A stretch of DNA of 64,000 nt from contig OY282379.1 of assembly GCA_958295875.1 (NCBI GenBank), forward strand, positions 2,232,001 through 2,296,000. The letters are read 5' to 3'. Shown one piece after another: positions 1 to 64,000 of this stretch. The notes below the pieces were generated by a model. It searched no databases. It was not told the DNA's origin and worked only from the letters and a program-made list of their open reading frames with translations. Each line of letters starts with the position of its first letter. Position 1 is the first letter of the stretch. This DNA comes from an uncultured Pseudomonadales bacterium (GTDB lineage: Bacteria; Pseudomonadota; Gammaproteobacteria; Pseudomonadales; Azotimanducaceae). A program made the translations under genes and the position numbers.

Positions 1-315
1 CGCGAGCACGGCGGGGGCCATCAACGCGCCGAGGATGCGTGCCTCGATGAGGCCATTGCCGCGCTTCAGCCCGTGGATGAGGCGCGTCATGGGCGGCGCG
101 TACAGGAACGGTGCCAGCGTGCCTGATTGTGGCGGCGGCGTGACGAGGCAGGCGAGGCAATCTCCATCCAGGCGCGGCGTGGGCTGTCCGCAGCGCCGGC
201 ATGCGCCGACGTTGCGCTTCAGGTCTCCCTCGCAGGGGGCACACAGGTCCAACGTCCGGCGCGTTGCGCTGCGGCACAGCACGCAGCGGCCCGGCCACAG
301 CCACGTGAGGGGCAT
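1..315 (-). CDS. ComF family protein, N-terminal part (cut by window edge)
   Basis: The reverse strand reads from ATG (313-315) for 105 codons to the window edge without a stop. It has the cysteine-rich N-terminus of ComF/amidophosphoribosyltransferase-like proteins: pairs C11-x2-C14, C25-x2-C28, C39-x2-C42 and C53-x2-C56, which look like a double zinc ribbon. A segment with MTRLIHGLKRG follows, matching the conserved stretch that precedes the phosphoribosyltransferase domain. Family members are linked to DNA uptake (ComF) or are of unknown role (GntX). The rest lies outside the window. The identification is my own translation and rests on the cysteine spacing plus the LIHGLK motif. Confidence 0.8.
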   Translation of the reverse strand, partial: MPLTWLWPGRCVLCRSATRRTLDLCAPCEGDLKRNVGACRRCGQPTPRLDGDCLACLVTPPPQSGTLAPFLYAPPMTRLIHGLKRGNGLIEARILGALMAPAVLA

Positions 316-434
316 CGCTCATGCTCGCGGTTGGCAAAGCCCGTTTCTATCGCAGCGGGTCGCCTCGGTCTGTAGGACATCAACCCCGCTTGCGGCCAGC
401 CCCGGCGTGCGCTTGATTGCGGGCCACGCCGCTC

Positions 435-1373
435 TCAGCGAATGGCGACCGGATTGATCACCGCTTGCACGGCGCCTTCGAAGCGCGGCTGGCCGAGCAC
501 GAACAGGAACTCCCACGCCTCATCGGCCGCAAGTTCCGCTGTGTTCATGTTCTCCAAAATGTAGATGCCGTTCTTTGCCAGCAGCTCCACATGCACGGGG
601 AAGGCGAGGGCTGCGTCTTCGCCGGGCAGCACCTCCACGGCCCAACTGTCGGCCCCCACCGCCACCACGTCGAGGTTGGCGAGGTGCTGCGCGCCGTTGA
701 GGCCCAAGCCCGGTTCGCCGGCCATGAACCGCTCGGCGTCGTCGGCGACGGACAACCAGCCGGTGTGGAACAACACGATGTCGCCTTTGCCGATGGCGAC
801 GCCCTGCGCCTTCGCTTGCGCCATGATGTCCGCGCTGTTGAACGCTTTGCCCGCCGGCAGCGGGTGCTCGCCGAAGTGGCGCGTCATGTCCAGCAACACG
901 CCGCGGCCGACGATGGGGGGCAGCTTGTCGATGGACAGCGCCTTGAGGCCGGTGGCGGTGACGATGTCCTGCGCCTTGTGGCCGTTGTAGTACACATGGT
1001 TCACCCCGATGTGGCCGAGGCCATCGAGTTGGCTGCCGATGCCCATCCACGTGTAGAGCAGGTCGTCATTGCCGGTGGCGAGGTTGGCGCCCATCGTCGG
1101 GCCGTTGTCTTGGCCGGGCTGGATGATGGTGATGGCGTACTCCCGGGGCGGATACGCTGGTGTGTCCCGACCGGTCACCACGCCCAGGGGGTATGCCTTG
1201 CCGGTGGTGACGAGCCGCGCGGCGGCGAGCACCTGCTCCGCGGAGAGGTGATTGATGGCGCCCAACGTATCTCCGGCGCCGTGTTTGGAGGGATGCCAAT
1301 CCTCCGCGGCGGCGAACGGCGCCCCGACGGCGAGGAGGGCGGCAAGCAGCATCGACAGGCAGCATTTCGGCAT
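435..1373 (-). CDS. Exported cyclase family protein (kynurenine-formamidase-like fold)
   Basis: 312 aa with an N-terminal signal peptide (hydrophobic residues about 8-23, then AAAEDW), so probably periplasmic. It belongs to the cyclase / metal-dependent hydrolase family (COG1878). The family metal-site region is seen as GSQLDGLGH at residues 113-121. D117 and H121 fit the consensus HxGTHxDxxxH, but the central His is replaced by Gln115 and the first His is absent, so this is a divergent subgroup. The second cyclase of the window (22881-23861) retains more of the motif. It is transcribed away from the GMC dehydrogenase genes; the 250-bp gap to the right presumably holds both promoters. Substrate unknown. 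Confidence 0.8.
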   Translation of the reverse strand: MPKCCLSMLLAALLAVGAPFAAAEDWHPSKHGAGDTLGAINHLSAEQVLAAARLVTTGKAYPLGVVTGRDTPAYPPREYAITIIQPGQDNGPTMGANLATGNDDLLYTWMGIGSQLDGLGHIGVNHVYYNGHKAQDIVTATGLKALSIDKLPPIVGRGVLLDMTRHFGEHPLPAGKAFNSADIMAQAKAQGVAIGKGDIVLFHTGWLSVADDAERFMAGEPGLGLNGAQHLANLDVVAVGADSWAVEVLPGEDAALAFPVHVELLAKNGIYILENMNTAELAADEAWEFLFVLGQPRFEGAVQAVINPVAIR

Positions 1374-1623
1374 CAGGCGTCTCCTTGGGATGTGTCATCG
1401 AGGTTGGATGATACTCATGGGCGGTGCGCTTGGAAGTTGGCTCGGCGCCGTCGCTCGCTTCCGCCCGCGGCGGCGACGGTGTAACCTCTCTTCGCCTCGC
1501 GCCGCGTTCCGAGCCCGCGCAGCCGGCAGGAGCCGCTGCCAGCCGCCTTCGGGTCGGGAATGGTCGCGATCGCGCCGTGAGACGCGGTAAAGAGCAGCCG
1601 TAAAGAGCAGAGGAATCAAGAGC

Positions 1624-2076
1624 ATGAACCCCTTGGCGGCCAAGCTGACGCGCCGCTCGTTCGCCGCGCTCTGCAGCGCCGTGCCGGCCCTCGCCGCGCT
1701 TGGGGCCACAGAGCCGGAAGCCGAAGAGGTTGAAACGTTCTTGGCTGTCTCGGCACGGTTGACGGGCTTTGCCGCAGCGGAGTTGGACGCAAACTTCGCC
1801 GCGGGCCTGTTGGCGGCGCTCCATGCCTCCGAACAGCGCCCGCAACTGCTGGCCCTGCTTGGTGGCGAAAGCTCCCCGGCGCTGGAAGAAGACATCATCT
1901 CGGCTTGGTACACGGGTGCGCTGCCGCTTGCCAGCGGGCCGGTGATCGCAGCGTTGCAGGGCGCCTTGGTGTGGCAGGCTGCCGCGTTCGCCATGCCGCG
2001 CGGCGTTTGCGCCGGCGCCGGCACTTGGGGCGGGCCGCCGCAGGGCGCGGCCACGGCACTTCCTCGAACGCCGTGA
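1624..2076 (+). CDS. Small subunit of a membrane/periplasmic sugar- or alcohol-dehydrogenase complex
   Basis: 150 aa. The start has a twin-arginine-like element (LTRRSF, residues 8-13) and a hydrophobic stretch, as in small subunits of fructose, sorbitol and gluconate dehydrogenase complexes. In those complexes the small subunit carries the Tat signal and escorts the flavoprotein to the periplasm. The next gene encodes the matching GMC flavoprotein, and its GTG start overlaps this stop (GTGA at 2073-2076). The body is weakly conserved, so the assignment leans on the signal, the length and the coupling to the GMC gene. No cytochrome c subunit, the usual third component, follows. Confidence 0.7.
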   Translation: MNPLAAKLTRRSFAALCSAVPALAALGATEPEAEEVETFLAVSARLTGFAAAELDANFAAGLLAALHASEQRPQLLALLGGESSPALEEDIISAWYTGALPLASGPVIAALQGALVWQAAAFAMPRGVCAGAGTWGGPPQGAATALPRTP

Positions 2077-3707
2077 GCGCGGAGGACATCCAAGCCGACG
2101 TCATCATCGTTGGTTCGGGCGTTGCCGGGGCGCTGGTGGCGGAGCGCTTGGCGGGGCAGGGCGTCAGCGTGGCCATCCTGGAAGCCGGCGGCGCGGTGGA
2201 TCGCAGCGAGGCCGTGCGCCGCTACCTCAAAACGCCCATCAAGACGCTCGAAAGCCCCTACGGGATGGGTGCGGACGCCGAGCATCCACTCAGCCACGAC
2301 GGCGATCATTGGTATCGGCAAGCCGGCCCAGACAAGTTCAAGAGCACCTATCTGAAGCTCGTCGGCGGCACCACATGGCATTGGCTGGGCACTTGCCTGC
2401 GTTTCCTGCCGAACGACTTTCGCCTCCAAACCCTCTACGGGCGCGGCGTGGATTGGCCGGTGGACTACGCCACCTTGGAGCCGTTCTATCTTGAAGCGGA
2501 ACGCGAGCTCGGCGTGGCGGGAGACTCAGAGGAGGACTTGGGGTCTCCCCGCTCTGGCGGCTTTCCGATGCCGCAGGTGCCAACCACCTATCAAGACCAA
2601 GTGTTCGCCAAGGCCTTGGCGGGCTCGCCATACCAAGTGGCGGCCACCCCCCAAGCCCGCAACTCCATCGCCCACGCTGGCCGCCCGCCATGTTGCGGCA
2701 GCGCGAGCTGCATCCCGATTTGCCCGGTGGGGGCGAAATACGATGCCGCGGAGCATGTGGCGCGGGCGCAACGCCACGGCGCCACGCTGCACGAGTGGAC
2801 CACCGCGACGTTCGTTGAGGTGGACGCGGCGAACCGCATCTCAGGCATCGCTTGGCATCGTCCGGACGGCTCCGCCGGCCGCGCCACTGGCCGCGCCTAT
2901 GTGATCGCCGCCCATGCCATCGAGACGCCGCGGCTCCTGCTGCATTCGCGCTCGCAGCAGAACCCAGCGGGGCTGGCCAACCGCTCTGGGCAAGTTGGCC
3001 GTAACCTGATGGATCATCCCATCCAACTGAGTTGGGCCCTCGCCGCCGAGCCGGTGTGGCCGTACCGCGGCCCCATCTCTACATCCGGCATCGAGAACCT
3101 CCGCGACGGGGCGCAGCGGCGTGAGCGCGCCAGCTTGCGCATCCAGATTTCCAACGACGGTTGGAACTGGCCCACCGGTGGCGCCGAGACGCTGGCTCGG
3201 CATCTGGCGGAGGAAGGGCTGCGCGGGACGGCGCTGCGGGCGGCGGTGGCGGACAACGCTTCGCGGCAGGTGCAGTTGGCGGCGCTCACCGAGCAGTTGC
3301 CATCTGCGGACAACCGCGTTGTGCTGGACGCGGCGGACCGCGATCGTTACGGCGTGCCCCTGCCGCGCATCCACTACGACATTGGCGATTACTCCCGCGG
3401 CGGCCTCGCTGCGGCGCGTGCGGCGCACGACGCGGTGTTCGCCCGCTTGAACGCCACCGCCGTGCAGCACGGGGCAGACTTCGACGGTGCCGGCCACATC
3501 ATCGGCACCTGCCGGATGGGCGCGGATGGCGTCGCGTCGGTGGTGGACGCAGACTTGCGCTGCCACGACCATGCCAACCTCTATCTCGCCGGCTCTGCCG
3601 TGTTTCCCACCTCCGGCACGGCGAACCCGACGCTCACCATCGCGGCGTTGAGCCTGCGCCTTGCGGAGCAGGTGCGGGGGGATCTGCAGCAGCGTTTGGC
3701 GGCATAG
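2073..3707 (+). CDS. GMC family FAD-dependent dehydrogenase (large subunit)
   Basis: 544 aa from a GTG start that overlaps the stop of the small subunit. The FAD-binding Rossmann motif is GSGVAGA (residues 14-20) followed by AILEAGG. A cysteine cluster, C207, C208, C213 and C217 before VGAKY, resembles the Cys-rich segment of fructose/gluconate/sorbitol dehydrogenase catalytic subunits, where it binds an iron-sulfur cluster. The C-terminal GMC region has GHIIGTCRMG and GTANPTLTI, containing the catalytic His and Asn positions. It oxidises an alcohol or sugar with electrons passed to a quinone or cytochrome; the substrate cannot be read from sequence. Translationally coupled to 1624-2076. Confidence 0.87.
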   Translation: MSAEDIQADVIIVGSGVAGALVAERLAGQGVSVAILEAGGAVDRSEAVRRYLKTPIKTLESPYGMGADAEHPLSHDGDHWYRQAGPDKFKSTYLKLVGGTTWHWLGTCLRFLPNDFRLQTLYGRGVDWPVDYATLEPFYLEAERELGVAGDSEEDLGSPRSGGFPMPQVPTTYQDQVFAKALAGSPYQVAATPQARNSIAHAGRPPCCGSASCIPICPVGAKYDAAEHVARAQRHGATLHEWTTATFVEVDAANRISGIAWHRPDGSAGRATGRAYVIAAHAIETPRLLLHSRSQQNPAGLANRSGQVGRNLMDHPIQLSWALAAEPVWPYRGPISTSGIENLRDGAQRRERASLRIQISNDGWNWPTGGAETLARHLAEEGLRGTALRAAVADNASRQVQLAALTEQLPSADNRVVLDAADRDRYGVPLPRIHYDIGDYSRGGLAAARAAHDAVFARLNATAVQHGADFDGAGHIIGTCRMGADGVASVVDADLRCHDHANLYLAGSAVFPTSGTANPTLTIAALSLRLAEQVRGDLQQRLAA

Positions 3708-3844
3708 GGCGGCGGCACGTCGATTCCGCAGCGCTGGCGCACTGCCCGGCGGATAGCCCACTCATGCTGCCTCCCCAAGGCGGTACTCAGCCGCGCCTTG
3801 ACCCGCTACGATGGCGGCAGCCACCAAGCCACTGCGCCGCCTCG

Positions 3845-4480
3845 ATGCCGAAACTCGAACAGATGCCGGAGCCGCACATTTACCAAGCCTATGGGCTGTA
3901 TCTGTTGCGCTCGCAGCATCGCTTCGTGCGCCGCCTGCAGCGCGCCTACAAGCCCTGCATCCACGGCTACAAAACGTGGGAGTCCAGCTTCTTGTTGATG
4001 GACTATCTGCAAGCGCACCCGCCCGGTGGCAGCCGCCGCATCATGGAGGTCGGCTGCGGCTGGGGTGCCGCCGGGGTGTTCTGCGCCAAGGCATTCGATG
4101 CCAAGGTGACGGCGGTGGACGCGGACGGCAACGTGTTTCCGTTCATGGAACTGCTCGCCACCCTGAATGGGGTGGAAGTGGCGCCGCTCAGGCGGCGCTT
4201 CGAGCAACTCAGCACCGCGCGGCTCGGCGAGGAGGAGGTGTTGGTGGGTTCGGACATCTGCTTTTGGCAGCGCATGGTGAAGCCGCTGGCGAATCTGGTG
4301 TCCCGCGCCATGCGCGGCGGCGTGCAGCGGGTGGTGTTCGCAGACCCTGGCCGCACCACCTTCTACGAACTGGCGGAGCGGTGCGCCCGGCGCTGGGATG
4401 TGGAGTTGACGGAGTGGTACGCGGCAGACCCGCGCCGCGCCATCGGCGAAGTGCTGGAAGTGCGGCCGCGGGCGGGCTGA
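3845..4480 (+). CDS. SAM-dependent methyltransferase (class I fold)
   Basis: 211 aa. Motif I of class I methyltransferases is IMEVGCGWGAAG near residues 68-79, followed by an acidic end of strand 2 (TAVDADGNVF). Later strands include VLVGSDICFW and RVVFADPGR, reminiscent of the protein/nicotinamide N-methyltransferase-like (METTL-type) group. The nearest ATG in frame is at 3845, with in-frame non-coding sequence before it. It lies between the GMC dehydrogenase and a metallophosphoesterase on the same strand with short gaps. The substrate is unknown. Confidence 0.8.
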   Translation: MPKLEQMPEPHIYQAYGLYLLRSQHRFVRRLQRAYKPCIHGYKTWESSFLLMDYLQAHPPGGSRRIMEVGCGWGAAGVFCAKAFDAKVTAVDADGNVFPFMELLATLNGVEVAPLRRRFEQLSTARLGEEEVLVGSDICFWQRMVKPLANLVSRAMRGGVQRVVFADPGRTTFYELAERCARRWDVELTEWYAADPRRAIGEVLEVRPRAG

Positions 4481-4513
4481 CGGCGCCGCCGCGAGCCTTT
4501 TGGAACCGCCAAA

Positions 4514-5281
4514 GTGAACATCCAAGTGCTTTCGGACCTGCACGTCGAGGTGGGCAATCCGCTGCCGACGCTCTGCGCCGATGCGGACGTCGTGGTGCTC
4601 GCCGGAGATTTCGCGCCCTACGAGCCGGAGCGCCTGCAGGCCCTCGCCCAAGCCTTGGCTGGCGCGCCCATCCTCTATGTGCCTGGCAACCATGAGTTCT
4701 ATGGCCACGACATCGATGCCGCGCTCGAAGGCATGCGCGACACCTGCGCGGAGTTGGGCATCGAACTGTTGGACCGGCGCGCCATCGCCATCAACGGCAT
4801 TCGCTTCATCGGCGCCACGCTGTGGACGGACTTTTGCTTGAATGGCTTGGCGGAAGTGGTGTGGGCGAAGGCGAACGCGGAGCGGAGCATGCCGGACTTC
4901 GTGGGGGCCATCCGCCACCGCGACGGACGCTTCACGGCAACGGAGGCGGCGCGCCGGCATGTGGAGGATCTTCGCTTCATCGAAGGTGCGCTGACGGCGG
5001 CGCGAGCGGCTGGCGAGGCGCCGGTGGTGGTTACCCATCACGCGCCGACGCCGCGCTCCATCCGCCCGTGGTACCAAGGCCATGTGCTGAACGCGGCGTT
5101 CGCGTCGGATTTGGAGCGCTTCATCGCCCGCCATGCGCCGCCGCTGTGGATTCACGGCCACATGCACGACAGCATCGACGAGCGCTTGGGCGCCACCCGG
5201 GTGGTGGCGAACCCAGAGGGCTACACGCCCACCGAGAACCCGCTCTTCAACCCGGAACTATGTGTGCGGGTTGATGAGTGA
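4514..5281 (+). CDS. Calcineurin-like metallophosphoesterase
   Basis: 255 aa from GTG at 4514. The five metallophosphoesterase motifs are present in order: SDLH (D8, H10), GDF (D32), GNHEF (N59, H60), a THHAPT block near residue 175 and GHMHD near 213-217. These bind two metal ions and hydrolyse phosphomono- or diesters. There is no signal peptide, so it is cytoplasmic. It starts 33 bases after the methyltransferase stop, so the two may be cotranscribed. The natural substrate cannot be told from sequence. Confidence 0.88.
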   Translation: MNIQVLSDLHVEVGNPLPTLCADADVVVLAGDFAPYEPERLQALAQALAGAPILYVPGNHEFYGHDIDAALEGMRDTCAELGIELLDRRAIAINGIRFIGATLWTDFCLNGLAEVVWAKANAERSMPDFVGAIRHRDGRFTATEAARRHVEDLRFIEGALTAARAAGEAPVVVTHHAPTPRSIRPWYQGHVLNAAFASDLERFIARHAPPLWIHGHMHDSIDERLGATRVVANPEGYTPTENPLFNPELCVRVDE

Positions 5282-5381
5282 ACAGCGCTGCGGCGTTGGC
5301 TGATGACGGCTGCTGCCGCGTCGCGCCCGCGCATGGCGGGCAGTGGTAGGCTGCCGCCGAAGCACCTGCCCGAGGCTTGAG

Positions 5382-6491
5382 ATGACCGTCATCGACTGCG
5401 ATTCCCACGTCATGGAACCGGCGGACTTGTGGCAGCGCTACTTGGAGCCGAAGTACCGCGACCGCGCCATCCGCATCGAAGAGGAAAACGGCGTCGAGAA
5501 GCTCATCATCGGCGAGAAAGTGGTGCTCGAAGGGGTGCTCGCGGCGCTCGGCGGCGCCCACATCGAACGCCTCAAGCTGTTCTCCGGCGGGCTGCGCTAC
5601 GCCGATGGCTGCGAACCCGCCAGCTACGACCCACACGCTCGCGCCGCCCTCCTCGACGCATGGGGCGTGGACCGGGGCGTGCTGTTCCCCACCATCGGCA
5701 TCCTGCCGTTTCCAACGGACGACATGGCCCTTGCCAACGCCTATTGCCGCGCCTACAACACTTGGCAGGCGGAGTTCCTGCAAACCGTGCCGGATCGAGT
5801 GGTGGCCATCGCCGCGGTGAACTGGGGCGATGTGGACGCCGCGGCGGCAGAGCTGGATCGATGCCTCAAGCTCGGCTTCCGGGGCCTCTTCGTGCCGCCG
5901 GAAACGATTGCCGGCAAGCGCCCGGGCGAAGCGCATTTCGACCCGATCTGGGCGCGTTTGCAGGACGCCGCCGCACCCGGCTGCCTGCACGTCATCGTGC
6001 GCTTCGAGGGCGCCGCGACGCCGTTTCGGACTTGGAGCGAGAGCGGCGCGGGGGTGGTGTTCGGCTTCAGCATGGGCGCCACCGGGCAACTCATTCCGGC
6101 CCTCGCGAGCATGGTGCTCGATCAACTCTTCGAGCGGTTTCCGCGCCTGAAGGTGGGCAGCGTCGAAGCCGGTTGCGGCTACGCGGCGTACTTGATGGAT
6201 CGGCTGGACGAGAAGTTCCACTTCTTCCGCGCCATGTCGCCGCTGCCGATGAAGCCGAGCGATTACATCCGCCGCAACTGCTACTTCGTGGCGGAGCCGG
6301 AGGAGCGCTGCATCGGCGCCATGCTGGAACTTGTCGGCGCGGACAACATCCTCTGGGGCAGCGATTACCCGCATGTGGATTCACGCCTCGATGCCCCAGC
6401 GCTGATTCGCGCGTCGGTTGCCGGGCTTGGCGCCGAGCCTCGGGCGCGGGTGATGGGCGAGAACGCCGTGCGGCTCTTTGGTCTGGGCTAA
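5382..6491 (+). CDS. Amidohydrolase family protein (amidohydrolase_2 / ACMSD-like)
   Basis: 369 aa. I chose ATG 5382 because the family N-terminus starts there (MTVIDCDSHVMEP) and the 13 upstream codons in frame look non-coding. The family metal-site motifs are DSHVMEP at the start and LWGSDYPHVD near the C-terminus (residues about 325-334), typical of amidohydrolase_2 decarboxylases/hydrolases (ACMSD, gamma-resorcylate decarboxylase, and uncharacterised relatives). No signal peptide. It is a distant paralogue of the amidohydrolase at 19643-20827, which shares the DxDSH and SSDYPH motifs. Probable role: hydrolysis or decarboxylation of an aromatic or cyclic catabolite (inference). Confidence 0.87.
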   Translation: MTVIDCDSHVMEPADLWQRYLEPKYRDRAIRIEEENGVEKLIIGEKVVLEGVLAALGGAHIERLKLFSGGLRYADGCEPASYDPHARAALLDAWGVDRGVLFPTIGILPFPTDDMALANAYCRAYNTWQAEFLQTVPDRVVAIAAVNWGDVDAAAAELDRCLKLGFRGLFVPPETIAGKRPGEAHFDPIWARLQDAAAPGCLHVIVRFEGAATPFRTWSESGAGVVFGFSMGATGQLIPALASMVLDQLFERFPRLKVGSVEAGCGYAAYLMDRLDEKFHFFRAMSPLPMKPSDYIRRNCYFVAEPEERCIGAMLELVGADNILWGSDYPHVDSRLDAPALIRASVAGLGAEPRARVMGENAVRLFGLG

Positions 6492-6583
6492 GCGTCCGGC
6501 GCTGGGGAAGAGCAAACGCGCTGCTCGCGTCCAGCGCATCCCGTCTCGGTGCTGGCCACCGCGCTGCGCCGCGATGCTCCCCC

Positions 6584-8344
6584 TTAACGCGATGCGCCCT
6601 CCCGCTCATGGACGATGCGCCCCGCCAGCATGGTCATGTCCACGCGCACGGCGTGAATGCGATGCGGCGGCTCGGCGAACAGGTCGCGTTCCAACACGAC
6701 GAGATCCGCGGCCTTGCCCACCTCGATGCTGCCGGTCTGGTCCGCTAAGCCGAGCTGACGCGCGCCGTTGATGGTGTAGCCCGTCAGCAGCTGGGCCAGC
6801 GTCAAGCCTTGGTCTGCCGGCGGGAGCGGCGCGCCGGCCGTTGCGCCAGGCGCCCGCCGCGTGATGCCGATCTCGATGCCGTGCAGCGGCGAGGTCTCCG
6901 GGAACGCCAAGCCGGTGGCAGGGTGGTCTGCCCCGAAGGCCACCAGCGGCGCTGCCTCCCACAGGTCTTTCAGACGCATCACGTTGGCGCCGCGTTCAGC
7001 GTCCAACAGCCGCGAGTAGAGGGCCAAGGAACCGCTCAAGTCGTGCGCCCAATGCGGCGTCGTCTGCACCATGACGTCGAGTGCGCGCAGCCGCCGCAGG
7101 TCTTCCGGCGCCGCCATCATCACATGGGCGATCACCACCTTGCTCGTGGCCGCTGGGTGCGCGGCGCGGGCCTTGGCGTGGGCATCCAGCGCCGCCCGCA
7201 CGGCGCGGTCGCCGATGGCGTGGATGTGCGCGTCCAAGTTGGCTTCTCGCAGACCGGACAGGAAGGCGCCGAGGGGCTCTGCGGGCAACATCACAGCACC
7301 CGTCGCTCCGCTGGCGTAGGGAGCGAGCGTTGCCGCCGTCTCGCCCTCGATGGTGCCATCGTTGCCGATCTTGACTGTGCGCAAACCCACCAACGGCGAG
7401 GCGATGGCTTGGCGCAGGGCGGCCACCCGTTGCGCCATCTCGCCGCCGGTCACGCCGGTGCGGTTCAGGTAGGCGCTCGCCTGCACGCGCATGGGCAAAC
7501 GGCCTTCGCCGGCCAACCCGTCCAAAGCCGCCAGCGCGTTGCGCACCAAGGCATCGCCGCCGGGGATGCCAGCGTCGAAAAGCGTGGTGACGCCCATTGC
7601 CGACATTTTCGGCAGCATGGCACCGAGGGCAGCGCGGAAGTCGTCCTCCGTGCCCACGCCGAAACGTGGCAACAATGGCCAGAAGGCGCTCCCTTCCACC
7701 ATCCAGCCCGTCGGCTCGCCGTTGGCGTCGCGCTGGTAGTAGTGGACGCCGGGGAGCGGGTCGGCGCTGTCCTTGTCGATGCCGGCCACGCTGAGCGCCT
7801 TGCTGTTGACCCAAGCGCTGTGGGCGTCGATGGCGATCAGCATCACCGGGCGGTCCGCCACCACCGCGTCCAAATCCGCTCGATGCGGCCCGGTGACGCC
7901 GGCGCGGTTCACCGCAGTGTTCAGGGCGCTCGGAAAACCGAAGCCGAACAGCACTGGCTCGTGCGGTTGCGCGGCAGCGTAGCCCGCGAGGGCCTGCTGC
8001 ACGTCGGCGACCGTGCGGGTGCCGATGAGCTGCAGCTTGGCGCCCAAGAGGCCGGCCACCGCCGGATGCGAGTGGCTCTCCACGAAGCCGGGCAGCAACA
8101 TTCTGCCGCCTAGCCGGACCACTCGCTCCGCGGCCCTCGCCTGTTCGGCGGCATCCGCGCTCGTGCCCACGAAACCGATGTGGCCATCGCGCACCCAAAC
8201 AGCTTCGGCGCGCGGCTGCGCTGGGTTGGCGGTCCACACGATGCCGTCGAGAAACAGCGTCTCCTCGGCGCCGGCCGCCGCTGGCCCCATGAAGGTGGCG
8301 GCGATGGCCAAGGCGATGCCGGGCGGGATGCGGCGTGGGCGCAT
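6584..8344 (-). CDS. Exported amidohydrolase, YtcJ-like
   Basis: 586 aa. Residues 1-26 form a signal peptide ending PAAAGAEE, so the enzyme is predicted periplasmic. The body is a YtcJ/amidohydrolase_3 metallohydrolase: the metal motif ESHSHP (H91, H93) follows MLLPGF, HIHAIGD occurs mid-protein, a catalytic-Asp region FGADHPATG lies late, and the end TGSIEVGKAADLVVLERDLF is the usual family C-terminus. Family members hydrolyse N-formyl or amide bonds; the substrate is unknown. It is convergent with the preceding amidohydrolase and lies 54 bases downstream of the MFS gene on the same strand, so exporter and hydrolase may share a transcript. Confidence 0.88.
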   Translation of the reverse strand: MRPRRIPPGIALAIAATFMGPAAAGAEETLFLDGIVWTANPAQPRAEAVWVRDGHIGFVGTSADAAEQARAAERVVRLGGRMLLPGFVESHSHPAVAGLLGAKLQLIGTRTVADVQQALAGYAAAQPHEPVLFGFGFPSALNTAVNRAGVTGPHRADLDAVVADRPVMLIAIDAHSAWVNSKALSVAGIDKDSADPLPGVHYYQRDANGEPTGWMVEGSAFWPLLPRFGVGTEDDFRAALGAMLPKMSAMGVTTLFDAGIPGGDALVRNALAALDGLAGEGRLPMRVQASAYLNRTGVTGGEMAQRVAALRQAIASPLVGLRTVKIGNDGTIEGETAATLAPYASGATGAVMLPAEPLGAFLSGLREANLDAHIHAIGDRAVRAALDAHAKARAAHPAATSKVVIAHVMMAAPEDLRRLRALDVMVQTTPHWAHDLSGSLALYSRLLDAERGANVMRLKDLWEAAPLVAFGADHPATGLAFPETSPLHGIEIGITRRAPGATAGAPLPPADQGLTLAQLLTGYTINGARQLGLADQTGSIEVGKAADLVVLERDLFAEPPHRIHAVRVDMTMLAGRIVHEREGASR

Positions 8345-8398
8345 GTCGGCTCTCCTCAGCGGGGCGTCATGGGATTGTTGGAGGAGCGCGGCGCTTCG

Positions 8399-9670
8399 TC
8401 AACGCTTGCCGCGGCGTCGCCGTCGCCGCTCCGGAGGCAGCGTCTCCGGCACGAACGCCGCCAGCAACAACACGCCGACGAGGGCCAAAGCGCCGGTGCC
8501 GGCGCAGGCGATGGCAAGCGTTGCGCTTTGGGCGACGGCGCCCATCACGAACGGCCCGCCGGCGGCGCCGGCGTCTCCCACCAGCCGCCACACGCCCAAG
8601 AACTCGCCGCGGCCGCGTTGCGGCGAGAAGTCCCCGCCCAAGGTCATGAAGATGCCGGTGCCGAAGCCATTGCCGAGGCCCGCGAGGAGGGCGGCGGCAA
8701 CGAACGTGGCAAAGCTGTCTGCCAGCGGCAGCACGGCGATGCCGGCGCCCAGCAACAGCAACGCCGGAGTGAGCGCCCACTTGCGGCCCACGCCGTCCAA
8801 GATGATGCCGGCCGGGTAGAACATGGCCATGTCGATGGCCGCGGAAAGGCTGAAGGCCAACCCGATCTGCCCCGCGGAGAGGCCCAGCTGAGACCCCACC
8901 AAGGGGATCATCAACAGTCGCCCGGCGCGCAGGAACGACAGGATGACCATCACGCTGCCGGCGGTGGCGAACGTCTTCGCGTTGCGCCGGGTGACGAGGG
9001 CAAGGCGTCTGCGCCCGCGTCCGGCCCAACGCGGCTGCGTGTTGGCAGTGAACACCAGCACGAGGGCGAGGGCCGCCGCGAACAAGACGGTGGTGCCGAT
9101 GAGCACGGCGCGAAAGCCCACCAATTCCGCCCCGACGCCGGCGATGAGCGGCCCCAGCAAGGCGCCGGCGCGCTGCAACCCGGCCATCAAGGAGATCACG
9201 CGCCCGCGTTGCTCGATGCGCACCGCGGCGGTGATGAACGAGAGCCGCGCCAACAGCCACACGCCGATGCCGGCGCCGAGGCCCAAAGCCGCACAGCCGA
9301 GCACCACGGCGCCGTCGGCCAGCGCAGCGGTCACCGTCGCGGCTGCGGCGAGGCACAGGCCGGTGACCATCACGCCCTTGTCGCCCAAGCGCGCCACCAA
9401 CATGCCGGCCGGCACGTCGCCGAGCATCGTTCCGGCGCCCCGCAGCCCCACCACCGCAGCGGCCAAGGCGGCGCCGCCACCGATCTCAAGCGCGTACAGG
9501 GGCAGCAGAATCTGCACGGCGTTCTGCGCGATGGCGGCCAAGAAGCTCGGCGCATACACGGGCAGGGCGATGCGTCGCATCACCGCGGGCAAGGCGTCCT
9601 CGCCAAGGGCGGCGCCTTCGCCAGCACTGGTCTTGGCGGGAACGCGCGGCTGTTGCGATGGTGTGGGCAA
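8399..9670 (-). CDS. MFS transporter
   Basis: 423 aa, about 12 hydrophobic helices split into two halves by a basic loop (near residues 205-228, rich in R and K). Between helices 2 and 3 is LVARLGDKGVM, a loop of the type seen in drug-efflux MFS proteins. The C-terminus ends in a run of arginines. No substrate motif is visible. The same-strand YtcJ-like hydrolase lies just downstream, and the divergent PhyH genes start 152 bases upstream. Likely an inner-membrane exporter or importer of a small molecule (family knowledge). Confidence 0.85.
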   Translation of the reverse strand: MPTPSQQPRVPAKTSAGEGAALGEDALPAVMRRIALPVYAPSFLAAIAQNAVQILLPLYALEIGGGAALAAAVVGLRGAGTMLGDVPAGMLVARLGDKGVMVTGLCLAAAATVTAALADGAVVLGCAALGLGAGIGVWLLARLSFITAAVRIEQRGRVISLMAGLQRAGALLGPLIAGVGAELVGFRAVLIGTTVLFAAALALVLVFTANTQPRWAGRGRRRLALVTRRNAKTFATAGSVMVILSFLRAGRLLMIPLVGSQLGLSAGQIGLAFSLSAAIDMAMFYPAGIILDGVGRKWALTPALLLLGAGIAVLPLADSFATFVAAALLAGLGNGFGTGIFMTLGGDFSPQRGRGEFLGVWRLVGDAGAAGGPFVMGAVAQSATLAIACAGTGALALVGVLLLAAFVPETLPPERRRRRRGKR

Positions 9671-9821
9671 ACGGCGAACGCGGGGTTCAAGCGAAGCGCA
9701 CTATGGTATGCGGGGTGGCCGTCCGCATGGCCTTGATGCGGCCGGTTTGCGCCCACCGTCCCGCGTGACATAGTGTCCCCGGAGCCGGCGCCGATTTGCG
9801 GCGTTGCCTGGAGGCCAGCTG

Positions 9822-10658
9822 ATGCAAGCCGCTCATGCGCGAAACGCAATCCCCACCCTTGGCCGCGACGTGGACCCGGATGCGCTGTACGCAGCGCTGG
9901 CCGACGCCGGCTGCCTGGTCGTCACCGATGCGCTGCCACTGGCTCAATGTCGGCGGATTGAGCGTGAGTTGGCGGGTGCCATGGACGCAGCGCGTGTGGT
10001 GGAACAGGACGATCCGGCGCAGTTCTACGCCGGCCGCACACGCCGCGTCACCGGCCTCGTGAGCCGATCCGAGACAGTGCGCGAAGTCATCCTGCACGAC
10101 GTGTCCCGCGAGCTGGCCGAACGCCATCTGGGCGCCCACTGCGAGCGCATTCAGCTGCACCCCACCGCCGCCCTTTCCATCGGGCCCGGCGCCCGCGTCC
10201 AGGAACTGCACCGAGAAGAAGATTTGTTCCCGTTCTTCCCCGAGCCGCGCCCCAATCTCATCCTCGCCTCCATGTGGGCCATCAGCGACTTCACCGCCGA
10301 CAACGGCGGCACCCTGCTGGTGCCGGGCAGCCACACTTGGCGCGGGGAGCGGCAGGCGTTGCCAAGCGAGGTCGTTGCCGCGCAGATGCCGGCGGGCTCG
10401 GTGCTCTATTGGTTGGGGAGCACGCTGCATGGCGGCGGCGCCAACATCTCGAACAGTTGGCGCTACGGCGTCATCCTCACTTACTCGTTAGGCTGGCTGC
10501 GCCAAGAGGAAAACCAATATCTAGACGTTCCGCCGGAGGTGTTGGCGACGCTGACGCCGGCGCTGCAAGCGCTCACCGGCCATGTGATGCATGGTGGCCT
10601 TGGCTTCTCCGTGGCGGACGCGGCTGCGGCTGTGGATGCCGCGGTGGATGCGACGTAA
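9822..10658 (+). CDS. Phytanoyl-CoA dioxygenase (PhyH) family protein, copy 1
   Basis: 278 aa. ATG 9822 is preceded by GGAGG (9810-9814) at good spacing, which is why I prefer it to an upstream TTG. It is an Fe(II)/2-oxoglutarate-type oxygenase fold. The first metal-ligand area is LHREED near residue 131, the strand GGTLLVPGSHTW follows, and a second His lies in LHGGGAN, with an Arg in SWRYG for the co-substrate. Family members hydroxylate aliphatic substrates. Copy 2 follows directly. The pair stands alone between the divergent MFS gene and a convergent minus-strand gene. Substrate unknown. Confidence 0.85.
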   Translation: MQAAHARNAIPTLGRDVDPDALYAALADAGCLVVTDALPLAQCRRIERELAGAMDAARVVEQDDPAQFYAGRTRRVTGLVSRSETVREVILHDVSRELAERHLGAHCERIQLHPTAALSIGPGARVQELHREEDLFPFFPEPRPNLILASMWAISDFTADNGGTLLVPGSHTWRGERQALPSEVVAAQMPAGSVLYWLGSTLHGGGANISNSWRYGVILTYSLGWLRQEENQYLDVPPEVLATLTPALQALTGHVMHGGLGFSVADAAAAVDAAVDAT

Positions 10659-10786
10659 GCGCCGCGGAGGTCTGCAGGCACCCGTCCGCGGAGTCTTGAA
10701 GCAGCCGGGTTGCGCCCACCGCCCCGCTTGATTTAGTGTCCACTGAGCCGACGCCGAAGTACGGCGCGCTGCCCGGAGCCCAGCCC

Positions 10787-11623
10787 ATGCAAGCCGCTCA
10801 TGCGCGAAGCGCAATTCCCACCCTTGGCAGCGACGCTGACCCGGATGCGCTGTACGCGACGCTTGCCGACGCTGGCTGCTTGGTCGTCACCGATGCGCTG
10901 CCGCTGGCTGAATGTCGGCGGATCGAGCGGGAGTTGGCGAGCGAAATGGATGTGGCCCGTGTGGTGGAGCAGGACGATCCGGCGCATTTCTATCCCGGCC
11001 GCACCCGCCGCGTCATCGGCCTCGTGAGCCGGTCCGAGACGGTGCGCGAAGTGATCCTGCACGACCTGTCGCGCGAGCTGTCTGAACGCCATCTGGGCGC
11101 CAACTGCGAGCGGGTTCAGCTGCACGTCACCGCCGCCCTCTCCATCGGCCCCGGCGCCCGCTCCCAGGTGCTGCACCGAGAGGAGGATTTGTTCCCGTTC
11201 TTCCCCGTGCCGCGGCCCAATCTCATTCTCGCCTCCATGTGGGCCATCAGCGACTTCACCGCCGACAACGGCGGCACCCTGCTGGTGCCGGGCAGCCACA
11301 CTTGGGGCGCGGAGCGTGAGGCGCTGCCAAACGAAGTGGCTTCTGCTGAGATGCCGGCCGGCTCAGTGCTCTATTGGCTGGGTGGCACCCTGCATGGCGG
11401 TGGCGCCAACACATCGAACGCTTGGCGCTACGGCATCATCCTCACCTACTCCTTGGGGTGGCTGCGCCAAGAGGAGAACCAATACCTAGACATTCCGCCA
11501 GAGGTGTTGACGACGCTGAAGCCGGAGCTGCAAGCGCTCACTGGCCATGTGATGCACGGCGGCCTTGGCTTCTCGACGGCGAACGTGGCGGAGGCCGTGG
11601 AGGCGGCGGCAGGGGCGTCTTGA
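10787..11623 (+). CDS. Phytanoyl-CoA dioxygenase (PhyH) family protein, copy 2
   Basis: 278 aa, the tandem paralogue of 9822-10658 with the same length and nearly the same motifs (LHREEDLFPFFP, GGTLLVPGSHTW, LHGGGAN, SWRYG changed to AWRYG). Start ATG 10787 (MQAAHA) mirrors copy 1. Differences cluster in the N-terminal third and in the loop after GSHTW (GAEREALPNE against RGERQALPSE), which could alter the substrate. 2-oxoglutarate/Fe(II) oxygenase, cytoplasmic. It has its own diverged copy of the upstream region, so the two genes may be independently expressed. Confidence 0.85.
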   Translation: MQAAHARSAIPTLGSDADPDALYATLADAGCLVVTDALPLAECRRIERELASEMDVARVVEQDDPAHFYPGRTRRVIGLVSRSETVREVILHDLSRELSERHLGANCERVQLHVTAALSIGPGARSQVLHREEDLFPFFPVPRPNLILASMWAISDFTADNGGTLLVPGSHTWGAEREALPNEVASAEMPAGSVLYWLGGTLHGGGANTSNAWRYGIILTYSLGWLRQEENQYLDIPPEVLTTLKPELQALTGHVMHGGLGFSTANVAEAVEAAAGAS

Positions 11624-11669
11624 GCGCGTCGTCCGATCCTCCCGCCACGCCGGAATTGGGGAAACCCGG

Positions 11670-12092
11670 CTAGCTGCGGGAGAAATCCACGGCGAGCCAA
11701 GTTTCTGGCTGCATCGTGACGAGCTTCGCCTTCTCTGCCCCCGGCAGGCTGTTGGCGTATTGCTCGCCGTCCTTCGGGCCGAGATAGCGCACCGCCATGT
11801 CCTTGAGCGCTTGTTCAGTGCAGACCTCAATGGCGGACACCGGCCCCTCGACGGACACATAGGCATAGGGCGGCGCTTCGTTCTGCACGCAGAGCGACAC
11901 CCGCGTGCCTTGGGCGAGCAGCTTCGCCTTCCGGCTATCGGGCCCCATGATGAACCGAACTTGCTGGCCCGGCTCGTAGTCGTACCAGATTGGGGCCAGA
12001 AGCGGCCCCTTGCCGGGTTGCGGGATGGCGAGCGTGCAGACATGCAGGTCACTCAGAAAGGCTTGCTTGTCTGCTTGGGTGAGTTGGGTCAT
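11670..12092 (-). CDS. Pyridoxamine 5'-phosphate oxidase family protein
   Basis: 140 aa if started at ATG 12090-12092 (MTQLTQADK). A start seven codons earlier (12113, MDTGNHA) is possible. The split-barrel flavin/heme-binding fold is suggested by the order LHVCTLAIPQPGKGPLLAPIWYDYEPG, then IMGPDSRKAKLL and RVSLCVQNEAPPYAYVSVEG, which fits the PNPOx-like / F420-dependent (Rv1155-like) family. It binds FMN or F420 and reduces or oxidises small molecules; which one cannot be told here. Convergent with PhyH copy 2, and 46 bases downstream of the next minus-strand gene, so likely cotranscribed with it. Confidence 0.75.
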   Translation of the reverse strand: MTQLTQADKQAFLSDLHVCTLAIPQPGKGPLLAPIWYDYEPGQQVRFIMGPDSRKAKLLAQGTRVSLCVQNEAPPYAYVSVEGPVSAIEVCTEQALKDMAVRYLGPKDGEQYANSLPGAEKAKLVTMQPETWLAVDFSRS

Positions 12093-12138
12093 GGCATGGT
12101 TCCCAGTGTCCATTAGCGGCGTCTGTTGGCGGCGGCGT

Positions 12139-12618
12139 TCAAGGCGCGCCTTGCTGGATCAGCGCCTGCGCTGCATTCAACGACGTAGCGCGTTCGCCGG
12201 CTTCCTCGCGCTCGACGAAGGTGAGGATTGCGCGTTCATGGTCTACCAAGAACTGCACCGCATCCCGCTCGGTTGCCGGCGCTTCGGCGAGCAGCGCTTC
12301 GAAGCGTTCGATGGCGGTGTCCAGTATCGGCCGCATGGCAGACACCGCTTGGACGAACGGCATCTGGGCGTAGGCATCCACCGCCTGCAGCAGTTGCCGG
12401 GGCGTCTCCGGCGCGTCGAGGGGCATGTTTCGCGCCTGCAACAGCGCTGCCATGCGCCGGCCGGTGACGCGCTCCAATTCAGCCAAGGTCTCCCACTTGG
12501 CACGGGCGTCACCCTCAGCCTTTTGCGCCACTTGCTCAAAGAACGCCTCGCCCTGCAGCTCGCCGACCCAGGCTTCGTGGAGGCCGTCTGCATAGGAGAC
12601 GGTGGCTTGTTCAGTCAT
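12139..12618 (-). CDS. Hypothetical helical protein, possibly ferritin-like
   Basis: 159 aa from ATG 12618, preceded by AAGGAA at good spacing. Predicted almost entirely alpha-helical with many Glu and His, e.g. LQGEAFFEQVA (residues 21-31), AELERVTGRRM and FLVDHERAILTFVEREE near the C-terminus. The GE..FF pattern followed by E..T is reminiscent of ferritin-like four-helix proteins, but I cannot see a complete metal-ligand set. It sits between the PNPOx-like gene and the thiolase / DUF35 pair on the same strand. I do not recognise a specific family. Confidence 0.65.
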   Translation of the reverse strand: MTEQATVSYADGLHEAWVGELQGEAFFEQVAQKAEGDARAKWETLAELERVTGRRMAALLQARNMPLDAPETPRQLLQAVDAYAQMPFVQAVSAMRPILDTAIERFEALLAEAPATERDAVQFLVDHERAILTFVEREEAGERATSLNAAQALIQQGAP

Positions 12619-12676
12619 GTTGGTTTCCTTCTGTATCCCTAGCTCTGTTGCCCCAGCTCTTCTTGTGGATGCGCAG

Positions 12677-13111
12677 TCAGTCCAACTGCCACTGCACCAA
12701 GGTGAACGCCGGGTCATCGTCTGCGTGGTGCTCGAACACCGCGTGCGCCGCAGCGCCGATGCGCACGGCCTGGCGCGGGTTCCCCAACAGGTTGCCAACC
12801 ATGCGGATGCCATCGCACTGCGGCAGTTCCACCAGTGCGACGAGGTACGGGCCCTGCTCCTGCAATGCCGGATGCACCGGGTGCCAGACGCGCTCGTAGC
12901 TGTAGATGCGCCCGGTTGGCGCCACCGCCTCAAAGCCCACGTCGTCGCTTAGGCAGCGGTGGCAGATCCACTCCGGCCCCCACTGCCAGCCCCTGCATGC
13001 GTTGCAGCGCTGCACCTTCAGCACATCCTGCGCCGCGGCTTCCCAATAGGCGGAGTCCAGCCCATCCGGGCGCGGCATGGGCTTCGGCAGCCCGGCGTGC
13101 AGATAACTCAC
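12677..13111 (-). CDS. Zn-ribbon / OB-fold DUF35 protein partnered with thiolase
   Basis: 144 aa from a GTG start (13109-13111) whose bases overlap the thiolase stop (GTGA). A rubredoxin-like zinc ribbon has C-x2-C then C-x2-C (CNAC and CHRC, residues about 39-57), followed by an OB-fold with GRIYSYERVWHP and GPYLVALVELPQ. DUF35 proteins bind acyl-CoA next to thiolase-fold enzymes. In steroid side-chain degradation the DUF35 domain of ChsH2 pairs with the Ltp2 aldolase. Tight overlap with the thiolase gene supports a heteromeric complex. Confidence 0.88.
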   Translation of the reverse strand: MSYLHAGLPKPMPRPDGLDSAYWEAAAQDVLKVQRCNACRGWQWGPEWICHRCLSDDVGFEAVAPTGRIYSYERVWHPVHPALQEQGPYLVALVELPQCDGIRMVGNLLGNPRQAVRIGAAAHAVFEHHADDDPAFTLVQWQLD

Positions 13112-14286
13112 AGCGTTGCCTCCGAGCCAAAGATGGAGGAACTCACCGGCGTCACCATCGGGCCGGAACCCACCAAGGCGACGTCCGCGTCCGGCACTTG
13201 ATTCGTTGAATCTCCCCGAATCTGGCGCACGGCCTCGATGTTCAGCCCCAAGCCATGCATGTAGCACTCCGCGAGGTTGCCGCCGCTGGTGTTGGTGGGC
13301 AGCTTGCCGGTGGGCGCGATGAGGTTCTCCTTCACGAAGAACTCGTTGCAGGCGTCCGGCTCGCAGAAGCCGTGCTCCACCATGCTCATCAGCACGCCGC
13401 CGGTGAAGTTCTCGTAGGACTGCAGCACGTCCACGTCCGCTGGCTTTACCCCAGCCATCTCGTAGAGGCGCGGCGCCACCGTCTTGAAGCAACTGGTGGC
13501 ATAGTCCGGCGTGTTGTGGGCGCTGGCGCCGGCGCGATAGTGCGAGCCAGAGACGGCGCTCAACAAGTACGTGGGGCGATGATTCGTTTCCTTCGCGCGC
13601 TCCGCCGGCACCAGCACCATCGCTGCCGCGCCGTCGTTTTCCTGGCAGCAGTCGTAAAGGCGGAAGGGTTCGACGATCCAGCGCGAGGCGTCGTACTTCT
13701 CCTCATCGAGCGGGCGGCCATGCATCACCGCGCGCGGGTTGTTCTGCGCATGGTGATAGGAAGCGAGGGAAATGGCGCGCAGGGCGGCGGTGTCCACCCC
13801 GTGGTCGTGCATGAAGCGCGTCACGCGCATGGCGAACATCTGCGCGGGGGACATTAAGCCGTAGGGCGCGGTGAAGGCCATGTCGCCGAAGATGGCATTG
13901 CGGCGCGGCCCTTGGCCGAAGCGCCCGAACTGGCCTTGGGCGAGGGCGCGGAACACCACCACGCACTCGGCCATGCCGGTGGCGATGGCCGCCGCGGCGT
14001 TGCCCACCGCGCCCGAACCGCCGCCGCCACCGCCGCCCCACTGCATGTTGGCGAAGCGCAAGTCCTTGATGCCGAGCGCCGCCGCCAACCGCGACGGATC
14101 GTTCTGGTCGTTGGAGAAGGAAGCGAAGCCATCGACGCTCTTCGGCGAGATGCCGGCGTCCTCGCAGGCGGCGATGATGGCCTGCAGGGCGAGTTTGCCC
14201 TCAGCCTCTGGCGCGCCGCCGCGCTTGTAGTACGTCGTTTCGCCGACGCCGAGCACGGCCACCTTGCCGCGCAGCGAACGTGTCAT
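13108..14286 (-). CDS. Thiolase-fold acetyl-CoA acetyltransferase / lipid-transfer-type aldolase
   Basis: 392 aa, thiolase superfamily of the SCP-x/Ltp type. Visible are VAVLGVGETTYY at the N-terminus, a glycine-rich stretch GGGGGGGSG (residues about 85-93) where thiolases carry the nucleophile loop, DCCQENDGAAA, and NTSGGNLAECYMHGLG at the C-terminal site. The usual nucleophilic Cys is not obvious, which fits Ltp2-like retro-aldolases or non-thiolytic members. With the DUF35 partner and the divergent MaoC hydratase (14454) it resembles the hydratase / aldolase module of side-chain beta-oxidation. Substrate is inference only. Confidence 0.85.
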   Translation of the reverse strand: MTRSLRGKVAVLGVGETTYYKRGGAPEAEGKLALQAIIAACEDAGISPKSVDGFASFSNDQNDPSRLAAALGIKDLRFANMQWGGGGGGGSGAVGNAAAAIATGMAECVVVFRALAQGQFGRFGQGPRRNAIFGDMAFTAPYGLMSPAQMFAMRVTRFMHDHGVDTAALRAISLASYHHAQNNPRAVMHGRPLDEEKYDASRWIVEPFRLYDCCQENDGAAAMVLVPAERAKETNHRPTYLLSAVSGSHYRAGASAHNTPDYATSCFKTVAPRLYEMAGVKPADVDVLQSYENFTGGVLMSMVEHGFCEPDACNEFFVKENLIAPTGKLPTNTSGGNLAECYMHGLGLNIEAVRQIRGDSTNQVPDADVALVGSGPMVTPVSSSIFGSEATL

Positions 14287-14453
14287 GTTCTACCCTCCCC
14301 CTGCAAAACTGCCGCTCTCCCCCTCCAAACTGCCGCACTGCGCCGAGGCTGGATGTGTGCGACGGCGCCAGCCAGCGCCGCTGGCGAGCGGGCTTTCGCG
14401 TTATTCTCGCACCGATCATCGTGCAACGGAACTTGCAAGGGGGAGCCTCACAC

Positions 14454-15290
14454 ATGCCCATCAATCCAGAAGCCGTTGGCGCCGCCGGCGGCCCATCGCA
14501 GCGGAGTTGGACGTCCAAGGACGCGCTCTTGTACGCTGTCGGCATCGGCGCCGGCGTGGACGAACTGGCCTTCACGACAGAGAACACCAAGGACACGCCG
14601 CAGCGCGTCTTTCCCACGTTTGCCGTGATCTTGGGCGGCGGCGGGGTGCCGATGGACAAGATCGGCAGCTTCAACCCAGCGCTCATGGTGCATGGCGAGC
14701 AGGGCATCGAACTGTTGGGCGAGATTCCGCCGGACGGCGCACTGGAGAGCCGCGGCAAAATCGCGGCCATCTGGGACAAGGGCAGCGCCGCCGTGGTGGA
14801 GATGGAATCTGAGGCTTCAGACGCAGCCACCGGCAAGCCGCTGTTTCGGACGCGCTCGTCGATCTTCTGCCGCGGCGAAGGCGGCTGGGGCGGCGATCGC
14901 GGGCCGTCCGCGAAGGTGGTGTTCCCAGACGCGGAACCGACGCACCAAGTCACCTACAACACGCGCGGAGACCAAGCCCTCACCTATCGCCTCTCGGGAG
15001 ACCGCAACCCGCTGCATTCAGATCCAGCGTTCGCGGCCTTGGGCGGCTTCGAAAAGCCCATCTTGCATGGCCTTTGCACCTACGGATTCACAGGGCGGGC
15101 GCTGCTGCACGCGCTCTGCGATGGAGACCCGGCGCGGTTTCGCTCCATGAACGCCCGCTTCTCGCGGCCCGTCATTCCGGGGGATGCGCTCACCGTTTCG
15201 ATGTGGGTGAATGGTGACAAAGCGCTGTTCCGCACCACCAACCAGAACGGCGACGTGGTGATCGATCAGGGCGAGTGCGGCTTCGCGTAA
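14454..15290 (+). CDS. MaoC-like enoyl-CoA hydratase (hydratase 2 type, double hotdog)
   Basis: 278 aa from ATG 14454, preceded by a purine-rich AAGGGGGAG. Two hotdog halves: an N-terminal pseudo-domain (residues about 15-130) and a C-terminal catalytic half with the hydratase-2 motif YRLSGDRNPLHSDP (residues about 182-195), whose Asp and His are the catalytic pair. It hydrates 2-enoyl-CoA to (R)-3-hydroxyacyl-CoA. Divergent from the thiolase / DUF35 pair with 167 bp between starts, suggesting a shared control region. Confidence 0.9.
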   Translation: MPINPEAVGAAGGPSQRSWTSKDALLYAVGIGAGVDELAFTTENTKDTPQRVFPTFAVILGGGGVPMDKIGSFNPALMVHGEQGIELLGEIPPDGALESRGKIAAIWDKGSAAVVEMESEASDAATGKPLFRTRSSIFCRGEGGWGGDRGPSAKVVFPDAEPTHQVTYNTRGDQALTYRLSGDRNPLHSDPAFAALGGFEKPILHGLCTYGFTGRALLHALCDGDPARFRSMNARFSRPVIPGDALTVSMWVNGDKALFRTTNQNGDVVIDQGECGFA

Positions 15291-15406
15291 GGGTGGCGTG
15301 CGGGGCGCGGGCCTTGGCGCAGCGTGGCGGAAGGGCGAGGGGGCGGGCGACGCTTGGGCTTTGGCGCCATCGCCGGCGCAGCCCCCGGCCGCGCCGCGCC
15401 GACGCC

Positions 15407-16810
15407 TTAATCGAGCCTTGGGTGGCTCGTAAAGCCGGCTTCCCGCTCTAACGCGCTGCCCATGGCGATGAGCCGGGCTTCGCCCAAGCGCGGGCCGATG
15501 AGTTGGCAAGCGCGCGGCACGCCATCCGCGTCTAGGCCCAGCGGCAGCATGATGGTGGGATGCCCGGAGTAGTCGAACGGGGCGGTGAACTGGATGAACG
15601 GCGCCTCGCCATCTGGCTGAGGCTGGTTCGGCCGGTTCGCCGGCGGCGGTGGCATGGGCATGCACGGAGCGATGAACGCGCTCACGTTCTCCAAGGCGTC
15701 ATCGAGTGCGCCGCGGAACCGGATGCGGGCGCGTTCAAGCCGCGCATAGTCCGTCGCGCTGGCCTTGCTGCCCAATTCCAATAGGCCGTTCAGTTGCGGG
15801 CCGTAATCGCTCGCGCGCGCCGGCCAAGTTGCCGCGTGCGCCAACGCGCAGTCTGCTCCGCAAGTGATGGCCCAGCCGGCCACCAAATCATCAGAGCGCG
15901 GCATTTGCGCCTCGACGATGCTGGCGCCGCGCGCCTGCAGCATGTCGAGCGCGTCGCGCACCACCTGCACCACGGCCGGCGCCACGCCGTCGTTGACGTA
16001 GCGCCAATCCACGCCGACGGAGAGGCCATCCAATCGTTCCGTCAACGCCGCCGCGTAGTTCGGCACCGGCGCGTGGAGGGATGTTGCATCGCGGGCATCC
16101 CGGCCAGCCAAGGCTTGCAGCAGCCGGGCGGCATCCTCCACGGTGCGCGCCATCGGGCCGATGTGGTCGAGGGATTCCGAGAGCGGAAACGCCCCGTGGC
16201 GGCTGACGCGCCCGTAGGTGGGCTTGATGCCGACCAGTCCGCAACAGGCGGACGGAAAGCGGATGCTGCCGCCCGTGTCAGACCCTAACGCGCCATAGGC
16301 CATGCCGGCGGCCACGGCCACGCCGGAACCCGATGAGGAAACGCCGGTCCAGCGCTCTGCGGACCACGGATTCACCGGCGGCGCCACATCGGGATGATGT
16401 TGCGAGTAGGCGCCTTCCGTGAGCTTCACCTTGCCGACGATGACGGCGCCTGCCTCCTTGAGCTTCGTCACTACAAAGGCGTCTTCCGGCGGGCGCCAGT
16501 CCGCCAGCACGCGGGTGCCGCAGCTGGTGGCGATGCCTTGCGTCCACAGCAGGTCTTTCAAGGCGATGGGCACGCCATGCAAGGCGCCGAGGGGCTCGCC
16601 GTTGGCGCGGCGCTGGTCGAGGGCGGCGGCGGTTTGCATCGCCTCTTCGCCCAGCACGCGAACGTAGGCTTTGAGGCGGGGTTCAAGCGCTTCGATGCGG
16701 GCGAGCGTTGCCGCCGCGACATGCGTGGCGGACAACTCGCCGCTCTTGATGCGCCGGCAGAGGTCTGCCAGCGAAAGGTAGTGCAGCGGCGCCACGGCGG
16801 TGGCCGTCAC
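15407..16810 (-). CDS. Amidase (amidase signature family)
   Basis: 467 aa. Amidase-signature features are present: the catalytic Lys in PIALKDLLW (residue about 88), the Gly/Ser-rich signature VSSSGSGVAVAAGM and SDTGGSIRFPS containing the Ser-cis-Ser-Lys triad, then GLVGIKPTYGRVSRHG. It hydrolyses an amide to acid plus ammonia. Last gene of a minus-strand operon; its ATG overlaps the stop of the FAD-linked oxidase by 4 bases (16807-16810). No signal peptide. The substrate is unknown, but the operon context suggests stepwise breakdown of an amide-containing compound. Confidence 0.9.
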   Translation of the reverse strand: MTATAVAPLHYLSLADLCRRIKSGELSATHVAAATLARIEALEPRLKAYVRVLGEEAMQTAAALDQRRANGEPLGALHGVPIALKDLLWTQGIATSCGTRVLADWRPPEDAFVVTKLKEAGAVIVGKVKLTEGAYSQHHPDVAPPVNPWSAERWTGVSSSGSGVAVAAGMAYGALGSDTGGSIRFPSACCGLVGIKPTYGRVSRHGAFPLSESLDHIGPMARTVEDAARLLQALAGRDARDATSLHAPVPNYAAALTERLDGLSVGVDWRYVNDGVAPAVVQVVRDALDMLQARGASIVEAQMPRSDDLVAGWAITCGADCALAHAATWPARASDYGPQLNGLLELGSKASATDYARLERARIRFRGALDDALENVSAFIAPCMPMPPPPANRPNQPQPDGEAPFIQFTAPFDYSGHPTIMLPLGLDADGVPRACQLIGPRLGEARLIAMGSALEREAGFTSHPRLD

Positions 16811-18216
16811 GCGGCGCGGCGGCTGGCCGCGGGGGCGTCGAAGATCTTGCCCGCGTTCAAGAGGCCCTTCGGGTCCAGCGCTTGCTTGAGGGCTCGCATC
16901 AGCGCCACTTCCGCGTCGCTGCGCGATAGGTTGAGGTACGGTTTCTTGTCCAGCCCGATGCCGTGTTCGGCGGAAATCGAGCCGCCGATGCCAGCCAACG
17001 GCTCATACACGGCTTGCTTCACTTTGGTCTTGGCGTTCGCGTCGGCATCGTCGACGCCGCAGATGCCGAAGTGCAGGTTGCCATCGGCGATGTGGCCGAA
17101 GGCGAAGTTGCGGAAGGCGTTGAAGGATGTGGCGAGGCGGCGGTTCACATCGGCAACGTATGCCTCCATCTTCGGAATCGGCAAGCTCACGTCGAAGATG
17201 TGCAGGGTGCCGAAGCGGGCGCACTGCTCTACGTCGTCGCGCATGGCCCATAGTTCTTGGCGCTGCGCCTCACTCTGCGCAATCACCGCGTCTGCCACCA
17301 AGCCGGCCTCGTAGGCTTCCGCCAACGCCGCCTCCACGCGCGCCTGATCCGCCTCGGCGTCGCCGCCCATCGCCTCGATGAGCGCGTAATACGGATGGTC
17401 TTGCGCGACCGGTGGGCGCTGCTTGGCCGGTGGCGTGGTGACCAAGACGTAGAAGTTGCGCCACATCACCTCAAAGGCGGACAGGGCGCCGCCGAGGCGC
17501 GCGTCCATCAGCTTCAACAGTTGCGGCAGCTTGTCGAACTCGTCCACGGCGACCAGCAGCGTCTCTTGGCTGCGGGGCTTCTCGCGCAGGCGCAACACGG
17601 CGCGGGTGACCACGCCCAAGCTGCCTTCGGTGCCGATGAAGAGCTGCTTTAAGTCGTACCCCGCGTTGTTCTTAATCATCTCGTTCATGGACGACACCAC
17701 TGTGCCGTCCGCCAACACGGCCTCCAAGCCGAGCACGTTGTCTCGCGTCATGCCGTAGCGCAGCACGCGGTTGCCGCCGGCGTTGGTGGCGATGTTGCCA
17801 CCGACGGTGCAACTGCCGCGGGCGCCGAGGTCCAGCGGATACATCAACGCTTCGTCATCCGCTCGCTCCTGCACCGCTTGCAGCACGGCGCCGGCCTGCA
17901 CGGTCATGGTGCGATTGATGGTGTCCACGGCCTCGATGCGGTTCATGCGCTCAAGGGAGATCGCCACCTCGCCGGCCCCCGCATCCGCACCTTCGACCAA
18001 GCCCGTCCGCCCGCCGTGGGCGACCACCGGTTGGCCGGCCCGATGGCAGGCCTTGAGGACGGCGCTCACCTGTGCCGTGTCGCGCGGGCGGATGATCGCC
18101 TTTGCCTGCACGCCGCCTTCGCGCCACACGCCCACTGCGCGGCTCGACACGTCCGCGCCTATCAACACGCCGCCTTTGCCGACGATGGCGGACAGCGTCT
18201 CAACGATGTTCGGCAT
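16807..18216 (-). CDS. FAD-linked oxidase / D-2-hydroxyacid dehydrogenase (GlcD-like)
   Basis: 469 aa. FAD_binding_4 (PCMH/VAO-type) N-terminal half with VVAHGGRTGLVEGA and the motif GARGSCTVGGNIATNAGG (residues about 131-148), then the GlcD/D-lactate dehydrogenase C-terminal cap with FGHIADGNLH and SAEHGIGLDKK. Catalyses oxidation of a D-2-hydroxy acid. The start lies 6 bases after the stop of the small NHLP-like peptide gene, and the stop overlaps the amidase start, so it is in the middle of a tightly packed operon. Confidence 0.9.
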   Translation of the reverse strand: MPNIVETLSAIVGKGGVLIGADVSSRAVGVWREGGVQAKAIIRPRDTAQVSAVLKACHRAGQPVVAHGGRTGLVEGADAGAGEVAISLERMNRIEAVDTINRTMTVQAGAVLQAVQERADDEALMYPLDLGARGSCTVGGNIATNAGGNRVLRYGMTRDNVLGLEAVLADGTVVSSMNEMIKNNAGYDLKQLFIGTEGSLGVVTRAVLRLREKPRSQETLLVAVDEFDKLPQLLKLMDARLGGALSAFEVMWRNFYVLVTTPPAKQRPPVAQDHPYYALIEAMGGDAEADQARVEAALAEAYEAGLVADAVIAQSEAQRQELWAMRDDVEQCARFGTLHIFDVSLPIPKMEAYVADVNRRLATSFNAFRNFAFGHIADGNLHFGICGVDDADANAKTKVKQAVYEPLAGIGGSISAEHGIGLDKKPYLNLSRSDAEVALMRALKQALDPKGLLNAGKIFDAPAASRRAA

Positions 18217-18222
18217 GGGCCC

Positions 18223-18429
18223 TCACTCCTTCTCTGGTGGCAGCACCAGATGCGTCGTCATCGCACCGTCTTCGTGGATCGTGATCGCAAAGCCCTTGGG
18301 CAAGGAGAGGCCGAAGGCATCCTTGATCGCGGCCTTTGGGTCTTCCATGAGCCGGGCGCGGAACTCGTCATCGATGACTGCCTTGTCGATGACTGCCGCG
18401 CGCAGTTCGTCGAGGGCCTGCTGTTTCAT
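18223..18429 (-). CDS. NHLP / nitrile-hydratase-leader-like small protein (RiPP-precursor-like)
   Basis: 68 aa from ATG 18427-18429 with a near-ideal GGAGG ribosome site; an upstream start (18501) would add 24 aa but lacks one. The sequence has the NHLP pattern: DDEFRARLMEDPKAAIK (residues 20-36), then GLSLPKGFAITIHED and THLVLPP. This resembles leaders of NHLP-type RiPP precursors and the N-terminal part of nitrile hydratase alpha. The metal-binding CTLCSC claw of the enzyme is absent, and only four residues follow LPP, so there is no obvious core peptide. No maturation enzyme lies nearby. It is embedded between a PhyH oxygenase and a FAD oxidase, 6 bases from the latter. Function unknown. 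Confidence 0.75.
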   Translation of the reverse strand: MKQQALDELRAAVIDKAVIDDEFRARLMEDPKAAIKDAFGLSLPKGFAITIHEDGAMTTHLVLPPEKE

Positions 18430-18599
18430 CGCTGCCTCCTTGCCGGCAAGGGAAGAGCCATCGCTCGTAACGAGCCACCTTATGCGTGGAGGGCCGCACA
18501 TGCAACGGGCGCGGTGAGGCCGGCGTTCTACTTGCGCTCACGGGGACAGGTACGCCGGTAGGGGACGGACACCCGAAGCCGCCGAGCGCGACCCGGCGC

Positions 18600-19646
18600 C
18601 TACCGCCCTGCCAAGCGCCAGCCGCGCCACATCGCCTCGGGATGCGCGTCGTCGTCCTTCCCTTCGCACGTCGTCGTCTCGATGTCGCTGCGCAGCAGCC
18701 GCGTGTCCTTGAACCACTCGAACTGGCCGAGGGCGCGGTGCTCGTCGTCCGAGAGCGTCTCGCCGTTGTGCGTGAAATCTGCGAACACTGCCCAGCGAAT
18801 GTGTTGGCCGAAGTGGACGCCGGCCGAGTGGACGAGGCGCCCATGCCAGAAGACGACATCCCCCTTGCTGCCGGTCAGTTCCAGCGGTGCCGTCTCGGTC
18901 GCCACCTCGCGCATCACCTCTGCGAAGTGGGGCAGGGGCGACCAGTTGGCGGCGAAGCGGTGGGCGTGGAAGAGCGCCTTGTGGCTGCCCGGGTACACGG
19001 TGAAGCCGCCGCCGTGCGGCGGCACGTCGTCTAGGTACGCGCAGGCGTTGAGCTGCTGACACACCTGATCTGTGTGCGGCAGCAGCGCGTCTGCGATGCG
19101 CGTTTCGGCCTCGCCTTCGTCCTGGCGGGTGGGGAACAGCGCGTAGACGCCGCGGGTGCGGCGGCTTGGGCGCAGATTGCCAAGCAGGCCCTCGGCCACG
19201 CGCCGCACCTTGGGGTTGTTCGGCACCAAGCGCACTAGGAAGCCCGCAGCGCCCAAATCGTGGAGTTTGACCGTGGCGCCGGAGTACACGATGGGCGCGC
19301 GCCCGGCGTGGGGGCCGTCCGTTGGCGTGGGTGGCATCGGCCCCCAGGCCGGGCTAACCCAAGTGCTGCGGTCGTGCTGGCGCAGCGCGCCCTTGCCGTC
19401 CGCCATCGGCACGCGATCAAGCAGATGACGCCAAGTGCGGTCGAGGGCCGCATTTGCCGCACTCGCTGCCAGCAAGCGCTTCTTGACGACGAAGCCGTGG
19501 CGCACGAAGAAATCAATCTCCGCATCGGTGAGCACTGCGCCGGGCGCGGACAAATCCGGCGCGTCGAACACTTGGCTCGGCTGCTTTGGCGACGGCGGCG
19601 CCGGCGGGGCGGTTACTGTCCCTCTAGCGTCTGCGCCCGCTGTCAC
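18600..19646 (-). CDS. Phytanoyl-CoA dioxygenase family protein (third, divergent)
   Basis: 348 aa, a PhyH-type Fe(II)/2-oxoglutarate oxygenase unlike the tandem pair at 9.8-11.6 kb. The metal motif is seen as LLPHTDQVC (His, Asp; residues about 190-195) and a distal His in GRLVHSAGVHFG, with GGGFTVYPGSHKALF between. A proline-rich N-terminus (residues 10-25) is probably disordered. Its ATG overlaps the stop of the amidohydrolase upstream by 4 bases (19643-19646). About 170 bases separate it from the NHLP-like gene; that stretch contains a lone GGGGACAGG element. Confidence 0.85.
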   Translation of the reverse strand: MTAGADARGTVTAPPAPPSPKQPSQVFDAPDLSAPGAVLTDAEIDFFVRHGFVVKKRLLAASAANAALDRTWRHLLDRVPMADGKGALRQHDRSTWVSPAWGPMPPTPTDGPHAGRAPIVYSGATVKLHDLGAAGFLVRLVPNNPKVRRVAEGLLGNLRPSRRTRGVYALFPTRQDEGEAETRIADALLPHTDQVCQQLNACAYLDDVPPHGGGFTVYPGSHKALFHAHRFAANWSPLPHFAEVMREVATETAPLELTGSKGDVVFWHGRLVHSAGVHFGQHIRWAVFADFTHNGETLSDDEHRALGQFEWFKDTRLLRSDIETTTCEGKDDDAHPEAMWRGWRLAGR

Positions 19647-20827
19647 GATTGGCTGGCGTACAGATCGTTGAAGTTGCCGGCGTAGAAGCGCTCTTGCTCG
19701 GCGGCGCTTGAGGCTTCCAAGGAACGCGAGAACCGGCCAATGGGATCGCGGCCGCCTTCGGCATGGGGATAGTCCGAAGAGAACAGATACAGTTCCGGCA
19801 TCGATTCGCGGATGAACGCGCCGACGTCCTCGAACGCATACGGCGTGAAGCGCAGTTGCTCGCGGATTTGCTCCGAGGGCTTGCGTTGGAACTTGGCGAG
19901 GTGCGGTTCCGAACGCGCCCAGATGTCCACGGCGTGATCCAGGCGGCGGATCGTGTCCGGCACCCAGCCGGCGCCCAGTTCGATGACGCCGCCCTTCAAG
20001 CGCGGAAACCGCTCCAACACGCCGTCCAGCACCAGCACGCTGATGAAGCGTTGCGCGGAGTGGAAGATGGCCGTGAGGTCTTTAGAGCCGATCACTTCGG
20101 CGCGCCCGCGCGCGCTCTCCCGCTCGGACTGGCCGTCGTTCATCCACTCGTCCGGGATGGAGAGGCTGGAACTGCCAACGTGCAGGAGAAACGGGGTGGG
20201 GGCTTCTTCCAGCCGACGCCAAATAGCATCGTTGGTTGGATGCCCCGGCGAGCGGCCGCCCGGCGCATGGGAAGGAATCCAAACCGCGCCGAGCCGCAGC
20301 CGCAACGCCTCGTCGATGGTGGCGAGGGCTTGCTTCGGATCGTCGAGGGGGGCGAGCGCGACGCCGATTAAGCGGGAGTCTCCCGCGCAGAACTCGGCCA
20401 TCGAGCGGTTGTGCGCGGCGGCGGCTGCGTAGCGCACGTCGTCCGGCGCGTTGAACACCTTCGTCGCGCAGAAGGACGAGAACACCACCTGGCGCTGAAA
20501 GCCCAACAGGTCGAGCGCGAGGCCGCGCTCCTCGCCGTTGAACGCGCCGAGGGCATCGTGCCACTTCGGCCCGCGCGTGATGCGCTCGCCAAGCGCCATG
20601 AGTTCCGCCACCGTCTCCGGCGCATGGGCACCGGCACCCTCGAACGCGCGCATTTTGTCGCCAATGTCTGCCAAGCGTATGTCCGCGAGGCTCGGCAACC
20701 GCCCGCGCTCACGCTGTGACGCGTTGCGGGCGAGGAAGTCGGGCAGCTCCATCAGATGGCTGTCCGCATCGAAGATAGCCGCCACTTCGGGTGCCGCGCT
20801 CGCGGCATAGGTAGTGGGGGCGCTCAC
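19643..20827 (-). CDS. Amidohydrolase family protein (amidohydrolase_2)
   Basis: 394 aa. Motifs: FDADSHLMELPDF at residues 19-31, LGAVWIPSHAPGGRSPGH mid-protein, FLLHVGSSS, and SSDYPHAEGGRDP near the C-terminus, typical for metal-dependent amidohydrolase_2 enzymes. First gene of the minus-strand operon (amidohydrolase, PhyH, NHLP-like peptide, FAD oxidase, amidase). No signal peptide. Hydrolase or decarboxylase acting on a small organic molecule; substrate unknown. Confidence 0.87.
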   Translation of the reverse strand: MSAPTTYAASAAPEVAAIFDADSHLMELPDFLARNASQRERGRLPSLADIRLADIGDKMRAFEGAGAHAPETVAELMALGERITRGPKWHDALGAFNGEERGLALDLLGFQRQVVFSSFCATKVFNAPDDVRYAAAAAHNRSMAEFCAGDSRLIGVALAPLDDPKQALATIDEALRLRLGAVWIPSHAPGGRSPGHPTNDAIWRRLEEAPTPFLLHVGSSSLSIPDEWMNDGQSERESARGRAEVIGSKDLTAIFHSAQRFISVLVLDGVLERFPRLKGGVIELGAGWVPDTIRRLDHAVDIWARSEPHLAKFQRKPSEQIREQLRFTPYAFEDVGAFIRESMPELYLFSSDYPHAEGGRDPIGRFSRSLEASSAAEQERFYAGNFNDLYASQS

Positions 20828-21094
20828 GGCGATGCTGCCGGGAGTTGTGGGCGGGCGGCGTCGGCTAGCCCGTGGGCGCTGATGTTCGTGCGAACGCGCC
20901 GGTGGCCAGTCTGTTCCGTCAAATCACCAATCACGACGAATACGTCTGTTGGGATGATGGCTGGATACTAGCACTTGGCGGGCAGTGGCGGCGTCGGCGT
21001 GGCTGGGGCCTCTGGCGCAGCGCACGGGCGCGTGTGCCGGGTGCGTTGCCGGTGCCGCGCAGCCCATCATCATGGTGGCACTTCAAGCGAAGCA

Positions 21095-21649
21095 TCAAGA
21101 GCGGCTTTCAGCCTGCAAGCGGTCGATGCCCGCCAAGAAGACTTGGAAACTGCGCGACCTGTTGCTGCGGGAGACCAGCCTACCCATTGCGCGGGCGGCG
21201 GTTCGCTTTTGGAAGCTCGGTATGAGTTTCGCAAGTGCCTTGGCGGGTTGCACGACGCTGTCGGGGTCCCGAAATCGCGGCTTCTTGAGGCTCGTCCTGA
21301 TGCGCCGCTCAGCATCAGGAAATGCTTCGGCCAACGCTTCGACGTCGCCCACATACCATGCCTCGAGCTCGCGGCACACGATTCTCACGAGCGAGTCAGG
21401 GCGCCTGCCCTGCTCACATAGCGCTCTTAGGCTGGCCTTGATGGCATGACAATCTCCGCTGTCTTGATCGCGCATCGCCACGAAGCTGTCCGGCATCTTC
21501 CAACTCCGCAGTTTTCGCGTCAAGCTCTTCTCTAGGTCTCGCTTGCCTTGGTGTGGCACGCAAAGAAAGTCGAGTTCCGGGGCCAGCCGGGGCAGCAGTT
21601 CACTGAGGAAGTCTGCCATGGAGACCTCCTCGACCAAGAACACGATCAT
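21095..21649 (-). CDS. DUF4276 family protein, TOPRIM-like, probable defence effector
   Basis: 184 aa starting 3 bases after the ATPase stop. The N-terminus has an acidic strand end FLVEE (E7, E8), then VPHQGKRDLEKSL, and a second strand VAMRDQDSGDC with D61-x-D63. E plus DxD in this order matches the TOPRIM signature used by OLD-type nucleases. VRIVCRELEAWYVGD (residues about 88-102) is typical of DUF4276. Paired with an AAA ATPase it fits a two-gene toxin/nuclease module such as OLD- or PARIS-like systems. GC content is lower than in flanking metabolic genes, suggesting transfer. Catalytic activity is inference. Confidence 0.75.
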   Translation of the reverse strand: MIVFLVEEVSMADFLSELLPRLAPELDFLCVPHQGKRDLEKSLTRKLRSWKMPDSFVAMRDQDSGDCHAIKASLRALCEQGRRPDSLVRIVCRELEAWYVGDVEALAEAFPDAERRIRTSLKKPRFRDPDSVVQPAKALAKLIPSFQKRTAARAMGRLVSRSNRSRSFQVFLAGIDRLQAESRS

Positions 21650-21652
21650 CGT

Positions 21653-22825
21653 TTATGGTGCCTCGCCTCCCAAAAGGCGCTGTCTCCACAGTGCGCCAGG
21701 CAGGTCTCCGCCGTCGTACAGATCGCACAGCAGTTCCGAATCCTTGGCCTGGCGAACACGCGAAAAGCCATCGACCTTCTCGAACCAATAGATTTCGTTC
21801 AACTCGGCGCCGTTAAGGAAGTCCGGGGAGTGCGTTGACACAAACGCCTGTCCGCCCCGTCGCGCATAGTCGCGAAACTCTTCAGTCAGGAGGCTCAGCA
21901 GGTCGTGATAGAGCTGGTTCTCTGGTTCTTCCACGGCGATCAAAGGGTGCGGGTTGGGATCGTGGAGGAGCAGCAGGTACGCGAACATCTTGATCGTGCC
22001 ATCCGAAACATGTCGGGCTACAAATGGGTCCTTGAAGGATCCATCTTGAAAGCGGAGCACGAGTCTCCCATCTTCCGTTGGCTTCGCGTCTACCGCCGCA
22101 ACCCCTGGAACGCGGTCCCGCATGGCACGCAGCACACGCTGAAAGTGTTCTGGGTGATGCTCATATAGGTACTGCGCCACCTGCGCGACGTTTTCGCCCG
22201 AAGTGGAGAGATGCTCCGCGTATCCGACTTCCGAGCTGCTACGAGCATCCGCGATGTGCAGGTTGGAGATGTGCCAGTTGTCGATCAAGGAACGGAACTC
22301 CGAGACAACGCGAAACTCTTGGAATTGGCCGAGTCCCTTGATGGCGAGCGTCGCAGGATCGTCGAGCTTGTGTTCCCTTCGCTCCTCCCTCGCGTCCGAT
22401 GTGCCGTACATGGATTCGTTCGTGATGGCGTTGCCCGAGCCCTCGCGGAAGTCCACGAAATGCCAAGCACGGCCACCGCCAAAACGTCGGTAGCGCAACA
22501 CCTCATGGCGCACCACGGGACGTCCCCCTGTTTCTGCCACCTCAAGCAAGTAGGTGGCCAATCGCCCTGACGATTCCCGGAACTTCACGGTGATTCCAAT
22601 GGGCCCTTCGCTGCCCCGGCTGACCAGCTCCTTGAATCCGCCACGCTTGGCCACGGCCGACGCCACGTTGCCCGCTAGAGCATCCTTCAGAAAAGAGAAG
22701 ACATCGAACAACGTGGACTTGCCGGTGCCGTTGGCGCCGATGACTACTGCGAGGCGTGGCAGGTTGGTGAGCTTGACGTCTTGGAGCGCACGGTAGTTCT
22801 TGATCCAGATTTGCTCGATGGGCAT
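21653..22825 (-). CDS. AAA family ATPase (ABC/RecF-like, AAA_21 type), probable defence sensor
   Basis: 390 aa. The N-terminus IKNYRALQDVKL and Walker A GANGTGKST (residues 30-38) are typical of RecF/SMC-like AAA_21 ATPases. Walker B is LIAVEEPENQ near residues 296-305, and a switch His in STHSPDFLNG follows. No DNA-repair context and a directly adjacent DUF4276 gene suggest an anti-phage ATPase that controls its partner. It starts just downstream (on the minus strand) of the cyclase gene end. Lower GC and more A/T-ending codons than neighbours. Confidence 0.85.
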   Translation of the reverse strand: MPIEQIWIKNYRALQDVKLTNLPRLAVVIGANGTGKSTLFDVFSFLKDALAGNVASAVAKRGGFKELVSRGSEGPIGITVKFRESSGRLATYLLEVAETGGRPVVRHEVLRYRRFGGGRAWHFVDFREGSGNAITNESMYGTSDAREERREHKLDDPATLAIKGLGQFQEFRVVSEFRSLIDNWHISNLHIADARSSSEVGYAEHLSTSGENVAQVAQYLYEHHPEHFQRVLRAMRDRVPGVAAVDAKPTEDGRLVLRFQDGSFKDPFVARHVSDGTIKMFAYLLLLHDPNPHPLIAVEEPENQLYHDLLSLLTEEFRDYARRGGQAFVSTHSPDFLNGAELNEIYWFEKVDGFSRVRQAKDSELLCDLYDGGDLPGALWRQRLLGGEAP

Positions 22826-22880
22826 GGTCTTTGGCTCTCAGGCGGCCGCGGTGCGCGATCTAGCTCCGGCGCTTGCCCCG

Positions 22881-23861
22881 CTAGAACACCGCCAGCGGAT
22901 TCAGCGGTGAGCCGGTGCCGCCGACGACGCGCAGCGGGGCGCCGACGAACAGGAACTCCCAGCGGTCTCGCTGCTTGGCCGCGACGGCCACGTCGTCTAG
23001 GTTCAGGTTGTCCAGAATGCGCATGCCCAAGCCCACCAGCACCAGTTCGTGCAGGGGGTTGGCGAGGCCCTCAACGCCGGATGGCATCACGTCGCTCACG
23101 CCATCGCAGCCGATCAGCGCCACGTCCCGCGCTTTCAGCCATTTGGCCACGGATGCATGCAGGCCCGCCGCCGCTTCAAGGAAGTTCCACTGCCCCTCTT
23201 GGCGCACGCGCTCCCAGCGCCCGGTGCGCAACAGCAGCACGTCGCCGCTGCCGAGGGTGATGCCGGTTTTCTGCTCCCAAGCCTCTAGGTCCTCCACGGT
23301 CACCGCGGTGCCGGGCGCCAGAAAGTCCACGCCCTTGAACCAAGCCATGTCCACGAGGACGCCGCGGGTGAAGATGCCGTCTTTCACGCGGTGGATGCCG
23401 AGCTTCGTGGCGCCGGTGGGTTTGATGGTGTCGAAGCCGTAGCCGTTGTAGAGCTTGCCGTCATGGGCGAAGTGCGGCAGCCCGTCGATGTGGGAGTGGG
23501 CGAAGCCGTGGTATTGCACGCCATAGTCGTCGCCGGCCACCGCGTGGCCGCTGAACTCGCCGGTGGTGACGGTGTGGCGGAACGGGTTGGCGTTCAGTTC
23601 GTCCGCCACGGTGTTCAAGTCGAGCGCCATGGAGACGGTGACCCCTTCCCGCACGAGGGCGGCGGCGGCTTTGCTCTTGGCCGGCGTGATGAGGTTCAGG
23701 GTGCCCAGTTCGTCATCTTCGCCCCAGCGTCCCCAGTTGGAGATTTCCTCCATCCAAGCGTCGAACTGCGCTCTCGTCACTGGGGTTGGCGCGGGGGCTT
23801 CGGCGTGGGCGGCGATGGTGGCCACGCCGAGCAGCAGGGCGCAGGCGGTGTGTGCGCGCAT
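22881..23861 (-). CDS. Exported cyclase family protein (second copy type)
   Basis: 326 aa from ATG 23859-23861; upstream in-frame sequence is not coding. Signal peptide residues 1-20 (ending AAHAEA). The cyclase metal motif is AHSHIDGLPHF: H124, D126 and H130 match the last three ligands of HxGTHxDxxxH. The C-terminus WEFLFVGAPLRVVGGTGSPLNPLAVF is closely similar in arrangement to the cyclase at 435-1373. A periplasmic metal-dependent hydrolase. It is divergent from the GPH symporter, 120 bases away, suggesting the symporter imports a substrate or product of this enzyme (inference). Confidence 0.85.
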   Translation of the reverse strand: MRAHTACALLLGVATIAAHAEAPAPTPVTRAQFDAWMEEISNWGRWGEDDELGTLNLITPAKSKAAAALVREGVTVSMALDLNTVADELNANPFRHTVTTGEFSGHAVAGDDYGVQYHGFAHSHIDGLPHFAHDGKLYNGYGFDTIKPTGATKLGIHRVKDGIFTRGVLVDMAWFKGVDFLAPGTAVTVEDLEAWEQKTGITLGSGDVLLLRTGRWERVRQEGQWNFLEAAAGLHASVAKWLKARDVALIGCDGVSDVMPSGVEGLANPLHELVLVGLGMRILDNLNLDDVAVAAKQRDRWEFLFVGAPLRVVGGTGSPLNPLAVF

Positions 23862-23981
23862 GAGGGTCGCTCCGAGTTCAGGCTCTTGGCGAGACTGCGG
23901 CGAAGCGCGGCGATTGTAAAGTGCCGAGGGCGTTGCCGAACGCGCCCACGCCGCCATGCCATTGCTATATGCTCGCCCGTC

Positions 23982-25469
23982 GTGAGCGCCGAGAATCCGA
24001 AAGACCGCCTCGTCCCGTTCCCCAGCAAGCTGGCGTTCGGCGTCGGGCAGTTCGCGGAGGGCTTGAAGAACACGGCGTTCAGCCTGTTCGTGCTCTTCTA
24101 CTACAACCAAGTGCTGGAATTGCCGGGCACGCTGGCTGGGCTGGCGCTGTTCATCGCCTTGCTCTTCGATGCGGTCACGGACCCGCTGGCCGGTTCGCTG
24201 TCGGACAACTGGAAGTCCAAACTCGGTCGGCGGCACCCGTTCATGTATGCCTCGGCGGTGCCGCTGGCGCTCGCGTTCGCCGGCCTTTTCTGGCCGCCCG
24301 GCGATATCAAGGCGTTGGGCGAGTGGGGGTTGTTCGCTTGGCTCACGCTGTTCGCCATCCTCACGCGGGGTGCCATGACGCTCTATCACGTGCCGCACTT
24401 GGCGCTTGGCGCGGAGATGACGGACAACTACAACGAGCGCAATCGCATCGTTGCCTATCGGCAGTTTTTCGCCGCGCTCGGCGTCGCCACCGTGTCGCTG
24501 GTGGGGTTCGGCTACTTCTTCGCCGATGCGCGGGGCGGCAGGACGGACGTGGGCAACTACGCGCCCTTCGCCATCACGCTCGGCGTGATGATGGTGGCCA
24601 CCATCTGGTACTCGGCGTGGGGCACGCGCAAGGAGGTGCCGCACCTTTCCGAACCGAAGCCGAAGCCAAGGCGCAACGTGGTCGCGCAGCTCGGGCTGGA
24701 CATCACCGCCGGTTTCACCAACCGCTCGTTCCGTTGGCTGTTCAGCGGCGTGCTGGTGGTGTTCGTGATGGCCGGCGTGAACAGCGCCCTAGACCTCTAC
24801 ATCTACCAGTACTTCTGGGAACTGGTGGATTGGCAGATGCTGGCGCTGAATGTTGGCGGCACCGTGGTGGGGCTGTTGATCGGCGTGTTCTTGGCGGTGC
24901 CGCTGTTGCGCTTCACTGGCAAGCGCTTTGGCGTGATCTTGGGCACGGCGGTGTGGGCCATCTGCCAAGTGATTCCGGTGGTGCTGCGCTTGTTGGATGT
25001 GCTGCCGGCCAACGCCACGACGGAGCTATTCGTCGTCCTGTTCACGTTCAAGTTGGTGCAGGGCATCATCCTGCAGCTTGCCTACATCGCGTTCGGTTCG
25101 ATGATGGCGGACGTGGCGGACGAACACGAGTTGGCGTCTGGTGTTCGCCAAGAGGGCATTTTCTTCGGCGCCGTGGCCTTCTCCGCGAAGGCGACCTCCG
25201 GCTTCGGCACCTTCATCGGCGGCTTGGGCCTCGATGTCATCGGTTGGCCCCGTGGCGCGAACATACAAACCGCCGCCGACGTGCCGCCCGAAACGCTGGT
25301 CCACTTGGGGTTGTTCTACGGCCCCGTGGTGGCGGGCTGCGCCATCGTCTCGTTGTGGTGCTACAAACACTACAGCCTCACCCGCGAACGACACGCGCAA
25401 ATCCTCGAAGCGCTGAACGTTCGACGGCAGGAAGCCGAAGGCAGCGCGGCAATGGCAAGTGGGCGGTAG
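23982..25469 (+). CDS. GPH/MelB-type MFS symporter
   Basis: 495 aa from GTG 23982; no nearer ATG exists in frame. Twelve predicted helices. The GPH family signature region DAVTDPLAGSLSD, then KLGRRHPFMYAS, is clear (residues about 60-93), as is NYNERNRIVAYRQ in the cytoplasmic loop. The family moves sugars or glycosides with Na+ or H+. Divergent from the exported cyclase. The later half has VADEHELASGVRQEGIFFG, also typical for the family. Substrate unknown. Confidence 0.88.
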   Translation: MSAENPKDRLVPFPSKLAFGVGQFAEGLKNTAFSLFVLFYYNQVLELPGTLAGLALFIALLFDAVTDPLAGSLSDNWKSKLGRRHPFMYASAVPLALAFAGLFWPPGDIKALGEWGLFAWLTLFAILTRGAMTLYHVPHLALGAEMTDNYNERNRIVAYRQFFAALGVATVSLVGFGYFFADARGGRTDVGNYAPFAITLGVMMVATIWYSAWGTRKEVPHLSEPKPKPRRNVVAQLGLDITAGFTNRSFRWLFSGVLVVFVMAGVNSALDLYIYQYFWELVDWQMLALNVGGTVVGLLIGVFLAVPLLRFTGKRFGVILGTAVWAICQVIPVVLRLLDVLPANATTELFVVLFTFKLVQGIILQLAYIAFGSMMADVADEHELASGVRQEGIFFGAVAFSAKATSGFGTFIGGLGLDVIGWPRGANIQTAADVPPETLVHLGLFYGPVVAGCAIVSLWCYKHYSLTRERHAQILEALNVRRQEAEGSAAMASGR

Positions 25470-25516
25470 GGGCGTTTAGGGCCTCTGGGGCGGTTTGAAG
25501 CGAGCGGCACCGCCAC

Positions 25517-25933
25517 TCACTGTGGCCAAGGATTGACGACTTCCACGCCGCTTGGCGCAAAGTCCTTGACGTTGCGTGTCATCACCGCCATTTCGTGATG
25601 CAGCGCCGTTGCCGCGATCAATCCGTCCGGGGCCGCGATGTGTTGCCCCCGTCGTTTGGCGCGGGCCGTGAGTTGCCCCCAAAGTCGGGCGATGGGCGCG
25701 TCCACTTGCAAGATGCGCTGACGGAAATCGTTTTGCAGCCGGTCCAGCCACGCGAAGAGATCCCGTTGGCGCTGCCCCGGGGCCAAGCCGTGTGCGCCCT
25801 TGTATATCTCGCCGATTGTGATGACGCTGATGAAGGCGCGATCGCCTAAGTCGACGACAGCCGATTTGACGCTGTGCTCGCCGTTTGGTTTGTGTGTTTC
25901 CGAGACGACGCAGGTGTCCAGCAGCGCCCTCAC
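25517..25933 (-). CDS. PIN-domain toxin (VapC/FitB-like RNase)
   Basis: 138 aa. PIN acidic residues are in place: D6 (LLDTCVVSE), E42 (ISVITIGEIYKG), D103 (AAPDGLIAATA) and D124 (TRNVKDF). The length and sequence are those of VapC/FitB RNases, which cleave tRNA or other RNA when not held by an antitoxin. No separate antitoxin gene precedes it. Instead its ATG overlaps by 4 bases the end of the large restriction-modification gene, whose last 35-40 residues look like an antitoxin tail. Confidence 0.85.
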   Translation of the reverse strand: MRALLDTCVVSETHKPNGEHSVKSAVVDLGDRAFISVITIGEIYKGAHGLAPGQRQRDLFAWLDRLQNDFRQRILQVDAPIARLWGQLTARAKRRGQHIAAPDGLIAATALHHEMAVMTRNVKDFAPSGVEVVNPWPQ

Positions 25934-28900
25934 AGTTCGATGTCGCGCATTGGGGAGCGGTCGCGCTCAAGGTCTAGCCCCTCGAACGAAGGGCCGCTCA
26001 TCAAATGCGCGATGAAGTCATCGTCTTCGATTCCTTCGGTATAGGCCGGACGATTGGACACAGTCGGCTCGCGCACGATCTTTTCCCGCCAATACGCGGT
26101 CGCCTCAGGGTCACGGCCTAGACAGGCCGCGGCCGCAGCGTCGAGCTCCGCACGAACCGGGCACTCATCCATCTGCGGCCAGGGCAGCAGCTCTGCCTTG
26201 CCGAGCCGTTGGAAGGCATCTTGCAGCGGCGTCAGGTCGCATTTCGCTGGGTCTGGCACGGGCAAGGATCGTAGCTGTTCCAACGAGTAGTCCGAGTAAT
26301 CCAGCGCTTTCTGTCGGCGGTTCAAGAACGACGCCACTGCCGGAGTGGAGTTCAGGTAGGCGCACCAAGCCTCAAGCGTCTCCGCAGGGGCGGAGATGTG
26401 TGGCAACGGCGTCACGGGAATGAAAGGCTGACCCAAAGCGGGGCGAGGGGCATGAATGGCGGACACTCGGACTCGGGAGGCTCTGATCTTGGCCGCAACC
26501 AGCATCCTGCTCGCCTTCGGCCACAACACGTCCGTTGCGTACTGCCGTTTGGTGGGCTTGGGTGCCGTGACGAAATCTGCAAAGGAACTCATCGTCCTGC
26601 GGCTGTTCGGCTTGTGCGTCCACACGACTGGGAACTTCGCGTCCGGTATGGGGTGGTCTAACGGGTTCACGAACGCATCCCGCAATCGTTGCCCGCCGGG
26701 TTCGACTAATGCCAAGTCTCCCAGCGGCGTGGTGGCGTCATGCTCATCGATGTAGCGTGCGAGGGCCGCCATGGTGCCGTCTAGGTATTGGCAGGGTGTC
26801 CAATCGCCGGCCGCCATGCGTTCGGCCGGCCAAACGTAGGCGCGATGCAGGCGGTGGTTCTCCCCGGCATGCACAGCCGTCACCCAATCGGCGGCCTCTT
26901 GGGCAGTTTGCGGCATGCGTGTGAGCGCGATGAAGGTGGTTGCTCGCTGCGGCGCGTTGGCGCCGCGGCGGCGGCAGATGAGGAGCGATTCGTGAATCGC
27001 CGTGTTGACTGAGAAGTTCGGGCGTTTCGGATCGTGGCTGGTGACGATGAAATCGATGTGGAAGCGCTCCGCCAAGAACCTCCGCTCGTCCACTCCCGAT
27101 GTGCTGGTGCAGGCCGTAGTGGGCAGAATCGTGCCGAGCACGCCTGCGTCCTTGTGCAGCAACGCATCCGCCAATGGGGTGAAGAGGGTCCGCACGCTGT
27201 TTGAGTCGATGAGGTATGAAGCGGCAGGGTCTGCCCCATGTATCTGGCGTTTGATTTCGAGTTTGCGTTGTTGAATCCCCTTCTTCGCGGCAGCGCTGAA
27301 CCGGCGCCCGTAGTGTTCATTGTTGGTGAATGGCGGGTTCATCAGGATCACGTCCATGCCGCGTATGTCTGGCACGTTGGCAACGGCGGATTCCCGCGTC
27401 GAAACCGCTGCCTGCTTAACGTGCCCCAAGAGGCTCAACTGCTCGCCGCCGCCGACGGCTGTCGGCAGCAGTTCAAGGCTGCCCAAAGCCACTGAGCCAT
27501 CGGGCTGCGGGCCGTGGCGCATGGTGTGGATGTGCATGGCTTCGTAGTCCACAGTGGGGGCGCCGAGCGTCAGGTTTGAGGCGGCGAGCTGCGTCGCTTG
27601 GTAGTTGATGTCCAAGCCTCGGATGGAATGCTCGACCAGCGCCTTGTGGGCTTGTCGCACTTCGGCCGGCGTCATCGGCTTGGCCGCCGCCATGTGGTCC
27701 TTGATGGTCTTGAGCGCGGCCATCAGCAGCGTGCCGGTGCCGCAGGCCGGGTCCAGAATGCGCAGCCCCGTCGCGTGCTGCCAATCCGACCAGTCCGCGA
27801 AGTTGGGGCCAAGCGCCAGCCCCGCAAGCATCAGCGCGGAGATGTTGTTGGTGTAGAAGGCGCCGTCACTGACGGCGCTGCCGAGGATCTTGTGGTAGAG
27901 CGGGCCAGCGTGGTCGTAGCCGAGTTCAGTGACGGCATCGGATAGGTTCACGGCGCACTCCGCCAGTATCCGCGCCGGCGCCTTGAGGCCGTCGAACGAT
28001 GGCGAGTTCTCGATGAGGGACAGTGCCGGGCGGAACACGGGCGCGTAGTCCTTGCCGAGGATTGCGTCCCAGGCTTCGGCGAGGCTCTCGGCTGGGGTGT
28101 GCGAGCGGCCGATCTCGATGAGGTCTGGCAGCCCTTCGAGCGCGGCGGATTCCTTCTGCAAACGCCGATGCAGCAAACAGGCGTTGCACAGCAAGAGCGC
28201 CGCGGTGGTGGACACTTCCCGATCTTTGACGCTGGTGAGGTCTAGGGCTTGGCGCAACGAGGCCATGAGTGCTGGGCTGTCTTCAATTCTCCTCGCCGCC
28301 AGCCCCACCGAGCGGACGATGTCGTCCGCCGTCACCTGGCCGGGGCGGCCTAGCCCAGAGGCAGCCACCACCTTGGCGAAGATGCCCGGCTCAACGGCTT
28401 GAAAGGCGAGGATGTCGCCAATGGCCGGGTACGTGGTGTCGTCGTCGCGCACTTCGCCGTCGCGGGCGCGGGCGGTAGGGGCGCGCTGGTTTCCGTTGGC
28501 TGTGCCGGTGTCGATCAGCACGTGTACAAACGTCGCTGGGGATTCCGCGAGCCGCTCATCATGCGATTGCAGCGCCCGCAGCACAGCGCCGATGTGTCGG
28601 TAATCGTCGCCTCGCTGTTGCAGCAATTCGGCGATGTCGCCCTCGCCTTCGGGCACGAACACTGGCACCACGATGTATCCGAAACGCTTGCCCTTGGCTT
28701 TGCGCATGACGCGGCCGACGGCTTGAACGATGTCGATTTGGCTCTGCTTCGGGTCTAGAAACGCCACGGCGTCTAGGGCCGGCACGTCCACGCCTTCAGA
28801 GAACACCTTCACGTTGCAGATCATCCGCGCTTGGCTCTTGCGGGGCGCGTCGTTCAGCCAGCGCCGCTCTTGGTTGCGCTGCAGCGCCGTGCTCTTGCCG

Positions 28901-30603
28901 TCCAAGTGGCGGGCTTCAAGGTCTGCGCGTTTGCCGCGGCCAGCCAGTGTGCGCGTGACGCGCTGTTTGAGGGCGAGGTTGCCGTTGATGGTGTCGCGGA
29001 ACCACTTGGAACGCTGAATCGTTGACGCGAAGGCGATGCTGCGGGGCAACGCGCTCGGCGTCTCGCCGCCTTCCACCGCGCCGTTCAAGGCCAGCATGGT
29101 TCCCAACAGACGGCAGAGATCTGTGTCCGACGCCCTCTTGGGCGCATTTTCGCCGGCAAGCGCGGCGCGGATGCCTGGCGTGAGCTGGCTTTCGCGGATG
29201 CCGAGCACGATCACGCGATAGTCCGAGAGCTCCCCGGCAGCGACGGCTTGCGAGAACTTGACGTGGTGGAGCAGCGGCCCGTACACATCCACATCCGACA
29301 TGTCCACCACGTTGTAGGCGAACCCCTTTCTTTCCGCGGCCCGCTCGGTGGCCCGCACCGACCTTTGCGTATACATGCGCTGCGTGGCAGTCATGTAGAG
29401 GCGCTTGCCAGCGTCGAGCTGCGCCGCATCGTGGAACGCTTGGAAATCCACCTCCTTGCCGGCGACGTCATCCCGAATGACGCCGGTGGTGCGATGGGCC
29501 TCGTCGGCAATGGCGAGATCAAAGCCCGGTGCGCCATGCCGCGCTTGGGCTTCACACACTTTGCCCAGGGAGTGGTAGGTGCAGAAGACGGCCTTCACGC
29601 CTCCGCTCGGGTTGCCCAGCCGCCGCGAGATGTCGGCCGGGTCTGACACCACGTCGCAGACCAGATCGTCCGCGCCGATCTCTTGGCGTTCGCCGCGCCC
29701 GCCGGCGGTGCTGTCTGAACACACCACCAGCGCGGACATGTCCCGCGTCCGGTGCGTCAGCCACTCGCGCCGCGCTTGGGACACTAGGGCGATGGTGGGC
29801 GCTGCGAACAGAATCCGCCCGTCGTCCGGCACGATGCGCTCGGAGAGCTTGAGCGCCGTGAAGGTTTTGCCGGTGCCGCAGGCCATCACCAGCTTGCCAC
29901 GATCGTTGCCTTGGGTGACGAGGCCGTCGTACACAGCGTCGATGGCTTGCTGCTGAAGCGGCTTCGGCTGCCGTTGCGCCGCGGGCCTTTGGAACTGGCG
30001 GATCTCGTGGTCCAGGAAATCCAGAAAGTCGATGCGGGCGACCCTCGGCACGCGGCCGGCGATGGCGCGCTCCGCGGCGGCATTCCATGCGCAGGTGGAA
30101 ACGATCCAACGCAGCCCGAAGGCTGGCCGCGAAGATTCGTTGAGGAAACTATCGATGTTTGGCTTGGCGATGATGGCTTCCGCCGCGTAGCACTTGCACT
30201 GGATGGCGATGACGGTGCCATCCATTTGCGTCGCCACGAGGTCGATGCCGTGGTCGCGGCCGTCGAGGCCAGTTAGCTGCTCGCGGTCTGGCCAGTCTCG
30301 CCATGGCCAGATTGCCGCCACGTCGAACTCGGGGTTGTCGCGCACGGTGGCCATGAAAAGGTGCTCGAACCAACGCCCCTTCTCGACTTCGCTGGAAGCG
30401 TCGCGGCGTATGCGTTCGAGCGCGTCGCCAACTCGTTCGCTGGGGCGCAGGTCTAGGTTGGTTTGGACAGTCACGCCCACGCATCCCGATTGTGGCGCCG
30501 AAGGCGGATTTGCGACGGGCGGGGAGTTGGACGAGGCCGTGCCCGGCCTCCCCGCGGCGCTGCTGGCCATCATAGCCGAACTCAAGCGGGTGAACCGGTT
30601 CAT
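25930..30603 (-). CDS. Single-chain restriction-modification enzyme, type ISP-like, with antitoxin-like tail
   Basis: 1557 aa from ATG 30603. Domains in order: Mrr-like nuclease (residues about 55-205; D121 in GIDLV and QCK at 135-137); superfamily 2 helicase (Walker A ACGTGKT at 241-247, DEAH at 367-370, GVDVPALDAVAF and QAVGRVMRKA later); coupler; N6-adenine methyltransferase (LDPACGTGTLL near 950, MNPPF near 1086); then a target-recognition region ending PTVSNRP. This order matches type ISP enzymes such as LlaBIII, and the length is similar. After PTVSNRP comes a tail, YTEGIEDDDFIAHLMSG to SPMRDIEL, that resembles the toxin-binding end of VapB/Phd antitoxins. The first four codons lie inside the IS end; GTG or ATG codons a little downstream (M11, M12, V42, V44) may be the original start. 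Confidence 0.87.
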   Translation of the reverse strand: MNRFTRLSSAMMASSAAGRPGTASSNSPPVANPPSAPQSGCVGVTVQTNLDLRPSERVGDALERIRRDASSEVEKGRWFEHLFMATVRDNPEFDVAAIWPWRDWPDREQLTGLDGRDHGIDLVATQMDGTVIAIQCKCYAAEAIIAKPNIDSFLNESSRPAFGLRWIVSTCAWNAAAERAIAGRVPRVARIDFLDFLDHEIRQFQRPAAQRQPKPLQQQAIDAVYDGLVTQGNDRGKLVMACGTGKTFTALKLSERIVPDDGRILFAAPTIALVSQARREWLTHRTRDMSALVVCSDSTAGGRGERQEIGADDLVCDVVSDPADISRRLGNPSGGVKAVFCTYHSLGKVCEAQARHGAPGFDLAIADEAHRTTGVIRDDVAGKEVDFQAFHDAAQLDAGKRLYMTATQRMYTQRSVRATERAAERKGFAYNVVDMSDVDVYGPLLHHVKFSQAVAAGELSDYRVIVLGIRESQLTPGIRAALAGENAPKRASDTDLCRLLGTMLALNGAVEGGETPSALPRSIAFASTIQRSKWFRDTINGNLALKQRVTRTLAGRGKRADLEARHLDGKSTALQRNQERRWLNDAPRKSQARMICNVKVFSEGVDVPALDAVAFLDPKQSQIDIVQAVGRVMRKAKGKRFGYIVVPVFVPEGEGDIAELLQQRGDDYRHIGAVLRALQSHDERLAESPATFVHVLIDTGTANGNQRAPTARARDGEVRDDDTTYPAIGDILAFQAVEPGIFAKVVAASGLGRPGQVTADDIVRSVGLAARRIEDSPALMASLRQALDLTSVKDREVSTTAALLLCNACLLHRRLQKESAALEGLPDLIEIGRSHTPAESLAEAWDAILGKDYAPVFRPALSLIENSPSFDGLKAPARILAECAVNLSDAVTELGYDHAGPLYHKILGSAVSDGAFYTNNISALMLAGLALGPNFADWSDWQHATGLRILDPACGTGTLLMAALKTIKDHMAAAKPMTPAEVRQAHKALVEHSIRGLDINYQATQLAASNLTLGAPTVDYEAMHIHTMRHGPQPDGSVALGSLELLPTAVGGGEQLSLLGHVKQAAVSTRESAVANVPDIRGMDVILMNPPFTNNEHYGRRFSAAAKKGIQQRKLEIKRQIHGADPAASYLIDSNSVRTLFTPLADALLHKDAGVLGTILPTTACTSTSGVDERRFLAERFHIDFIVTSHDPKRPNFSVNTAIHESLLICRRRGANAPQRATTFIALTRMPQTAQEAADWVTAVHAGENHRLHRAYVWPAERMAAGDWTPCQYLDGTMAALARYIDEHDATTPLGDLALVEPGGQRLRDAFVNPLDHPIPDAKFPVVWTHKPNSRRTMSSFADFVTAPKPTKRQYATDVLWPKASRMLVAAKIRASRVRVSAIHAPRPALGQPFIPVTPLPHISAPAETLEAWCAYLNSTPAVASFLNRRQKALDYSDYSLEQLRSLPVPDPAKCDLTPLQDAFQRLGKAELLPWPQMDECPVRAELDAAAAACLGRDPEATAYWREKIVREPTVSNRPAYTEGIEDDDFIAHLMSGPSFEGLDLERDRSPMRDIEL
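30586..30590. repeat. Putative target-site duplication, left copy (GCGGG)
   Basis: GCGGG directly left of the proposed IS end, matched by GCGGG at 31756-31760 directly right of it. Five bases is within the range reported for IS481-family insertions. Confidence 0.5.
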
Positions 30604-31755
30604 GACATCTGGCACTGAGGCTGGGCAGCCTCGTGGGCGACAAGGTACTCGTTGGGGGATCGGTAGTCGATTGCGGAGTGCGGTCGGATGTAGTTGTAGA
30701 AGAACTCGCGCTTGAGGAGCCTCTCGGAGACGGCCTCGACGGTGAGGTCGCAGTCGAGGAGGTTCCAGAACTCGATGCGGGCGGTGCGGTTGGCGCGCTC
30801 GACGCAGCCGTTCCACTGCGGCCGTCGCGGCGGCAGGACGCGCAGCGCGACGCCGAGGTTCCTGCAGGCGTCCTCGAAGCCGGCCATGAACTCGCTGCCG
30901 CCGTCGACCTGGACGGACTCCAGCGGCACGGGGAGGGCTTCGGCGACGACGGCGAGGAAGCGCGCTGCGGTGGCGGCGGTGGCGCGGGAGAAGGCGCGGG
31001 CGACCATGAACCGGCTGACGGGGCAGATGGCGCGGAACTCCTTGATGGAGCTGCCGTCGCGGGAGACGGTCATGTGGTCGATCTGGACGAGCTGGCCCGG
31101 GCGCTCGGCCTTGTCGCCGTATTTCCAGCGCCGCGCCCAGCCGTTGAACTTGCGGGGGCGCTTGGGCTTGGCCCGTCCTTCGCAGAGGCTGGCGGGGGGC
31201 ACGGTCCCGTCCGCGATGGCGCGCGAGAGGATGCGCCCGACGGTTGACGCGCTCAGCCGCAGGCCTTGGCGTTCGAGCATGCGCTGGATGGGCGCCTTGC
31301 CCATGAACGGGTGCTTGCGGCGCATGGCCATGACCGCCTTCACGTCGCCCGGCTTGCGCGCCGGGCGGCGGACGCGGCGCGGTCGGGTGGACTTCGGCGC
31401 GAGGCCGCGCTGGCCGCCGGCGGCCAGCGCGGCCTTCCACCGATACAGGGTGCGGCGGCTGACGCCGACCTCCCTCAAGGCGGCGCGCTCGGCGCAGCCG
31501 GCGGCGCGCAGCCCATCGAACCGGCGGATCGCCGACAGGCGCCCGCGGGCCTCGGCCGGCAGTTCGGCGTCGTCCACCCTGAAACTGCGGTACGATCTGA
31601 TCCGCATCGATTCGATTCGCATGGCTCGGGTCTCCACCAGTGACTTCGCATTCACTGAGGCTACCCGATCCGGCGCTGGCGGCGGGTTCCCGTCGCCAGC
31701 GCCACCTCACCCCGCCATCGGCTGGCGCAGTGCCATATCTATCTGAACCAGAACA
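30591..31755 (-). mobile_element. IS481-like insertion sequence (about 1165 bp)
   Basis: Contains one transposase gene and is bounded by imperfect terminal inverted repeats: left 30591-30617 (TGAACCGGTTCATG..., ending GGCACTG) and right 31728-31755 (inward TGTTCTGGTTCAGA..., ending GGCACTG). Shared blocks are TG, GGTTCA and GGCACTG. The ends are TG/CA and a 5-bp GCGGG duplication flanks them. It sits at the 5' side of the restriction-modification gene, and the transposase stop overlaps that gene's proposed ATG. The exact borders are my reading by eye; an alternative right end at 31786 (CTTCTGGACA) cannot be excluded. Confidence 0.65.
30600..31655 (-). CDS. IS481-like DDE transposase
   Basis: 351 aa. 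N-terminal helix-turn-helix (REVGVSRRTLYRWKAAL, residues about 62-78) and an rve/integrase core with the DDE residues in VQIDHMTVS, VQVDGGSEF and ERANRTARIEF, then FFYNYIRPHSAIDYRSPNEYL at the end, all typical of IS481/IS3-type transposases read as a single frame. Start could also be an internal ATG (MRIESM or MRIRSY). Looks intact. Its last bases (TGA at 30600-30602) overlap the ATG assigned to the restriction-modification gene. Confidence 0.85.
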   Translation of the reverse strand: MNAKSLVETRAMRIESMRIRSYRSFRVDDAELPAEARGRLSAIRRFDGLRAAGCAERAALREVGVSRRTLYRWKAALAAGGQRGLAPKSTRPRRVRRPARKPGDVKAVMAMRRKHPFMGKAPIQRMLERQGLRLSASTVGRILSRAIADGTVPPASLCEGRAKPKRPRKFNGWARRWKYGDKAERPGQLVQIDHMTVSRDGSSIKEFRAICPVSRFMVARAFSRATAATAARFLAVVAEALPVPLESVQVDGGSEFMAGFEDACRNLGVALRVLPPRRPQWNGCVERANRTARIEFWNLLDCDLTVEAVSERLLKREFFYNYIRPHSAIDYRSPNEYLVAHEAAQPQCQMS

Positions 31756-31766
31756 GCGGGTGAACG

Positions 31767-31831
31767 GGATCAGCACCTTCTGGACAGTGCCGCGCCCAAG
31801 GAACCCTTGGGCGCGGCGGTTCGGTAGCCTA
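31767..31831 (+). repeat. Dispersed repeat, copy A (65 bp) with perfect hairpin
   Basis: Begins GGATCAGCACCTTCTGGAC and ends GGTTCGGTAGCCTA. Copy B at 52336-52399 matches most positions, and copy C (48894-48919, opposite strand) matches 24 of 26 bases of the core. Inside copy A the arms gccgcgcccaagg and ccttgggcgcggc (13 bp each, AAC loop, 31788-31816) form a perfect hairpin with no T-run after it. The gap 31656-31993 otherwise holds only the IS right end and the leader of the next gene. Confidence 0.7.
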
Positions 31832-31993
31832 TGAGTTGAAAGACAACATGGGAGACCGAACAATCGCTCGATCCCAACGGCATGCCTATAGGACACTTCG
31901 GTAGTGACAGTCTTCTCCGCTCGACGTTTCCCCATCCTCTTTCGCAACTGCTGGAACACGACCGGCTTGGCTGACGCGATCAACGGCATCGAC

Positions 31994-32704
31994 ATGGATT
32001 CACTATGCAAGGAACTCGAAGAGTTGAAGGCGGCGGCGCCCAGCCGTCCCGACAGGGCCAAGCGCTACTTCGTCGGACACGAGAGACGACTGCCGCCGAA
32101 GGACTCCGGCAATCCCTCGGAGAAGCACCTGGCCATCGCCCTGCGGCGCCTGGAGATGCTGCACGCCCGCGCGGACGTCACCCAGGTTCGCCTTCTCGAC
32201 TACCAGTTTCCGTTGAAGGCGGCGCAATCGGACACGGGCCTAGGCGAGGTGGACCTGCTCGGCGTGACGGCTGACGGCCGCATCGCGATCGTCGAACTCA
32301 AGGTGAGGCGGAGAGACGGCGACCCGGGCGACACCCCGGTTCACGCCCTGATGGAGGGCCTGCGCTACGCCGCCGTGGTCCAGGCCAACATCGGCGCGAT
32401 CGCCGCCGAGGTCAGGCGCCTTTTCGCCATTGATGTGCCGGATCGGCCTCCTTTCGTGCAGATTCTGGCTCCGGAGGACTGGTGGCGCGGGTGGCACGAC
32501 ATGGTCCCTAGAACGCGCCGGAGGGCCGGACCTTGGGAGGTTCCGTTCCTCGACCTTGCAACCCGCGTGGAAGCCCGGCTCGGTATCGCAGTGGAATGCG
32601 CATCGCTCGGGGCTGCCGGCCTCGCCGATATCGCATGGGACGCCTGCGGGCCACTCCTTCTGCGCCCGCCCACCGTCTCCGGTGTCGCTCTTGACACGAG
32701 GTAA
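31994..32704 (+). CDS. PD-(D/E)XK nuclease-like protein, unknown family
   Basis: 236 aa from ATG 31994; an upstream start at 31904 would add 30 aa of unlikely sequence. The nuclease-like core is GLGEVDLLGVTADGRIAIVELKV: E85, D87 and E101-x-K103 fit a PD-(D/E)XK active site. A helical N-terminus precedes it (residues 1-60). The C-terminal half (WWRGWHDMVP and onward) I do not recognise. It is followed after 2 bases by a second gene with the same kind of motif. The pair lies between repeat copies A and D. Probable restriction or defence enzyme (inference). Confidence 0.7.
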   Translation: MDSLCKELEELKAAAPSRPDRAKRYFVGHERRLPPKDSGNPSEKHLAIALRRLEMLHARADVTQVRLLDYQFPLKAAQSDTGLGEVDLLGVTADGRIAIVELKVRRRDGDPGDTPVHALMEGLRYAAVVQANIGAIAAEVRRLFAIDVPDRPPFVQILAPEDWWRGWHDMVPRTRRRAGPWEVPFLDLATRVEARLGIAVECASLGAAGLADIAWDACGPLLLRPPTVSGVALDTR

Positions 32705-32706
32705 CG

Positions 32707-33672
32707 ATGCAACCCGTCGTCGACTACACCGGCTACGAAAGAGCCCTGCGCGGGCGTCTCTGGGAGTGGGCCGACCGTTACCATCGGGACGAACTCGATG
32801 GCGGCAGCCGGGACAGCCGCCCCCCAGTGCTCAATTCCGATGTGGCGAACAGCGCGGTGCTCGTGCCGTCCGACGCGGCTATGGCGCGCGACATCGTGGC
32901 CGCGCTTCCCAAGCGCGAGCGGCACCGGTGGTTCCGCAGCCTGAAGAGCTCCCAGGCGTTGGCCCAGAGCGTCTTCGGCGCGGTTGCCGCCTTTGGCCGG
33001 CTCGACCTGCTTGACGGCATCGCCGCGGAGTGCGGCCGGCCGGCATTTCTCGAAAGCGCGCGCGGCACATCCCTCGTCCTCGAGCACCGCGTCGGGACGC
33101 TGGGCGAACCGAGGGCGACCAGCGTGGACGTCCTCTTCCAAGGGTCTTCGCGGCGCGTCGCGATCGAATGCAAGTTCGCCGAGCGCGGGTACGGCACCTG
33201 TTCGCGGCCCAGGCTGAAGCCCGGCGACCCCACCTATCCCGAGCAGCACTGCGACGGCAACTACCAAGTGCAGCGGAACCGCAGTGAGCGCTGCGCCCTC
33301 GCGGAAATCGGGGTGCGGTACTGGGCCTACCTGCCGGATCTGTTCGAATGGGAGGCGGGCGGGGACCTGGTCCCCTGTCCGCTATCGCCGGTCTACCAGC
33401 TCGCCCGCAACGCGCTGGCGGCCACGGTGACCGGCGTCGGTTTCGACCCGACGTCGGGACATGTCCTTACCGTGTACGACGCGCGAAACCCCGAGTTTGC
33501 ACCCGGCGGCATGGCTTGGCGGCAGTACGACCCCGCGATCGCCGCGTGTCGAATACCGGGCCTCTTTCGCTGCGTGACCTGGCAGCGCGTCGCGGCCGCC
33601 CTGGCCGCAACACCCGAACTCGCGTACCTGACGGCGGGACTGGAAGGGAAGTACGGCATCGCGCCCCACTGA
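32707..33672 (+). CDS. Second PD-(D/E)XK-like protein, unknown family
   Basis: 321 aa, starting 2 bases after the previous stop. Core: RATSVDVLFQGSSRRVAIECKFAE with D141, E154 and K156, and a preceding Glu in EHRVGTLGEPR (E126), the arrangement of PD-(D/E)XK nucleases. After it come YQVQRNRSERCALAE and YQLARNALAA, helical stretches with conserved-looking polar residues. No known-family identification is possible by eye. Coupled to 31994-32704, so the two products probably act together. Confidence 0.72.
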   Translation: MQPVVDYTGYERALRGRLWEWADRYHRDELDGGSRDSRPPVLNSDVANSAVLVPSDAAMARDIVAALPKRERHRWFRSLKSSQALAQSVFGAVAAFGRLDLLDGIAAECGRPAFLESARGTSLVLEHRVGTLGEPRATSVDVLFQGSSRRVAIECKFAERGYGTCSRPRLKPGDPTYPEQHCDGNYQVQRNRSERCALAEIGVRYWAYLPDLFEWEAGGDLVPCPLSPVYQLARNALAATVTGVGFDPTSGHVLTVYDARNPEFAPGGMAWRQYDPAIAACRIPGLFRCVTWQRVAAALAATPELAYLTAGLEGKYGIAPH

Positions 33673-33722
33673 AGGGCCGGTGGCCGGGCGGCGACCAATC
33701 CGCGCGTGTGGGGGGCTCACGG

Positions 33723-33736
33723 ACCTTCTGAACAGT
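33723..33736 (+). repeat. Dispersed repeat, partial copy D
   Basis: ACCTTCTGAACAGT differs by one base from the matching part of copy A. The similarity does not extend far on either side. It marks the right side of the two-nuclease module. Confidence 0.45.
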
Positions 33737-33908
33737 CGGCGACCATAGCAGCCTGCGGTGAGGTGCCCAACTTCTCGGGCGCCGAATATAGCGGAACATC
33801 GGCGAACCGCCGCCGGCTCACTTCTCCCCTTCGCCTCAGTCCCGCCTCCTGTGGCGGCCGTCGGCGTCCCGGCGGCAGACGCACGGCTCCGGAGCGGATG
33901 GCGTAAGG

Positions 33909-34023
33909 GTGCCTGTCCCCGCAACGGTGCCGTAGGGCGTGCCTGTCCCCGGAAGGGTGCGCGAACGTGTGCCTGTCCCCGCAACGAGATGTGTCCCCGC
34001 AACGAGATGTGCGTGCCTGTCCC
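33909..34023 (+). repeat. GTGCCTGTCCC repeat cluster 1
   Basis: Copies at 33909, 33939, 33969 and near 34013, plus a shortened GTGTCCCCGCAACGAGAT at about 33991; centre-to-centre spacing starts at 30 bp. The sequence is non-coding and lies just upstream of the enoyl-CoA hydratase gene. The same element occurs at 45.9-46.1 kb and, inverted, at 58.9-59.2 kb. Confidence 0.75.
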
Positions 34024-34102
34024 GTAGGGCACCCACGGTCTACGCGCCCATGCCCGCCGGTGTTAGCATCCCTGCGCTCTACGGCGAGGGACGAGCGGCG
34101 AC

Positions 34103-34912
34103 ATGGGTTTTGAGACGGTCCTCTATGAGGTGGCGGACAAGATCGCCACGATCACGCTGAATCGCCCGGAACGGATGAACACTTGGAACGCCGCGCTCGC
34201 GGCAGACCTTGCTGGGGCGCTCTTGGAGGCGCGTGATGACGATGGCGTGCGCGCGATCATCATCACCGGCGCTGGTCGGGCGTTCTGCGCAGGGCTGGAG
34301 CTTGAGCGTGGCAGCGAGACCGTCGGCACGGCCCCCGACGCCGGCCGTGAGGCCCGCGGCAACATCCCGGAATTGCTGCCGCACGATGTGCCGAAGCCGG
34401 TGCTCGCGGCGATCAACGGCCCGGCGGTGGGCGTCGGCATCACCTATCCCATGCTCTGCGATGTGCGCATCGCCGCAGAGCAGGCGAAGATCGGCTTCGT
34501 GTTCGTGCGCCGCGGCTTGATGCCCGAACTCGCCTCGCACACCATCGTGCAGCGCGTGGTCGGCTTGTCCAACGCGGCGGATTTGCTGATGTCCGGGCGC
34601 ATCATCACCGGGGTGGAAGCTGCGCAGATGGGCCTCGTCAGCAGGGCTGTGCCCAGGGATGTGTTGCTCGACACGGCGCGCGAGATGGCGGCGGAGTACG
34701 CCAAGGCGGCGCCCGTTTCGGTGGCGCTCACCAAGCGCCTCTTGTGGGAGGGCGCGGCAAGCGCCGTGCCGGACATGATGCAGCGTGAGGGGGACATCTT
34801 CCCGTGGCTGCGCGAGCAGCCGGACGCGCGCGAAGGCGTCGTGTCCTTCCTGGAGAAGCGCGACCCTGAGTGGCGCATGTCCGTCGCGAAGGATTTGCCG
34901 GCGGGTTCGTAA
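34103..34912 (+). CDS. Enoyl-CoA hydratase/isomerase (crotonase family)
   Basis: 269 aa. Crotonase features: ITLNRPERMNTW near residues 18-29, the oxyanion-hole segment GAGRAFCAGLELERG (residues about 56-70), KPVLAAINGPAVGVGI (about 97-112) and VFVRRGLMPELASHTIV. Catalyses hydration or isomerisation of an enoyl-CoA, cytoplasmic. The second catalytic Glu is in MPELAS. It stands alone; upstream is the repeat cluster and downstream a 286-bp gap before the LLM gene in which I see nothing. Confidence 0.88.
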   Translation: MGFETVLYEVADKIATITLNRPERMNTWNAALAADLAGALLEARDDDGVRAIIITGAGRAFCAGLELERGSETVGTAPDAGREARGNIPELLPHDVPKPVLAAINGPAVGVGITYPMLCDVRIAAEQAKIGFVFVRRGLMPELASHTIVQRVVGLSNAADLLMSGRIITGVEAAQMGLVSRAVPRDVLLDTAREMAAEYAKAAPVSVALTKRLLWEGAASAVPDMMQREGDIFPWLREQPDAREGVVSFLEKRDPEWRMSVAKDLPAGS

Positions 34913-35198
34913 CGGCCATGCACGGCCCATAGCCCGTTTCGTGATCGTCTTGGCGGCGACGTTTGTTTGCCGCCGGCCGTTGGCGCGTCGTGGCCTAGCC
35001 TGCCGCCATCTGCGGCCGTTCTCCGCTCCTTCCCGCCGCGCTTGAGCAGGGCGAAGCAACCGCACACCCACATCCCACCGCCGCTCAGCACCCTCGCGGC
35101 CATGCACCCTGCTATATTGAGCGGCACCTGTGCGCGCCGCTGCGGGAGAAACTGGCGGCGCGGCGTCCGCACTCGTTGCGCCAACCGAGGAGCCTTGC

Positions 35199-36137
35199 AT
35201 GAGCACCGCCCATTTTGGGGTGACCATTCCGCAGATCAAACGCCCGTGGGTGGCCGCCGCGGATGCGGCCCGCGCCTTCGAGGCGATGGGTTACGATTCC
35301 ATTTGGGTGTGCGATCACCTGTACGGCCCGCAATCTCCGCAACTGCCCATTCTCGAAGCGTGGACGATGGTTTCCGCCCTCGCCGCCATCACCGAGCGCG
35401 TGGAAATCGGCACCCTCGTCACCCCGGCCGGGATGCGCAACCCAGCGCACTTGGGCAAGATCATCGCCACGGCGGACAACATCGCCGGCGGGCGGGTCAT
35501 CGCCGGCCTCGGCGGCGGTTGGATGCCCCGCGAGTTCACGGATTTCGGCATGCCCTTCCTCGGCACCGGCGAACGGTTGGGCCAACTGCGCGAGACGGTT
35601 GAGCTGCTGCGGCGCATGTGGGGCGAGGATGAGCAGGAAGTCACCTTCAACGGGCGCTTCGTGCAGGCCGACAGCGTGGTTTGCCAACCCAAGCCCCCGC
35701 GCCGCGTGCCCATCCTCATCGGCGGCGCCGGTGAGAAGGTGACGCTGCGCCTTGCGGCGCAACATGGAGACTACTGGAACAACCTTGCCGGCCATCAGGG
35801 GAGTCTGAGCCACAAGGTAGACGTGTTGAAACGCCATTGCGACGCGGTGGGGCGGGATTTCGCGGACATCGTCGTCAGCCAGCAGTGCCTCGTCACCATC
35901 GCGCCAGACGCAGCCAGCGCCGGCCCCATGGCAGACCGGGCGCAGCAGATATTCGGCGGCCACATGGGGGATCCGAAAGGCCCCCTCGCCATCACTGGCA
36001 CTCCCAGCCAATGCGTCGATGCCATCGGCAAGCACATCGAGCTTGGCTGCACAGCCTTCGTGATGGAGTTCTTTGGCCGCGAAACGGTCACCCCCGCGCA
36101 GTTGTTTGCGGAGGAAGTGGCGCCGCACTTCAAGTAG
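35199..36137 (+). CDS. LLM class (F420-type) oxidoreductase
   Basis: 312 aa from ATG 35199, preceded by GAGG; the 23 in-frame codons upstream look non-coding. Luciferase-like TIM-barrel family: FGVTIPQIKRPW at the start, AFEAMGYDSIWVCDHLYGP, GGRVIAGLGGGWMPREF (residues about 99-115) and RRVPILIGGAGEKVTLRLAAQHGDYWN, a pattern typical of F420-dependent subfamilies. Uses reduced flavin or F420. Ends 11 bases before the VWA gene, so it may be the first gene of the VWA-Opp operon. Confidence 0.88.
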   Translation: MSTAHFGVTIPQIKRPWVAAADAARAFEAMGYDSIWVCDHLYGPQSPQLPILEAWTMVSALAAITERVEIGTLVTPAGMRNPAHLGKIIATADNIAGGRVIAGLGGGWMPREFTDFGMPFLGTGERLGQLRETVELLRRMWGEDEQEVTFNGRFVQADSVVCQPKPPRRVPILIGGAGEKVTLRLAAQHGDYWNNLAGHQGSLSHKVDVLKRHCDAVGRDFADIVVSQQCLVTIAPDAASAGPMADRAQQIFGGHMGDPKGPLAITGTPSQCVDAIGKHIELGCTAFVMEFFGRETVTPAQLFAEEVAPHFK

Positions 36138-36148
36138 CCGCCACGCAC

Positions 36149-37639
36149 ATGGATCGCGAGCTCACACACTTCATCGCCGCGCTGCGCAATGCCGAAGTGC
36201 GCGTCTCGCCGGCTGAAACCCTAGACGCGCTCAGCGCGGTGGAGTTGGTGGGTTATCGGAATCGCGCCCTGCTCAAGGATGCGTTGGCGCTGATGTTGCC
36301 AAAGACCATCGACGAAAAGGAAACGTTCGACGCCACCTTCGATCAATTCTTCGCGTTTGAGGAAGTGGCCGGGGCGCGGGGCGAACTGGAGATGGAAGAC
36401 CAGTCCGGCGCGGACGAATCCGGCAACGGTGGCGGCGCCGGGCAGGGCGAAGGGGAGGGCGAGGGCGCCGGTGGCGTTGGCACAGGCCGCGGCGGCAAGG
36501 GCGGCAAGAAAAGCAAGCAGTTTGGCGCGGAGGAAGAGGAAGAGGAGGACTTGGGCCCGGGCGAGATGGCCACGCCCACTTCAGCCTTGGGCAAGCTCTT
36601 GATGCAGGATGGCCGCGTCGAGCTCTCCGTGCAGACGGCGGCTGCCGGGCGCGCCGTGAAGCTGGAGGAAATCCAAGTCTTCACGCAAAAGGGCCTGTAC
36701 ACCCGCCGCATCATGGAGGAGATGGGCCTCGCCGAGCTGCATCAAGAAATTGGAGACTTGAAGCGCAGCCAGTTCGTGCCCAGCCGGCGCCTTGGCCAGG
36801 AGCTCAAGAAGCGCCGCGAGTGGCTGCGAGAGCAAGTGCGCGATTACGTTGAGCGCCAGTTCCTGCTGCATGCCGACGCTTCCGGCCGGCGCCTGCGCGA
36901 AGAGCTGCTGCGCAAAGTGAAGCTCAGCAATGTGGAGCACCGCAACTTTCGCCTCATCCAAGAGGTTGTGTTCAAGATGGCGAAGAAGCTGGTGGCCTTG
37001 CACTCGCGGCGCAAAAAGGTGTTCCGCCGCGGGCAACTCAATCTCACCCGCACGCTGCGCAATAACATGGCCTACGACGGCGCCATCTTTGACCTGCATT
37101 GGAAATCCATCAAGGTGGATCGGCCCAAGGTGTTCGCCATTTGCGATGTCAGTGGTTCCGTAGCCAACTATGCCCGCTTCATGCTGATGTTCCTCTACAG
37201 CCTCGAGGAAGTGATGCCCAAGGTGCGCTCCTTTGCCTTTTCCTCGGATTTGGCGGAGGTGACGGACCTGTTTGAGCGCAACCGCATTGAGGACGCCATC
37301 GCCAAAACGCTGCGCGATTACAGCGGCGGTTCCACAGACTATGGCCAAGCCTTTGAGGACTTCAAGCGCCTCTGCATGGACGATGTGGACAACCGCACCA
37401 CCATCATCATCTTAGGTGATGGCCGCAACAACTATGGCGACGCCCGCGCTGAAATCTTGAAGGAGATGTACGACCGCGCCAAGCGCGTGCTGTGGTTGAA
37501 CCCGGAGCCGCGTGGCACGTGGACCGTGGGGGATGCCGAGATGCGCAAATACACCGCCTACGTGCATCAGGCCGATGAGTGCAACTCGCTCATGCATTTG
37601 GAGCGGGTGGTCGGAAATCTGTTGCGAACCGTGCAGTGA
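36149..37639 (+). CDS. VWA domain protein, CoxE-like
   Basis: 496 aa. The N-terminal helical part (residues 1-75) resembles VWA-containing CoxE proteins. Then a low-complexity linker (residues about 84-135) rich in Gly, Glu and Lys, including a run of Glu. The C-terminal VWA domain has the MIDAS motif CDVSGSVANYARF near residues 331-343, STDYGQAFEDF and ILGDGRNNYGDAR. CoxE-like proteins usually work with MoxR-type AAA ATPases in metal-centre maturation, but no MoxR gene lies here. The stop overlaps the GTG of the Opp substrate-binding protein, an uncommon partner. Confidence 0.87.
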   Translation: MDRELTHFIAALRNAEVRVSPAETLDALSAVELVGYRNRALLKDALALMLPKTIDEKETFDATFDQFFAFEEVAGARGELEMEDQSGADESGNGGGAGQGEGEGEGAGGVGTGRGGKGGKKSKQFGAEEEEEEDLGPGEMATPTSALGKLLMQDGRVELSVQTAAAGRAVKLEEIQVFTQKGLYTRRIMEEMGLAELHQEIGDLKRSQFVPSRRLGQELKKRREWLREQVRDYVERQFLLHADASGRRLREELLRKVKLSNVEHRNFRLIQEVVFKMAKKLVALHSRRKKVFRRGQLNLTRTLRNNMAYDGAIFDLHWKSIKVDRPKVFAICDVSGSVANYARFMLMFLYSLEEVMPKVRSFAFSSDLAEVTDLFERNRIEDAIAKTLRDYSGGSTDYGQAFEDFKRLCMDDVDNRTTIIILGDGRNNYGDARAEILKEMYDRAKRVLWLNPEPRGTWTVGDAEMRKYTAYVHQADECNSLMHLERVVGNLLRTVQ

Positions 37640-39399
37640 AGGCGTTCAGGCCGGTGCGGGCATGGCGAGCGGGGCGCGCATCGGTGGGCGACGGGGCAGT
37701 GACGGCGGCCGCCGGCCAAGGCGCTGCGCCATTGCACCAATCAGCCAGCAGAGACTTGTTGCTGCTCGCCGCCGCCGGCGTTGCCGGTTTGCTATTGCTG
37801 ATGTGGGCGCTCGCGTGGGTGACGGAAGCCTCCGGCACCGGTTCCGCAGATGCGGTGGATGCGACCACGGGCACCATCACGCTCGCCTTGAGCACAGAGC
37901 CGCCGCAACTCGACAGCACCCGCCTGACAGACTTGGTGAGCGGCCGCATCCTTGGCCATGTGATGGAAGGGCTGCTGCGCTACGACGAGAACAACCGCAT
38001 CGCCCCCGGCGTTGCGAGCAGGTGGGAAATCGGCCTCACCGAGGCCACCTTCCACTTGCGTGAGGACGCCCGCTGGAGCGATGGCTCGCCCGTGACCGCG
38101 CACGACTTTGTGTATGCGTGGCGCACGGTGCTGGACCCAGCCACTGCCTCGGAGTATGCGTTCATCCTGCACCCCATCGAGAATGGCGCCGCGATCAACC
38201 GCGGCGAAGCGCCGCGAGAGGAGTTGGGTGCCACGGCCCTTGACGACCGCACGCTCCACGTTCGCTTGCAGCACCCGACGCCGCACTTCGAGAAGCTGAT
38301 GGCTTTCGCCACCTACAATCCCATCAAGGAAGCCTTCCGCGAAGGCCGCCAAGGGCGCTACGGGGCGGACGCCGAAGATCTGCTCTACAACGGCCCGTTC
38401 GTCATCTCTAGTTGGGTGCATGGCGCATCCCTGCGCATGGAGCGCAATCCCCACTACTGGGATCAAGACCGCATCCACCTCAACGCCATCGACTACGCCT
38501 ACATCACCACAGACGTGAATGCCGTGTTGAACCTCTACAAGGATGGCAAGGTGGCCATCGCTGGCTTGAACGCGGAAACGTTGGAAGATGCCCTGCAGCG
38601 GCGCTGGCAGTTGAAGCGTTTCGTGGATGGCTCGGTGTTCTTCATCGAGTTCAACCATCGCCCAGAACGGCTGACGGCGAACCTCAACCTGCGTCGCGCC
38701 ATTCAACTCGTCACAGACCCTGCCGAGCTGGTCTACAAAGTCATCAAACTGCCGGGCACGCTGCCCGGAGAATCCATCTTTCCGGTGTGGCTGAAGGGCG
38801 TCCACGGCGCGTTTCGGCAAGAATATCCGGCACCCACCCATCCCGTGGACATCGAACTCGCCCGCGAGCACTTGGCCCGCGCCGCCACCGAACTCGACAT
38901 CGCGGGAGCGTGGCCGCCGTTGGTGTTTTTGAGCGGCGACAACCCCGCCGCAAACAAGCAAGCAGAGTACTTCCAAGAGGTGTACCGGGCGCGGCTCGGC
39001 TTGGAAGTGAAGATCGACCGGCAGATATTCAAGCAGCGTCTGGCGAAGATGACCGCTGGGGACTTCGACATGGTGCTCGCCGGCTGGGGGCCAGACTATG
39101 AAGACCCGCTCACCTTCGGCGATCTGTTTGCGTCTTGGAACGAAAACAACCGCGGCCGCTACGTCAACCCCGCCCTTGACAGCTGGGTGGAAGTGGCGCA
39201 GACATCGCCGGCCCCGAGAGACCGCATGGAGGCGTTTGCGGAGATCCAGCGCATCATCCACGAAGACGCTGTGGTGCTGCCGAACTACGAGAGCGGCTCA
39301 GTCTATGCGCAGCATCCGCGGCTGCAGGGTGTGGTGCGCCGTGCCGTCGGCACAGACCCGGACTTCACGCAAGCCTACATCACGGGCACCGGGGATTAG
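37636..39399 (+). CDS. oppA: Oligopeptide ABC transporter substrate-binding protein, membrane-anchored
   Basis: 587 aa from GTG 37636 (GTGA overlap with the VWA gene). Instead of a cleavable lipoprotein signal it has a single N-terminal membrane segment, about residues 41-62 after a basic N-terminus, so the solute-binding domain is tethered to the inner membrane. SBP_bac_5 features: TITLALSTEPPQLDSTRLTD, then HLREDARWSDGSPVTAHDFVYAWRTVLDP, YNGPFVISSW and MVLAGWGPDYEDPLTF near the C-terminus. It binds peptides or similar molecules for the permease and ATPases that follow. Confidence 0.88.
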   Translation: MKAFRPVRAWRAGRASVGDGAVTAAAGQGAAPLHQSASRDLLLLAAAGVAGLLLLMWALAWVTEASGTGSADAVDATTGTITLALSTEPPQLDSTRLTDLVSGRILGHVMEGLLRYDENNRIAPGVASRWEIGLTEATFHLREDARWSDGSPVTAHDFVYAWRTVLDPATASEYAFILHPIENGAAINRGEAPREELGATALDDRTLHVRLQHPTPHFEKLMAFATYNPIKEAFREGRQGRYGADAEDLLYNGPFVISSWVHGASLRMERNPHYWDQDRIHLNAIDYAYITTDVNAVLNLYKDGKVAIAGLNAETLEDALQRRWQLKRFVDGSVFFIEFNHRPERLTANLNLRRAIQLVTDPAELVYKVIKLPGTLPGESIFPVWLKGVHGAFRQEYPAPTHPVDIELAREHLARAATELDIAGAWPPLVFLSGDNPAANKQAEYFQEVYRARLGLEVKIDRQIFKQRLAKMTAGDFDMVLAGWGPDYEDPLTFGDLFASWNENNRGRYVNPALDSWVEVAQTSPAPRDRMEAFAEIQRIIHEDAVVLPNYESGSVYAQHPRLQGVVRRAVGTDPDFTQAYITGTGD

Positions 39400-39456
39400 G
39401 GAGGCATCCATGGCGTTCAAGACGCAGTTGGCTGACTAGCGGGGGCGGTTGCCATC

Positions 39457-40389
39457 ATGTTGCGTTACACGCTCAAGCGCTTGCTGCAAGGCATCGTCAC
39501 GGTGTGGTTCATCGCCACGGCCACCTTCATGGCGATGCACAGCATTCCGGGGGATCCGCTCAGCAGCGACAAGGCCGTGTCGGAGGAAATCCGCCGCAAC
39601 TTGGAGGCGAAGTACGGGCTGGACAAGCCGATCCTCGAACAGTACGCCATCTACATCGGCAACATGCTGCAAGGCGATTTCGGCATCTCCTTTTCGCAGG
39701 AGAACCGCAGCGTCAACGACATCATCCGCGAACACTTTCCCGTCTCCGCCACCTTGGGCGTGCTGGCCATCGCCTTTGCCGGCGCCGGCGGCATCCTGTT
39801 CGGCGCCCTCACGGCGCTGTATCGCAACCGCCTGCCAGACATTGTGATCATGTTCCTCGTCATCTTGGGCATCTCCGTGCCGAGCTTTGTGTTCGCAGCG
39901 CTTGGGCAGCTTGCCTTGGTGAACTTGAATGAGGTGTTCGATGCCACGGTGCTGCCGGTGGCGGGCTGGGGCAGCATGATGCATATGCTCACGCCATCGC
40001 TGGTGTTGGGCCTCGGCACGATGGCGTTCCTCACGCGGCTCATGCGTTCATCCATGCTGGAAGTGGTGAACTCAGACTATGTGCGTACGGCCAACTCGAA
40101 GGGGCTGCCGCCTAGCCGCATCTTCCTCAAGCACCAGTTGCGCAACGCCATCCTGCCGGTGGTCACGGTGCTGGGGCCATCCATCGCGGCCATCACCACC
40201 GGCGGCTTTGTGGTGGAGCTGGTGTTCGCCATTCCGGGCTTGGGGCGCTATTTTGTGGAGGCCGTCCAGCAAAGCGACTACACCGTCATCATGGGCACCA
40301 CGGTGTTCTATGGCGCGTTCCTCGTGTTCATGGTGATTGTGGTGGATCTGCTGTACGGCTTGGTCGACCCCCGCGTGCGGCTTGAGTGA
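39457..40389 (+). CDS. oppB: Oligopeptide ABC transporter permease, OppB type
   Basis: 310 aa, six predicted transmembrane helices. Start MLRYTLKRLLQGIVTVW is typical of OppB/DppB. The EAA-type loop TANSKGLPPSRIFLKHQLRNA (split here as TANSKGLPPSRIFLKH and QLRNAILPV) lies near residues 210-234. Ends LVDPRVRLE, the usual OppB terminus. A short 57-bp gap separates it from the binding protein, and its stop overlaps the OppC start by one base. Confidence 0.92.
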   Translation: MLRYTLKRLLQGIVTVWFIATATFMAMHSIPGDPLSSDKAVSEEIRRNLEAKYGLDKPILEQYAIYIGNMLQGDFGISFSQENRSVNDIIREHFPVSATLGVLAIAFAGAGGILFGALTALYRNRLPDIVIMFLVILGISVPSFVFAALGQLALVNLNEVFDATVLPVAGWGSMMHMLTPSLVLGLGTMAFLTRLMRSSMLEVVNSDYVRTANSKGLPPSRIFLKHQLRNAILPVVTVLGPSIAAITTGGFVVELVFAIPGLGRYFVEAVQQSDYTVIMGTTVFYGAFLVFMVIVVDLLYGLVDPRVRLE

Positions 40390-41795
40390 TGGCGGCCGCT
40401 GCCCTCTCGTTTGAGCGCGCCGTCGCCCAGCCTGAAGCGGAGGTTCTCGCGCGGCCTTCGCTTTCCTATTGGCAGGATGCTTGGCGCCGCCTGCAGGCGA
40501 ACCGACGCGCGTTGGTGTCGCTCTACATCGTGCTCGCGCTGCTCGCGTTCACTGTGGTTGGGCCGCTGTTGTGGCGCGTGGACCCGTCCGCGCAAGATTT
40601 AGATCAGATTTCCGCGCCCCCTGGGGCGGACCGCAGCGCGGAGATTGTCGCCCCCCATGTTCCGTGGGCTGGGGTGACGATGCCGCTGGCGGAGGGCAAT
40701 CGCCTTGCCGCAGAGCAGTTGACCGCGCCGGCTGAGTTGGCCTTGGCAGATCCCGCCAACACTCAAGCGGTGCGGCTGCAATGGCAACCCGTGCCCGGCG
40801 CCAGCGGCTATCGCGTGCATCGCAACATCCTGCACCCGGCGCCGGACGACGCGCTGGGGCTGCCGCTGGCCGATGTCTTGCAGCCGGGGCGCGTGAGCTT
40901 TGAAGACCGCTTGGACATTCAGCCGCGCACCTACTACTACTCCGTTTCCGCGCTGGATCAAGATGGCGATGTGGCGCCGGCTTACGCAACGCTCCAAGTG
41001 GTCGCCAAACGGGTGATCACCGGGGCGGAAGCAGTGCAGCGCGGCCTCGTGGAAACCATGGAAGACGCGGCGTTGGGGCAGCGCGTGCGGCTGCGCCTGC
41101 ACCCGTTCGGCACGGATTACCTTGGCCGGGATTTGCTCGCCCGCTTGATGCATGGCGCCCGCGTGTCGCTCTTCATCGGCATCGTCGCGCCGCTGGTGTA
41201 TGTGTTCGTCGGTGTGCTGTATGGCAGCATCGCTGGGTTTGCTGGCGGGCGCGCCGATCAGGTGCTGATGCGCTTTGCGGATTTCGTGGTGGCGCTGCCG
41301 TTTCTGCTCTTCATGATCTTGTTCCGCATCCTGTTCCGCATCGAGGGCGGCGACGACGGCATCGCGCCGATGATGCTCGCCATGGTGCTCTTGAGCTGGC
41401 CGGCGGCCGCGCGGCTGGTGCGTGGGCAAATCCTGCAAATCCGCGAGGAAGGCTATGTGGGCGCGGCGCGGCTCCTTGGTGCCAAGACCAACTATCTGGT
41501 GGGGCGGCACATGATTCCCAACACGATGGGCGTCATTCTGGTGACGCTCACCTTCGCGGCCCCCGCCGCCATCTTCACGGAGGCGTTCCTCTCCTTCATC
41601 GGCATGGGCGTGGCGCCGCCGACGCCCTCTTGGGGCAGCATGTGCAACGAAGGCATCAAGACGATGTTGACGCATCCACATGAGCTGATCTTCCCGGCCG
41701 TGTTCATCAGCATCACTGTGTTGGCGTTCAATCTGCTCGGCGATGGCTTGCGGGATGCCCTTGATGCGCGGATGCGGGGGCGTGGCGGTGAGTGA
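40389..41795 (+). CDS. oppC: Oligopeptide ABC transporter permease, OppC type, with fibronectin-III-like insertion
   Basis: 468 aa, much longer than the usual 290-320 aa of OppC. After the first membrane helix (residues about 39-60) a long loop of about 140 residues is inserted, which would lie in the periplasm. Residues about 125-208 look like a fibronectin type III domain: VRLQWQPVPGASGYRVHRN, then RTYYYSVSALDQDGDVAPAYA. Then the normal permease follows with GTDYLGRDLLARLMHGAR and the EAA loop YVGAARLLGAKTNYLVGRHM. GTG at 40386 is an alternative start. Confidence 0.9.
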   Translation: MAAAALSFERAVAQPEAEVLARPSLSYWQDAWRRLQANRRALVSLYIVLALLAFTVVGPLLWRVDPSAQDLDQISAPPGADRSAEIVAPHVPWAGVTMPLAEGNRLAAEQLTAPAELALADPANTQAVRLQWQPVPGASGYRVHRNILHPAPDDALGLPLADVLQPGRVSFEDRLDIQPRTYYYSVSALDQDGDVAPAYATLQVVAKRVITGAEAVQRGLVETMEDAALGQRVRLRLHPFGTDYLGRDLLARLMHGARVSLFIGIVAPLVYVFVGVLYGSIAGFAGGRADQVLMRFADFVVALPFLLFMILFRILFRIEGGDDGIAPMMLAMVLLSWPAAARLVRGQILQIREEGYVGAARLLGAKTNYLVGRHMIPNTMGVILVTLTFAAPAAIFTEAFLSFIGMGVAPPTPSWGSMCNEGIKTMLTHPHELIFPAVFISITVLAFNLLGDGLRDALDARMRGRGGE

Positions 41796-42885
41796 GGCGC
41801 CGGCGGCGGGAACGGCCGGGATGGACGCGGCGTCCTCCAGTGCGCCGGCGCTCCTTGAAGTGCGCGACCTCCATGTGAAGTTCGCCACCTACGGGGGCAC
41901 CGTGCATGCCGTGCGCGGCGTGTCGTTCGACGTGCATGCGGGCAAAACCCTCGCCATCGTCGGCGAATCCGGCTGCGGCAAGTCTGTGACGGTGCAGAGC
42001 GTGATGGGCCTCATCCCGATGCCGCCGGGGCGCATCACCGGCGGCGCCGCGCGCCTGCGGGGGCACGACATCCTCGCCAGCAAAATCATCGACGGCGAGG
42101 ACATTCGCGGCTCGCAAGTCGGCATGATCTTTCAAGATCCGATGACGTCCCTCAACCCCACCATGCGCGTTGGCGACCAGATTGCGGAGACGCTGCAGGT
42201 GCATCGGGGCCTGAGCCGTCGCCAAGCGCGGGCGCGGGCGGTGGAACTGTTGGCGATGACGCGCATCAACGAGCCGGACAAGCGCGCCCGCCAGTATCCT
42301 TTCGAGTTCTCCGGCGGCATGTTGCAACGCGCCATGATCGCCATGGCGCTTGCCTGCGAGCCGGCCATCCTCATCGCTGATGAGCCCACTACGGCGCTGG
42401 ATGTGACCATTCAAGCGCAGATACTGGACCTGATGCGTGACTTGCAGCGCCAGAACGACATGGCCATCGTGCTCATCACGCATGACTTGGGCGTCGTCGC
42501 GCGCATGGCGGATCAAGTGGCGGTGATGTACGCCGGGGAAATACTGGAAACCGGCAGTGCGGACGATGTGTTCTACCGCTCTGCGCATCCCTACACGTTG
42601 GGCCTGCGGGCAGCGATGCCAACCAATCAGGAGGATGCGCAGCAAACGCTCAACCCCATTCTTGGCTCGCCGCCAGACTTGTTCGCACCGCCCAAGGGCT
42701 GTGGTTACTTCGCCCGCTGCCCGCACGCCATGCAGGCGTGTGAGGCCGAGCCGCCGCCGGCGTTCGCCTTGGGCGCCAGACATACCGCTCGCTGTTGGCT
42801 GCATCACGCGGCGTGCGAGAAGCGCGTGCCGGATGTGCATTACGCGCAGGGCGATGCAGACGCCGCGGGGGAGGATGCGCGGTGA
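41788..42885 (+). CDS. oppD: Oligopeptide ABC transporter ATP-binding protein, OppD type
   Basis: 365 aa from GTG 41788, overlapping the OppC stop; GTG 41782 and ATG 41821 are alternatives. Walker A GESGCGKS (near residues 55-62), Q-loop MIFQDPMTSLNP, signature FSGGMLQRAMIAMAL and Walker B ILIADEPTTALD are intact. The C-terminal oligopeptide-type extension has three cysteines (GCGYFARCPHAMQAC) as in OppD/DppD proteins. Drives peptide import together with the next gene, whose GTG overlaps this stop. Confidence 0.92.
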   Translation: MSEAPAAGTAGMDAASSSAPALLEVRDLHVKFATYGGTVHAVRGVSFDVHAGKTLAIVGESGCGKSVTVQSVMGLIPMPPGRITGGAARLRGHDILASKIIDGEDIRGSQVGMIFQDPMTSLNPTMRVGDQIAETLQVHRGLSRRQARARAVELLAMTRINEPDKRARQYPFEFSGGMLQRAMIAMALACEPAILIADEPTTALDVTIQAQILDLMRDLQRQNDMAIVLITHDLGVVARMADQVAVMYAGEILETGSADDVFYRSAHPYTLGLRAAMPTNQEDAQQTLNPILGSPPDLFAPPKGCGYFARCPHAMQACEAEPPPAFALGARHTARCWLHHAACEKRVPDVHYAQGDADAAGEDAR

Positions 42886-43847
42886 CGCCGCTCCTTGAAG
42901 TTGAGGGGCTCACCAAGCATTTTGAGCTCGGCCGCAACGAAACAGTGCATGCGGTGGACGACGTGAGCCTCGCCATCGCCCCGCGCGAAATCGTTGGGTT
43001 GGTGGGCGAATCTGGCTCCGGCAAATCCACCTTCGGCAAAACGCTGCTGGGCCTGCACGACAAGACCGCCGGCACCGTGCGGTTCAAGGGCGAGGAACTG
43101 CCGGCGCGCTACGGCGCGGCGCACTTCCGGCGCTATGCCCGCGCCATGCAGATGATCTTTCAAGACCCGTATTCGTCGCTCAACCCGCGCATGACGGTGG
43201 GCGAGATCGTGGGCGAGGGGCTGAAGCTGCACACGCGGCTAGGGAGCGCGGAAATCCGCGAGCGCGTCACGGAATGGCTCACCCGGGTGGGCCTGAACGC
43301 GGGGCATTTGTCGCGCTATCCCCATGAGTTCTCGGGTGGCCAACGCCAGCGCATCGGCATCGCCCGCGCACTCATCATGGCGCCGGAGTTCGTGGTGTGC
43401 GACGAACCCATCTCGGCGCTGGATGTTTCCGTGCAGGCGCAGGTGGTGAACCTGTTGGCCGAGCTCAAGGAATCCATGGGCCTGACGATGCTGTTCATCG
43501 CCCATGACCTATCGATGGTGCGCTATGTGTCGGATCGCATGGCTGTCATGTACTTGGGCTCCCTCATTGAGCTTGGCCCAGCGAACCGCGTGTTCTTCCA
43601 CCCGAAACATCCCTACACCCAGATGCTCGTCGGCTCCAACCCAGAGCCAGACCCAGCCAGCGAGCGCCATCGCCCCGCCACCGCCATTCGCGGCGAAATC
43701 CCCTCGCCGGTGAACGTGCAGCCCGGCTGCCGCTTCGCCAACCGCTGCCCGCAAGTGATGGACATGTGCCGCGCGGAGACGCCGGCGCTCAAAGCGGTGG
43801 CAGACGAAGGCGCGGGTGAGCGCATCGTGGCTTGTCATTTGTATTGA
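42882..43847 (+). CDS. oppF: Oligopeptide ABC transporter ATP-binding protein, OppF type
   Basis: 321 aa from GTG 42882 in a GTGA overlap with oppD. Walker A GESGSGKST, Q-loop MIFQDPYSSLNP, signature FSGGQRQRIGIARAL, Walker B FVVCDEPISALD and the switch region LFIAHDLSMVRYVSD are all present. C-terminal extension with GCRFANRCPQVMDMC. It is the last gene of the VWA-Opp operon; a 167-bp gap follows before the convergent BCCT gene, with no clear terminator hairpin by eye. Confidence 0.92.
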   Translation: MTPLLEVEGLTKHFELGRNETVHAVDDVSLAIAPREIVGLVGESGSGKSTFGKTLLGLHDKTAGTVRFKGEELPARYGAAHFRRYARAMQMIFQDPYSSLNPRMTVGEIVGEGLKLHTRLGSAEIRERVTEWLTRVGLNAGHLSRYPHEFSGGQRQRIGIARALIMAPEFVVCDEPISALDVSVQAQVVNLLAELKESMGLTMLFIAHDLSMVRYVSDRMAVMYLGSLIELGPANRVFFHPKHPYTQMLVGSNPEPDPASERHRPATAIRGEIPSPVNVQPGCRFANRCPQVMDMCRAETPALKAVADEGAGERIVACHLY

Positions 43848-44014
43848 TGCCTGTGCGCTTGGCGTATTGCTCTTAAGGCGCCTGCGGCAGACACCGCTGG
43901 TTCGCCCTAAAACCTGCGCCGTAAGCCATAAGTGGCGCGCCCGCGTGTCGCGATGGGGAGTGCGTCGGGCAGCGAGGCATCCGCGGGAACCCAGAGCGCG
44001 TGGCGAGCCTTAAG

Positions 44015-45739
44015 CTAGCTGCGGGTGTTGAGGGCTTCGGGGCTAGCCTTCGCAGCGCCTAGCCCCAATCCACGCCGCGGCGCACCCGCCGTTGCCGGCA
44101 CGGTGCGTGGCGGGGCGACCGGGCGTTCTCCCGGCGTGACCGCGGCCGAATCTTGCGAGAGGGATTTCAACAGGCCAAACGTCATCACCAGCATCACCAC
44201 GCTCACCGGCAGCGCTGCGACGATGCTCGCAGCCTGCAATGCCAGCAAGCCCCCGGCGACGAGCAGCGCCGCCGCCACCAAGCCCTCGGTGGCGCCCCAA
44301 ATCACCCGGAAGCGTTGCGGCGGATGGTCGCTGCCCAAGCTCAACATGGTGACGATGACGAGGGTGCCGGAATCGGCGGAGGTGATGAACCAAGTGGCCA
44401 ACAGGACGGTTGCGAGGGCGGACACGAGCCATGCCAGCGTGGAGATGTCCGTCATCCGTTCGATGGTGCCGTACAGCGCGGCCTCCAATTGGCCACCCCG
44501 CACCAGCTCGATCAACCCCGCGGTGCCGACGCCGCCCTCAGCGCGCAACTCCATGTACAGGGCATTGCCGCCCAACATGCAAATCCAGAACATGGCGATG
44601 AGCGTGGGCGCGAACAATGTGCCCAAGATGAACTCGCGAATCGTGCGTCCGCGGGAGATGCGGGCAATGAACATGCCGACGAAGGGCGCCCACGCGATCC
44701 ACCAACCCCAGTAGAAGATCGTCCAGCTGCCTTGCCAAGCGACACCGCCAGGTTCGGCGGCCGTCCAAAAGCCCATCGGCACCATGTTCCACAGATAGCC
44801 GCCCACGGAGGTGGCGAAAAAGCTCATCAGCCACTCGAACGGGCCGAAGAACAGGAAGAAGGCCAACAGCACCACCGTGAAGTAGATGTTCCACTCGGAG
44901 ATGACTCGGATGCCGCGGCCGATGCCAGACACGGCAGAGAGGGTCGCCACCGCGCAAATGACGGCGATGAGGGTGAGTTGCGTGACGATTCCTGGGTCGA
45001 TGCCGAACAAAACGGCGAGGCCGGCCCCCATCTGCTTCACGCCGAGGCCCAAGGACGTGGCCACGCCGAACACCGCGCCGAACAGGGCGAGGAGATCGAC
45101 GGAGTGGCCGATCGGGCCGTAGATGCGATCGCCGATCACCGGATGCAACGCTGAACGCAGCGTGAGCGGCAGCTTCTTGCGGTAGCCGAAGTAGGCCAAG
45201 CATAAGCCGGCCATCACATACACCGCCCAAGCGTGCAGCCCCCAGTGGTAATAGGTGACTTGCAGGGCATGCGCGGCGCGGCGCTCGTCTAAGTCGTAGG
45301 CGCCGGCGTGGTCTGCGTGGGGATTGTTGGGGTGGCCTGAAGCTGCGGAATTGTCGAAGTAGGACATCGGCTCCGAAATGGAGAAAAACAGAATGCCGAT
45401 GCCGACGCCGGCCGAGAACAGCATCGCGAGCCAAGAGAAGGTGCTGAACTCTGGGCGGGCGTCATCGTTGCCGAGCCGTATGCTGCCGAAGCGGCTGGCG
45501 GCGAGATAGACGCAGACGAACAGGATGCAGCAGACGGCGAGGATGTAATACCAACTGAAGAAGGACTCGATTTGGCGCCGCACCGTTTGATAGACGGCGC
45601 TGGCCAGCTCCACATCCAAGACGGTGAAGAGGAGGAACGCGAGCACCATGCACATGGACGCCACGGCCATGCCCGGATGCACGCCCTTCCAAAAGCCGGC
45701 GCGCGCAACCGCCAAGCGCTGGCGTGGCCTACGCGACAC
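44015..45739 (-). CDS. BCCT family betaine/choline/carnitine transporter
   Basis: 574 aa from GTG 45737-45739; an internal ATG (residue 24) is possible. Twelve predicted helices with the BCCT signature WWIAWAPFVGMFIARIS (near residues 340-356) and aromatic residues of the substrate box (WTIFYWGWW). AGVGIGILFFSISEPMSYF near residue 110 fits the family's Na+-site region, whose glycine-rich helix decides ion coupling. The tail (residues about 525-574) is proline- and alanine-rich, cytoplasmic. Takes up quaternary ammonium osmolytes. Convergent with the Opp operon. Confidence 0.92.
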   Translation of the reverse strand: MSRRPRQRLAVARAGFWKGVHPGMAVASMCMVLAFLLFTVLDVELASAVYQTVRRQIESFFSWYYILAVCCILFVCVYLAASRFGSIRLGNDDARPEFSTFSWLAMLFSAGVGIGILFFSISEPMSYFDNSAASGHPNNPHADHAGAYDLDERRAAHALQVTYYHWGLHAWAVYVMAGLCLAYFGYRKKLPLTLRSALHPVIGDRIYGPIGHSVDLLALFGAVFGVATSLGLGVKQMGAGLAVLFGIDPGIVTQLTLIAVICAVATLSAVSGIGRGIRVISEWNIYFTVVLLAFFLFFGPFEWLMSFFATSVGGYLWNMVPMGFWTAAEPGGVAWQGSWTIFYWGWWIAWAPFVGMFIARISRGRTIREFILGTLFAPTLIAMFWICMLGGNALYMELRAEGGVGTAGLIELVRGGQLEAALYGTIERMTDISTLAWLVSALATVLLATWFITSADSGTLVIVTMLSLGSDHPPQRFRVIWGATEGLVAAALLVAGGLLALQAASIVAALPVSVVMLVMTFGLLKSLSQDSAAVTPGERPVAPPRTVPATAGAPRRGLGLGAAKASPEALNTRS

Positions 45740-46251
45740 GGAAGTTCCAGATGGTTGTGCCGCCCTCCCCGGCGCGCGGCCTTCGCCGCTCGATTATAAG
45801 CACCAAGTTGGTAGGTGGGCGGCGGCCTTGGGGGGCAGGGTGCCGAAGGGGTTTGGGCCGCGCCGGGGCTCGGGGCCTTGGCGCTCTGGCGGTAGAGCCG
45901 AGGGTGCCTGTCCCGCGTTCGCCTTCCCTCGCTGGACGCCTATGCTTGCCGCTAGCTGCGGAGAGGTGCCTGTCCCGCAGCGCCGCGGCTCGGTGCTCGT
46001 TGCCTGTCCCATCGCGCCGAGGGTGCCCGTGCCGAGGGTGCCTGTTCCGCTACGCCGCGTACGTTACGCCCGTTCGTGTTCGCCACGTGTCCCGCGACGC
46101 CGCGCCGGGCTGCCTGTCCCGCTGCGTATGGCTTGGCCGGCCGCCAGTGCGCCAAGGCTGTCTGGCCTCTGTTCCTGTCCACGCAGGGGCTGCCGGTGCC
46201 GGTGTCCGCCAGCCCGCTTCTGCTATGCTGCGGCGCACATTTGGGAGGAGG
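45740..46251. other. Intergenic stretch filled with GTGCCTGTCCC elements
   Basis: 512 bp between divergent genes with no supported reading frame. Between 45904 and about 46130 the element GTGCCTGTCCC and variants (TTGCCTGTCCC, GTGCCTGTTCC, GTGCCCGTGCC, CTGCCTGTCCC) recur at uneven spacing. Some are preceded by GAGG and followed by GC-rich CGCCGCG words. Confidence 0.75.
45904..46130 (+). repeat. GTGCCTGTCCC repeat cluster 2
   Basis: Exact copies at 45904 and 45966 and several one- to three-base variants after them. Spacing is irregular (about 30-60 bp). Located directly upstream of the small monooxygenase gene, in the same orientation relative to the downstream gene as cluster 1. Confidence 0.75.
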
Positions 46252-46539
46252 ATGGCGATGATTGCACTGTGGGCGAAGCTCAACGTAGCTGCCGGCAAGG
46301 AGGAGGAGTTTGAGAAGGTGATGCTCGCTCTCGCCGCGCAGGTGCGGGCGAACGAACCGGGCAATCAGCTCTACACGGTGGTGAAGGGCGATGACGGCTA
46401 TGCCGTGATGGAGCTTTACGACGACGAGGCAGCCCTCGCCGCCCACGGCGCGAGCGAGCACTTCAAGGCGGCGGGCCCAGGGTTGCGCGGCGTGATGGGC
46501 GGCCCGCCAGACATCAAGCGGTACGAGGTGGTCGGCTAA
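46252..46539 (+). CDS. Antibiotic-biosynthesis-monooxygenase (ABM) domain protein
   Basis: 95 aa from ATG 46252 with GGAGGAGG directly before it. The dimeric alpha/beta-barrel ABM/YgiN-type domain is seen: ALWAKLNVAAGKEEEFEKVM, then NEPGNQLYTVV, YAVMELYDDEAALAAHGAS and EHFKAAGPGL. Family members oxidise quinols or polyketides without cofactor, or degrade heme. Short, complete, single-domain. Follows repeat cluster 2. Precise substrate unknown. Confidence 0.85.
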   Translation: MAMIALWAKLNVAAGKEEEFEKVMLALAAQVRANEPGNQLYTVVKGDDGYAVMELYDDEAALAAHGASEHFKAAGPGLRGVMGGPPDIKRYEVVG

Positions 46540-46653
46540 AGTCGCCGACGCCATCCTGCCCGCGGCTCAGGCTGCGGGCACCTTCAAGCTACCTTTCCGC
46601 AAGCGGCATCCCGCTCGGTGCCGCTGCTGGTCGCGTGTGCTCTCGGGCGGCAG

Positions 46654-47661
46654 TCAGCCGGCGCGCAGCGTAGCGATGATGTCGGCGCGCTCCGCGTCTT
46701 CGATTGAATCGAAGCTGGCGGAGGTGCGGTCTGTAAAGCTGCCGTAGCGGTTGAGCATTTCCGCCGCCACGTCGCGCGGCTCGCCCACCACGGCGAAGGC
46801 GGCCAACACGTCGTCGTCGATGAGTTCGCCCATTTCCCGCCAACGCCCTTGCTTGGACATGGCGTTCAGCTCCGGTTGCAGGGCGCCGGCGCCGATGGAA
46901 TCCAGCACCCCCTTGTACGCCGGCGTCGAGCCGTAGAAGGCGAGGCGCTGCTTCGCTTGAGCCTTGCTGGCGGCGAACGCCTCCTCGGTGTCGCCCGTGA
47001 CGACGAAGTTGCCGTAGCAAATCTCGAAATCCTGCCGAGAACGTCCGGCCTTCGCCAAGCCGCGCTCGATGGCCGGCAACGTGACGGACTCGATGTACGG
47101 CAGCGTGGTGAACGGATGCAGGATGATGCCGTCCGCCACCTCGCCGGCCACCTCGGTCATCCCCGGGCCCACTGCGGCCAATGTCACCCGCGGCGGGCCG
47201 TGCTCGGTGTTGGTAGGGGTGAACGCCGGCGTCATCAGCGTGTGCCGGTAGTACTCGCCAACGTGCTGCAGGCGCTCCCCCTCGTGCCAAGCGTTCCAGA
47301 TTGCCCGCATCGCCAGCACGAATTCGCGCATTTGGCGAGCCGGGGCACCCCACGGCATGCTGAAGCGCTTGGTGATGTGCGGCTTGATCTGCGAGCCGAG
47401 GCCCACGGTAAGGCGGCCGCCGGAGTAGGCGTTCAGGTCATGCGCGATGCCAGCGACGATCATCGGCGAGCGGGCGAACGCCACCGCGATGGACGTGGCG
47501 AGGGTGAGCCGCTCGGTGTGCTCGGCGGCGAGCAACAGCGGGAAGAACGGATCGTGCGCTGTTTCCGCCGTGCGGGCGCCATCGTAGCCTAAGGCTTCGA
47601 GCTGCTTGGCGGCTTCGCCGACGCGATTCAGATTGGGCGCGAGGCCGGCATCCACTTTCAT
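46654..47661 (-). CDS. LLM class F420-dependent oxidoreductase (TIGR03617-like), paralogue 1
   Basis: 335 aa from ATG 47661 with AAGGAAAG upstream. Luciferase-like fold; MKVDAGLAPNL at the start, EALGYDGARTAETAHDPFFPLLLAA, LATSIAVAFARSPM, GGRLTVGLGSQIKPHITKRFSMPW and RVTLAAVGPGMTEVAGEVADGI mark the TIGR03617 group. Enzymes of the group use F420. A close paralogue lies directly upstream (47734) with the same order of motifs, 72 bases away. Confidence 0.9.
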   Translation of the reverse strand: MKVDAGLAPNLNRVGEAAKQLEALGYDGARTAETAHDPFFPLLLAAEHTERLTLATSIAVAFARSPMIVAGIAHDLNAYSGGRLTVGLGSQIKPHITKRFSMPWGAPARQMREFVLAMRAIWNAWHEGERLQHVGEYYRHTLMTPAFTPTNTEHGPPRVTLAAVGPGMTEVAGEVADGIILHPFTTLPYIESVTLPAIERGLAKAGRSRQDFEICYGNFVVTGDTEEAFAASKAQAKQRLAFYGSTPAYKGVLDSIGAGALQPELNAMSKQGRWREMGELIDDDVLAAFAVVGEPRDVAAEMLNRYGSFTDRTSASFDSIEDAERADIIATLRAG

Positions 47662-47733
47662 CGTGCTTTCCTTATCTCGTGCTTGCGCCCGATTTTCATG
47701 TTCGGGCCTTGTCTTGCGTTGCGGCGGCGGCGC

Positions 47734-48738
47734 TTAGGCTGCGAGCTCCGCCACGATGTTCGCCCGTGCTTCCTTGGGCAGGCCGCCATAGGCGGCGGAC
47801 GTCCGGTCCACGATGTCGCCGTAGCGTGCCTTGAAAGCGCGCGCGATCTTCGCGGGCTCCTCGATAATAGCGAACTCGCTGAGCATGTCATCCGAGATGA
47901 GGCCGGCCATCTCCGCCCAACGGCCTTGCTTGGACATCCTGTTGAGATCGCCCTGCATCTCGCCAACGCCAATGCTGTCCAGCACGGGTTTGTAGGCCGG
48001 CGTGGAGCCATAGAACGCGATTTGCTGGCGCGTCTGCGCCTTCGCGCGCTCCACCTCTTGCTCGTCTCGCCCCGTCACCACAAAGCAGGGGTAGCTGATC
48101 TCGAAATCGCTCCGCGCTTTGCCGGCCTTCGCAAAGCCCCGCTCCAAGGCGGGCAGCGTGGTCTCGCGCAAGTACTTCTCTGTGGTGAACGCATGCACGA
48201 TCACGCCGTCCGCCACTTCGCCAGCCACCTCCGTCATCAACGGCCCCACCGCCGCCAAGAACACCCGCGGCGCCCCATGCTCGGTATTGTCCGGCGTGAA
48301 GAATGGCGTCATCAGCGTGTGCTGATAGAACTTGCCGGTGAACTGCAGGGGTTCGCCCTTGTGCCAATTCGCCCAAATGGCGCGCATGGCGAGGATGAAC
48401 TCGCGCATCCGCGCTGCGGGATGCGACCACGGCATGCTGAAGCGCTTGGTGATGTGCGGGCGGATTTGCGAGCCGAGGCCGAGCACAAAACGCCCCGCCG
48501 AGGCCGCATTCAGGTCATGCCCGATGTTGGCGAGCACCATCGGCGTGCGCGCAAACGCGACGGCGATGCCGGTCATCAAGTCGATGCGCTGCGTGTCTTG
48601 CGCCGCGAAAGCCAGCGGCAAGAACGGATCGTGCGACGTTTCCGCCGAAAGAATGCCGCTGTACCCCATCTCCTCCAGCTCGCGCGCCTGCGCGCCAACC
48701 TTGGAAAGCTCCCAACCCACGCTGCCATCAACCTTCAT
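47734..48738 (-). CDS. LLM class F420-dependent oxidoreductase (TIGR03617-like), paralogue 2
   Basis: 334 aa from ATG 48736-48738 (MKVDGSVGWEL), which has GGGGAGGCGG before it and lines up with the start of paralogue 1; an ATG ten codons upstream exists. Shares with paralogue 1 EMGYSGILSAETSHDPFLPLAFAA, RPHITKRFSMPWSHPA and VADGVIVHAF. Two differently substituted copies in tandem suggest related substrates in one pathway. Confidence 0.9.
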   Translation of the reverse strand: MKVDGSVGWELSKVGAQARELEEMGYSGILSAETSHDPFLPLAFAAQDTQRIDLMTGIAVAFARTPMVLANIGHDLNAASAGRFVLGLGSQIRPHITKRFSMPWSHPAARMREFILAMRAIWANWHKGEPLQFTGKFYQHTLMTPFFTPDNTEHGAPRVFLAAVGPLMTEVAGEVADGVIVHAFTTEKYLRETTLPALERGFAKAGKARSDFEISYPCFVVTGRDEQEVERAKAQTRQQIAFYGSTPAYKPVLDSIGVGEMQGDLNRMSKQGRWAEMAGLISDDMLSEFAIIEEPAKIARAFKARYGDIVDRTSAAYGGLPKEARANIVAELAA

Positions 48739-48893
48739 CACCGCCTCCCCAGTAGAGTGTGCGGACATTGTATCGAAGCAGGACGATGGTGGGAGAAGGG
48801 CATAGAGAACGGCGGACGCCGGCTGACGCTTGCAAGCGGTAGTGCCGGTCGCCGGCGCCGCTGGGGCTGATCCTCACGATCCCAGCGTGTTCA

Positions 48894-48919
48894 GCGCGGC
48901 ACTGTCCAGATAGTGCTGA
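48894..48919 (-). repeat. Dispersed repeat, copy C
   Basis: On the reverse strand TCAGCACTATCTGGACAGTG followed by CCGCGC, matching copy A at 24 of 26 positions. It lies between the second LLM gene and the HsdR-N-like gene, at the point where base composition changes. Confidence 0.65.
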
Positions 48920-48988
48920 GGTCGCCCGTGGATTATCGAGTCTGTGGCACAATCAAGAGCGGTATCAGATGCGAGCCGCCGGAACCCC

Positions 48989-50128
48989 ATGACGAGTTTT
49001 CTTCCTGTCCATCAACCAGCCGTTGGCGAGGATAGGTTGCAATGCGAAGTACGAAACAAGAGTGTGAAGGCTACACCAGAGGAAGTTGTGCGTCAACGCG
49101 TGCTTCACTGGCTGATCCACAAACGTGGATGGGACCGTTCAAAGCTCCGCCTCGAAAAGAGCTACACATGGTTAACCGACCCAAATCGACATAGGATCAG
49201 GCCGGATATCGAGCTGCTCGACGAAGAGGACGCTGTGCTCGTAGTAGTGGAGTGCAAGCGGCCAGAGGTTCCTTTGAGCCAGCGCGTGGACAATCAAGCC
49301 ATCGAGTACGCCATCAAGTCAAATGCCCCGTACATCTGGGTAACCAACGGTGACAGTCACAAGTTTCTGCATCGTAGACGCGAGGGCGGTTGGCAGGACG
49401 TAAGTTCACTAGAACCTTTGGATATCTCTTTCGATCCGCCCAAGGTCGATATCGACTTTCCGGACACTGGGAAAGAAGCCGATATAGTACGCTACTTCAA
49501 GGAGCTCCGAGATCCTCAATTCCAAGGCTTCGAAGACAGCTGGAAGCGCCATTTCGTTTTGGCAATGCATAAGGTCTTGTTCGATACGGGGCACAAGCTT
49601 CCCTACACCCACGAAGGAGTTCACGTTCTAGAAGATCGAGGGACGGCTTTCCATGAGTTTACAAACAGAGGCGGTGGCTCATACTACAGTCGCTATCGAG
49701 ACTTCATTGCTGCGACCCAAGGTCGCGTTGAGGCATTGTCCGTGGCGGTGAACTGGTCCGTAACGGACAAGGGCAATGATAGGTTGGCACTCTGCGTTGG
49801 CGTATCGAAGGCAAACCGCGTACACCACGCCCTGCAGTTGATCGTCGATCAGAACCACGAGTACAACGACAGAAAACGATGTTGGGACATCTATCATAGC
49901 GGGCGCATGTCTAACGTTAAGGACGCGGTAGTCCTAGACGCTGTTAGGGAAGCTGCCGTAGGCCACTGGATCGATACATATGCAGGCGGAAGGCAGCGGA
50001 TGTATCTGGGCGGGCTACGGGCAGCGGACTTGGCAACTTGGAAGAACTCCAAGCGGTTCATCGCGAGATTGCTCCACTATGGAATCATCCGCACAAATCT
50101 CCGAGAAACCCTCACTTCGCGCAGATGA
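48989..50128 (+). CDS. HsdR N-terminal-like (HSDR_N) nuclease-domain protein
   Basis: 379 aa from ATG 48989; a start at 48944 would add 15 aa. Residues about 30-145 form a HSDR_N-type PD-(D/E)XK domain: RIRPDIELL (D73), VLVVVECKRPE (E88, K90), QAIEYAIKSNAPYIWVTNGDSH. Unlike HsdR there is no helicase part; the C-terminal 230 residues (THEGVHVLEDRGTAFHEF, YYSRYRDFIAATQG, VHHALQLIVDQNHEYNDRK) are unfamiliar and may sense or bind nucleic acid or protein. Codon use includes many AGA, ATA and TTA-type codons rare in neighbours. Stand-alone nuclease of probable defence role (inference). Confidence 0.75.
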   Translation: MTSFLPVHQPAVGEDRLQCEVRNKSVKATPEEVVRQRVLHWLIHKRGWDRSKLRLEKSYTWLTDPNRHRIRPDIELLDEEDAVLVVVECKRPEVPLSQRVDNQAIEYAIKSNAPYIWVTNGDSHKFLHRRREGGWQDVSSLEPLDISFDPPKVDIDFPDTGKEADIVRYFKELRDPQFQGFEDSWKRHFVLAMHKVLFDTGHKLPYTHEGVHVLEDRGTAFHEFTNRGGGSYYSRYRDFIAATQGRVEALSVAVNWSVTDKGNDRLALCVGVSKANRVHHALQLIVDQNHEYNDRKRCWDIYHSGRMSNVKDAVVLDAVREAAVGHWIDTYAGGRQRMYLGGLRAADLATWKNSKRFIARLLHYGIIRTNLRETLTSRR

Positions 50129-50324
50129 AGAGGGGCACCATAGGCAACGACAAGACCGAGCCGCCCGTTTTTTGGTCGATCGGATGCTGGTATAGGTGGA
50201 TGGGGTGTTGGGGAACGTCTGGGCTGGGGGACCCTGTGAGGTGCTGGACGAAGCGCCGGACGTTTACGGTGCTGTGCGCTTCGAGTAGCTCCCGGACATG
50301 TCGCGCTCGCACTTCGTCTCAGAA

Positions 50325-50801
50325 CTAGTCGCCCGGTTGGACCGCGAAAATGCGGATGAGTTGCTCACGAACTCGGCGCGCGGAACTTCGGGTTAGGGAC
50401 AGATGATCTGCTAAGCGTATAACTGCGTGCGCTTGGAAGGCCACTTGTCCGTCATCCACCACACAAAATACCCGTGCACTATTCTTGCGAATAGAGCGAA
50501 TAGTCTTTGTTTCGGCCATAGCCATACCCTTGATCCGGTTGGCGCCCGTGCTACCGATGAAGGCATCCACACGTTCTTGGACCTCCTTACGAGTCATGTA
50601 GTCCAAGCGCGCTACTGACAAACCGCCGCGGCTGCGATCTAGAAAGTCCCGCACTGGTAGGGCGGCCGGCGTCAGGCTGCCATCCTCCGCCAGATGATCG
50701 CTCCGCCAGATAAACCTCGCCAGCATCTCCTTGTCATGCACGATTCCAGGTGAATGAGTGCTCTGCGGCTGTTGCTCCTCAATACACTCTTCCATGTACA
50801 T
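50325..50801 (-). CDS. Hypothetical protein, third gene of three-gene cassette
   Basis: 158 aa. No family recognised. Mostly helical with many charged residues; YMTRKEVQERVDAFIGSTGANRIKG in the middle (here in pieces YMTRKEVQERV and IGSTGANRIKG), AVIRLADHLSLTRSSARRV near the end could be a helix-turn-helix-like segment (RLADHLSLTRSSARR). It overlaps the gene upstream by 23 bases (50779-50801), so expression is coupled. Lower GC than the surrounding chromosome. Confidence 0.7.
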   Translation of the reverse strand: MYMEECIEEQQPQSTHSPGIVHDKEMLARFIWRSDHLAEDGSLTPAALPVRDFLDRSRGGLSVARLDYMTRKEVQERVDAFIGSTGANRIKGMAMAETKTIRSIRKNSARVFCVVDDGQVAFQAHAVIRLADHLSLTRSSARRVREQLIRIFAVQPGD

Positions 50802-51372
50802 CCGTTCCGAACACGTTGCGCAACCTAGGCATTGTCCTCACGATGTCGCGAGGTAGCGAAAGTCCGCTGAATTGAATCGAAGCGTCCGAGTCTACGCCCT
50901 CTGCGTCGGCTGACACATAGTAGTGGATCATGCCGTCTCCAACGAAACCGATATCAATGAACAACCCATCTTGGCGCCAGAAGAAGTTCACTTCGCCGTC
51001 GTCAGCCAGTGCGACTTGCGGCAAGATGGCGGTGGCTGGGACCAGATCGATGAACTTCAAGGCGTCGTTAACGGCCTGGCCTATAGACGAGCCATTAGGT
51101 TCTGCTAAGTAAGAAAGAACCTGCATGCGCAGGTCTGACTTTCTATCCGTGTCCCGTTGACTGACGTTGGAGCCGATCAACCATGGCCGTCCAGCGAAGC
51201 TGGTGTCGAACGGTGAAGTAGGGACCACGAACCGGTAAATGGCCACGTCTCGTGCTCCCGGCTCGCTCACGGCACCGATGCCGAGCGTTGTGCGGATGTT
51301 CGACGGCAAGTTCTTGGCAGTGTATGGCCAAGGATCGGCGGTGGTGTTACGCCGCTCAGAGCTAGTCAGCAT
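50779..51372 (-). CDS. Hypothetical protein, second gene of three-gene cassette
   Basis: 197 aa, family not recognised. The C-terminal half looks like a small beta-rich domain: PQVALADDGEVNFFWRQ, GLFIDIGFVGDGMIHYYVS, then DIQF-like SIQFSGLSLPRDIV. The order DGEVNFFW / DIGF..G.IHYY resembles uncharacterised proteins that often accompany TIGR04255 partners, as far as I can recall. It overlaps the first gene by 11 bases (51362-51372) and the third by 23. No catalytic motif visible. Confidence 0.7.
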   Translation of the reverse strand: MLTSSERRNTTADPWPYTAKNLPSNIRTTLGIGAVSEPGARDVAIYRFVVPTSPFDTSFAGRPWLIGSNVSQRDTDRKSDLRMQVLSYLAEPNGSSIGQAVNDALKFIDLVPATAILPQVALADDGEVNFFWRQDGLFIDIGFVGDGMIHYYVSADAEGVDSDASIQFSGLSLPRDIVRTMPRLRNVFGTDVHGRVY

Positions 51373-52237
51373 TCAGGTTGATCCGTCGTGCCATTTCCGC
51401 CGTCAGAAACTCGGCCAACAGAGTCTTGCTAGCGTTGTGTAGATGGTTGAATAGATCATCTACCAAGGAGTCTGGCTCCGCAAACACGCCCTTAAGGTTA
51501 GGTGTGTCCCGCAGGTCGAAACGATGATGCGTATTGAACCACACTTGGTACTGCTCGTCCTGACCCGCCGAGTTAATGTGCATGCGTTGCAAAATGCGCC
51601 CTGCGATGGGGCTTGACGGGTCTACGTACCACCCCTGATTAAGGTGCCAGATTGGGCCGCGCTCGAAAATGCGCGGCGGCACCAAAGTGCTCTCCTTCAG
51701 AAGAGTCCGTGCATCGTAGTGATCATCGCCCGTCCATCGGAACACGTCCCAATACTCTAGGACGACTGATTGGATCTGTTGGGCCTGCGAGTGCAGAACC
51801 TCAGCAACGTCCGCAAAGAGCCTCCGTGCAGTGCTCCAGACTTCCTCCCAGCCCGCGTACGAGCCGCAATTGACCACCAGCGCACTGGCATCCAGCAGCA
51901 ATCGCCACTCTGCGCCACCATCGGCCCTGAAGCGTGTGAAGGCTAATGGCGGCATGGGCGGTGGCGGCAGGTCTGCGCCGGGCGCTGCAACGGCGATATT
52001 GAAGGCACCTTCCTCCTGCAGGCCCGGCAGGAGCGCTTGCCACTTCGAGTGAGCGGCCCTTACGCTGCTGCGGTCGTCGTATGTGAATCCGTCACGGCCA
52101 ACCACGGCCAACACGACCTCCGTGATCGCGTGGGTCTCATTGCAGGGCTCGAATGCCAATGTCGTACCTCCAAGACGGGAACCGCTGAGGTCAAAACGCG
52201 AAAGCCAGCCAGCAATGTGTGCGATGGGAGCCGTCAT
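51362..52237 (-). CDS. TIGR04255-like family protein, first gene of three-gene cassette
   Basis: 291 aa from ATG 52235-52237 (MTAPIAHIAGWL); an ATG five codons upstream (52252) is an alternative. Features fitting the sporadically distributed TIGR04255 family: NETHAITEVVLAVVG near the start, a long beta-rich middle (VVLEYWDVFRWTGDDHYD) and the ending FNHLHNASKTLLAEFLTAEMARRI, where a Leu-His-x3-Lys helix is characteristic. Members are found near defence and mobile genes; no function is established. Identification is by pattern memory, hence moderate confidence. Confidence 0.65.
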   Translation of the reverse strand: MTAPIAHIAGWLSRFDLSGSRLGGTTLAFEPCNETHAITEVVLAVVGRDGFTYDDRSSVRAAHSKWQALLPGLQEEGAFNIAVAAPGADLPPPPMPPLAFTRFRADGGAEWRLLLDASALVVNCGSYAGWEEVWSTARRLFADVAEVLHSQAQQIQSVVLEYWDVFRWTGDDHYDARTLLKESTLVPPRIFERGPIWHLNQGWYVDPSSPIAGRILQRMHINSAGQDEQYQVWFNTHHRFDLRDTPNLKGVFAEPDSLVDDLFNHLHNASKTLLAEFLTAEMARRINLNAD

Positions 52238-52335
52238 GGCTAAGGCGCCCAACCTGCCCGATCAACCAAGGGCCCGCCGTTTCGGGCTCGCGGAGAGTGT
52301 ATGGCTGCTGGTGTGGACTGGTCAACCGTCTGTTC

Positions 52336-52399
52336 GGATCAGCACCTTCTGGACGGGCCGCGCCCGAGGAGTTTCGGGGCGCAGTGGTTCGGTAGCCTA
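52336..52399 (+). repeat. Dispersed repeat, copy B (64 bp)
   Basis: Starts GGATCAGCACCTTCTGGAC, ends GGTTCGGTAGCCTA like copy A, and contains GCCGCGCCC in the same place, but the perfect hairpin of copy A is degraded. It lies between the three-gene cassette and the M16 protease gene end; the rest of the 52253-52446 gap shows nothing else. Confidence 0.7.
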
Positions 52400-52446
52400 C
52401 GCTGTGCGGCCGCGAGGCCGCCCAATGCCACGCTCGCCACGGTCAC

Positions 52447-55251
52447 TCACTCCGGCAGCACATTCCCGTCGGCATCCAGCAACAGCACTTCGCCGAACTC
52501 CAGTGCCCTGATGTTCGCTTCGATCTTGGCGCGGTCGCCGACTACCACCCACATTAGGGCGTTGGGTTGAACGATGTCCACGGCGGCCTGGCGGATTTCC
52601 GCGGCGGTTAGGCCGCGCACGCGGTCGGCGTAGGTGTCCCAAAAGTCGTCGGGCATCTGGAAACGGACGATCATCTCAATGGAGCCAAGCACTGCGGCCG
52701 AGGTCTCCCAGCGGCCGGGGAGGGAGAGCGTGCGCTCGGCCTTCACCTTGGAGATTTCGTCCTCGGTGGGGGGGCGTTCGCCGCGAATCTCCATGAGCTC
52801 GCGACGCAGTTCGGCCATCGCGGCGCTGGTCTTGTCCGTTTGCACGGGCGCCAAGGCGATGAACGGTCGTTGGCCTTGCATGTTGACGATCTGTGTGTGA
52901 GCGCCATAAGACCATCCCTTGTCTTCGCGCAGGTTCATGTTCACGCGGGCGGTGAAGTCTCCGCCGAGCACTTGGTTCATCGCGACGATGGCGAAGTCTG
53001 CTTCGTTGTCCGGCGGCGGCATCAAGTGGCCGGCGAAAATGAAGGATTGCTCGGAGTTTGGCCGATCCAAGAGATACACCACTGGTGCGGTGCGTTGCGC
53101 CACCGCATCGATGTTCTTGGCAGGCACTGCGCCGGGCTGCCAGCCACCTAGGTGGCGTTCAAGCAGGGGCGCCAACTCTTCCTGCGTCACGTCTCCCACC
53201 ACGATGAGGGTGCCGTTGTTGGGCTTGAACCATGTCTCGTGAAAGGTGGCTAGGTCGCTGGTGGTGAGCGCCTGCACAGAGGCTTCGGTACCGCTGCCGG
53301 AGAACGCAACGCTGTAAGGGTGGCCGTCGCCATAAAGGAGCTTTCTGAAGACGCGCCCGGCGAGGCCCCGAGGTTGCGCCTTCTCTTGCTGGATGGCGAC
53401 GATCTGCTGCGCTTGCAGCCGCTCGAAGTTCTCTTGTGGGAACGCTGGGTTCAGCGCCACATCCGCGAACAGCTCCAAAGACGCATCGAGGTTTTCCTTG
53501 AGCGTCCAGAGCGATACCTCCGACATGTCCACATCCGCATCCGTGGAAACGCTGGAGCCGAGCTGGCGCAGCGCATCACTGATTTCGAGTGCGGTGCGGG
53601 TGTCTGTGCCCTCGTTGAGCATGCTGAGCGCAAGGGAGGCTGTGCCGGGCGTCGCGGATTCGGCCGCTGCGTAGCCCACGTCCATCAAGAGCTGCATCCG
53701 CACCGCCGGAATGGATCGCCGCTCGGCGAGCAACACCTCAAGGCCGTTCTCCAGAGCGAAGCGCTCGAAGCGGGGGAAGCGCACCGCTGGTGGCTCGCCG
53801 GGGGCCGGCAGCTGCGCCCGGTCCACGGCTGGCGGCGCGGTGGCGTAATCGCCGAACGGCGTCACTTCCAGCACGAACTGGCCGCGCTTCATCCATTCGT
53901 TGGCGACGGCTTGCAAGCCATCGAGCGTGGCGGAAGACCAGTTGGCGAGCGTGGCCTTGTATGCGGCGGGGTCGCCCAGATAGATCTCGTTGGCCGCCAA
54001 GATGTCGCTCTTGCCGCCGAAGCCGCCGACGCGCTCGCTGCCGGCAATGAAGCCTGTGCGGCGGGTTGCCACCACGCGCTGCAACTCGTCGGCGGTGGCG
54101 CCATCTGCGAGGAAGGCGGCCACTTCTTCTTCGATGACGGCGTCGATGTCTGCGAGGGCTTCGCCTGGCATGGCAGTGGCGATCACGCCGAAGATGCCTG
54201 CAAGCTCCATCGGAAAGGCGAACGCGCTCACATCGGATGCAATGCGGTCGTCATACACCAAGCGCTTGTAAAGGCGAGATGTCTTGCCTTCGCTTAGGAT
54301 GCCGGCCACAAGGTCTAGCTCCTCCGCTTCCGTGCTGCCGATGCCGGGCATCGTCCAGAACTTGTAGAGCCGCGCTTGGGGCACGCGATCCTTCATGCGA
54401 TGGCGCCGGATGCCACGCAGCTCGGGAATCCACTCTTTCTGCCGCGCCAGCGGCGGCCCGGCGGGGATGTGGCCAAAGTGGCGTTCCACCCGCGCCCTCG
54501 CGTCTTCGGCATCGACGTCCCCCGCTATCACAATCACTGCGTTGGCCGCGCCGTAGTACTGGCGGAACCAATCCTTCACGTCGTCCAAGGTCGCAGCGTT
54601 CAAGTCCTCCATGCTGCCGATGACTGGCCAAGAGTATGGGTGGCCGGCCGGAAAGATGTTCTCGAACGCCACGTTGAACACGCGGCCATAGGGTTGGTTT
54701 TCGCCTTGGCGCTTCTCATTCTGCACCACGCCCCGCTGCTCATCGAGCCGCGCTTGGTCCACCACGCCCAGCAGGTGCCCCATGCGGTCAGACTCCATCC
54801 ACAACGCCAAGTCCAACGCGTTCTTGGGCACCACCTCGAAGTAGTTGGTGCGATCTGCGTTGGTGGTGCCGTTCATGCCGGTGGCGCCGACGCGTTCGAA
54901 CGGCTCGAAGAACTCGCCTGGATAGTTCTCCGTGCCGTTGAACATCAGGTGCTCAAAGAGATGGGCGAAGCCAGTTTTGCCGGGCTTCTCGTCCTTGGAG
55001 CCAACGTGGTACCACACGTTCACGGCCACGATGGGCGCCTTGCGGTCTTCGTGGACGATGAGCGTTAAGCCGTTATCTAGCGTGAACTTCTCGAATGGGA
55101 TGTCCACGGCGGCGTCTGGCGCCTCTATTTGCGCGAAGGCCGCGCCGGCCACGCCGAAGCAGAGCACGGCCGCCAAGGCTGCCATGCGTGGGTGCGCTGG
55201 GCGCTTGGCTGGGGCCGATGCGAAAGCGTTGCGGGAAGCCGGCATGGTCAT
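52447..55251 (-). CDS. M16 family zinc metalloprotease, two-domain, exported
   Basis: 934 aa with a signal peptide (residues about 22-40, ending GAAFAQIE), so periplasmic. The first domain has the inverted zinc motif HLFEH (H97, E100, H101) in KTGFAHLFEHLMFNG and the downstream ligand region EQRGVVQNEKRQ. The second M16 half (from about residue 500, FALENGLEVLLAERRSIPAVR) lacks the HxxEH motif, as usual. The length fits two-lobed pitrilysin-like zinc proteases of gammaproteobacteria. Degrades peptides in the periplasm. Next to it upstream is a TonB-dependent receptor gene. Confidence 0.92.
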   Translation of the reverse strand: MTMPASRNAFASAPAKRPAHPRMAALAAVLCFGVAGAAFAQIEAPDAAVDIPFEKFTLDNGLTLIVHEDRKAPIVAVNVWYHVGSKDEKPGKTGFAHLFEHLMFNGTENYPGEFFEPFERVGATGMNGTTNADRTNYFEVVPKNALDLALWMESDRMGHLLGVVDQARLDEQRGVVQNEKRQGENQPYGRVFNVAFENIFPAGHPYSWPVIGSMEDLNAATLDDVKDWFRQYYGAANAVIVIAGDVDAEDARARVERHFGHIPAGPPLARQKEWIPELRGIRRHRMKDRVPQARLYKFWTMPGIGSTEAEELDLVAGILSEGKTSRLYKRLVYDDRIASDVSAFAFPMELAGIFGVIATAMPGEALADIDAVIEEEVAAFLADGATADELQRVVATRRTGFIAGSERVGGFGGKSDILAANEIYLGDPAAYKATLANWSSATLDGLQAVANEWMKRGQFVLEVTPFGDYATAPPAVDRAQLPAPGEPPAVRFPRFERFALENGLEVLLAERRSIPAVRMQLLMDVGYAAAESATPGTASLALSMLNEGTDTRTALEISDALRQLGSSVSTDADVDMSEVSLWTLKENLDASLELFADVALNPAFPQENFERLQAQQIVAIQQEKAQPRGLAGRVFRKLLYGDGHPYSVAFSGSGTEASVQALTTSDLATFHETWFKPNNGTLIVVGDVTQEELAPLLERHLGGWQPGAVPAKNIDAVAQRTAPVVYLLDRPNSEQSFIFAGHLMPPPDNEADFAIVAMNQVLGGDFTARVNMNLREDKGWSYGAHTQIVNMQGQRPFIALAPVQTDKTSAAMAELRRELMEIRGERPPTEDEISKVKAERTLSLPGRWETSAAVLGSIEMIVRFQMPDDFWDTYADRVRGLTAAEIRQAAVDIVQPNALMWVVVGDRAKIEANIRALEFGEVLLLDADGNVLPE

Positions 55252-55366
55252 GTCCTCAATGTCGTGCGTGGCGACAGCAAAGTTCTAGCGGCGCGCGGCG
55301 TTGGCGCCGAGTCGCCCTGCAAGCGAGCCCAAACGCCACGTCACATGGCGCTTGGGCCATCGGGCA

Positions 55367-57712
55367 TCAAGGCCGCAAGGTGAACTCGAAGCCCAGCGTG
55401 CGCGGCGTCTGATACCCGAAGCAGGGCTCGCGGAGAATCAACTGGATCGCGCAATCCAACACAATCTCATCCTCGTTGGTGAGGTTGCTGGCGAAGAAAG
55501 TCGCCTGCCACCGGTCTCCCGGGCCGGCGAGATTCACGCGGAAATCCGTTTGCTGCCGCTTCGGCAACAAGGCGGTGTCCACGTTCAACACCCGCTTCTG
55601 CTCGGCCACCATGGTGTAGTTCACCATCATGTTGAGTTGCATGTCGCGTGGCAGCGGATAGCTGTAGTCCACCGTGAGGTGGCCGCTCCACTCCGGCGAA
55701 TAGGGCAGCTTCGTGCCGGGCGGGTTGTCGTTGTTTTGTTCGTCCAACTCGGCCTCGTTGAAGTCGAACCCCAAGTTGATGCGCCAACGATCGGTGGGGC
55801 GGGCGAGGATGTCCATCTCAATGCCTTGGGTGTGCGCGGCGCCGGCATTGGCGTTGTAGTTTTTGTTTATGGTGGGCAGGTTGAGCTGTTGAAAGCCCAA
55901 GATGGTGTCTTGCCAATCAAAGTAGTAGATGGACGTGGTGAGATTCAGCCTGTTGTCGAAGAGCCGCGTCTTCAGCCCCAACTCATAGTTGGTGACGCTG
56001 TCGCCGTCGTAGGCGATCCGGGAAGTGGCGATGGCTGCCGCTTGGTTGCCCGTGAGGCCCTCTGGATTCCCGGCGAACGGCGGCAGGTCTGGCAGCACGG
56101 CGTCGCCGGCGCCGGAGAGTTGCCGGGCGTTGAACTCTTGGCCCAAGTTCACGTTGCCCGGGCGGAAGCCGGTGGTGATGTTGAAGTAGGTGAGCGTTCG
56201 GTCTGAAGCCCAGTAGGAGATGCCCACCTTCGGCGCAAACACCTTGTCTGCCGTTTCCGCGGTGCTGTCCTCAAGCGTTTGCTCCATGTCCGTCCAACGC
56301 AGGCCGCCAGTGACCTCGATGGTTGGCGACAGCGAGTACGTCGCTTCGCCGAACACACTGAACTCGTCCAGCGTATCGACGTGTTGGTTGGAAGGATCTG
56401 AATAGAAGGCGCGGTACACGTCGCGGGTGCGCGTGGCCGAGGCTAGCCACGGCTGCATCAGGAAGGGTTGGAAGTCCTCCCGGTAGTCGTCGCTGTCCTT
56501 CATGAAAGCGCCTGCCAGCCAACGCCAAGGGCCGTCTGAATTCGAGATCAGCTTCGCCTCGAACGTGGTGCGCTCGGATTCGGCCGTGCTGTCGTTGTTG
56601 AAGGCGACCTGATTGGTCCTCGCCACCGGGTTCGCCAAGTTGATCTGCCAGCCTTCGGCCAGCAAGGCTGGAATCTCGTCTGGGTTGTCGCCGGCGCGGG
56701 CGACGATGTTGAACTGGATGAACCAGTCGAAGAAGGCGGCCACCGAGGCGGCGTACTCGCGCTCGCTGTGGGCGGCCCGATCCATGAGCGAAGCGGAGAG
56801 CTCAAGGGTGGCCCAATCGAACTCGTAGTCTGCGTTCAGGGCGAAGACGTCAACTTCGTCGCTGGACCGAGGCGGTATGCCCGGAATGCGCACGTTGAGC
56901 GTCTCTTTGTACCGCTCCTGCCCAGCCACCGAGCCCCCGGTCTCCGTATCGACGGTGAAGAACGAGCCCTCGAGGGAGAGCCTATCTGACACCACCCAGA
57001 GGGCGGCGATGCGGCCGCCAGTGGAGTCTTCAGAGTTGGTGTCCTCTTCGTTGTTGGCCACGTTCTCGAACCACCCGGCGCGGCTTTCGTCAAAGGCGGT
57101 GAAGCGCAGCGCCACGGAGTCGCTCACGGGCAGGTTGAGCATGCCGTCCACCCGGTATCCCAAATCGTCGGACTCTTCGTTCTGGTTCACGCTTGCCCGC
57201 GCCTTCCAGTCCGTGCCGTCCAGCGATGGCTTGTTCTGGATGAAGCGGATGGTGCCGCCGACGGAGCCTTCCCCGAACAACGTGCCTTGGGGGCCTTTCA
57301 GCACCTCCACCCGGTCTATGTCGAAGAGGTTGCCGCCAAACTGCCGCGCCGGGCCTTGGGCGGACGTCATCGGCACGTCGTCCAAGTACACGGAGACGGC
57401 CGCGTAGGTTTGCTGGTAACTCTCGGTGCCGGTTTGCGATGACACGCCGCGCACCGTGTAGCGGTTGTTGCTGGCGCTTGCGCCCTCGGTCATGTTGAGG
57501 CCGGTGATGTTGCGGAACAGCCCCTGCATGTTTGTGACGCCGAGCTCCTCGATCATCTCGCCGCTGACGGCGCTGATCGCTTGCGGCGTTTCCATCAGGT
57601 TCGTTTCGCGGTGCGTCGCGGTGACGACGATTTCCTCAATGTTCTCGATCTCTTGGGCTGAAGTAGCCGTTGTCGCCAGCGCCAAGGCGGCGACTATCCA
57701 ACGATTCAACAT
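55367..57712 (-). CDS. TonB-dependent receptor
   Basis: 781 aa. Signal peptide 1-19 (ATTATSAQE), then a TonB box-like EEIVVTATH (residues about 26-34) and plug domain (PQAISAVSGEMIEELG, RYTVRGVSSQ, VYLDDVPM, VEVLKGPQGTLFGEGSVGGTIRF). The rest is a 22-strand barrel pattern ending TLGFEFTLRP. Imports a bulky nutrient through the outer membrane. RBS GGGGGAAAG precedes the ATG. About 115 bases separate it from the M16 protease, so the two may form a transcript that processes an imported compound. Confidence 0.92.
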   Translation of the reverse strand: MLNRWIVAALALATTATSAQEIENIEEIVVTATHRETNLMETPQAISAVSGEMIEELGVTNMQGLFRNITGLNMTEGASASNNRYTVRGVSSQTGTESYQQTYAAVSVYLDDVPMTSAQGPARQFGGNLFDIDRVEVLKGPQGTLFGEGSVGGTIRFIQNKPSLDGTDWKARASVNQNEESDDLGYRVDGMLNLPVSDSVALRFTAFDESRAGWFENVANNEEDTNSEDSTGGRIAALWVVSDRLSLEGSFFTVDTETGGSVAGQERYKETLNVRIPGIPPRSSDEVDVFALNADYEFDWATLELSASLMDRAAHSEREYAASVAAFFDWFIQFNIVARAGDNPDEIPALLAEGWQINLANPVARTNQVAFNNDSTAESERTTFEAKLISNSDGPWRWLAGAFMKDSDDYREDFQPFLMQPWLASATRTRDVYRAFYSDPSNQHVDTLDEFSVFGEATYSLSPTIEVTGGLRWTDMEQTLEDSTAETADKVFAPKVGISYWASDRTLTYFNITTGFRPGNVNLGQEFNARQLSGAGDAVLPDLPPFAGNPEGLTGNQAAAIATSRIAYDGDSVTNYELGLKTRLFDNRLNLTTSIYYFDWQDTILGFQQLNLPTINKNYNANAGAAHTQGIEMDILARPTDRWRINLGFDFNEAELDEQNNDNPPGTKLPYSPEWSGHLTVDYSYPLPRDMQLNMMVNYTMVAEQKRVLNVDTALLPKRQQTDFRVNLAGPGDRWQATFFASNLTNEDEIVLDCAIQLILREPCFGYQTPRTLGFEFTLRP

Positions 57713-57863
57713 GGTTCTTTCCCCCTAATTTGCGCGGCGAACTTTAGCAGAAAAGCGCCCGCCGGCGCCCGCAAGGGGCTGTAGAGGGGCTGTCTGGGAG
57801 CGGTGTTCAGGCCCCACCAAAGGGGCATGGCACCCCACCTTGGCGCCGAGGCGAGGGCGCGTG

Positions 57864-58859
57864 CTAGCCGCCGCTGTACGCCTCGGCCAACAACTCGTAG
57901 GAACGCACGCGGTCGGCGAAGGTGGGCGTGATCGTCAGCACGATCACCTCGTCCGCGCCGGATTCTTGGGCGAGCGCGTCGATGGCGGCCCGCACTTCCT
58001 GCGCCGAACCGATGATCTGGCGCGAGCGTTTGGCGCGCAGGCGCTCGATGTCCGCCGCGCTGAAGGGGTGGGCCAGCGCTTCTTCCGGCGTTGGCGGCGG
58101 GCCGAGCACGCCCCGTGCGCGGCGCTGGCGCTGAATCTCGCGGATGCGGCGGAACACGTCTGCCTTCTCTGGGTCTTCCGTGGCGATGGCGAAGACGCCG
58201 ATGGAGGCGTAGGGCTCATCCCGCGGGCCGGGCTCGAAGTCGCGCCGGTAGCGTTGCATCGCCGGCGCCGCGGGGCCGGGGTCTATGAAGTGGGCGAAGG
58301 AGAACGCGACGCCGAAGCGGGCGGCGTAAACGGCGCTATCCAGGCTGGAGCCGAGCATCCACACGTCTGGGGTTGTGGGCGTTTTGGGCGTGGCTTCAAG
58401 GTTCCCGAACGCTTCGGTGAACGCCTTGGCGCCGGAGACGAAGGCCACGAGGTCTTTCACTTTGGCGGGGTAGTACTCGATGCCGAGCGGATTGCCGTAG
58501 GCAAGGGCGGCGGCGGTGAGGCCATCGCTGCCCGGCGCCCGGCCCACGCCGAGATCGATGCGGCCGGGGTACAGCAGTTCCAACATGCGGAAGTTCTCGG
58601 CCACTTTGTAGGGCGAATAGTGGGAGAGCATCACGCCGCCGGAGCCGACGCGAATGCGCTTGGTCTCACGGGCGACGCGGGCGATGAGCACTTCCGGGGA
58701 CGAACTGGCCAATGTTGGCGTGGCGTGGTGTTCAGCCAGCCAATAGCGGTGGTAGCCCAGCGCGTCGCAACGCTCGGCCAAGGCGATGGTGTGCGCCACG
58801 GCGGTGCCGGCGTCTTCATCGCGGCCGATGGGGGATTGATCGAGAACGCCGAGCTTCAT
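57864..58859 (-). CDS. LLM class flavin-dependent oxidoreductase (luciferase-like, MsnO8 type)
   Basis: 331 aa from ATG 58857-58859 (MKLGVLDQSPIG); a TTG two codons upstream is an alternative. The MsnO8/luciferase-like subfamily shows WLAEHHATPTLASSSPEVL, RVGSGGVMLSHYSPYKVAENF, GRIDLGVGRAPGSD and VWMLGSSLDSAVYAARFG. Usually FMN-dependent rather than F420-dependent, so distinct from the three other LLM genes. Divergent from the Rieske oxygenase across repeat cluster 3. Confidence 0.9.
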   Translation of the reverse strand: MKLGVLDQSPIGRDEDAGTAVAHTIALAERCDALGYHRYWLAEHHATPTLASSSPEVLIARVARETKRIRVGSGGVMLSHYSPYKVAENFRMLELLYPGRIDLGVGRAPGSDGLTAAALAYGNPLGIEYYPAKVKDLVAFVSGAKAFTEAFGNLEATPKTPTTPDVWMLGSSLDSAVYAARFGVAFSFAHFIDPGPAAPAMQRYRRDFEPGPRDEPYASIGVFAIATEDPEKADVFRRIREIQRQRRARGVLGPPPTPEEALAHPFSAADIERLRAKRSRQIIGSAQEVRAAIDALAQESGADEVIVLTITPTFADRVRSYELLAEAYSGG

Positions 58860-59277
58860 GCGCAAACCCTACCACCGTGGGCAATGTGCGGGCATCAGTG
58901 GAGTGGGGCCAGATGGAAGCGAGATGGAAGCGGGACAGGCACCTCCACGGAACAGGAACGACGCGGAAGGGGACACGCGGAAGGGGACAGGCACCGGAAC
59001 GCGACGGACAAGCGGGACAGGCACCGACGACCAAGCGGGCGCGTGGCTAACGGCAGACGGAAGTGGGACAGGCACTTCCACGACGCGGAAGGGGACAGGC
59101 ACCGGAGATGGAAGCGGGACAGGCACCTCCAAGGAATAGGAACGACGCGAAAAGGGACCGACCGGGACGGCCAACGAACACCGAAGCGGGACAGGCACCC
59201 CATGCCTGCCGCCCCGCGCAGCACCGCCGATTCCATGTAAAGTTGCCCACATCATGTGACACCGCGAGGAACCCGCC
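58860..59277. other. Intergenic stretch filled with inverted GTGCCTGTCCC elements
   Basis: 418 bp between divergent genes; reading frames here have repeat-derived composition and are not supported. At least six copies of GGGACAGGCAC are present. A longer unit of about 48 bp beginning GATGGAAGCGGGACAGGCAC occurs at about 58924 and again at about 59108, showing local duplication. Confidence 0.75.
58932..59200 (-). repeat. GTGCCTGTCCC repeat cluster 3 (reverse orientation)
   Basis: GGGACAGGCAC on the plus strand at about 58932, 58984, 59014, 59065, 59093, 59117 and 59190, at irregular intervals, often preceded by GGAAG or GAAGC. Spacers repeat the words GGAACGACGCGGAAGG. No flanking genes for repeat processing (no cas, no RAYT transposase) are in the window. 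Confidence 0.75.
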
Positions 59278-60603
59278 ATGCTGACTGCGGAGGAAAATGC
59301 CATCCTCACGGAGACGGGCCCCGGCACTCCCATGGGCGCAGCGTTCCGCCGCTATTGGATGCCGGCGCTGCTGAGCCGCGAATTGCCGGCGCCGGATTGC
59401 CCGCCATTGCGGATGAAGCTCTTGGGGGAAGACTTCGTGGCGTTCCGCGACAGCGCCGGGCACGTCGGCATCGTCGCGCCGAGGTGTCCGCATCGCGGCG
59501 CGAGCCTGTTCTTTGGGCGCGTGGAGGATTGCGGCATCCGCTGCGCGTACCACGGCTGGAAGTTCGACGTGCAGGGCGCCTGCGTGGACATTCCCACGCT
59601 GCCGGATGCGGCGGCGCAACGCCTCAAGCCACGGGCTGCGGTGCGGGCGTTGCAAACCGCCGAGTTCGGCGACGTCATCTGGGCCTACATGGGGCCGGGC
59701 GAGGCGCCCGCGCTGCCACGCTTCGAGTTCGGCTTGGTGCCGCCGGCGCACCGCTTCGTGTCCAAGAAGTTCCAACAGTGCAATTGGGCGCAAGCCTGCG
59801 AGGGCGGGTTGGATACGGCGCACTTCTCCTATCTGCACGCCGGCATTCACAATGGCGAGAAGGTCGGCCTGCTGGATGTGGGCGGCGGGGGCCGCGCCGG
59901 CGAGAACGAGCCCCCCTCGCGGGCGCGCTTTCGTTGGATGGCGGAGGACGGGCGCCCGGAGTTCAGCGTGCTCGACCATCCCGCTGGGCTGCTGCTCTGC
60001 GCTGCGCGCGAAGCGGACGCTGGTGGCACCTACTGGCGCATGACGCAGTTCCTGATGCCGAATCACTCTTTGGCGCCGGGCAACTTCCCAGAGGACAACA
60101 ACCTAGGCAACACTTGGGTGCCGCACGATGATCGCTCGTGCTGGATCTTCTGCTATTGCTGGAATCCAGACCGTCCCCTCACCGAGAAGGAAACCACTGC
60201 GCTGGCCAACGGCGCCGGCATCTTTGCTGCGGTGGACGAGCACTATGTGCCCAAGCGTCGGCGCGAAAACGATTACTTGCTCGATCGCGCGCTCCAGCGC
60301 GAAGCGAGTTTCACCGGCATCGCCGGCATCTCCGAGCAAGACCAAGCCATCGCAGACAGCCAAGGCTTCATCGCAGATCGCACGCAAGAATTGCTCGGCC
60401 AAACAGACTTGGGCGTGGTGCGGTTCCGGCGGCTCGCGCTGCAGGCCGTTGAAGATGTGGCGCAAGGCCGCCTGCCACACGGCGCCGATGCGCCAGACGC
60501 TTATCGGGTGCGTTCCGGAGACGCCATGGGCGAACCGGAGGAGCCGCTCCACACCGTGATCGAGAAGCGCTTCGGCACGATGTCTGGCGTGCCACTGCCG
60601 TGA
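59278..60603 (+). CDS. Rieske non-heme iron oxygenase, large subunit type
   Basis: 441 aa. Rieske [2Fe-2S] ligands: C70 and H72 (CPHRG) and C89 and H92 (CAYHGW). The mononuclear iron site is CEGGLDTAHFSYLH, with E175, D179, H182 and H187. This is the arrangement of phenylpropionate/phthalate-type single-component alpha oxygenases that need a separate reductase; no reductase gene is in the neighbourhood. Hydroxylates or demethylates an aromatic-like substrate. The start follows repeat cluster 3. Companion LLM gene diverges. Confidence 0.92.
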   Translation: MLTAEENAILTETGPGTPMGAAFRRYWMPALLSRELPAPDCPPLRMKLLGEDFVAFRDSAGHVGIVAPRCPHRGASLFFGRVEDCGIRCAYHGWKFDVQGACVDIPTLPDAAAQRLKPRAAVRALQTAEFGDVIWAYMGPGEAPALPRFEFGLVPPAHRFVSKKFQQCNWAQACEGGLDTAHFSYLHAGIHNGEKVGLLDVGGGGRAGENEPPSRARFRWMAEDGRPEFSVLDHPAGLLLCAAREADAGGTYWRMTQFLMPNHSLAPGNFPEDNNLGNTWVPHDDRSCWIFCYCWNPDRPLTEKETTALANGAGIFAAVDEHYVPKRRRENDYLLDRALQREASFTGIAGISEQDQAIADSQGFIADRTQELLGQTDLGVVRFRRLALQAVEDVAQGRLPHGADAPDAYRVRSGDAMGEPEEPLHTVIEKRFGTMSGVPLP

Positions 60604-60717
60604 TGGCCTAGCGCGGGTCCGCGTCTAGCGCCGCGAGAAAGGCCGGCGCCAAAGTGCCCTAGCCAGTTGAAGTGGGCTACCATGTCGCTTCACGGCGGGT
60701 TCCAGAGGACATTCAAG

Positions 60718-61134
60718 ATGCAGGTTTCCAACTCGGTGCGCCCCACCGAAGAGCAGTTGCGCGCGCTGCTTAAGAGCGACTTCAAGGGCCCCGTCTCCAT
60801 GCTCAACTTGCTCAAGTTCAAGGCGCTCGCCGAGTACGAAGACGGCCGCGCGACGACCTTGACGGGCCGGGCCGCATACCAGCGTTATGGCGAGCAAATG
60901 CGGCGCTTCGTGGAGTCCAAGGGCGGGCGCTTCATTTTCGCCGGCACCGTGAGCCACCTGATGCTTGGGGAAGTCGATGAATTGTGGGACATGGCCGCCA
61001 TCGTCGAATACCCCTCGAAGGAGGCTTTCGTCGAGATCGTCTCGTCGCCGGAAGTGGCCGGCTTCGGCGTGCATCGCACCGCTGGCCTCAAAGGGCAGCT
61101 GCTCATCGCAATCTCGGCCGCCGCCACGCAATAG
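60718..61134 (+). CDS. DUF1330 family protein
   Basis: 138 aa from ATG 60718 with AGAGGAC upstream; earlier in-frame codons are not supported. Small alpha/beta barrel of the DUF1330/ABM-like superfamily: PVSMLNLLKFKALAEYEDG, RYGEQMRRFVESKGGRFIFAG, WDMAAIVEYPSKEAFVEIVSS and a C-terminal AGLKGQLLIAI. Family function unknown, often near catabolic genes. Follows the Rieske gene on the same strand with a 114-bp gap. Confidence 0.85.
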   Translation: MQVSNSVRPTEEQLRALLKSDFKGPVSMLNLLKFKALAEYEDGRATTLTGRAAYQRYGEQMRRFVESKGGRFIFAGTVSHLMLGEVDELWDMAAIVEYPSKEAFVEIVSSPEVAGFGVHRTAGLKGQLLIAISAAATQ

Positions 61135-61182
61135 CACTGGGCCATCTTGGCCCGGCCACGCCACACCGCCGGGCACGTCCCG

Positions 61183-63759
61183 CTAAGCAGAGAAGCGGTA
61201 GCGCAGCTTCACCACCAAGAAGTCGATGATCGGCTCGTCCACGGCCTCGGAGAACAGCCGGCCGAAGCCATCCATCGCCTCATCCTCATAGAGGAAACGG
61301 CTGCCGCGGGTGTACACGACGAACAGGTCCGAAAGCGGGCCGATCTCCCAGCGATAGCGTAGCTGCGCGGTGAGGCGCGAGAGCGAGAAGTCCTCGTTGG
61401 CGGTGCCGGGCGCGAGCACCCGCGAAAGCAACTCGCCGTGGGAGGGGGGCGTGCGGTAGTAGTCCTTGGCCTTCGCCTCGATGCCGGCCCATTGCATGAA
61501 GAAGCGCAGCTGCTGGCGGGCGGTCAAGAAAAAGTCCACGCTGACGCGGGGCTGCGCGTCGCGGGCGCGGAACGTGGCGAAGTCCCGCTCGCCGGTGTGC
61601 AGCAACCAAGCATTGCGCTGCTTGTAGAGGAGGTCGAACTCAAACGAGAGCCTGTCGTTCGGCGTGTAAGTCACTCCGAAATCGAGCCGTGGAGACCACA
61701 CGCCGTCCAACTCCTCTTGGTCCGCCCCGATGGCGGCGCTCCAAGCAAACCGCTTCGCCGAGTCTGTGCCGTAGGAGAGGCGCGCGGACAAAGCGGCGTC
61801 TTTCTTGAACCACCCATTGCCACGGCTGTTGCGGTCATCCCACACGCCTGGGAAGTAGTCCACCTCCAGATGCACTTCAGAGCGGTTTGCCAAGAACAGC
61901 GTGTTGTTGGTGAAGATGCCCACGCGGTTGGCGAAGCCATCCGTGTTGGTTTGGCCATAGAAGAAGATTGAGTTCCGCACTTGGCGAAAATGCTTGGTGT
62001 TGGTTTTCGTCCGGTTCAAGCCGTACTGCAGGTTGACGGCGTCGTTCTGGCGGATGAAGCCCAGGTCGCTCACGTCCAAGCGCTCGTCCAGATAGTCCAT
62101 GCTGAACGAGTGGACGAGGCCGCGCCGTTGCGAGAACCGCATGTCCGTGAACACGCCGTAGCCCGTTTCCTCCGTGTCGCTCATCATGAACTGCGTGTCC
62201 CAACGCAGGCGGCCATCCTTGGAGAGCATGTGCGCGTCGATGCCGTGGGTGGAAGCGCTGCCGTCGGGCAGATCCACCAGCGTGCCCATGTAGCCGATGG
62301 CGCGTCGCCCGGTGCCGCCGGTCTCGAACAGCCCGCGCACCACGCCGAAACTGCGCCCTGCTTCCTGCACCAGCGTCTTTTCGCCGGTGGCCGTGATGTG
62401 GCCGGGCAACTCCACTTCATCCTCAAAGGCCGCCAAGGCGCCAAACCGCAACGGCCCGAGCGCCCCGGCCGCCTTCACGGCGCCCAACAGATCGGTCGGC
62501 TTGCCGCGCTCCACATCCGCCACTTCCACGCCGTCGGGCACGGTGAGATGGCGCGGCGGCCCGCCGATGCGCCGCGTGTTCAGCAGGGTGGTGGGCGTTG
62601 GCGTGAAGTTGGGGGCGGTCGGCCTCGCCCCGCTGCCGCGCCTGGAGGTGTAGCGATTCACGTCTGAACGCGGATTGGTGACGAACACTTCATTGCCTTC
62701 AAGGAAGAACAGGCGCTTCTCTGGAAAGTACGTCTCGAAGGCCGTCAAGTTCACCACGACGTCGTCGGATTCCACGGCGCCGAAGTCTGGATTCAGGGTG
62801 CCGGTGAGCTGCAAGTTGGGCGTGGGGCGCCAAGCAATGTCCACGCCGACACGGTGCTCCTGATCGGCGGCGATGGCATCGTGGAGGGTGGATGCGTAGG
62901 GGAAGAAATCCAGCTGGCGACGGGTGTTGAGGTGCGCGAGGCGCATCGGCTGCAACGCGGACATGAAGCGCCCGCCGCTCTCTGGCAACGGCGGCCAGCC
63001 ATACACTTCATCCAAGTGCGCCACCTTGCGGTCCACCCAAAAGGTGAGCTCGCGCGGCCCCCGGTTTTGGCCTTGGTCGCTCGCGGCCGGCATCGCCATC
63101 ATGGACCACGGCAGGAACATCTCGACGCTCCAGCCATCCTCGCCGCGGGCGCTCGCGCCTTCCCAAGGGCCATCCCACTGCTCGGTGAGGGTGCGCTCCG
63201 GCAGCGCCTTGCCATCCATCACCGAGCCGCCCAAGGCCACGGTGAACCAGTAGCCGTAGAGCCCGACGCCCGATGTGTCCAACGTCAGGCCAAAGCTGTC
63301 GCGGTTCAAGTATTGGTCTCGCGAAGAAAGGCGGGAGACGAGGGTTGCGGGGGGCTGTTCCATCACCGCGGCCACGTAGAGCCCGAGCGGGGTGTAGAGG
63401 AAGCGGTAACTCGTGCGATAGCCGGGCTGCGCCAACGTGTCCGGGTCGATGACGCGCATCGCCTCGCTGGCCGTGGCGAGTTCCCAAGCCTTTTCCACCA
63501 CATGCCCATCGATGGTGATGTCCGCCGCTTCGGCGTAGGTGATGTCGAGGGTTGGCCCGGCGGCCTCGTCGGCCGTCTCTGCGGATGGAGTTTCCGCCGC
63601 GGCCATCAAGCCCACCGAACAGGCGATGAGCATGGCGGCGCCGGTCCGCCAGCGCGCACGCGCGCCGATGGGAACACGCTCGGCGCGTTGCATGGGCGGG
63701 GCGCACGGAGGCTTGGCGCGGCGCAGCGGCCGCGTGGCGTGGAGGGGGAGTTCGGTCAT
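61183..63759 (-). CDS. DUF5916 family protein with N-terminal carbohydrate-binding-like domain, exported
   Basis: 858 aa from ATG 63759; a start at 63693 (MQRAERV) is possible because residues 1-40 are basic and a hydrophobic segment follows at about 43-55 (signal-like). Then a CBM9-like domain (ADITIDGHVVEKAWELATA, WDGPWEGASARGEDGWSVEMFLPWSMM) and a long barrel-type DUF5916 region with PNLQLTGTLNPDFGAVESDD, NLTAFETYFPEKRLFFLEGNEVF and LRYRF. These proteins are predicted outer-membrane, of unknown function, and common in Bacteroidota and some gammaproteobacteria. Confidence 0.87.
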   Translation of the reverse strand: MTELPLHATRPLRRAKPPCAPPMQRAERVPIGARARWRTGAAMLIACSVGLMAAAETPSAETADEAAGPTLDITYAEAADITIDGHVVEKAWELATASEAMRVIDPDTLAQPGYRTSYRFLYTPLGLYVAAVMEQPPATLVSRLSSRDQYLNRDSFGLTLDTSGVGLYGYWFTVALGGSVMDGKALPERTLTEQWDGPWEGASARGEDGWSVEMFLPWSMMAMPAASDQGQNRGPRELTFWVDRKVAHLDEVYGWPPLPESGGRFMSALQPMRLAHLNTRRQLDFFPYASTLHDAIAADQEHRVGVDIAWRPTPNLQLTGTLNPDFGAVESDDVVVNLTAFETYFPEKRLFFLEGNEVFVTNPRSDVNRYTSRRGSGARPTAPNFTPTPTTLLNTRRIGGPPRHLTVPDGVEVADVERGKPTDLLGAVKAAGALGPLRFGALAAFEDEVELPGHITATGEKTLVQEAGRSFGVVRGLFETGGTGRRAIGYMGTLVDLPDGSASTHGIDAHMLSKDGRLRWDTQFMMSDTEETGYGVFTDMRFSQRRGLVHSFSMDYLDERLDVSDLGFIRQNDAVNLQYGLNRTKTNTKHFRQVRNSIFFYGQTNTDGFANRVGIFTNNTLFLANRSEVHLEVDYFPGVWDDRNSRGNGWFKKDAALSARLSYGTDSAKRFAWSAAIGADQEELDGVWSPRLDFGVTYTPNDRLSFEFDLLYKQRNAWLLHTGERDFATFRARDAQPRVSVDFFLTARQQLRFFMQWAGIEAKAKDYYRTPPSHGELLSRVLAPGTANEDFSLSRLTAQLRYRWEIGPLSDLFVVYTRGSRFLYEDEAMDGFGRLFSEAVDEPIIDFLVVKLRYRFSA

Positions 63760-63884
63760 GGGCGTGTGCGGGTTAGCTTAGCACAGCGCCGGAAAGGGCC
63801 GCCGGAGGCTTGCGGCGGGCGCGTTGCATCGGCGCAGGCGCCAAGTTGTCCGCCAAGCGCTTGCCGGCCCGGCGGGAAACGCCC

Positions 63885-63998
63885 TCAAGCCTCGCTGGAG
63901 AGAAACGCCCTCAGCTGATCGGACAACGCTTTGCAGGCGCTTTGCCGCACCCGCGCGATGATCGGAATGGGCACCACCAGCGCGGGAATGAAGCTCGT
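63885..63998 (-). CDS. C-terminal end of an unidentified gene (cut by window edge)
   Basis: The reverse strand is open from the window edge to TGA at 63885-63887, giving 37 residues: hydrophobic FIPALVVPIPIIARVRQS, then a polar tail ending RAFLSSEA. The hydrophobic stretch could be the last membrane helix of an integral protein. Too short to name. The 125-bp gap to the DUF5916 gene holds nothing else. Confidence 0.4.
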   Translation of the reverse strand, partial: TSFIPALVVPIPIIARVRQSACKALSDQLRAFLSSEA

Positions 63999-64000
63999 GC

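Follow-up and report, generated by a model that had tools for sequence, protein, structure and literature searches.

How a toxin is kept in check when no antitoxin gene accompanies it is the question raised by a restriction-modification (R-M) locus of an uncultured Pseudomonadales bacterium of the family Azotimanducaceae. The locus lies in a stretch of 64,000 nucleotides on contig OY282379.1, and we refer to the whole of this stretch as the window. A gene for a predicted RNase toxin follows the R-M gene directly, and the original prediction, made from the DNA letters, was that the R-M protein itself may be the antitoxin, by means of an antitoxin-like C-terminal tail.

The PIN toxin gene and the restriction-modification gene that it overlaps

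The downstream gene (25517..25933, minus strand) encodes a predicted FitB-like PIN-domain RNase toxin of 138 aa (PF01850, E 2.6e-11), for which FitB is the closest solved structure (E 2e-18). Read from the sequence, the acidic PIN positions D6, E42, D103 and D124 are present four out of four, as in the toxin of a type II toxin-antitoxin system, and they are kept in L003, the corresponding locus of a sister genome. A structure model of the PIN protein built from a single sequence had a pLDDT of 45 and was unusable. The start codon of the PIN gene and the stop codon of the R-M gene share the four bases GTGA (25930..25933, minus strand). The predicted four-base overlap is thus real, but the start codon, expected to be ATG, is GTG in the window; it is ATG in L003. 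Most stand-alone Phd-PIN modules share the same ATGA/GTGA overlap. As had been foreseen, no antitoxin gene precedes the PIN gene: no small antitoxin ORF was found upstream of it, and the Phd N-terminal domain, and with it a small stand-alone antitoxin having a DNA-binding domain, is absent from the window locus. What overlaps the toxin gene from upstream would, judged by homology (the tail profile described below and the GTGA overlap), be an antitoxin C-terminus.

The overlapped gene encodes a type ISP-like single-chain R-M enzyme (25930..30474, minus strand; 1514 aa counted from the likely start GTG 30474, where the sequence is VTVQTNLDLRPSER). Its open frame (25930-30603, minus strand, 1557 aa) does reach the ATG at 30603 that was first taken as the start, and extends further, but the GTG at 30474 is probably the true start: 30603 falls on the margin of a 3.3-kb insert (30590-33908) absent from L003, and the R-M gene of a third locus, L005, has an ATG start at the position matching GTG 30474. 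In the numbering of the 1557-aa frame, and all on the minus strand, the enzyme contains an Mrr-type nuclease domain (residues 95-201, 30001..30321; Pfam PF13156 Mrr_cat_2, E 3.7e-25), an SF2 helicase/translocase part (residues 212-635, 28699..29970; PF04851 ResIII, PF00271 Helicase_C) and an N6-adenine methyltransferase part (residues 911-1189, 27037..27873; PF02384 N6_Mtase, with DPACGTGT at 951 and NPPF at 1089). The motifs GTGKT, DEAH, DPACGTGT and NPPF are all intact.

By Pfam order and motifs, nuclease, SF2 ATPase, N6-methyltransferase and recognition region follow one another in one polypeptide, with recognition at the C-terminal side, as in the type ISP enzymes LlaBIII and LlaGI. Residues 71-685 match LlaBIII (i-E 2.6e-84, E 1.7e-85), whereas the half with the methyltransferase and the recognition region has diverged widely, and the tail and the PIN gene are extra. 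"Type ISP-like" is the safe name on this comparison, because the second half of the enzyme has no significant match to LlaBIII. The same genome encodes a second type ISP-like protein (the paralog L002, 34%) without a tail. No plasmid record covering 80% of the R-M query was found; in viral contigs no relatives of the R-M enzyme were found, and the PIN protein matched one fragment.

The C-terminal tail and its kinship with Phd/YefM antitoxins

The enzyme had been predicted to run about 37 residues past PTVSNRP, and we found that it continues for 38 residues after EPTVSNRP. Tail-less relatives stop sooner, about 6-30 residues past EPT(I/V)xN, in the ten homologs with readable C-termini (L004, L006-L011, L013, L014 and L017; 43-56% identity). 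Among the homologs compared, only L003 (97%), with …LMSGPSFEGLDLERDRSPMRDIEL, and L005 (79%), with …LMSGPSLDGVEIRRDRSPMRDVTL, also go on past this point. The additional 39 codons, PAYTEGIEDDDFIAHLMSGPSFEGLDLERDRSPMRDIEL (25933..26049, minus strand), are absent from every tail-less homolog and, because the tail-less relatives end where they do, are a genuine add-on to the R-M enzyme. The window lies inside a 3.75-Mb single-contig genome, and the fusion is not an assembly artefact, since a second genome (L003, OY282519.1) has it too. A model of the R-M C-terminus based on 9 sequences was confident in parts, with a helical bundle preceding the tail (pLDDT mostly 74-88); disorder was predicted for the tail (33-41), except for a short helix at DDFIAHLM, which is compatible with an antitoxin role and proof of nothing.

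With the 39-residue tail as query, 274 genomes of the same class gave L038 (E 5.1e-5) and L039 as the best two foreign matches, and L041 as a weaker one. All three are C-termini of small Phd/YefM-type antitoxins directly upstream of FitB-like PIN genes, the group of antitoxins with which the original prediction had proposed to align the tail. About 30 Phd-PIN modules from Pseudomonadota have a consensus like FxxFMRxSPLxGxELDLERDRSPxREVxL, and the part of the tail homologous to Phd C-termini comprises its last 31 codons (25933-26025, minus strand). The E-values of the A1 profile are circular for the fused proteins, some of which sit in A1, so an independent profile was used instead, built from 30 stand-alone Phd tails upstream of FitB-like PINs and from zero R-M proteins, and run on 2,023 ORFs of the window and of loci related to it. 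Six fusion proteins ranked first, with matches ending 0-2 residues from the C-terminus: L122 (E 1.4e-12), the window R-M (1.7e-5, flush with its last residue), L003 (1.7e-5), L005 (0.0099) and two BPTD_3080-family proteins (0.038 and 0.04). The next match, at E 0.28, was not C-terminal. None of 20,000 shuffled tails reached the score of the real one (28.5 bits, against <=14.0 shuffled), and the window tail residues P13, R22 and R28 are invariant in an alignment of 22 tails. These results bear out the predicted resemblance to a toxin-wrapping antitoxin C-terminus and identify, by sequence, the Phd/YefM antitoxins of FitB-like PIN toxins as the kin of the tail, not FitA-type (ribbon-helix-helix) antitoxins.

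In samples of the phylum (398 genomes) and the class (321 genomes), which overlap partly with the earlier samples, about 80 tail matches were small antitoxins, short frames and weak chance matches, and the tail was not found on any long ORF outside the family, the window's own match aside. Candidates in G187, G315, G298 and G365 were rejected as fusions, being small antitoxins of the usual kind with a long open frame upstream, as were those in G745 and G596, where the tail matches were weak or by chance. Against plasmids, tblastn with this short query gave no match to the tail.

Comparisons of tails and toxins indicate where the two came from. The nearest relatives of the window PIN (51-53% identity) occur in the same-family genomes G617, G757, G759 and G750, each behind a stand-alone Phd antitoxin, ending for example in GFIEYLMNGPSLEDVDIRRDRTPMREVDL, with the same overlap; the stand-alone antitoxins closest to the tail (…LMNGPSLEDVDIRRDRTPMREVDL) likewise overlap, and lie upstream of, the closest PIN relatives. 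Among 41 antitoxin-PIN pairs, the four tails nearest the R-M tail belong to the four PINs nearest the window PIN (P0002), all four being encoded by stand-alone Phd genes in same-family genomes, with a GTGA-type overlap. In the PIN tree, the window PIN clades with the relatives from these four genomes and with L038 and L041 (support 100/98). Because the four nearest tails pair with the four nearest PINs, the tail and the PIN gene most likely arrived jointly from a single Phd-PIN module, the N-terminal domain of its Phd having since gone. The locus resembles Phd/YefM-FitB-like PIN modules (e.g. L088/L092 of a same-family genome) in PIN subfamily, tail motif, GTGA/ATGA overlap and gene order. It differs from them in that those modules have an antitoxin of their own, a Phd protein of 80-90 aa with an N-terminal domain, whereas the window locus has the tail alone, on a restriction enzyme.

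A few further PIN and Phd-like genes are present in the window's genome, and the PIN toxin might then be controlled by another antitoxin from elsewhere. A profile of the 22 tails matches the R-M tail as its sole match in that genome at E up to 0.2, with no other antitoxin of such kind found to act in trans, and it is the stop codon of the tail-bearing gene that the PIN start overlaps; we consider control from elsewhere extremely unlikely.

Linkage, selection and recurrence on other enzymes

The tail occurs together with an intact PIN gene at the window and at L003, the two type ISP loci whose tail-bearing R-M gene is intact, although these two examples are close relatives, 97% identical. At the tail-less type ISP loci, a PIN gene was found in 0/15 within the stretch fetched, several of these stretches ending soon after the R-M gene. 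L003, with tail, overlap and PIN, is a further type ISP gene carrying the same tail before a PIN gene, as the original prediction had led us to look for. A tail in a type ISP protein without a PIN neighbour had been named as evidence against the idea, and such a tail does occur in L005; there, however, the R-M gene is split by an IS (residues 848/845 separated by 1.3 kb), and no PIN is recognisable or found by tblastn. The PIN-less tail of L005 was not counted against the idea, because the R-M gene is broken by the IS and no recognisable PIN is left, so the idea is not refuted by it. After the stop codon of L005 the sequence reads VNVLLHPCHVR, a candidate PIN remnant that is suggestive only.

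A comparison of the tail between the window and L003 gives 0 nonsynonymous and 3 synonymous changes (dN 0, dS 0.13), and dN/dS is 0.16 for the R-M body and 0.36 for the PIN gene. These values point to purifying selection on both the tail and the PIN gene, the estimate for the tail being coarse since it rests on 3 substitutions.

The same architecture was found on a second restriction enzyme. In G570 and G602, which belong to another genus of the same family, a BPTD_3080-family restriction endonuclease (model NF046055, 1196 bits, residues 6-987 of 1028) continues into the tail …HDFKAMLAAAPLEG(I/V)DLERPPSPSREIDFF and is followed by a FitB-like PIN gene whose start overlaps its stop. The BPTD_3080 tail is weak when taken alone (E about 0.04 with the independent profile), and its assignment draws on its position, its linkage to a PIN gene and its match to L115, where the antitoxin has the tail closest to it (…SAPLEGIDLERPRD…). 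In the PIN tree, the BPTD_3080-linked PIN falls in a different clade from the window PIN and adjoins L115, and by this tree the R-M-linked state must have arisen at least twice. Near tail-less BPTD_3080 homologs in viral contigs no PIN was found (0/12, within up to 4 kb), and the plasmid homologs among the best matches listed end before the tail. A third tail platform is L122 (G763), an AAA-ATPase_like/PDDEXK_9 protein ending in …FIRFLLDSPLAGVDLDLKRDRSPARRVQL; after an ATGA overlap, what remains there of a PIN gene seems limited to a few codons from either end (MSFLVDNTDLDLVNPWNE), which reads as a gutted toxin.

It might be argued that the R-M gene was simply joined by a deletion to the last part of a phd gene, leaving an inert relic with a functionless tail and an inactive or harmless PIN protein. 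Such fusions are indeed rare (0 on long ORFs, against about 80 small antitoxins, in the two samples above), and the PIN gene has been lost or gutted in L005 and L122. But the tail shows no amino acid change between the sister genomes, the PIN gene is constrained and keeps its acidic residues, L003 retains tail, overlap and PIN, and a second restriction enzyme has the same layout, all of which makes a relic improbable.

The restriction enzyme as a probable antitoxin

Because of the tail homology, the linkage to the PIN gene and the independent recurrence on the BPTD_3080 enzyme, the central claim of the original prediction gains support, and we consider it likely, on sequence grounds, that the R-M protein is the antitoxin of the downstream PIN toxin. 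A type ISP-like R-M enzyme would have gained a Phd/YefM toxin-binding tail together with a downstream FitB-like PIN gene, the N-terminal DNA-binding part of the antitoxin having been lost. Through the GTGA overlap, completing the enzyme and translating the toxin would be coupled, with each PIN toxin made beside a finished tail, antitoxin before toxin. We infer that the tail binds and neutralises the PIN RNase by wrapping it and inserting an arginine into its acidic active site. If the enzyme were lost or broken, the RNase would be freed; assuming that the PIN protein is toxic, this release would make the R-M enzyme addictive, and its loss may lead to abortive death.

Contacts of this kind are known from solved structures of PIN toxins, in which an arginine of the antitoxin C-terminus reaches into the active site: Arg64 in the C-terminus of VapB sits in the VapC active site, and the FitAB contact is of the same kind (PMC3384007). 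The platform that bears the C-terminus is ribbon-helix-helix in FitA and AbrB in Shigella VapB, and neither is a nuclease. A closer parallel for the transfer of a tail is PanA, in which a short Phd-C segment on a different folded domain contacts the toxin active site and its truncation abolishes neutralisation (PMC10440598), although in PanA a Panacea domain, and no immune nuclease, serves as the platform, and the toxin is Doc. On its own a Phd-C segment does not neutralise; it does so once attached to a partner that stabilises it, such as SUMO (PMC10440598), and by analogy the large, stable R-M enzyme would be such a partner for the Phd-C-like tail. Because the free Phd domain, which dimerises and autoregulates, is absent, stoichiometry and control would differ from those of a normal module.

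The requirement for a folded partner also bears on whether an internal start near the 3' end of the R-M gene yields a free short peptide as the real antitoxin. Internal start codons do exist at residues 1510, 1515 and 1535, and such intragenic antitoxins have precedents among other defence genes, going by the title of Zhong et al. 2023 as cited in PMC12707154. No clear ribosome-binding site was found before any of the three, however, the GTG at 1510 is GTC in L005, and an isolated Phd-C segment failed to neutralise unless a folded partner was attached (PMC10440598); we regard such a peptide as very unlikely.

With the full-length R-M protein as the antitoxin, the tail might in addition act as a guard, freeing the PIN RNase when a phage blocks, remodels or degrades the R-M enzyme and so causing abortive infection. 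This would be an extension of the preferred explanation, not its opposite, and an anti-restriction protein or the DNA-bound state are possible triggers by analogy. There is precedent in PrrC, which is kept latent by the EcoprrI complex and freed by the phage protein Stp (PMC12707154). Toxin genes in immunity loci without typical antitoxins have led to the proposal that immunity proteins may act as their inhibitors, with PrrC-EcoprrI as the well-studied example (Makarova et al. 2012, PMC3506569), a proposal with which the window case agrees. All three tail-bearing platforms of the family, moreover, have nuclease-type domains. The likeness to PrrC-EcoprrI is that of an RNase silenced by a co-encoded R-M enzyme, which at the window we draw by analogy. 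PrrC, however, belongs to the HEPN/ABC anticodon nucleases, and EcoprrI is a type IC enzyme of three subunits without a borrowed type II antitoxin tail, whereas the window locus has no PrrC-family anticodon nuclease within a three-subunit type I R-M locus: its toxin is a PIN protein, its inhibitor a recognisable antitoxin segment and its R-M enzyme a single chain. Since the sequence shows no trigger and simple addiction accounts for the same data, we view the guard function as possible but doubtful.

In searches of the open-access literature we found no restriction enzyme with a type II antitoxin tail. At the window the link between R-M and toxin is legible in the sequence, where the last 31 residues of the R-M enzyme are a recognisable antitoxin segment preceding its toxin, and the 39 codons of the tail make the coupling hypothesis directly testable. 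By the comparisons above, two or more unrelated restriction enzymes have independently come to bear an antitoxin-like tail. Tentatively, restriction enzymes may repeatedly have borrowed type II antitoxin tails as built-in inhibitors of suicide RNases, such that inhibition by a phage or loss of restriction would end in abortive death. The R-M protein acting as the antitoxin would show a route by which a restriction gene becomes addictive, and would show that a toxin-binding tail is transferable onto unrelated proteins.

Surroundings of the R-M gene

Compared with the sister genome locus that carries the same R-M gene, tail and PIN gene (L003), window positions 30590-33908 form a 3.3-kb insert, which adjoins the R-M gene on its upstream side and contains an IS481-like transposase gene (30600-31655, minus strand). 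It also carries a gene for a nuclease of the REase-ARP family (32707-33672, plus strand), which is preceded by a small ORF. At 21095-22825 (minus strand), an AAA_21/AbiEii-like ATPase gene and the DUF4276 gene that comes after it look like a further defence pair close to the R-M locus.

Type ISP-like relatives

A second type ISP-like R-M gene, with 34% identity to the one in the window, was found in the same genome (L002, G000:C1:1595298-1599740). Reading of this locus revealed neither the tail nor a PIN gene; an ATPase-like reading frame comes after the R-M gene. In the type ISP homologs of L010, L011, L013 and L017, all from metagenome-derived genomes, in-frame stop codons were observed near the 3' ends, which reflect either decay or assembly errors.

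The tail on other proteins

In L122, a locus from the same bacterial family, an AAA-ATPase_like/PDDEXK_9 protein (4545-6194) bears the antitoxin tail at its C-terminal end, and only the first and last few codons appear to be left of the PIN gene after it. The toxin-binding tail motif was also found on small proteins not resembling Phd antitoxins (L097, L105, L107, L115, L134, L124 and L125), the majority of which stand before PIN genes. The occurrence of the motif on such small proteins suggests that the toxin-binding tail is a portable module.

Follow-up and report, generated by a model that had tools for sequence, protein, structure and literature searches.

There is, in our estimate, an even chance that the three genes at 50325-52237 of the window (the whole 64,000-nucleotide stretch of DNA analysed here) are a toxin-antitoxin-like module of three parts that, with an HSDR_N nuclease as its neighbour, forms the cargo of a variable spot with an insertion-sequence end on either side. 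More broadly and more tentatively, TIGR04255, the family of the first gene, might be the hub shared by a large, so far undescribed class of three-part toxin-antitoxin or defence modules whose effectors can be exchanged, among them a new compact ADP-ribosyltransferase (ART)-fold family, YhaV, PIN and several families without an assignment. This hub would act as chaperone or sensor, would have no relationship to SecB and would have a fold like that of TBP or of guanido kinases.

Layout of the locus and comparison with a near relative

All four genes of the block 48989-52237 lie where the earlier note had placed them, the nuclease gene facing three convergent genes, with the overlaps of 11 and 23 bases that it had given for the three-gene cassette (Table 1). 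The fall in GC content that it had reported is also real, with 53-58% inside the segment versus about 61-71% elsewhere in the window. An Rfam search of positions 28000-56000 gave no match. In the near relative G002, whose flanking genes are 97-98% identical to those of the window, similarity stops at 48795 and restarts at 52429, with none in between, and the equivalent site holds a GIY-YIG-type protein and a DUF433 protein. The locus is a variable cargo spot. The block had been proposed to be a transferred unit, with an empty-site comparison as the check; in agreement with this, the close relative lacks the segment and carries other genes at the same site.

Table 1. Features of the locus and of the related insertion sequence (positions in the window)
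Feature	Position	Strand	Remarks
Transposase, rve/IS481-like	30600-31655	-	rve_3, HTH_32, weak LZ_Tnp_IS481
Repeat copy A	31770-31795	+	adjoins transposase 30600-31655
Variable cargo segment	48796-52428		similarity to G002 stops and restarts here; GC drop
Repeat copy C, solo insertion-sequence end	48894-48919	-	24/26 identical to copy A
HSDR_N_2 (PD-(D/E)XK type) protein with 230-residue C-terminus	48989-50128	+	379 aa; Pfam HSDR_N_2 E=9.9e-19
ORF3, cassette gene 3	50325-50801	-	158 aa; predicted ADP-ribosyltransferase-fold family
ORF2, cassette gene 2	50779-51372	-	197 aa; clusters with genes directly behind TIGR04255
TIGR04255 protein, cassette gene 1	51362-52237	-	291 aa; NCBIfam TIGR04255 32.6 bits
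Repeat copy B, solo insertion-sequence end, about 60 bp	52339-52400	+	83% over 65 bp to copy A

Insertion-sequence ends and the neighbouring nuclease

Two facing repeats had been described as bounding the cassette, and both, copies C and B, were recovered. No match as close as that of copy C to copy A is expected by chance; copy B contains an indel, yet its similarity runs over about 60 bp. With up to 3 mismatches allowed, the genome contains the 26-mer 13 times, versus 0 for a reversed-pattern control. The repeat forms the end region of an insertion sequence of rve/IS481-like type, transposase-bearing copies of which are found elsewhere; the transposase of copy A has an identical second copy in another part of the genome (L018). 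The earlier picture was of a dispersed repeat without transposase; its repeats stand, as ends of an insertion sequence, and a transposase of the same kind is found at a distance of 17 kb.

Both repeats sit just within the edges of the segment absent from G002 and GC is low over all four genes, which would be consistent with a composite transposon, delimited by the repeats, that moved all four genes, nuclease included, as a single functional unit. This is nevertheless very improbable. A composite transposon has a complete insertion sequence with transposase at both ends; here the block is flanked by solo ends alone (48894 and 52339), and for this reason we rejected the idea. The insertion-sequence interior side of copy C faces left and that of copy B right, in both cases away from the cassette, and such solo ends exist in 12-13 copies per genome. 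Moreover, the nuclease gene and the operon run towards each other, and the single broad relative of the nuclease, encoded on the Hymenobacter canadensis plasmid NZ_CP114769.1 (match over 82% of the length), is found there without the three-gene cassette.

The nuclease was correctly taken for an HsdR-N-type protein. It shares the HSDR_N nuclease domain with type I HsdR but differs from it in having neither the helicase part (no such domain found by Pfam in the whole protein) nor adjacent hsdM or hsdS; its neighbours are the three-gene cassette and a luciferase-like monooxygenase. By its HSDR_N_2 domain it resembles stand-alone proteins such as that of the Hymenobacter plasmid. Nothing ties it to the relatives of the cassette, contrary to its previous inclusion in the unit, and it looks like a separate passenger.

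A conserved three-gene operon

In many bacterial phyla, TIGR04255, ORF2 and ORF3 make up an operon of overlapping genes in conserved order. This order is kept in 48 of 80 loci, which were fetched on TIGR04255 alone, and genes 1 and 2 overlap by 4 bp (ATGA-type) in 41 of these 48. Adjacent, overlapping and co-inherited small genes are a trait of type II-like toxin-antitoxin systems, and the proposal that the three-gene cassette is a system of its own gains support from the conserved order. The ORF2 and ORF3 models have no other match among 4,356 ORFs.

The search for close relatives with ORF2 as a single protein, across 369 genomes, plasmids and phages, came back empty, so that profiles were needed. 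HMMs built without the window proteins find the window ORF2 (E=5e-6) and ORF3 (E=5.3e-6), the decoys scoring above 1, and profile matches outside the training set are also adjacent to each other (G230, G388). The window proteins are divergent family members, and the structure models described below come from a relative.

The earlier note had held that the cassette would be called into question if its three genes occurred without each other. This is partly the case: TIGR04255 is found with other partner pairs, and in one locus (L132) ORF2 and ORF3 have a different N-terminal partner; the overall pattern looks like module exchange. Three cassettes with TIGR04255 occur together in one genome (G148), and their third genes differ.

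Neither ORF2 nor ORF3 matches any family in Pfam or has a credible match in NCBIfam or PHROGs, and a sequence search of the PDB gave no match. Weak matches of ORF2/ORF3 to PPOX (0.016), RelE-like (0.082) and TLP1_add_C (0.18) were set aside as noise. For the first gene, the designation as TIGR04255-like is upheld, marginally, by a score just over the NCBIfam cut-off of 30 bits, covering model positions 60-252 of 252. A genome-wide search for the family missed this copy, which hmmscan scores above cut-off, and an HMM of the type-I clade did not find it. The distribution of the family is sporadic (34 of 369 genomes of the window's class). We know of no function assigned to TIGR04255, and our literature search for the name found no mention of it. 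Foldseek gives it a TBP-like match (E 5.8e-4). In Pfam this protein has no match at all up to E=1, to SecB or to any other family; ORF2 has none either and ORF3 an insignificant one, so that no Panacea (DUF4065) domain is seen in the cassette. Nor does SecB figure in the list of fold matches for TIGR04255, which neither shows nor excludes it.

Predicted fold of ORF3 and exchange of the third gene

Structure prediction assigns an ADP-ribosyltransferase fold to the ORF3 family with high confidence. For the model of a relative (L144; pLDDT 97.3), ranks 1-23 of the VIA-align list are all ARTs, with Z from 8.8 to 3.7, and the first plainly unrelated protein comes at 2.8. The best match is Tpt1/KptA (Z 8.8, 2.8 A over 92 residues), and the structural matches include RES and ParT. 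Foldseek alone, by contrast, reaches only E 0.088 for the ART match, and hhalign of the family against a 5-sequence KptA alignment gives a probability of 0.1, which does not support the relationship. The family conserves R, S and H (R29, S62 and H125 in the window), residues that may correspond to the ART triad. In ARTs the third catalytic residue is usually Glu, the known sets being R-S-E, H-Y-E and variants of these; as the third conserved residue of ORF3 is His, any catalysis by it is putative.

In other TIGR04255 loci, where no ORF3 homolog is present, the third position is taken by YhaV in one locus (6.8e-46) and by PIN in three. That this slot is filled by known toxin families in related cassettes is again a trait of type II-like toxin-antitoxin systems. 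These cassettes thus share their toxin families with PrlF-YhaV and VapBC but differ from these type II systems in their antitoxins: the usual PrlF or VapB is not seen, and TIGR04255 and a small gene occupy the place. In the YhaV locus (L075) this small gene encodes 129 aa.

Most third genes in loci without ORF3 are not recognised toxins. With the His replacing the usual Glu and the TBP-like match of TIGR04255, this would suit a regulatory or housekeeping module that is not toxic. ORF3 would then bind a ligand by its ART fold but have no transferase activity, and TIGR04255, with a TBP-like saddle, would bind nucleic acid or serve in regulation. We consider such a module unlikely: the sporadic distribution, the several distinct cassettes in one genome and the replacement of the third gene by YhaV or PIN all argue against it.

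Possible mode of action and relation to known systems

If the cassette is a toxin-antitoxin-like module, ORF3 would be a toxin using NAD to modify a cellular target, and ORF2, which changes along with the third gene, would be its direct neutraliser, or else an adaptor. TIGR04255, the constant partner, could be a chaperone or sensor that keeps ORF2 or the ORF2-ORF3 complex inactive, and its titration or loss would release the toxin. The logic would be that of TAC systems such as CmdTAC, with a hub lacking a detectable relationship to SecB.

CmdTAC is an anti-phage TAC system with an ART toxin (PMC11618068). The cassette resembles TAC systems (PMC11618068, PMC5105189) in its three adjacent genes and in that a single partner stays constant as the putative toxin varies; by their predicted fold, the members of the ORF3 family would be ARTs like CmdT. 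It differs in that the TIGR04255 protein has no SecB match in Pfam, that ORF2 and ORF3 match no known family and that the order is hub-ORF2-ORF3. The predicted fold also recalls RES-Xre, ParST and DarTG, whose toxins have the ART fold, but in ORF3 the set R/S/H replaces the usual residues, the compact core is about 124 residues, no sequence similarity was found and no Xre, ParS or DarG partner is present.

Since CmdTAC works in this way with an ART toxin, the cassette might also be a three-component anti-phage defence, in which TIGR04255 would sense a phage product and license the ART-fold effector. This alternative, which differs mainly in purpose and is compatible with the toxin-antitoxin-like reading, is the less probable of the two. 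The variable spot, which in G002 holds other nuclease cargo, speaks for it, as do one cassette variant adjoining prophage-like genes and three IMG/VR contigs that contain the triple. On the other hand, none of the three proteins has a PADLOC match, and the flanks of the 48 relatives are mostly housekeeping or unrelated genes, with scattered type I S subunits and similar only. The survey of these neighbourhoods gave no clear enrichment for defence genes and had no matched baseline, and was for that reason not used as evidence; it lends no backing to the defence module proposed before. The toxin-antitoxin-like reading fits better.

If it is true, TAC would be joined by a second kind of three-part toxin-antitoxin system, and ORF3 would represent a new family of ADP-ribosyltransferase-like effectors with unusual conserved residues. 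The constant operon, the predicted ART fold and the exchange for YhaV or PIN together offer a concrete and cheap test of function for TIGR04255, a family that reaches many phyla and about 9% of the sampled genomes of the window's class. A constant domain beside many unrelated toxin families is likewise found in the hyperpromiscuous Panacea (PanA) antitoxins (PMC8832971, PMC10440598); in the cassette, by contrast, the constant part is encoded on its own, by a gene from another family, and the second small gene varies with the putative toxin.

A conserved three-gene operon

The four ORFs described in the earlier note were recovered with their coordinates and overlaps on re-examination of the window, together with the drop in GC and the facing repeats around them (see table). 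The nuclease matches HSDR_N_2 (9.9e-19), as its proposed HsdR-N type predicted, and the TIGR04255 assignment holds, although barely over the cut-off (32.6 bits versus 30). For ORF2 (197 aa) as well as ORF3 (158 aa), Pfam, NCBIfam, PADLOC and PHROG gave no family match, and the cassette members are divergent, with about 15-25% identity to their relatives.

Among 369 genomes from the window's class, 34 were found to carry TIGR04255. In a first sample of 40 loci from class genomes, ORF2-like then ORF3-like genes stand behind it in about one third, and the window ORF2 belongs to a cluster of 11 among genes following TIGR04255. A second sample of 80 loci came from a scan of genome contigs with the TIGR04255 alignment alone; record titles include Pseudomonadota, Nitrospirota, Planctomycetota, Acidobacteriota, Chloroflexota, Bacteroidota, Spirochaetota and other groups, most loci being from MAGs, so that single taxon assignments may be wrong. 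The three-gene order that the earlier note proposed to seek elsewhere is present on one strand in 48 of the 80, over many groups, with a 4-bp ATGA-type overlap of the first two genes in 41 of these 48. Among the 4,356 ORFs of the 80 loci, ORF2 and ORF3 models found no match outside the triples. HMMs built from these loci, window proteins left out, detected window ORF2 (5e-6) and ORF3 (5.3e-6), all shuffled decoys exceeding 1; circularity of this test is small, not nil, as the HMMs that first marked the loci did contain window proteins. Searching genomes with a profile of ORF2 or of ORF3 turned up more triples, in two genomes (G230 and G388), and three IMG/VR contigs carry the triple. In a variant locus adjoining prophage-like genes (L132), the ORF2 domain is fused to a different N-terminal protein and followed by ORF3. 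A natural TIGR04255-ORF2 fusion was seen a single time, in one of the 48 triples (L145). A survey of the genes around the relatives, made without a matched baseline, showed no clear enrichment for defence. The literature searched does not mention TIGR04255; most subscription papers lie outside that search, which thus does not prove the family undescribed.

Coordinates of the features (window unless a locus is named)
Feature	Position	Strand	Remark
TIGR04255 gene	51362-52237	-	
ORF2	50779-51372	-	
ORF3	50325-50801	-	
Nuclease	48989-50128	+	379 aa, convergent to the cassette
Repeat copy A	31770-31795	+	
Repeat copy C	48894-48919	-	
Repeat copy B	from 52339	+	
Second island-like block	25933-33672		at the same repeat; includes IS with copy A
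Mrr_cat_2 / ResIII helicase / N6 methyltransferase fusion	first in 25933-33672		1522 aa, restriction-modification type
REase-ARP (PF22558) protein	32707-33672		beyond the IS with copy A
Alternative cargo of G002	L232:1614-2916		at cassette spot; T5orf172 protein (261 aa) and DUF433 protein
Lone TIGR04255 of G002, nearest congener	L028:7199-8140		30% identical to the window's; without ORF2/ORF3, elsewhere in genome
TIGR04255-ORF2 fusion	L145:8001-9245		one 414-aa protein, ORF3 next
Luciferase-like monooxygenase paralogs	46654-48768		two in tandem, proteins 61% identical
Clustered imperfect repeats	58908-59199		built around GCGGGACAGGCACC
Direct duplication	9719-10100 and 10682-11065		300 bases at 88% identity, extension at 80%

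Predicted folds and exchange of the third gene

An AlphaFold2 model of the ORF3 relative from locus L144 (pLDDT 97.3, pTM 0.89) points to an ADP-ribosyltransferase (ART) fold for the family. VIA-align ranks 1-23 are all ARTs, as are ranks 24-27 save rank 24, a protein of unknown function. Tpt1/KptA come on top (Z 8.8-6.8), followed down to Z 3.5 by the AvrPphF ORF2 fold, VPA0770, RES and ParT toxins of toxin-antitoxin pairs and classical ART toxins, and plainly unrelated proteins begin at Z 2.8. The assignment is kept at fold level because Foldseek is weak (best E 0.088, KptA) and profile comparison of the family with KptA found nothing. Family-conserved R, S and H are all kept in window ORF3 (R29, S62, H125) and may correspond to the ART triad; with His standing where ARTs usually have Glu, the family may or may not be catalytic. 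For the TIGR04255 model from the same locus (pLDDT 93.5), Foldseek proposes TBP saddles (E 5.8e-4, TM about 0.3-0.4) and VIA-align guanido kinase catalytic domains (Z 8.8) and TBP (7.1-7.2), likenesses of which neither suffices to assign a function.

Where ORF3 is missing, known toxins can occupy the third position: YhaV in one locus (L075, 6.8e-46) and PIN in three; DUF7689 is found there in three others, and further loci have third genes of unassigned families, e.g. one with an 'LTQSCDL' motif. The second gene varies together with the third. In PIN loci L066 and L083 it has a charged C-terminal tail (DEIARRRGE, DELRHRRGG), which may be comparable to those of many antitoxins. Genome G148 contains both kinds: of its three TIGR04255 loci, PIN is present in one and ORF3 in the other two. 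In a second common cassette, TIGR04255 is joined by two genes, one of 96-97 aa and one of 178-180 aa with the LTQSCDL motif; it occurs in cyanobacteria (L172, L176, L177, L205, L210) and other loci.

The operon is conserved and overlapping, its third gene is exchanged with known toxins, and the ORF3 family has a predicted ART fold. We suppose that ORF3 would be the toxin and ORF2 its neutraliser, while TIGR04255 could act as chaperone or sensor. By analogy, the nearest known logic would be that of toxin-antitoxin-chaperone (TAC) systems. The toxin of CmdTAC is an ART, and it is set free once the chaperone is captured by a phage capsid protein (PMC11618068). The SecB feature of TAC, tested by sequence, was not found in the cassette, which is therefore not filed as TAC.

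A variable spot bordered by insertion sequence ends

The 26-mer repeat has 13 copies at up to 3 mismatches in the complete 3.75-Mb genome, against none for a reversed-pattern control. Rightwards from the repeat, loci L005-L008 have up to about 1.07 kb in common, and leftwards L002 and L004 share 1.23 kb (99.4%); both types contain rve-type transposase sequence, and the 1.07-kb type has terminal repeats at its ends, made up of TGAACGGGATCATCACCTTCTGGACA and, inverted, GGGATCAGCGACCTTCTGGACAT. The transposase adjoining copy A matches rve_3, HTH_32 and, weakly, LZ_Tnp_IS481. No transposase accompanies copies C and B, which are solo ends with their IS-interior sides facing away from the cassette. 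Near relative G002 carries 12 copies, none at the cassette site, and five other congeners examined carry none.

G002 keeps both flanking genes (luciferase-like, 98%; M16 peptidase, 97%), and DNA similarity to the window ends at 48795 and restarts at 52429. The comparison for an empty site gave a divided answer: none of the four genes is at the corresponding position, which supports transfer, but 1.3 kb of other cargo (T5orf172, of GIY-YIG type, and DUF433 proteins) fills it. As G002 has other genes between the same flanks, we consider the position a variable cargo spot; the comparison favours transfer of the segment, and either genome could show the older state.

The nuclease is treated as a separate passenger. 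Of 292 other class genomes, 5 hold weak partial relatives, all across the N-terminal domain, while a Hymenobacter plasmid carries one relative that matches more broadly. Luciferase-like monooxygenase matches number 16-34 per genome across the genus.
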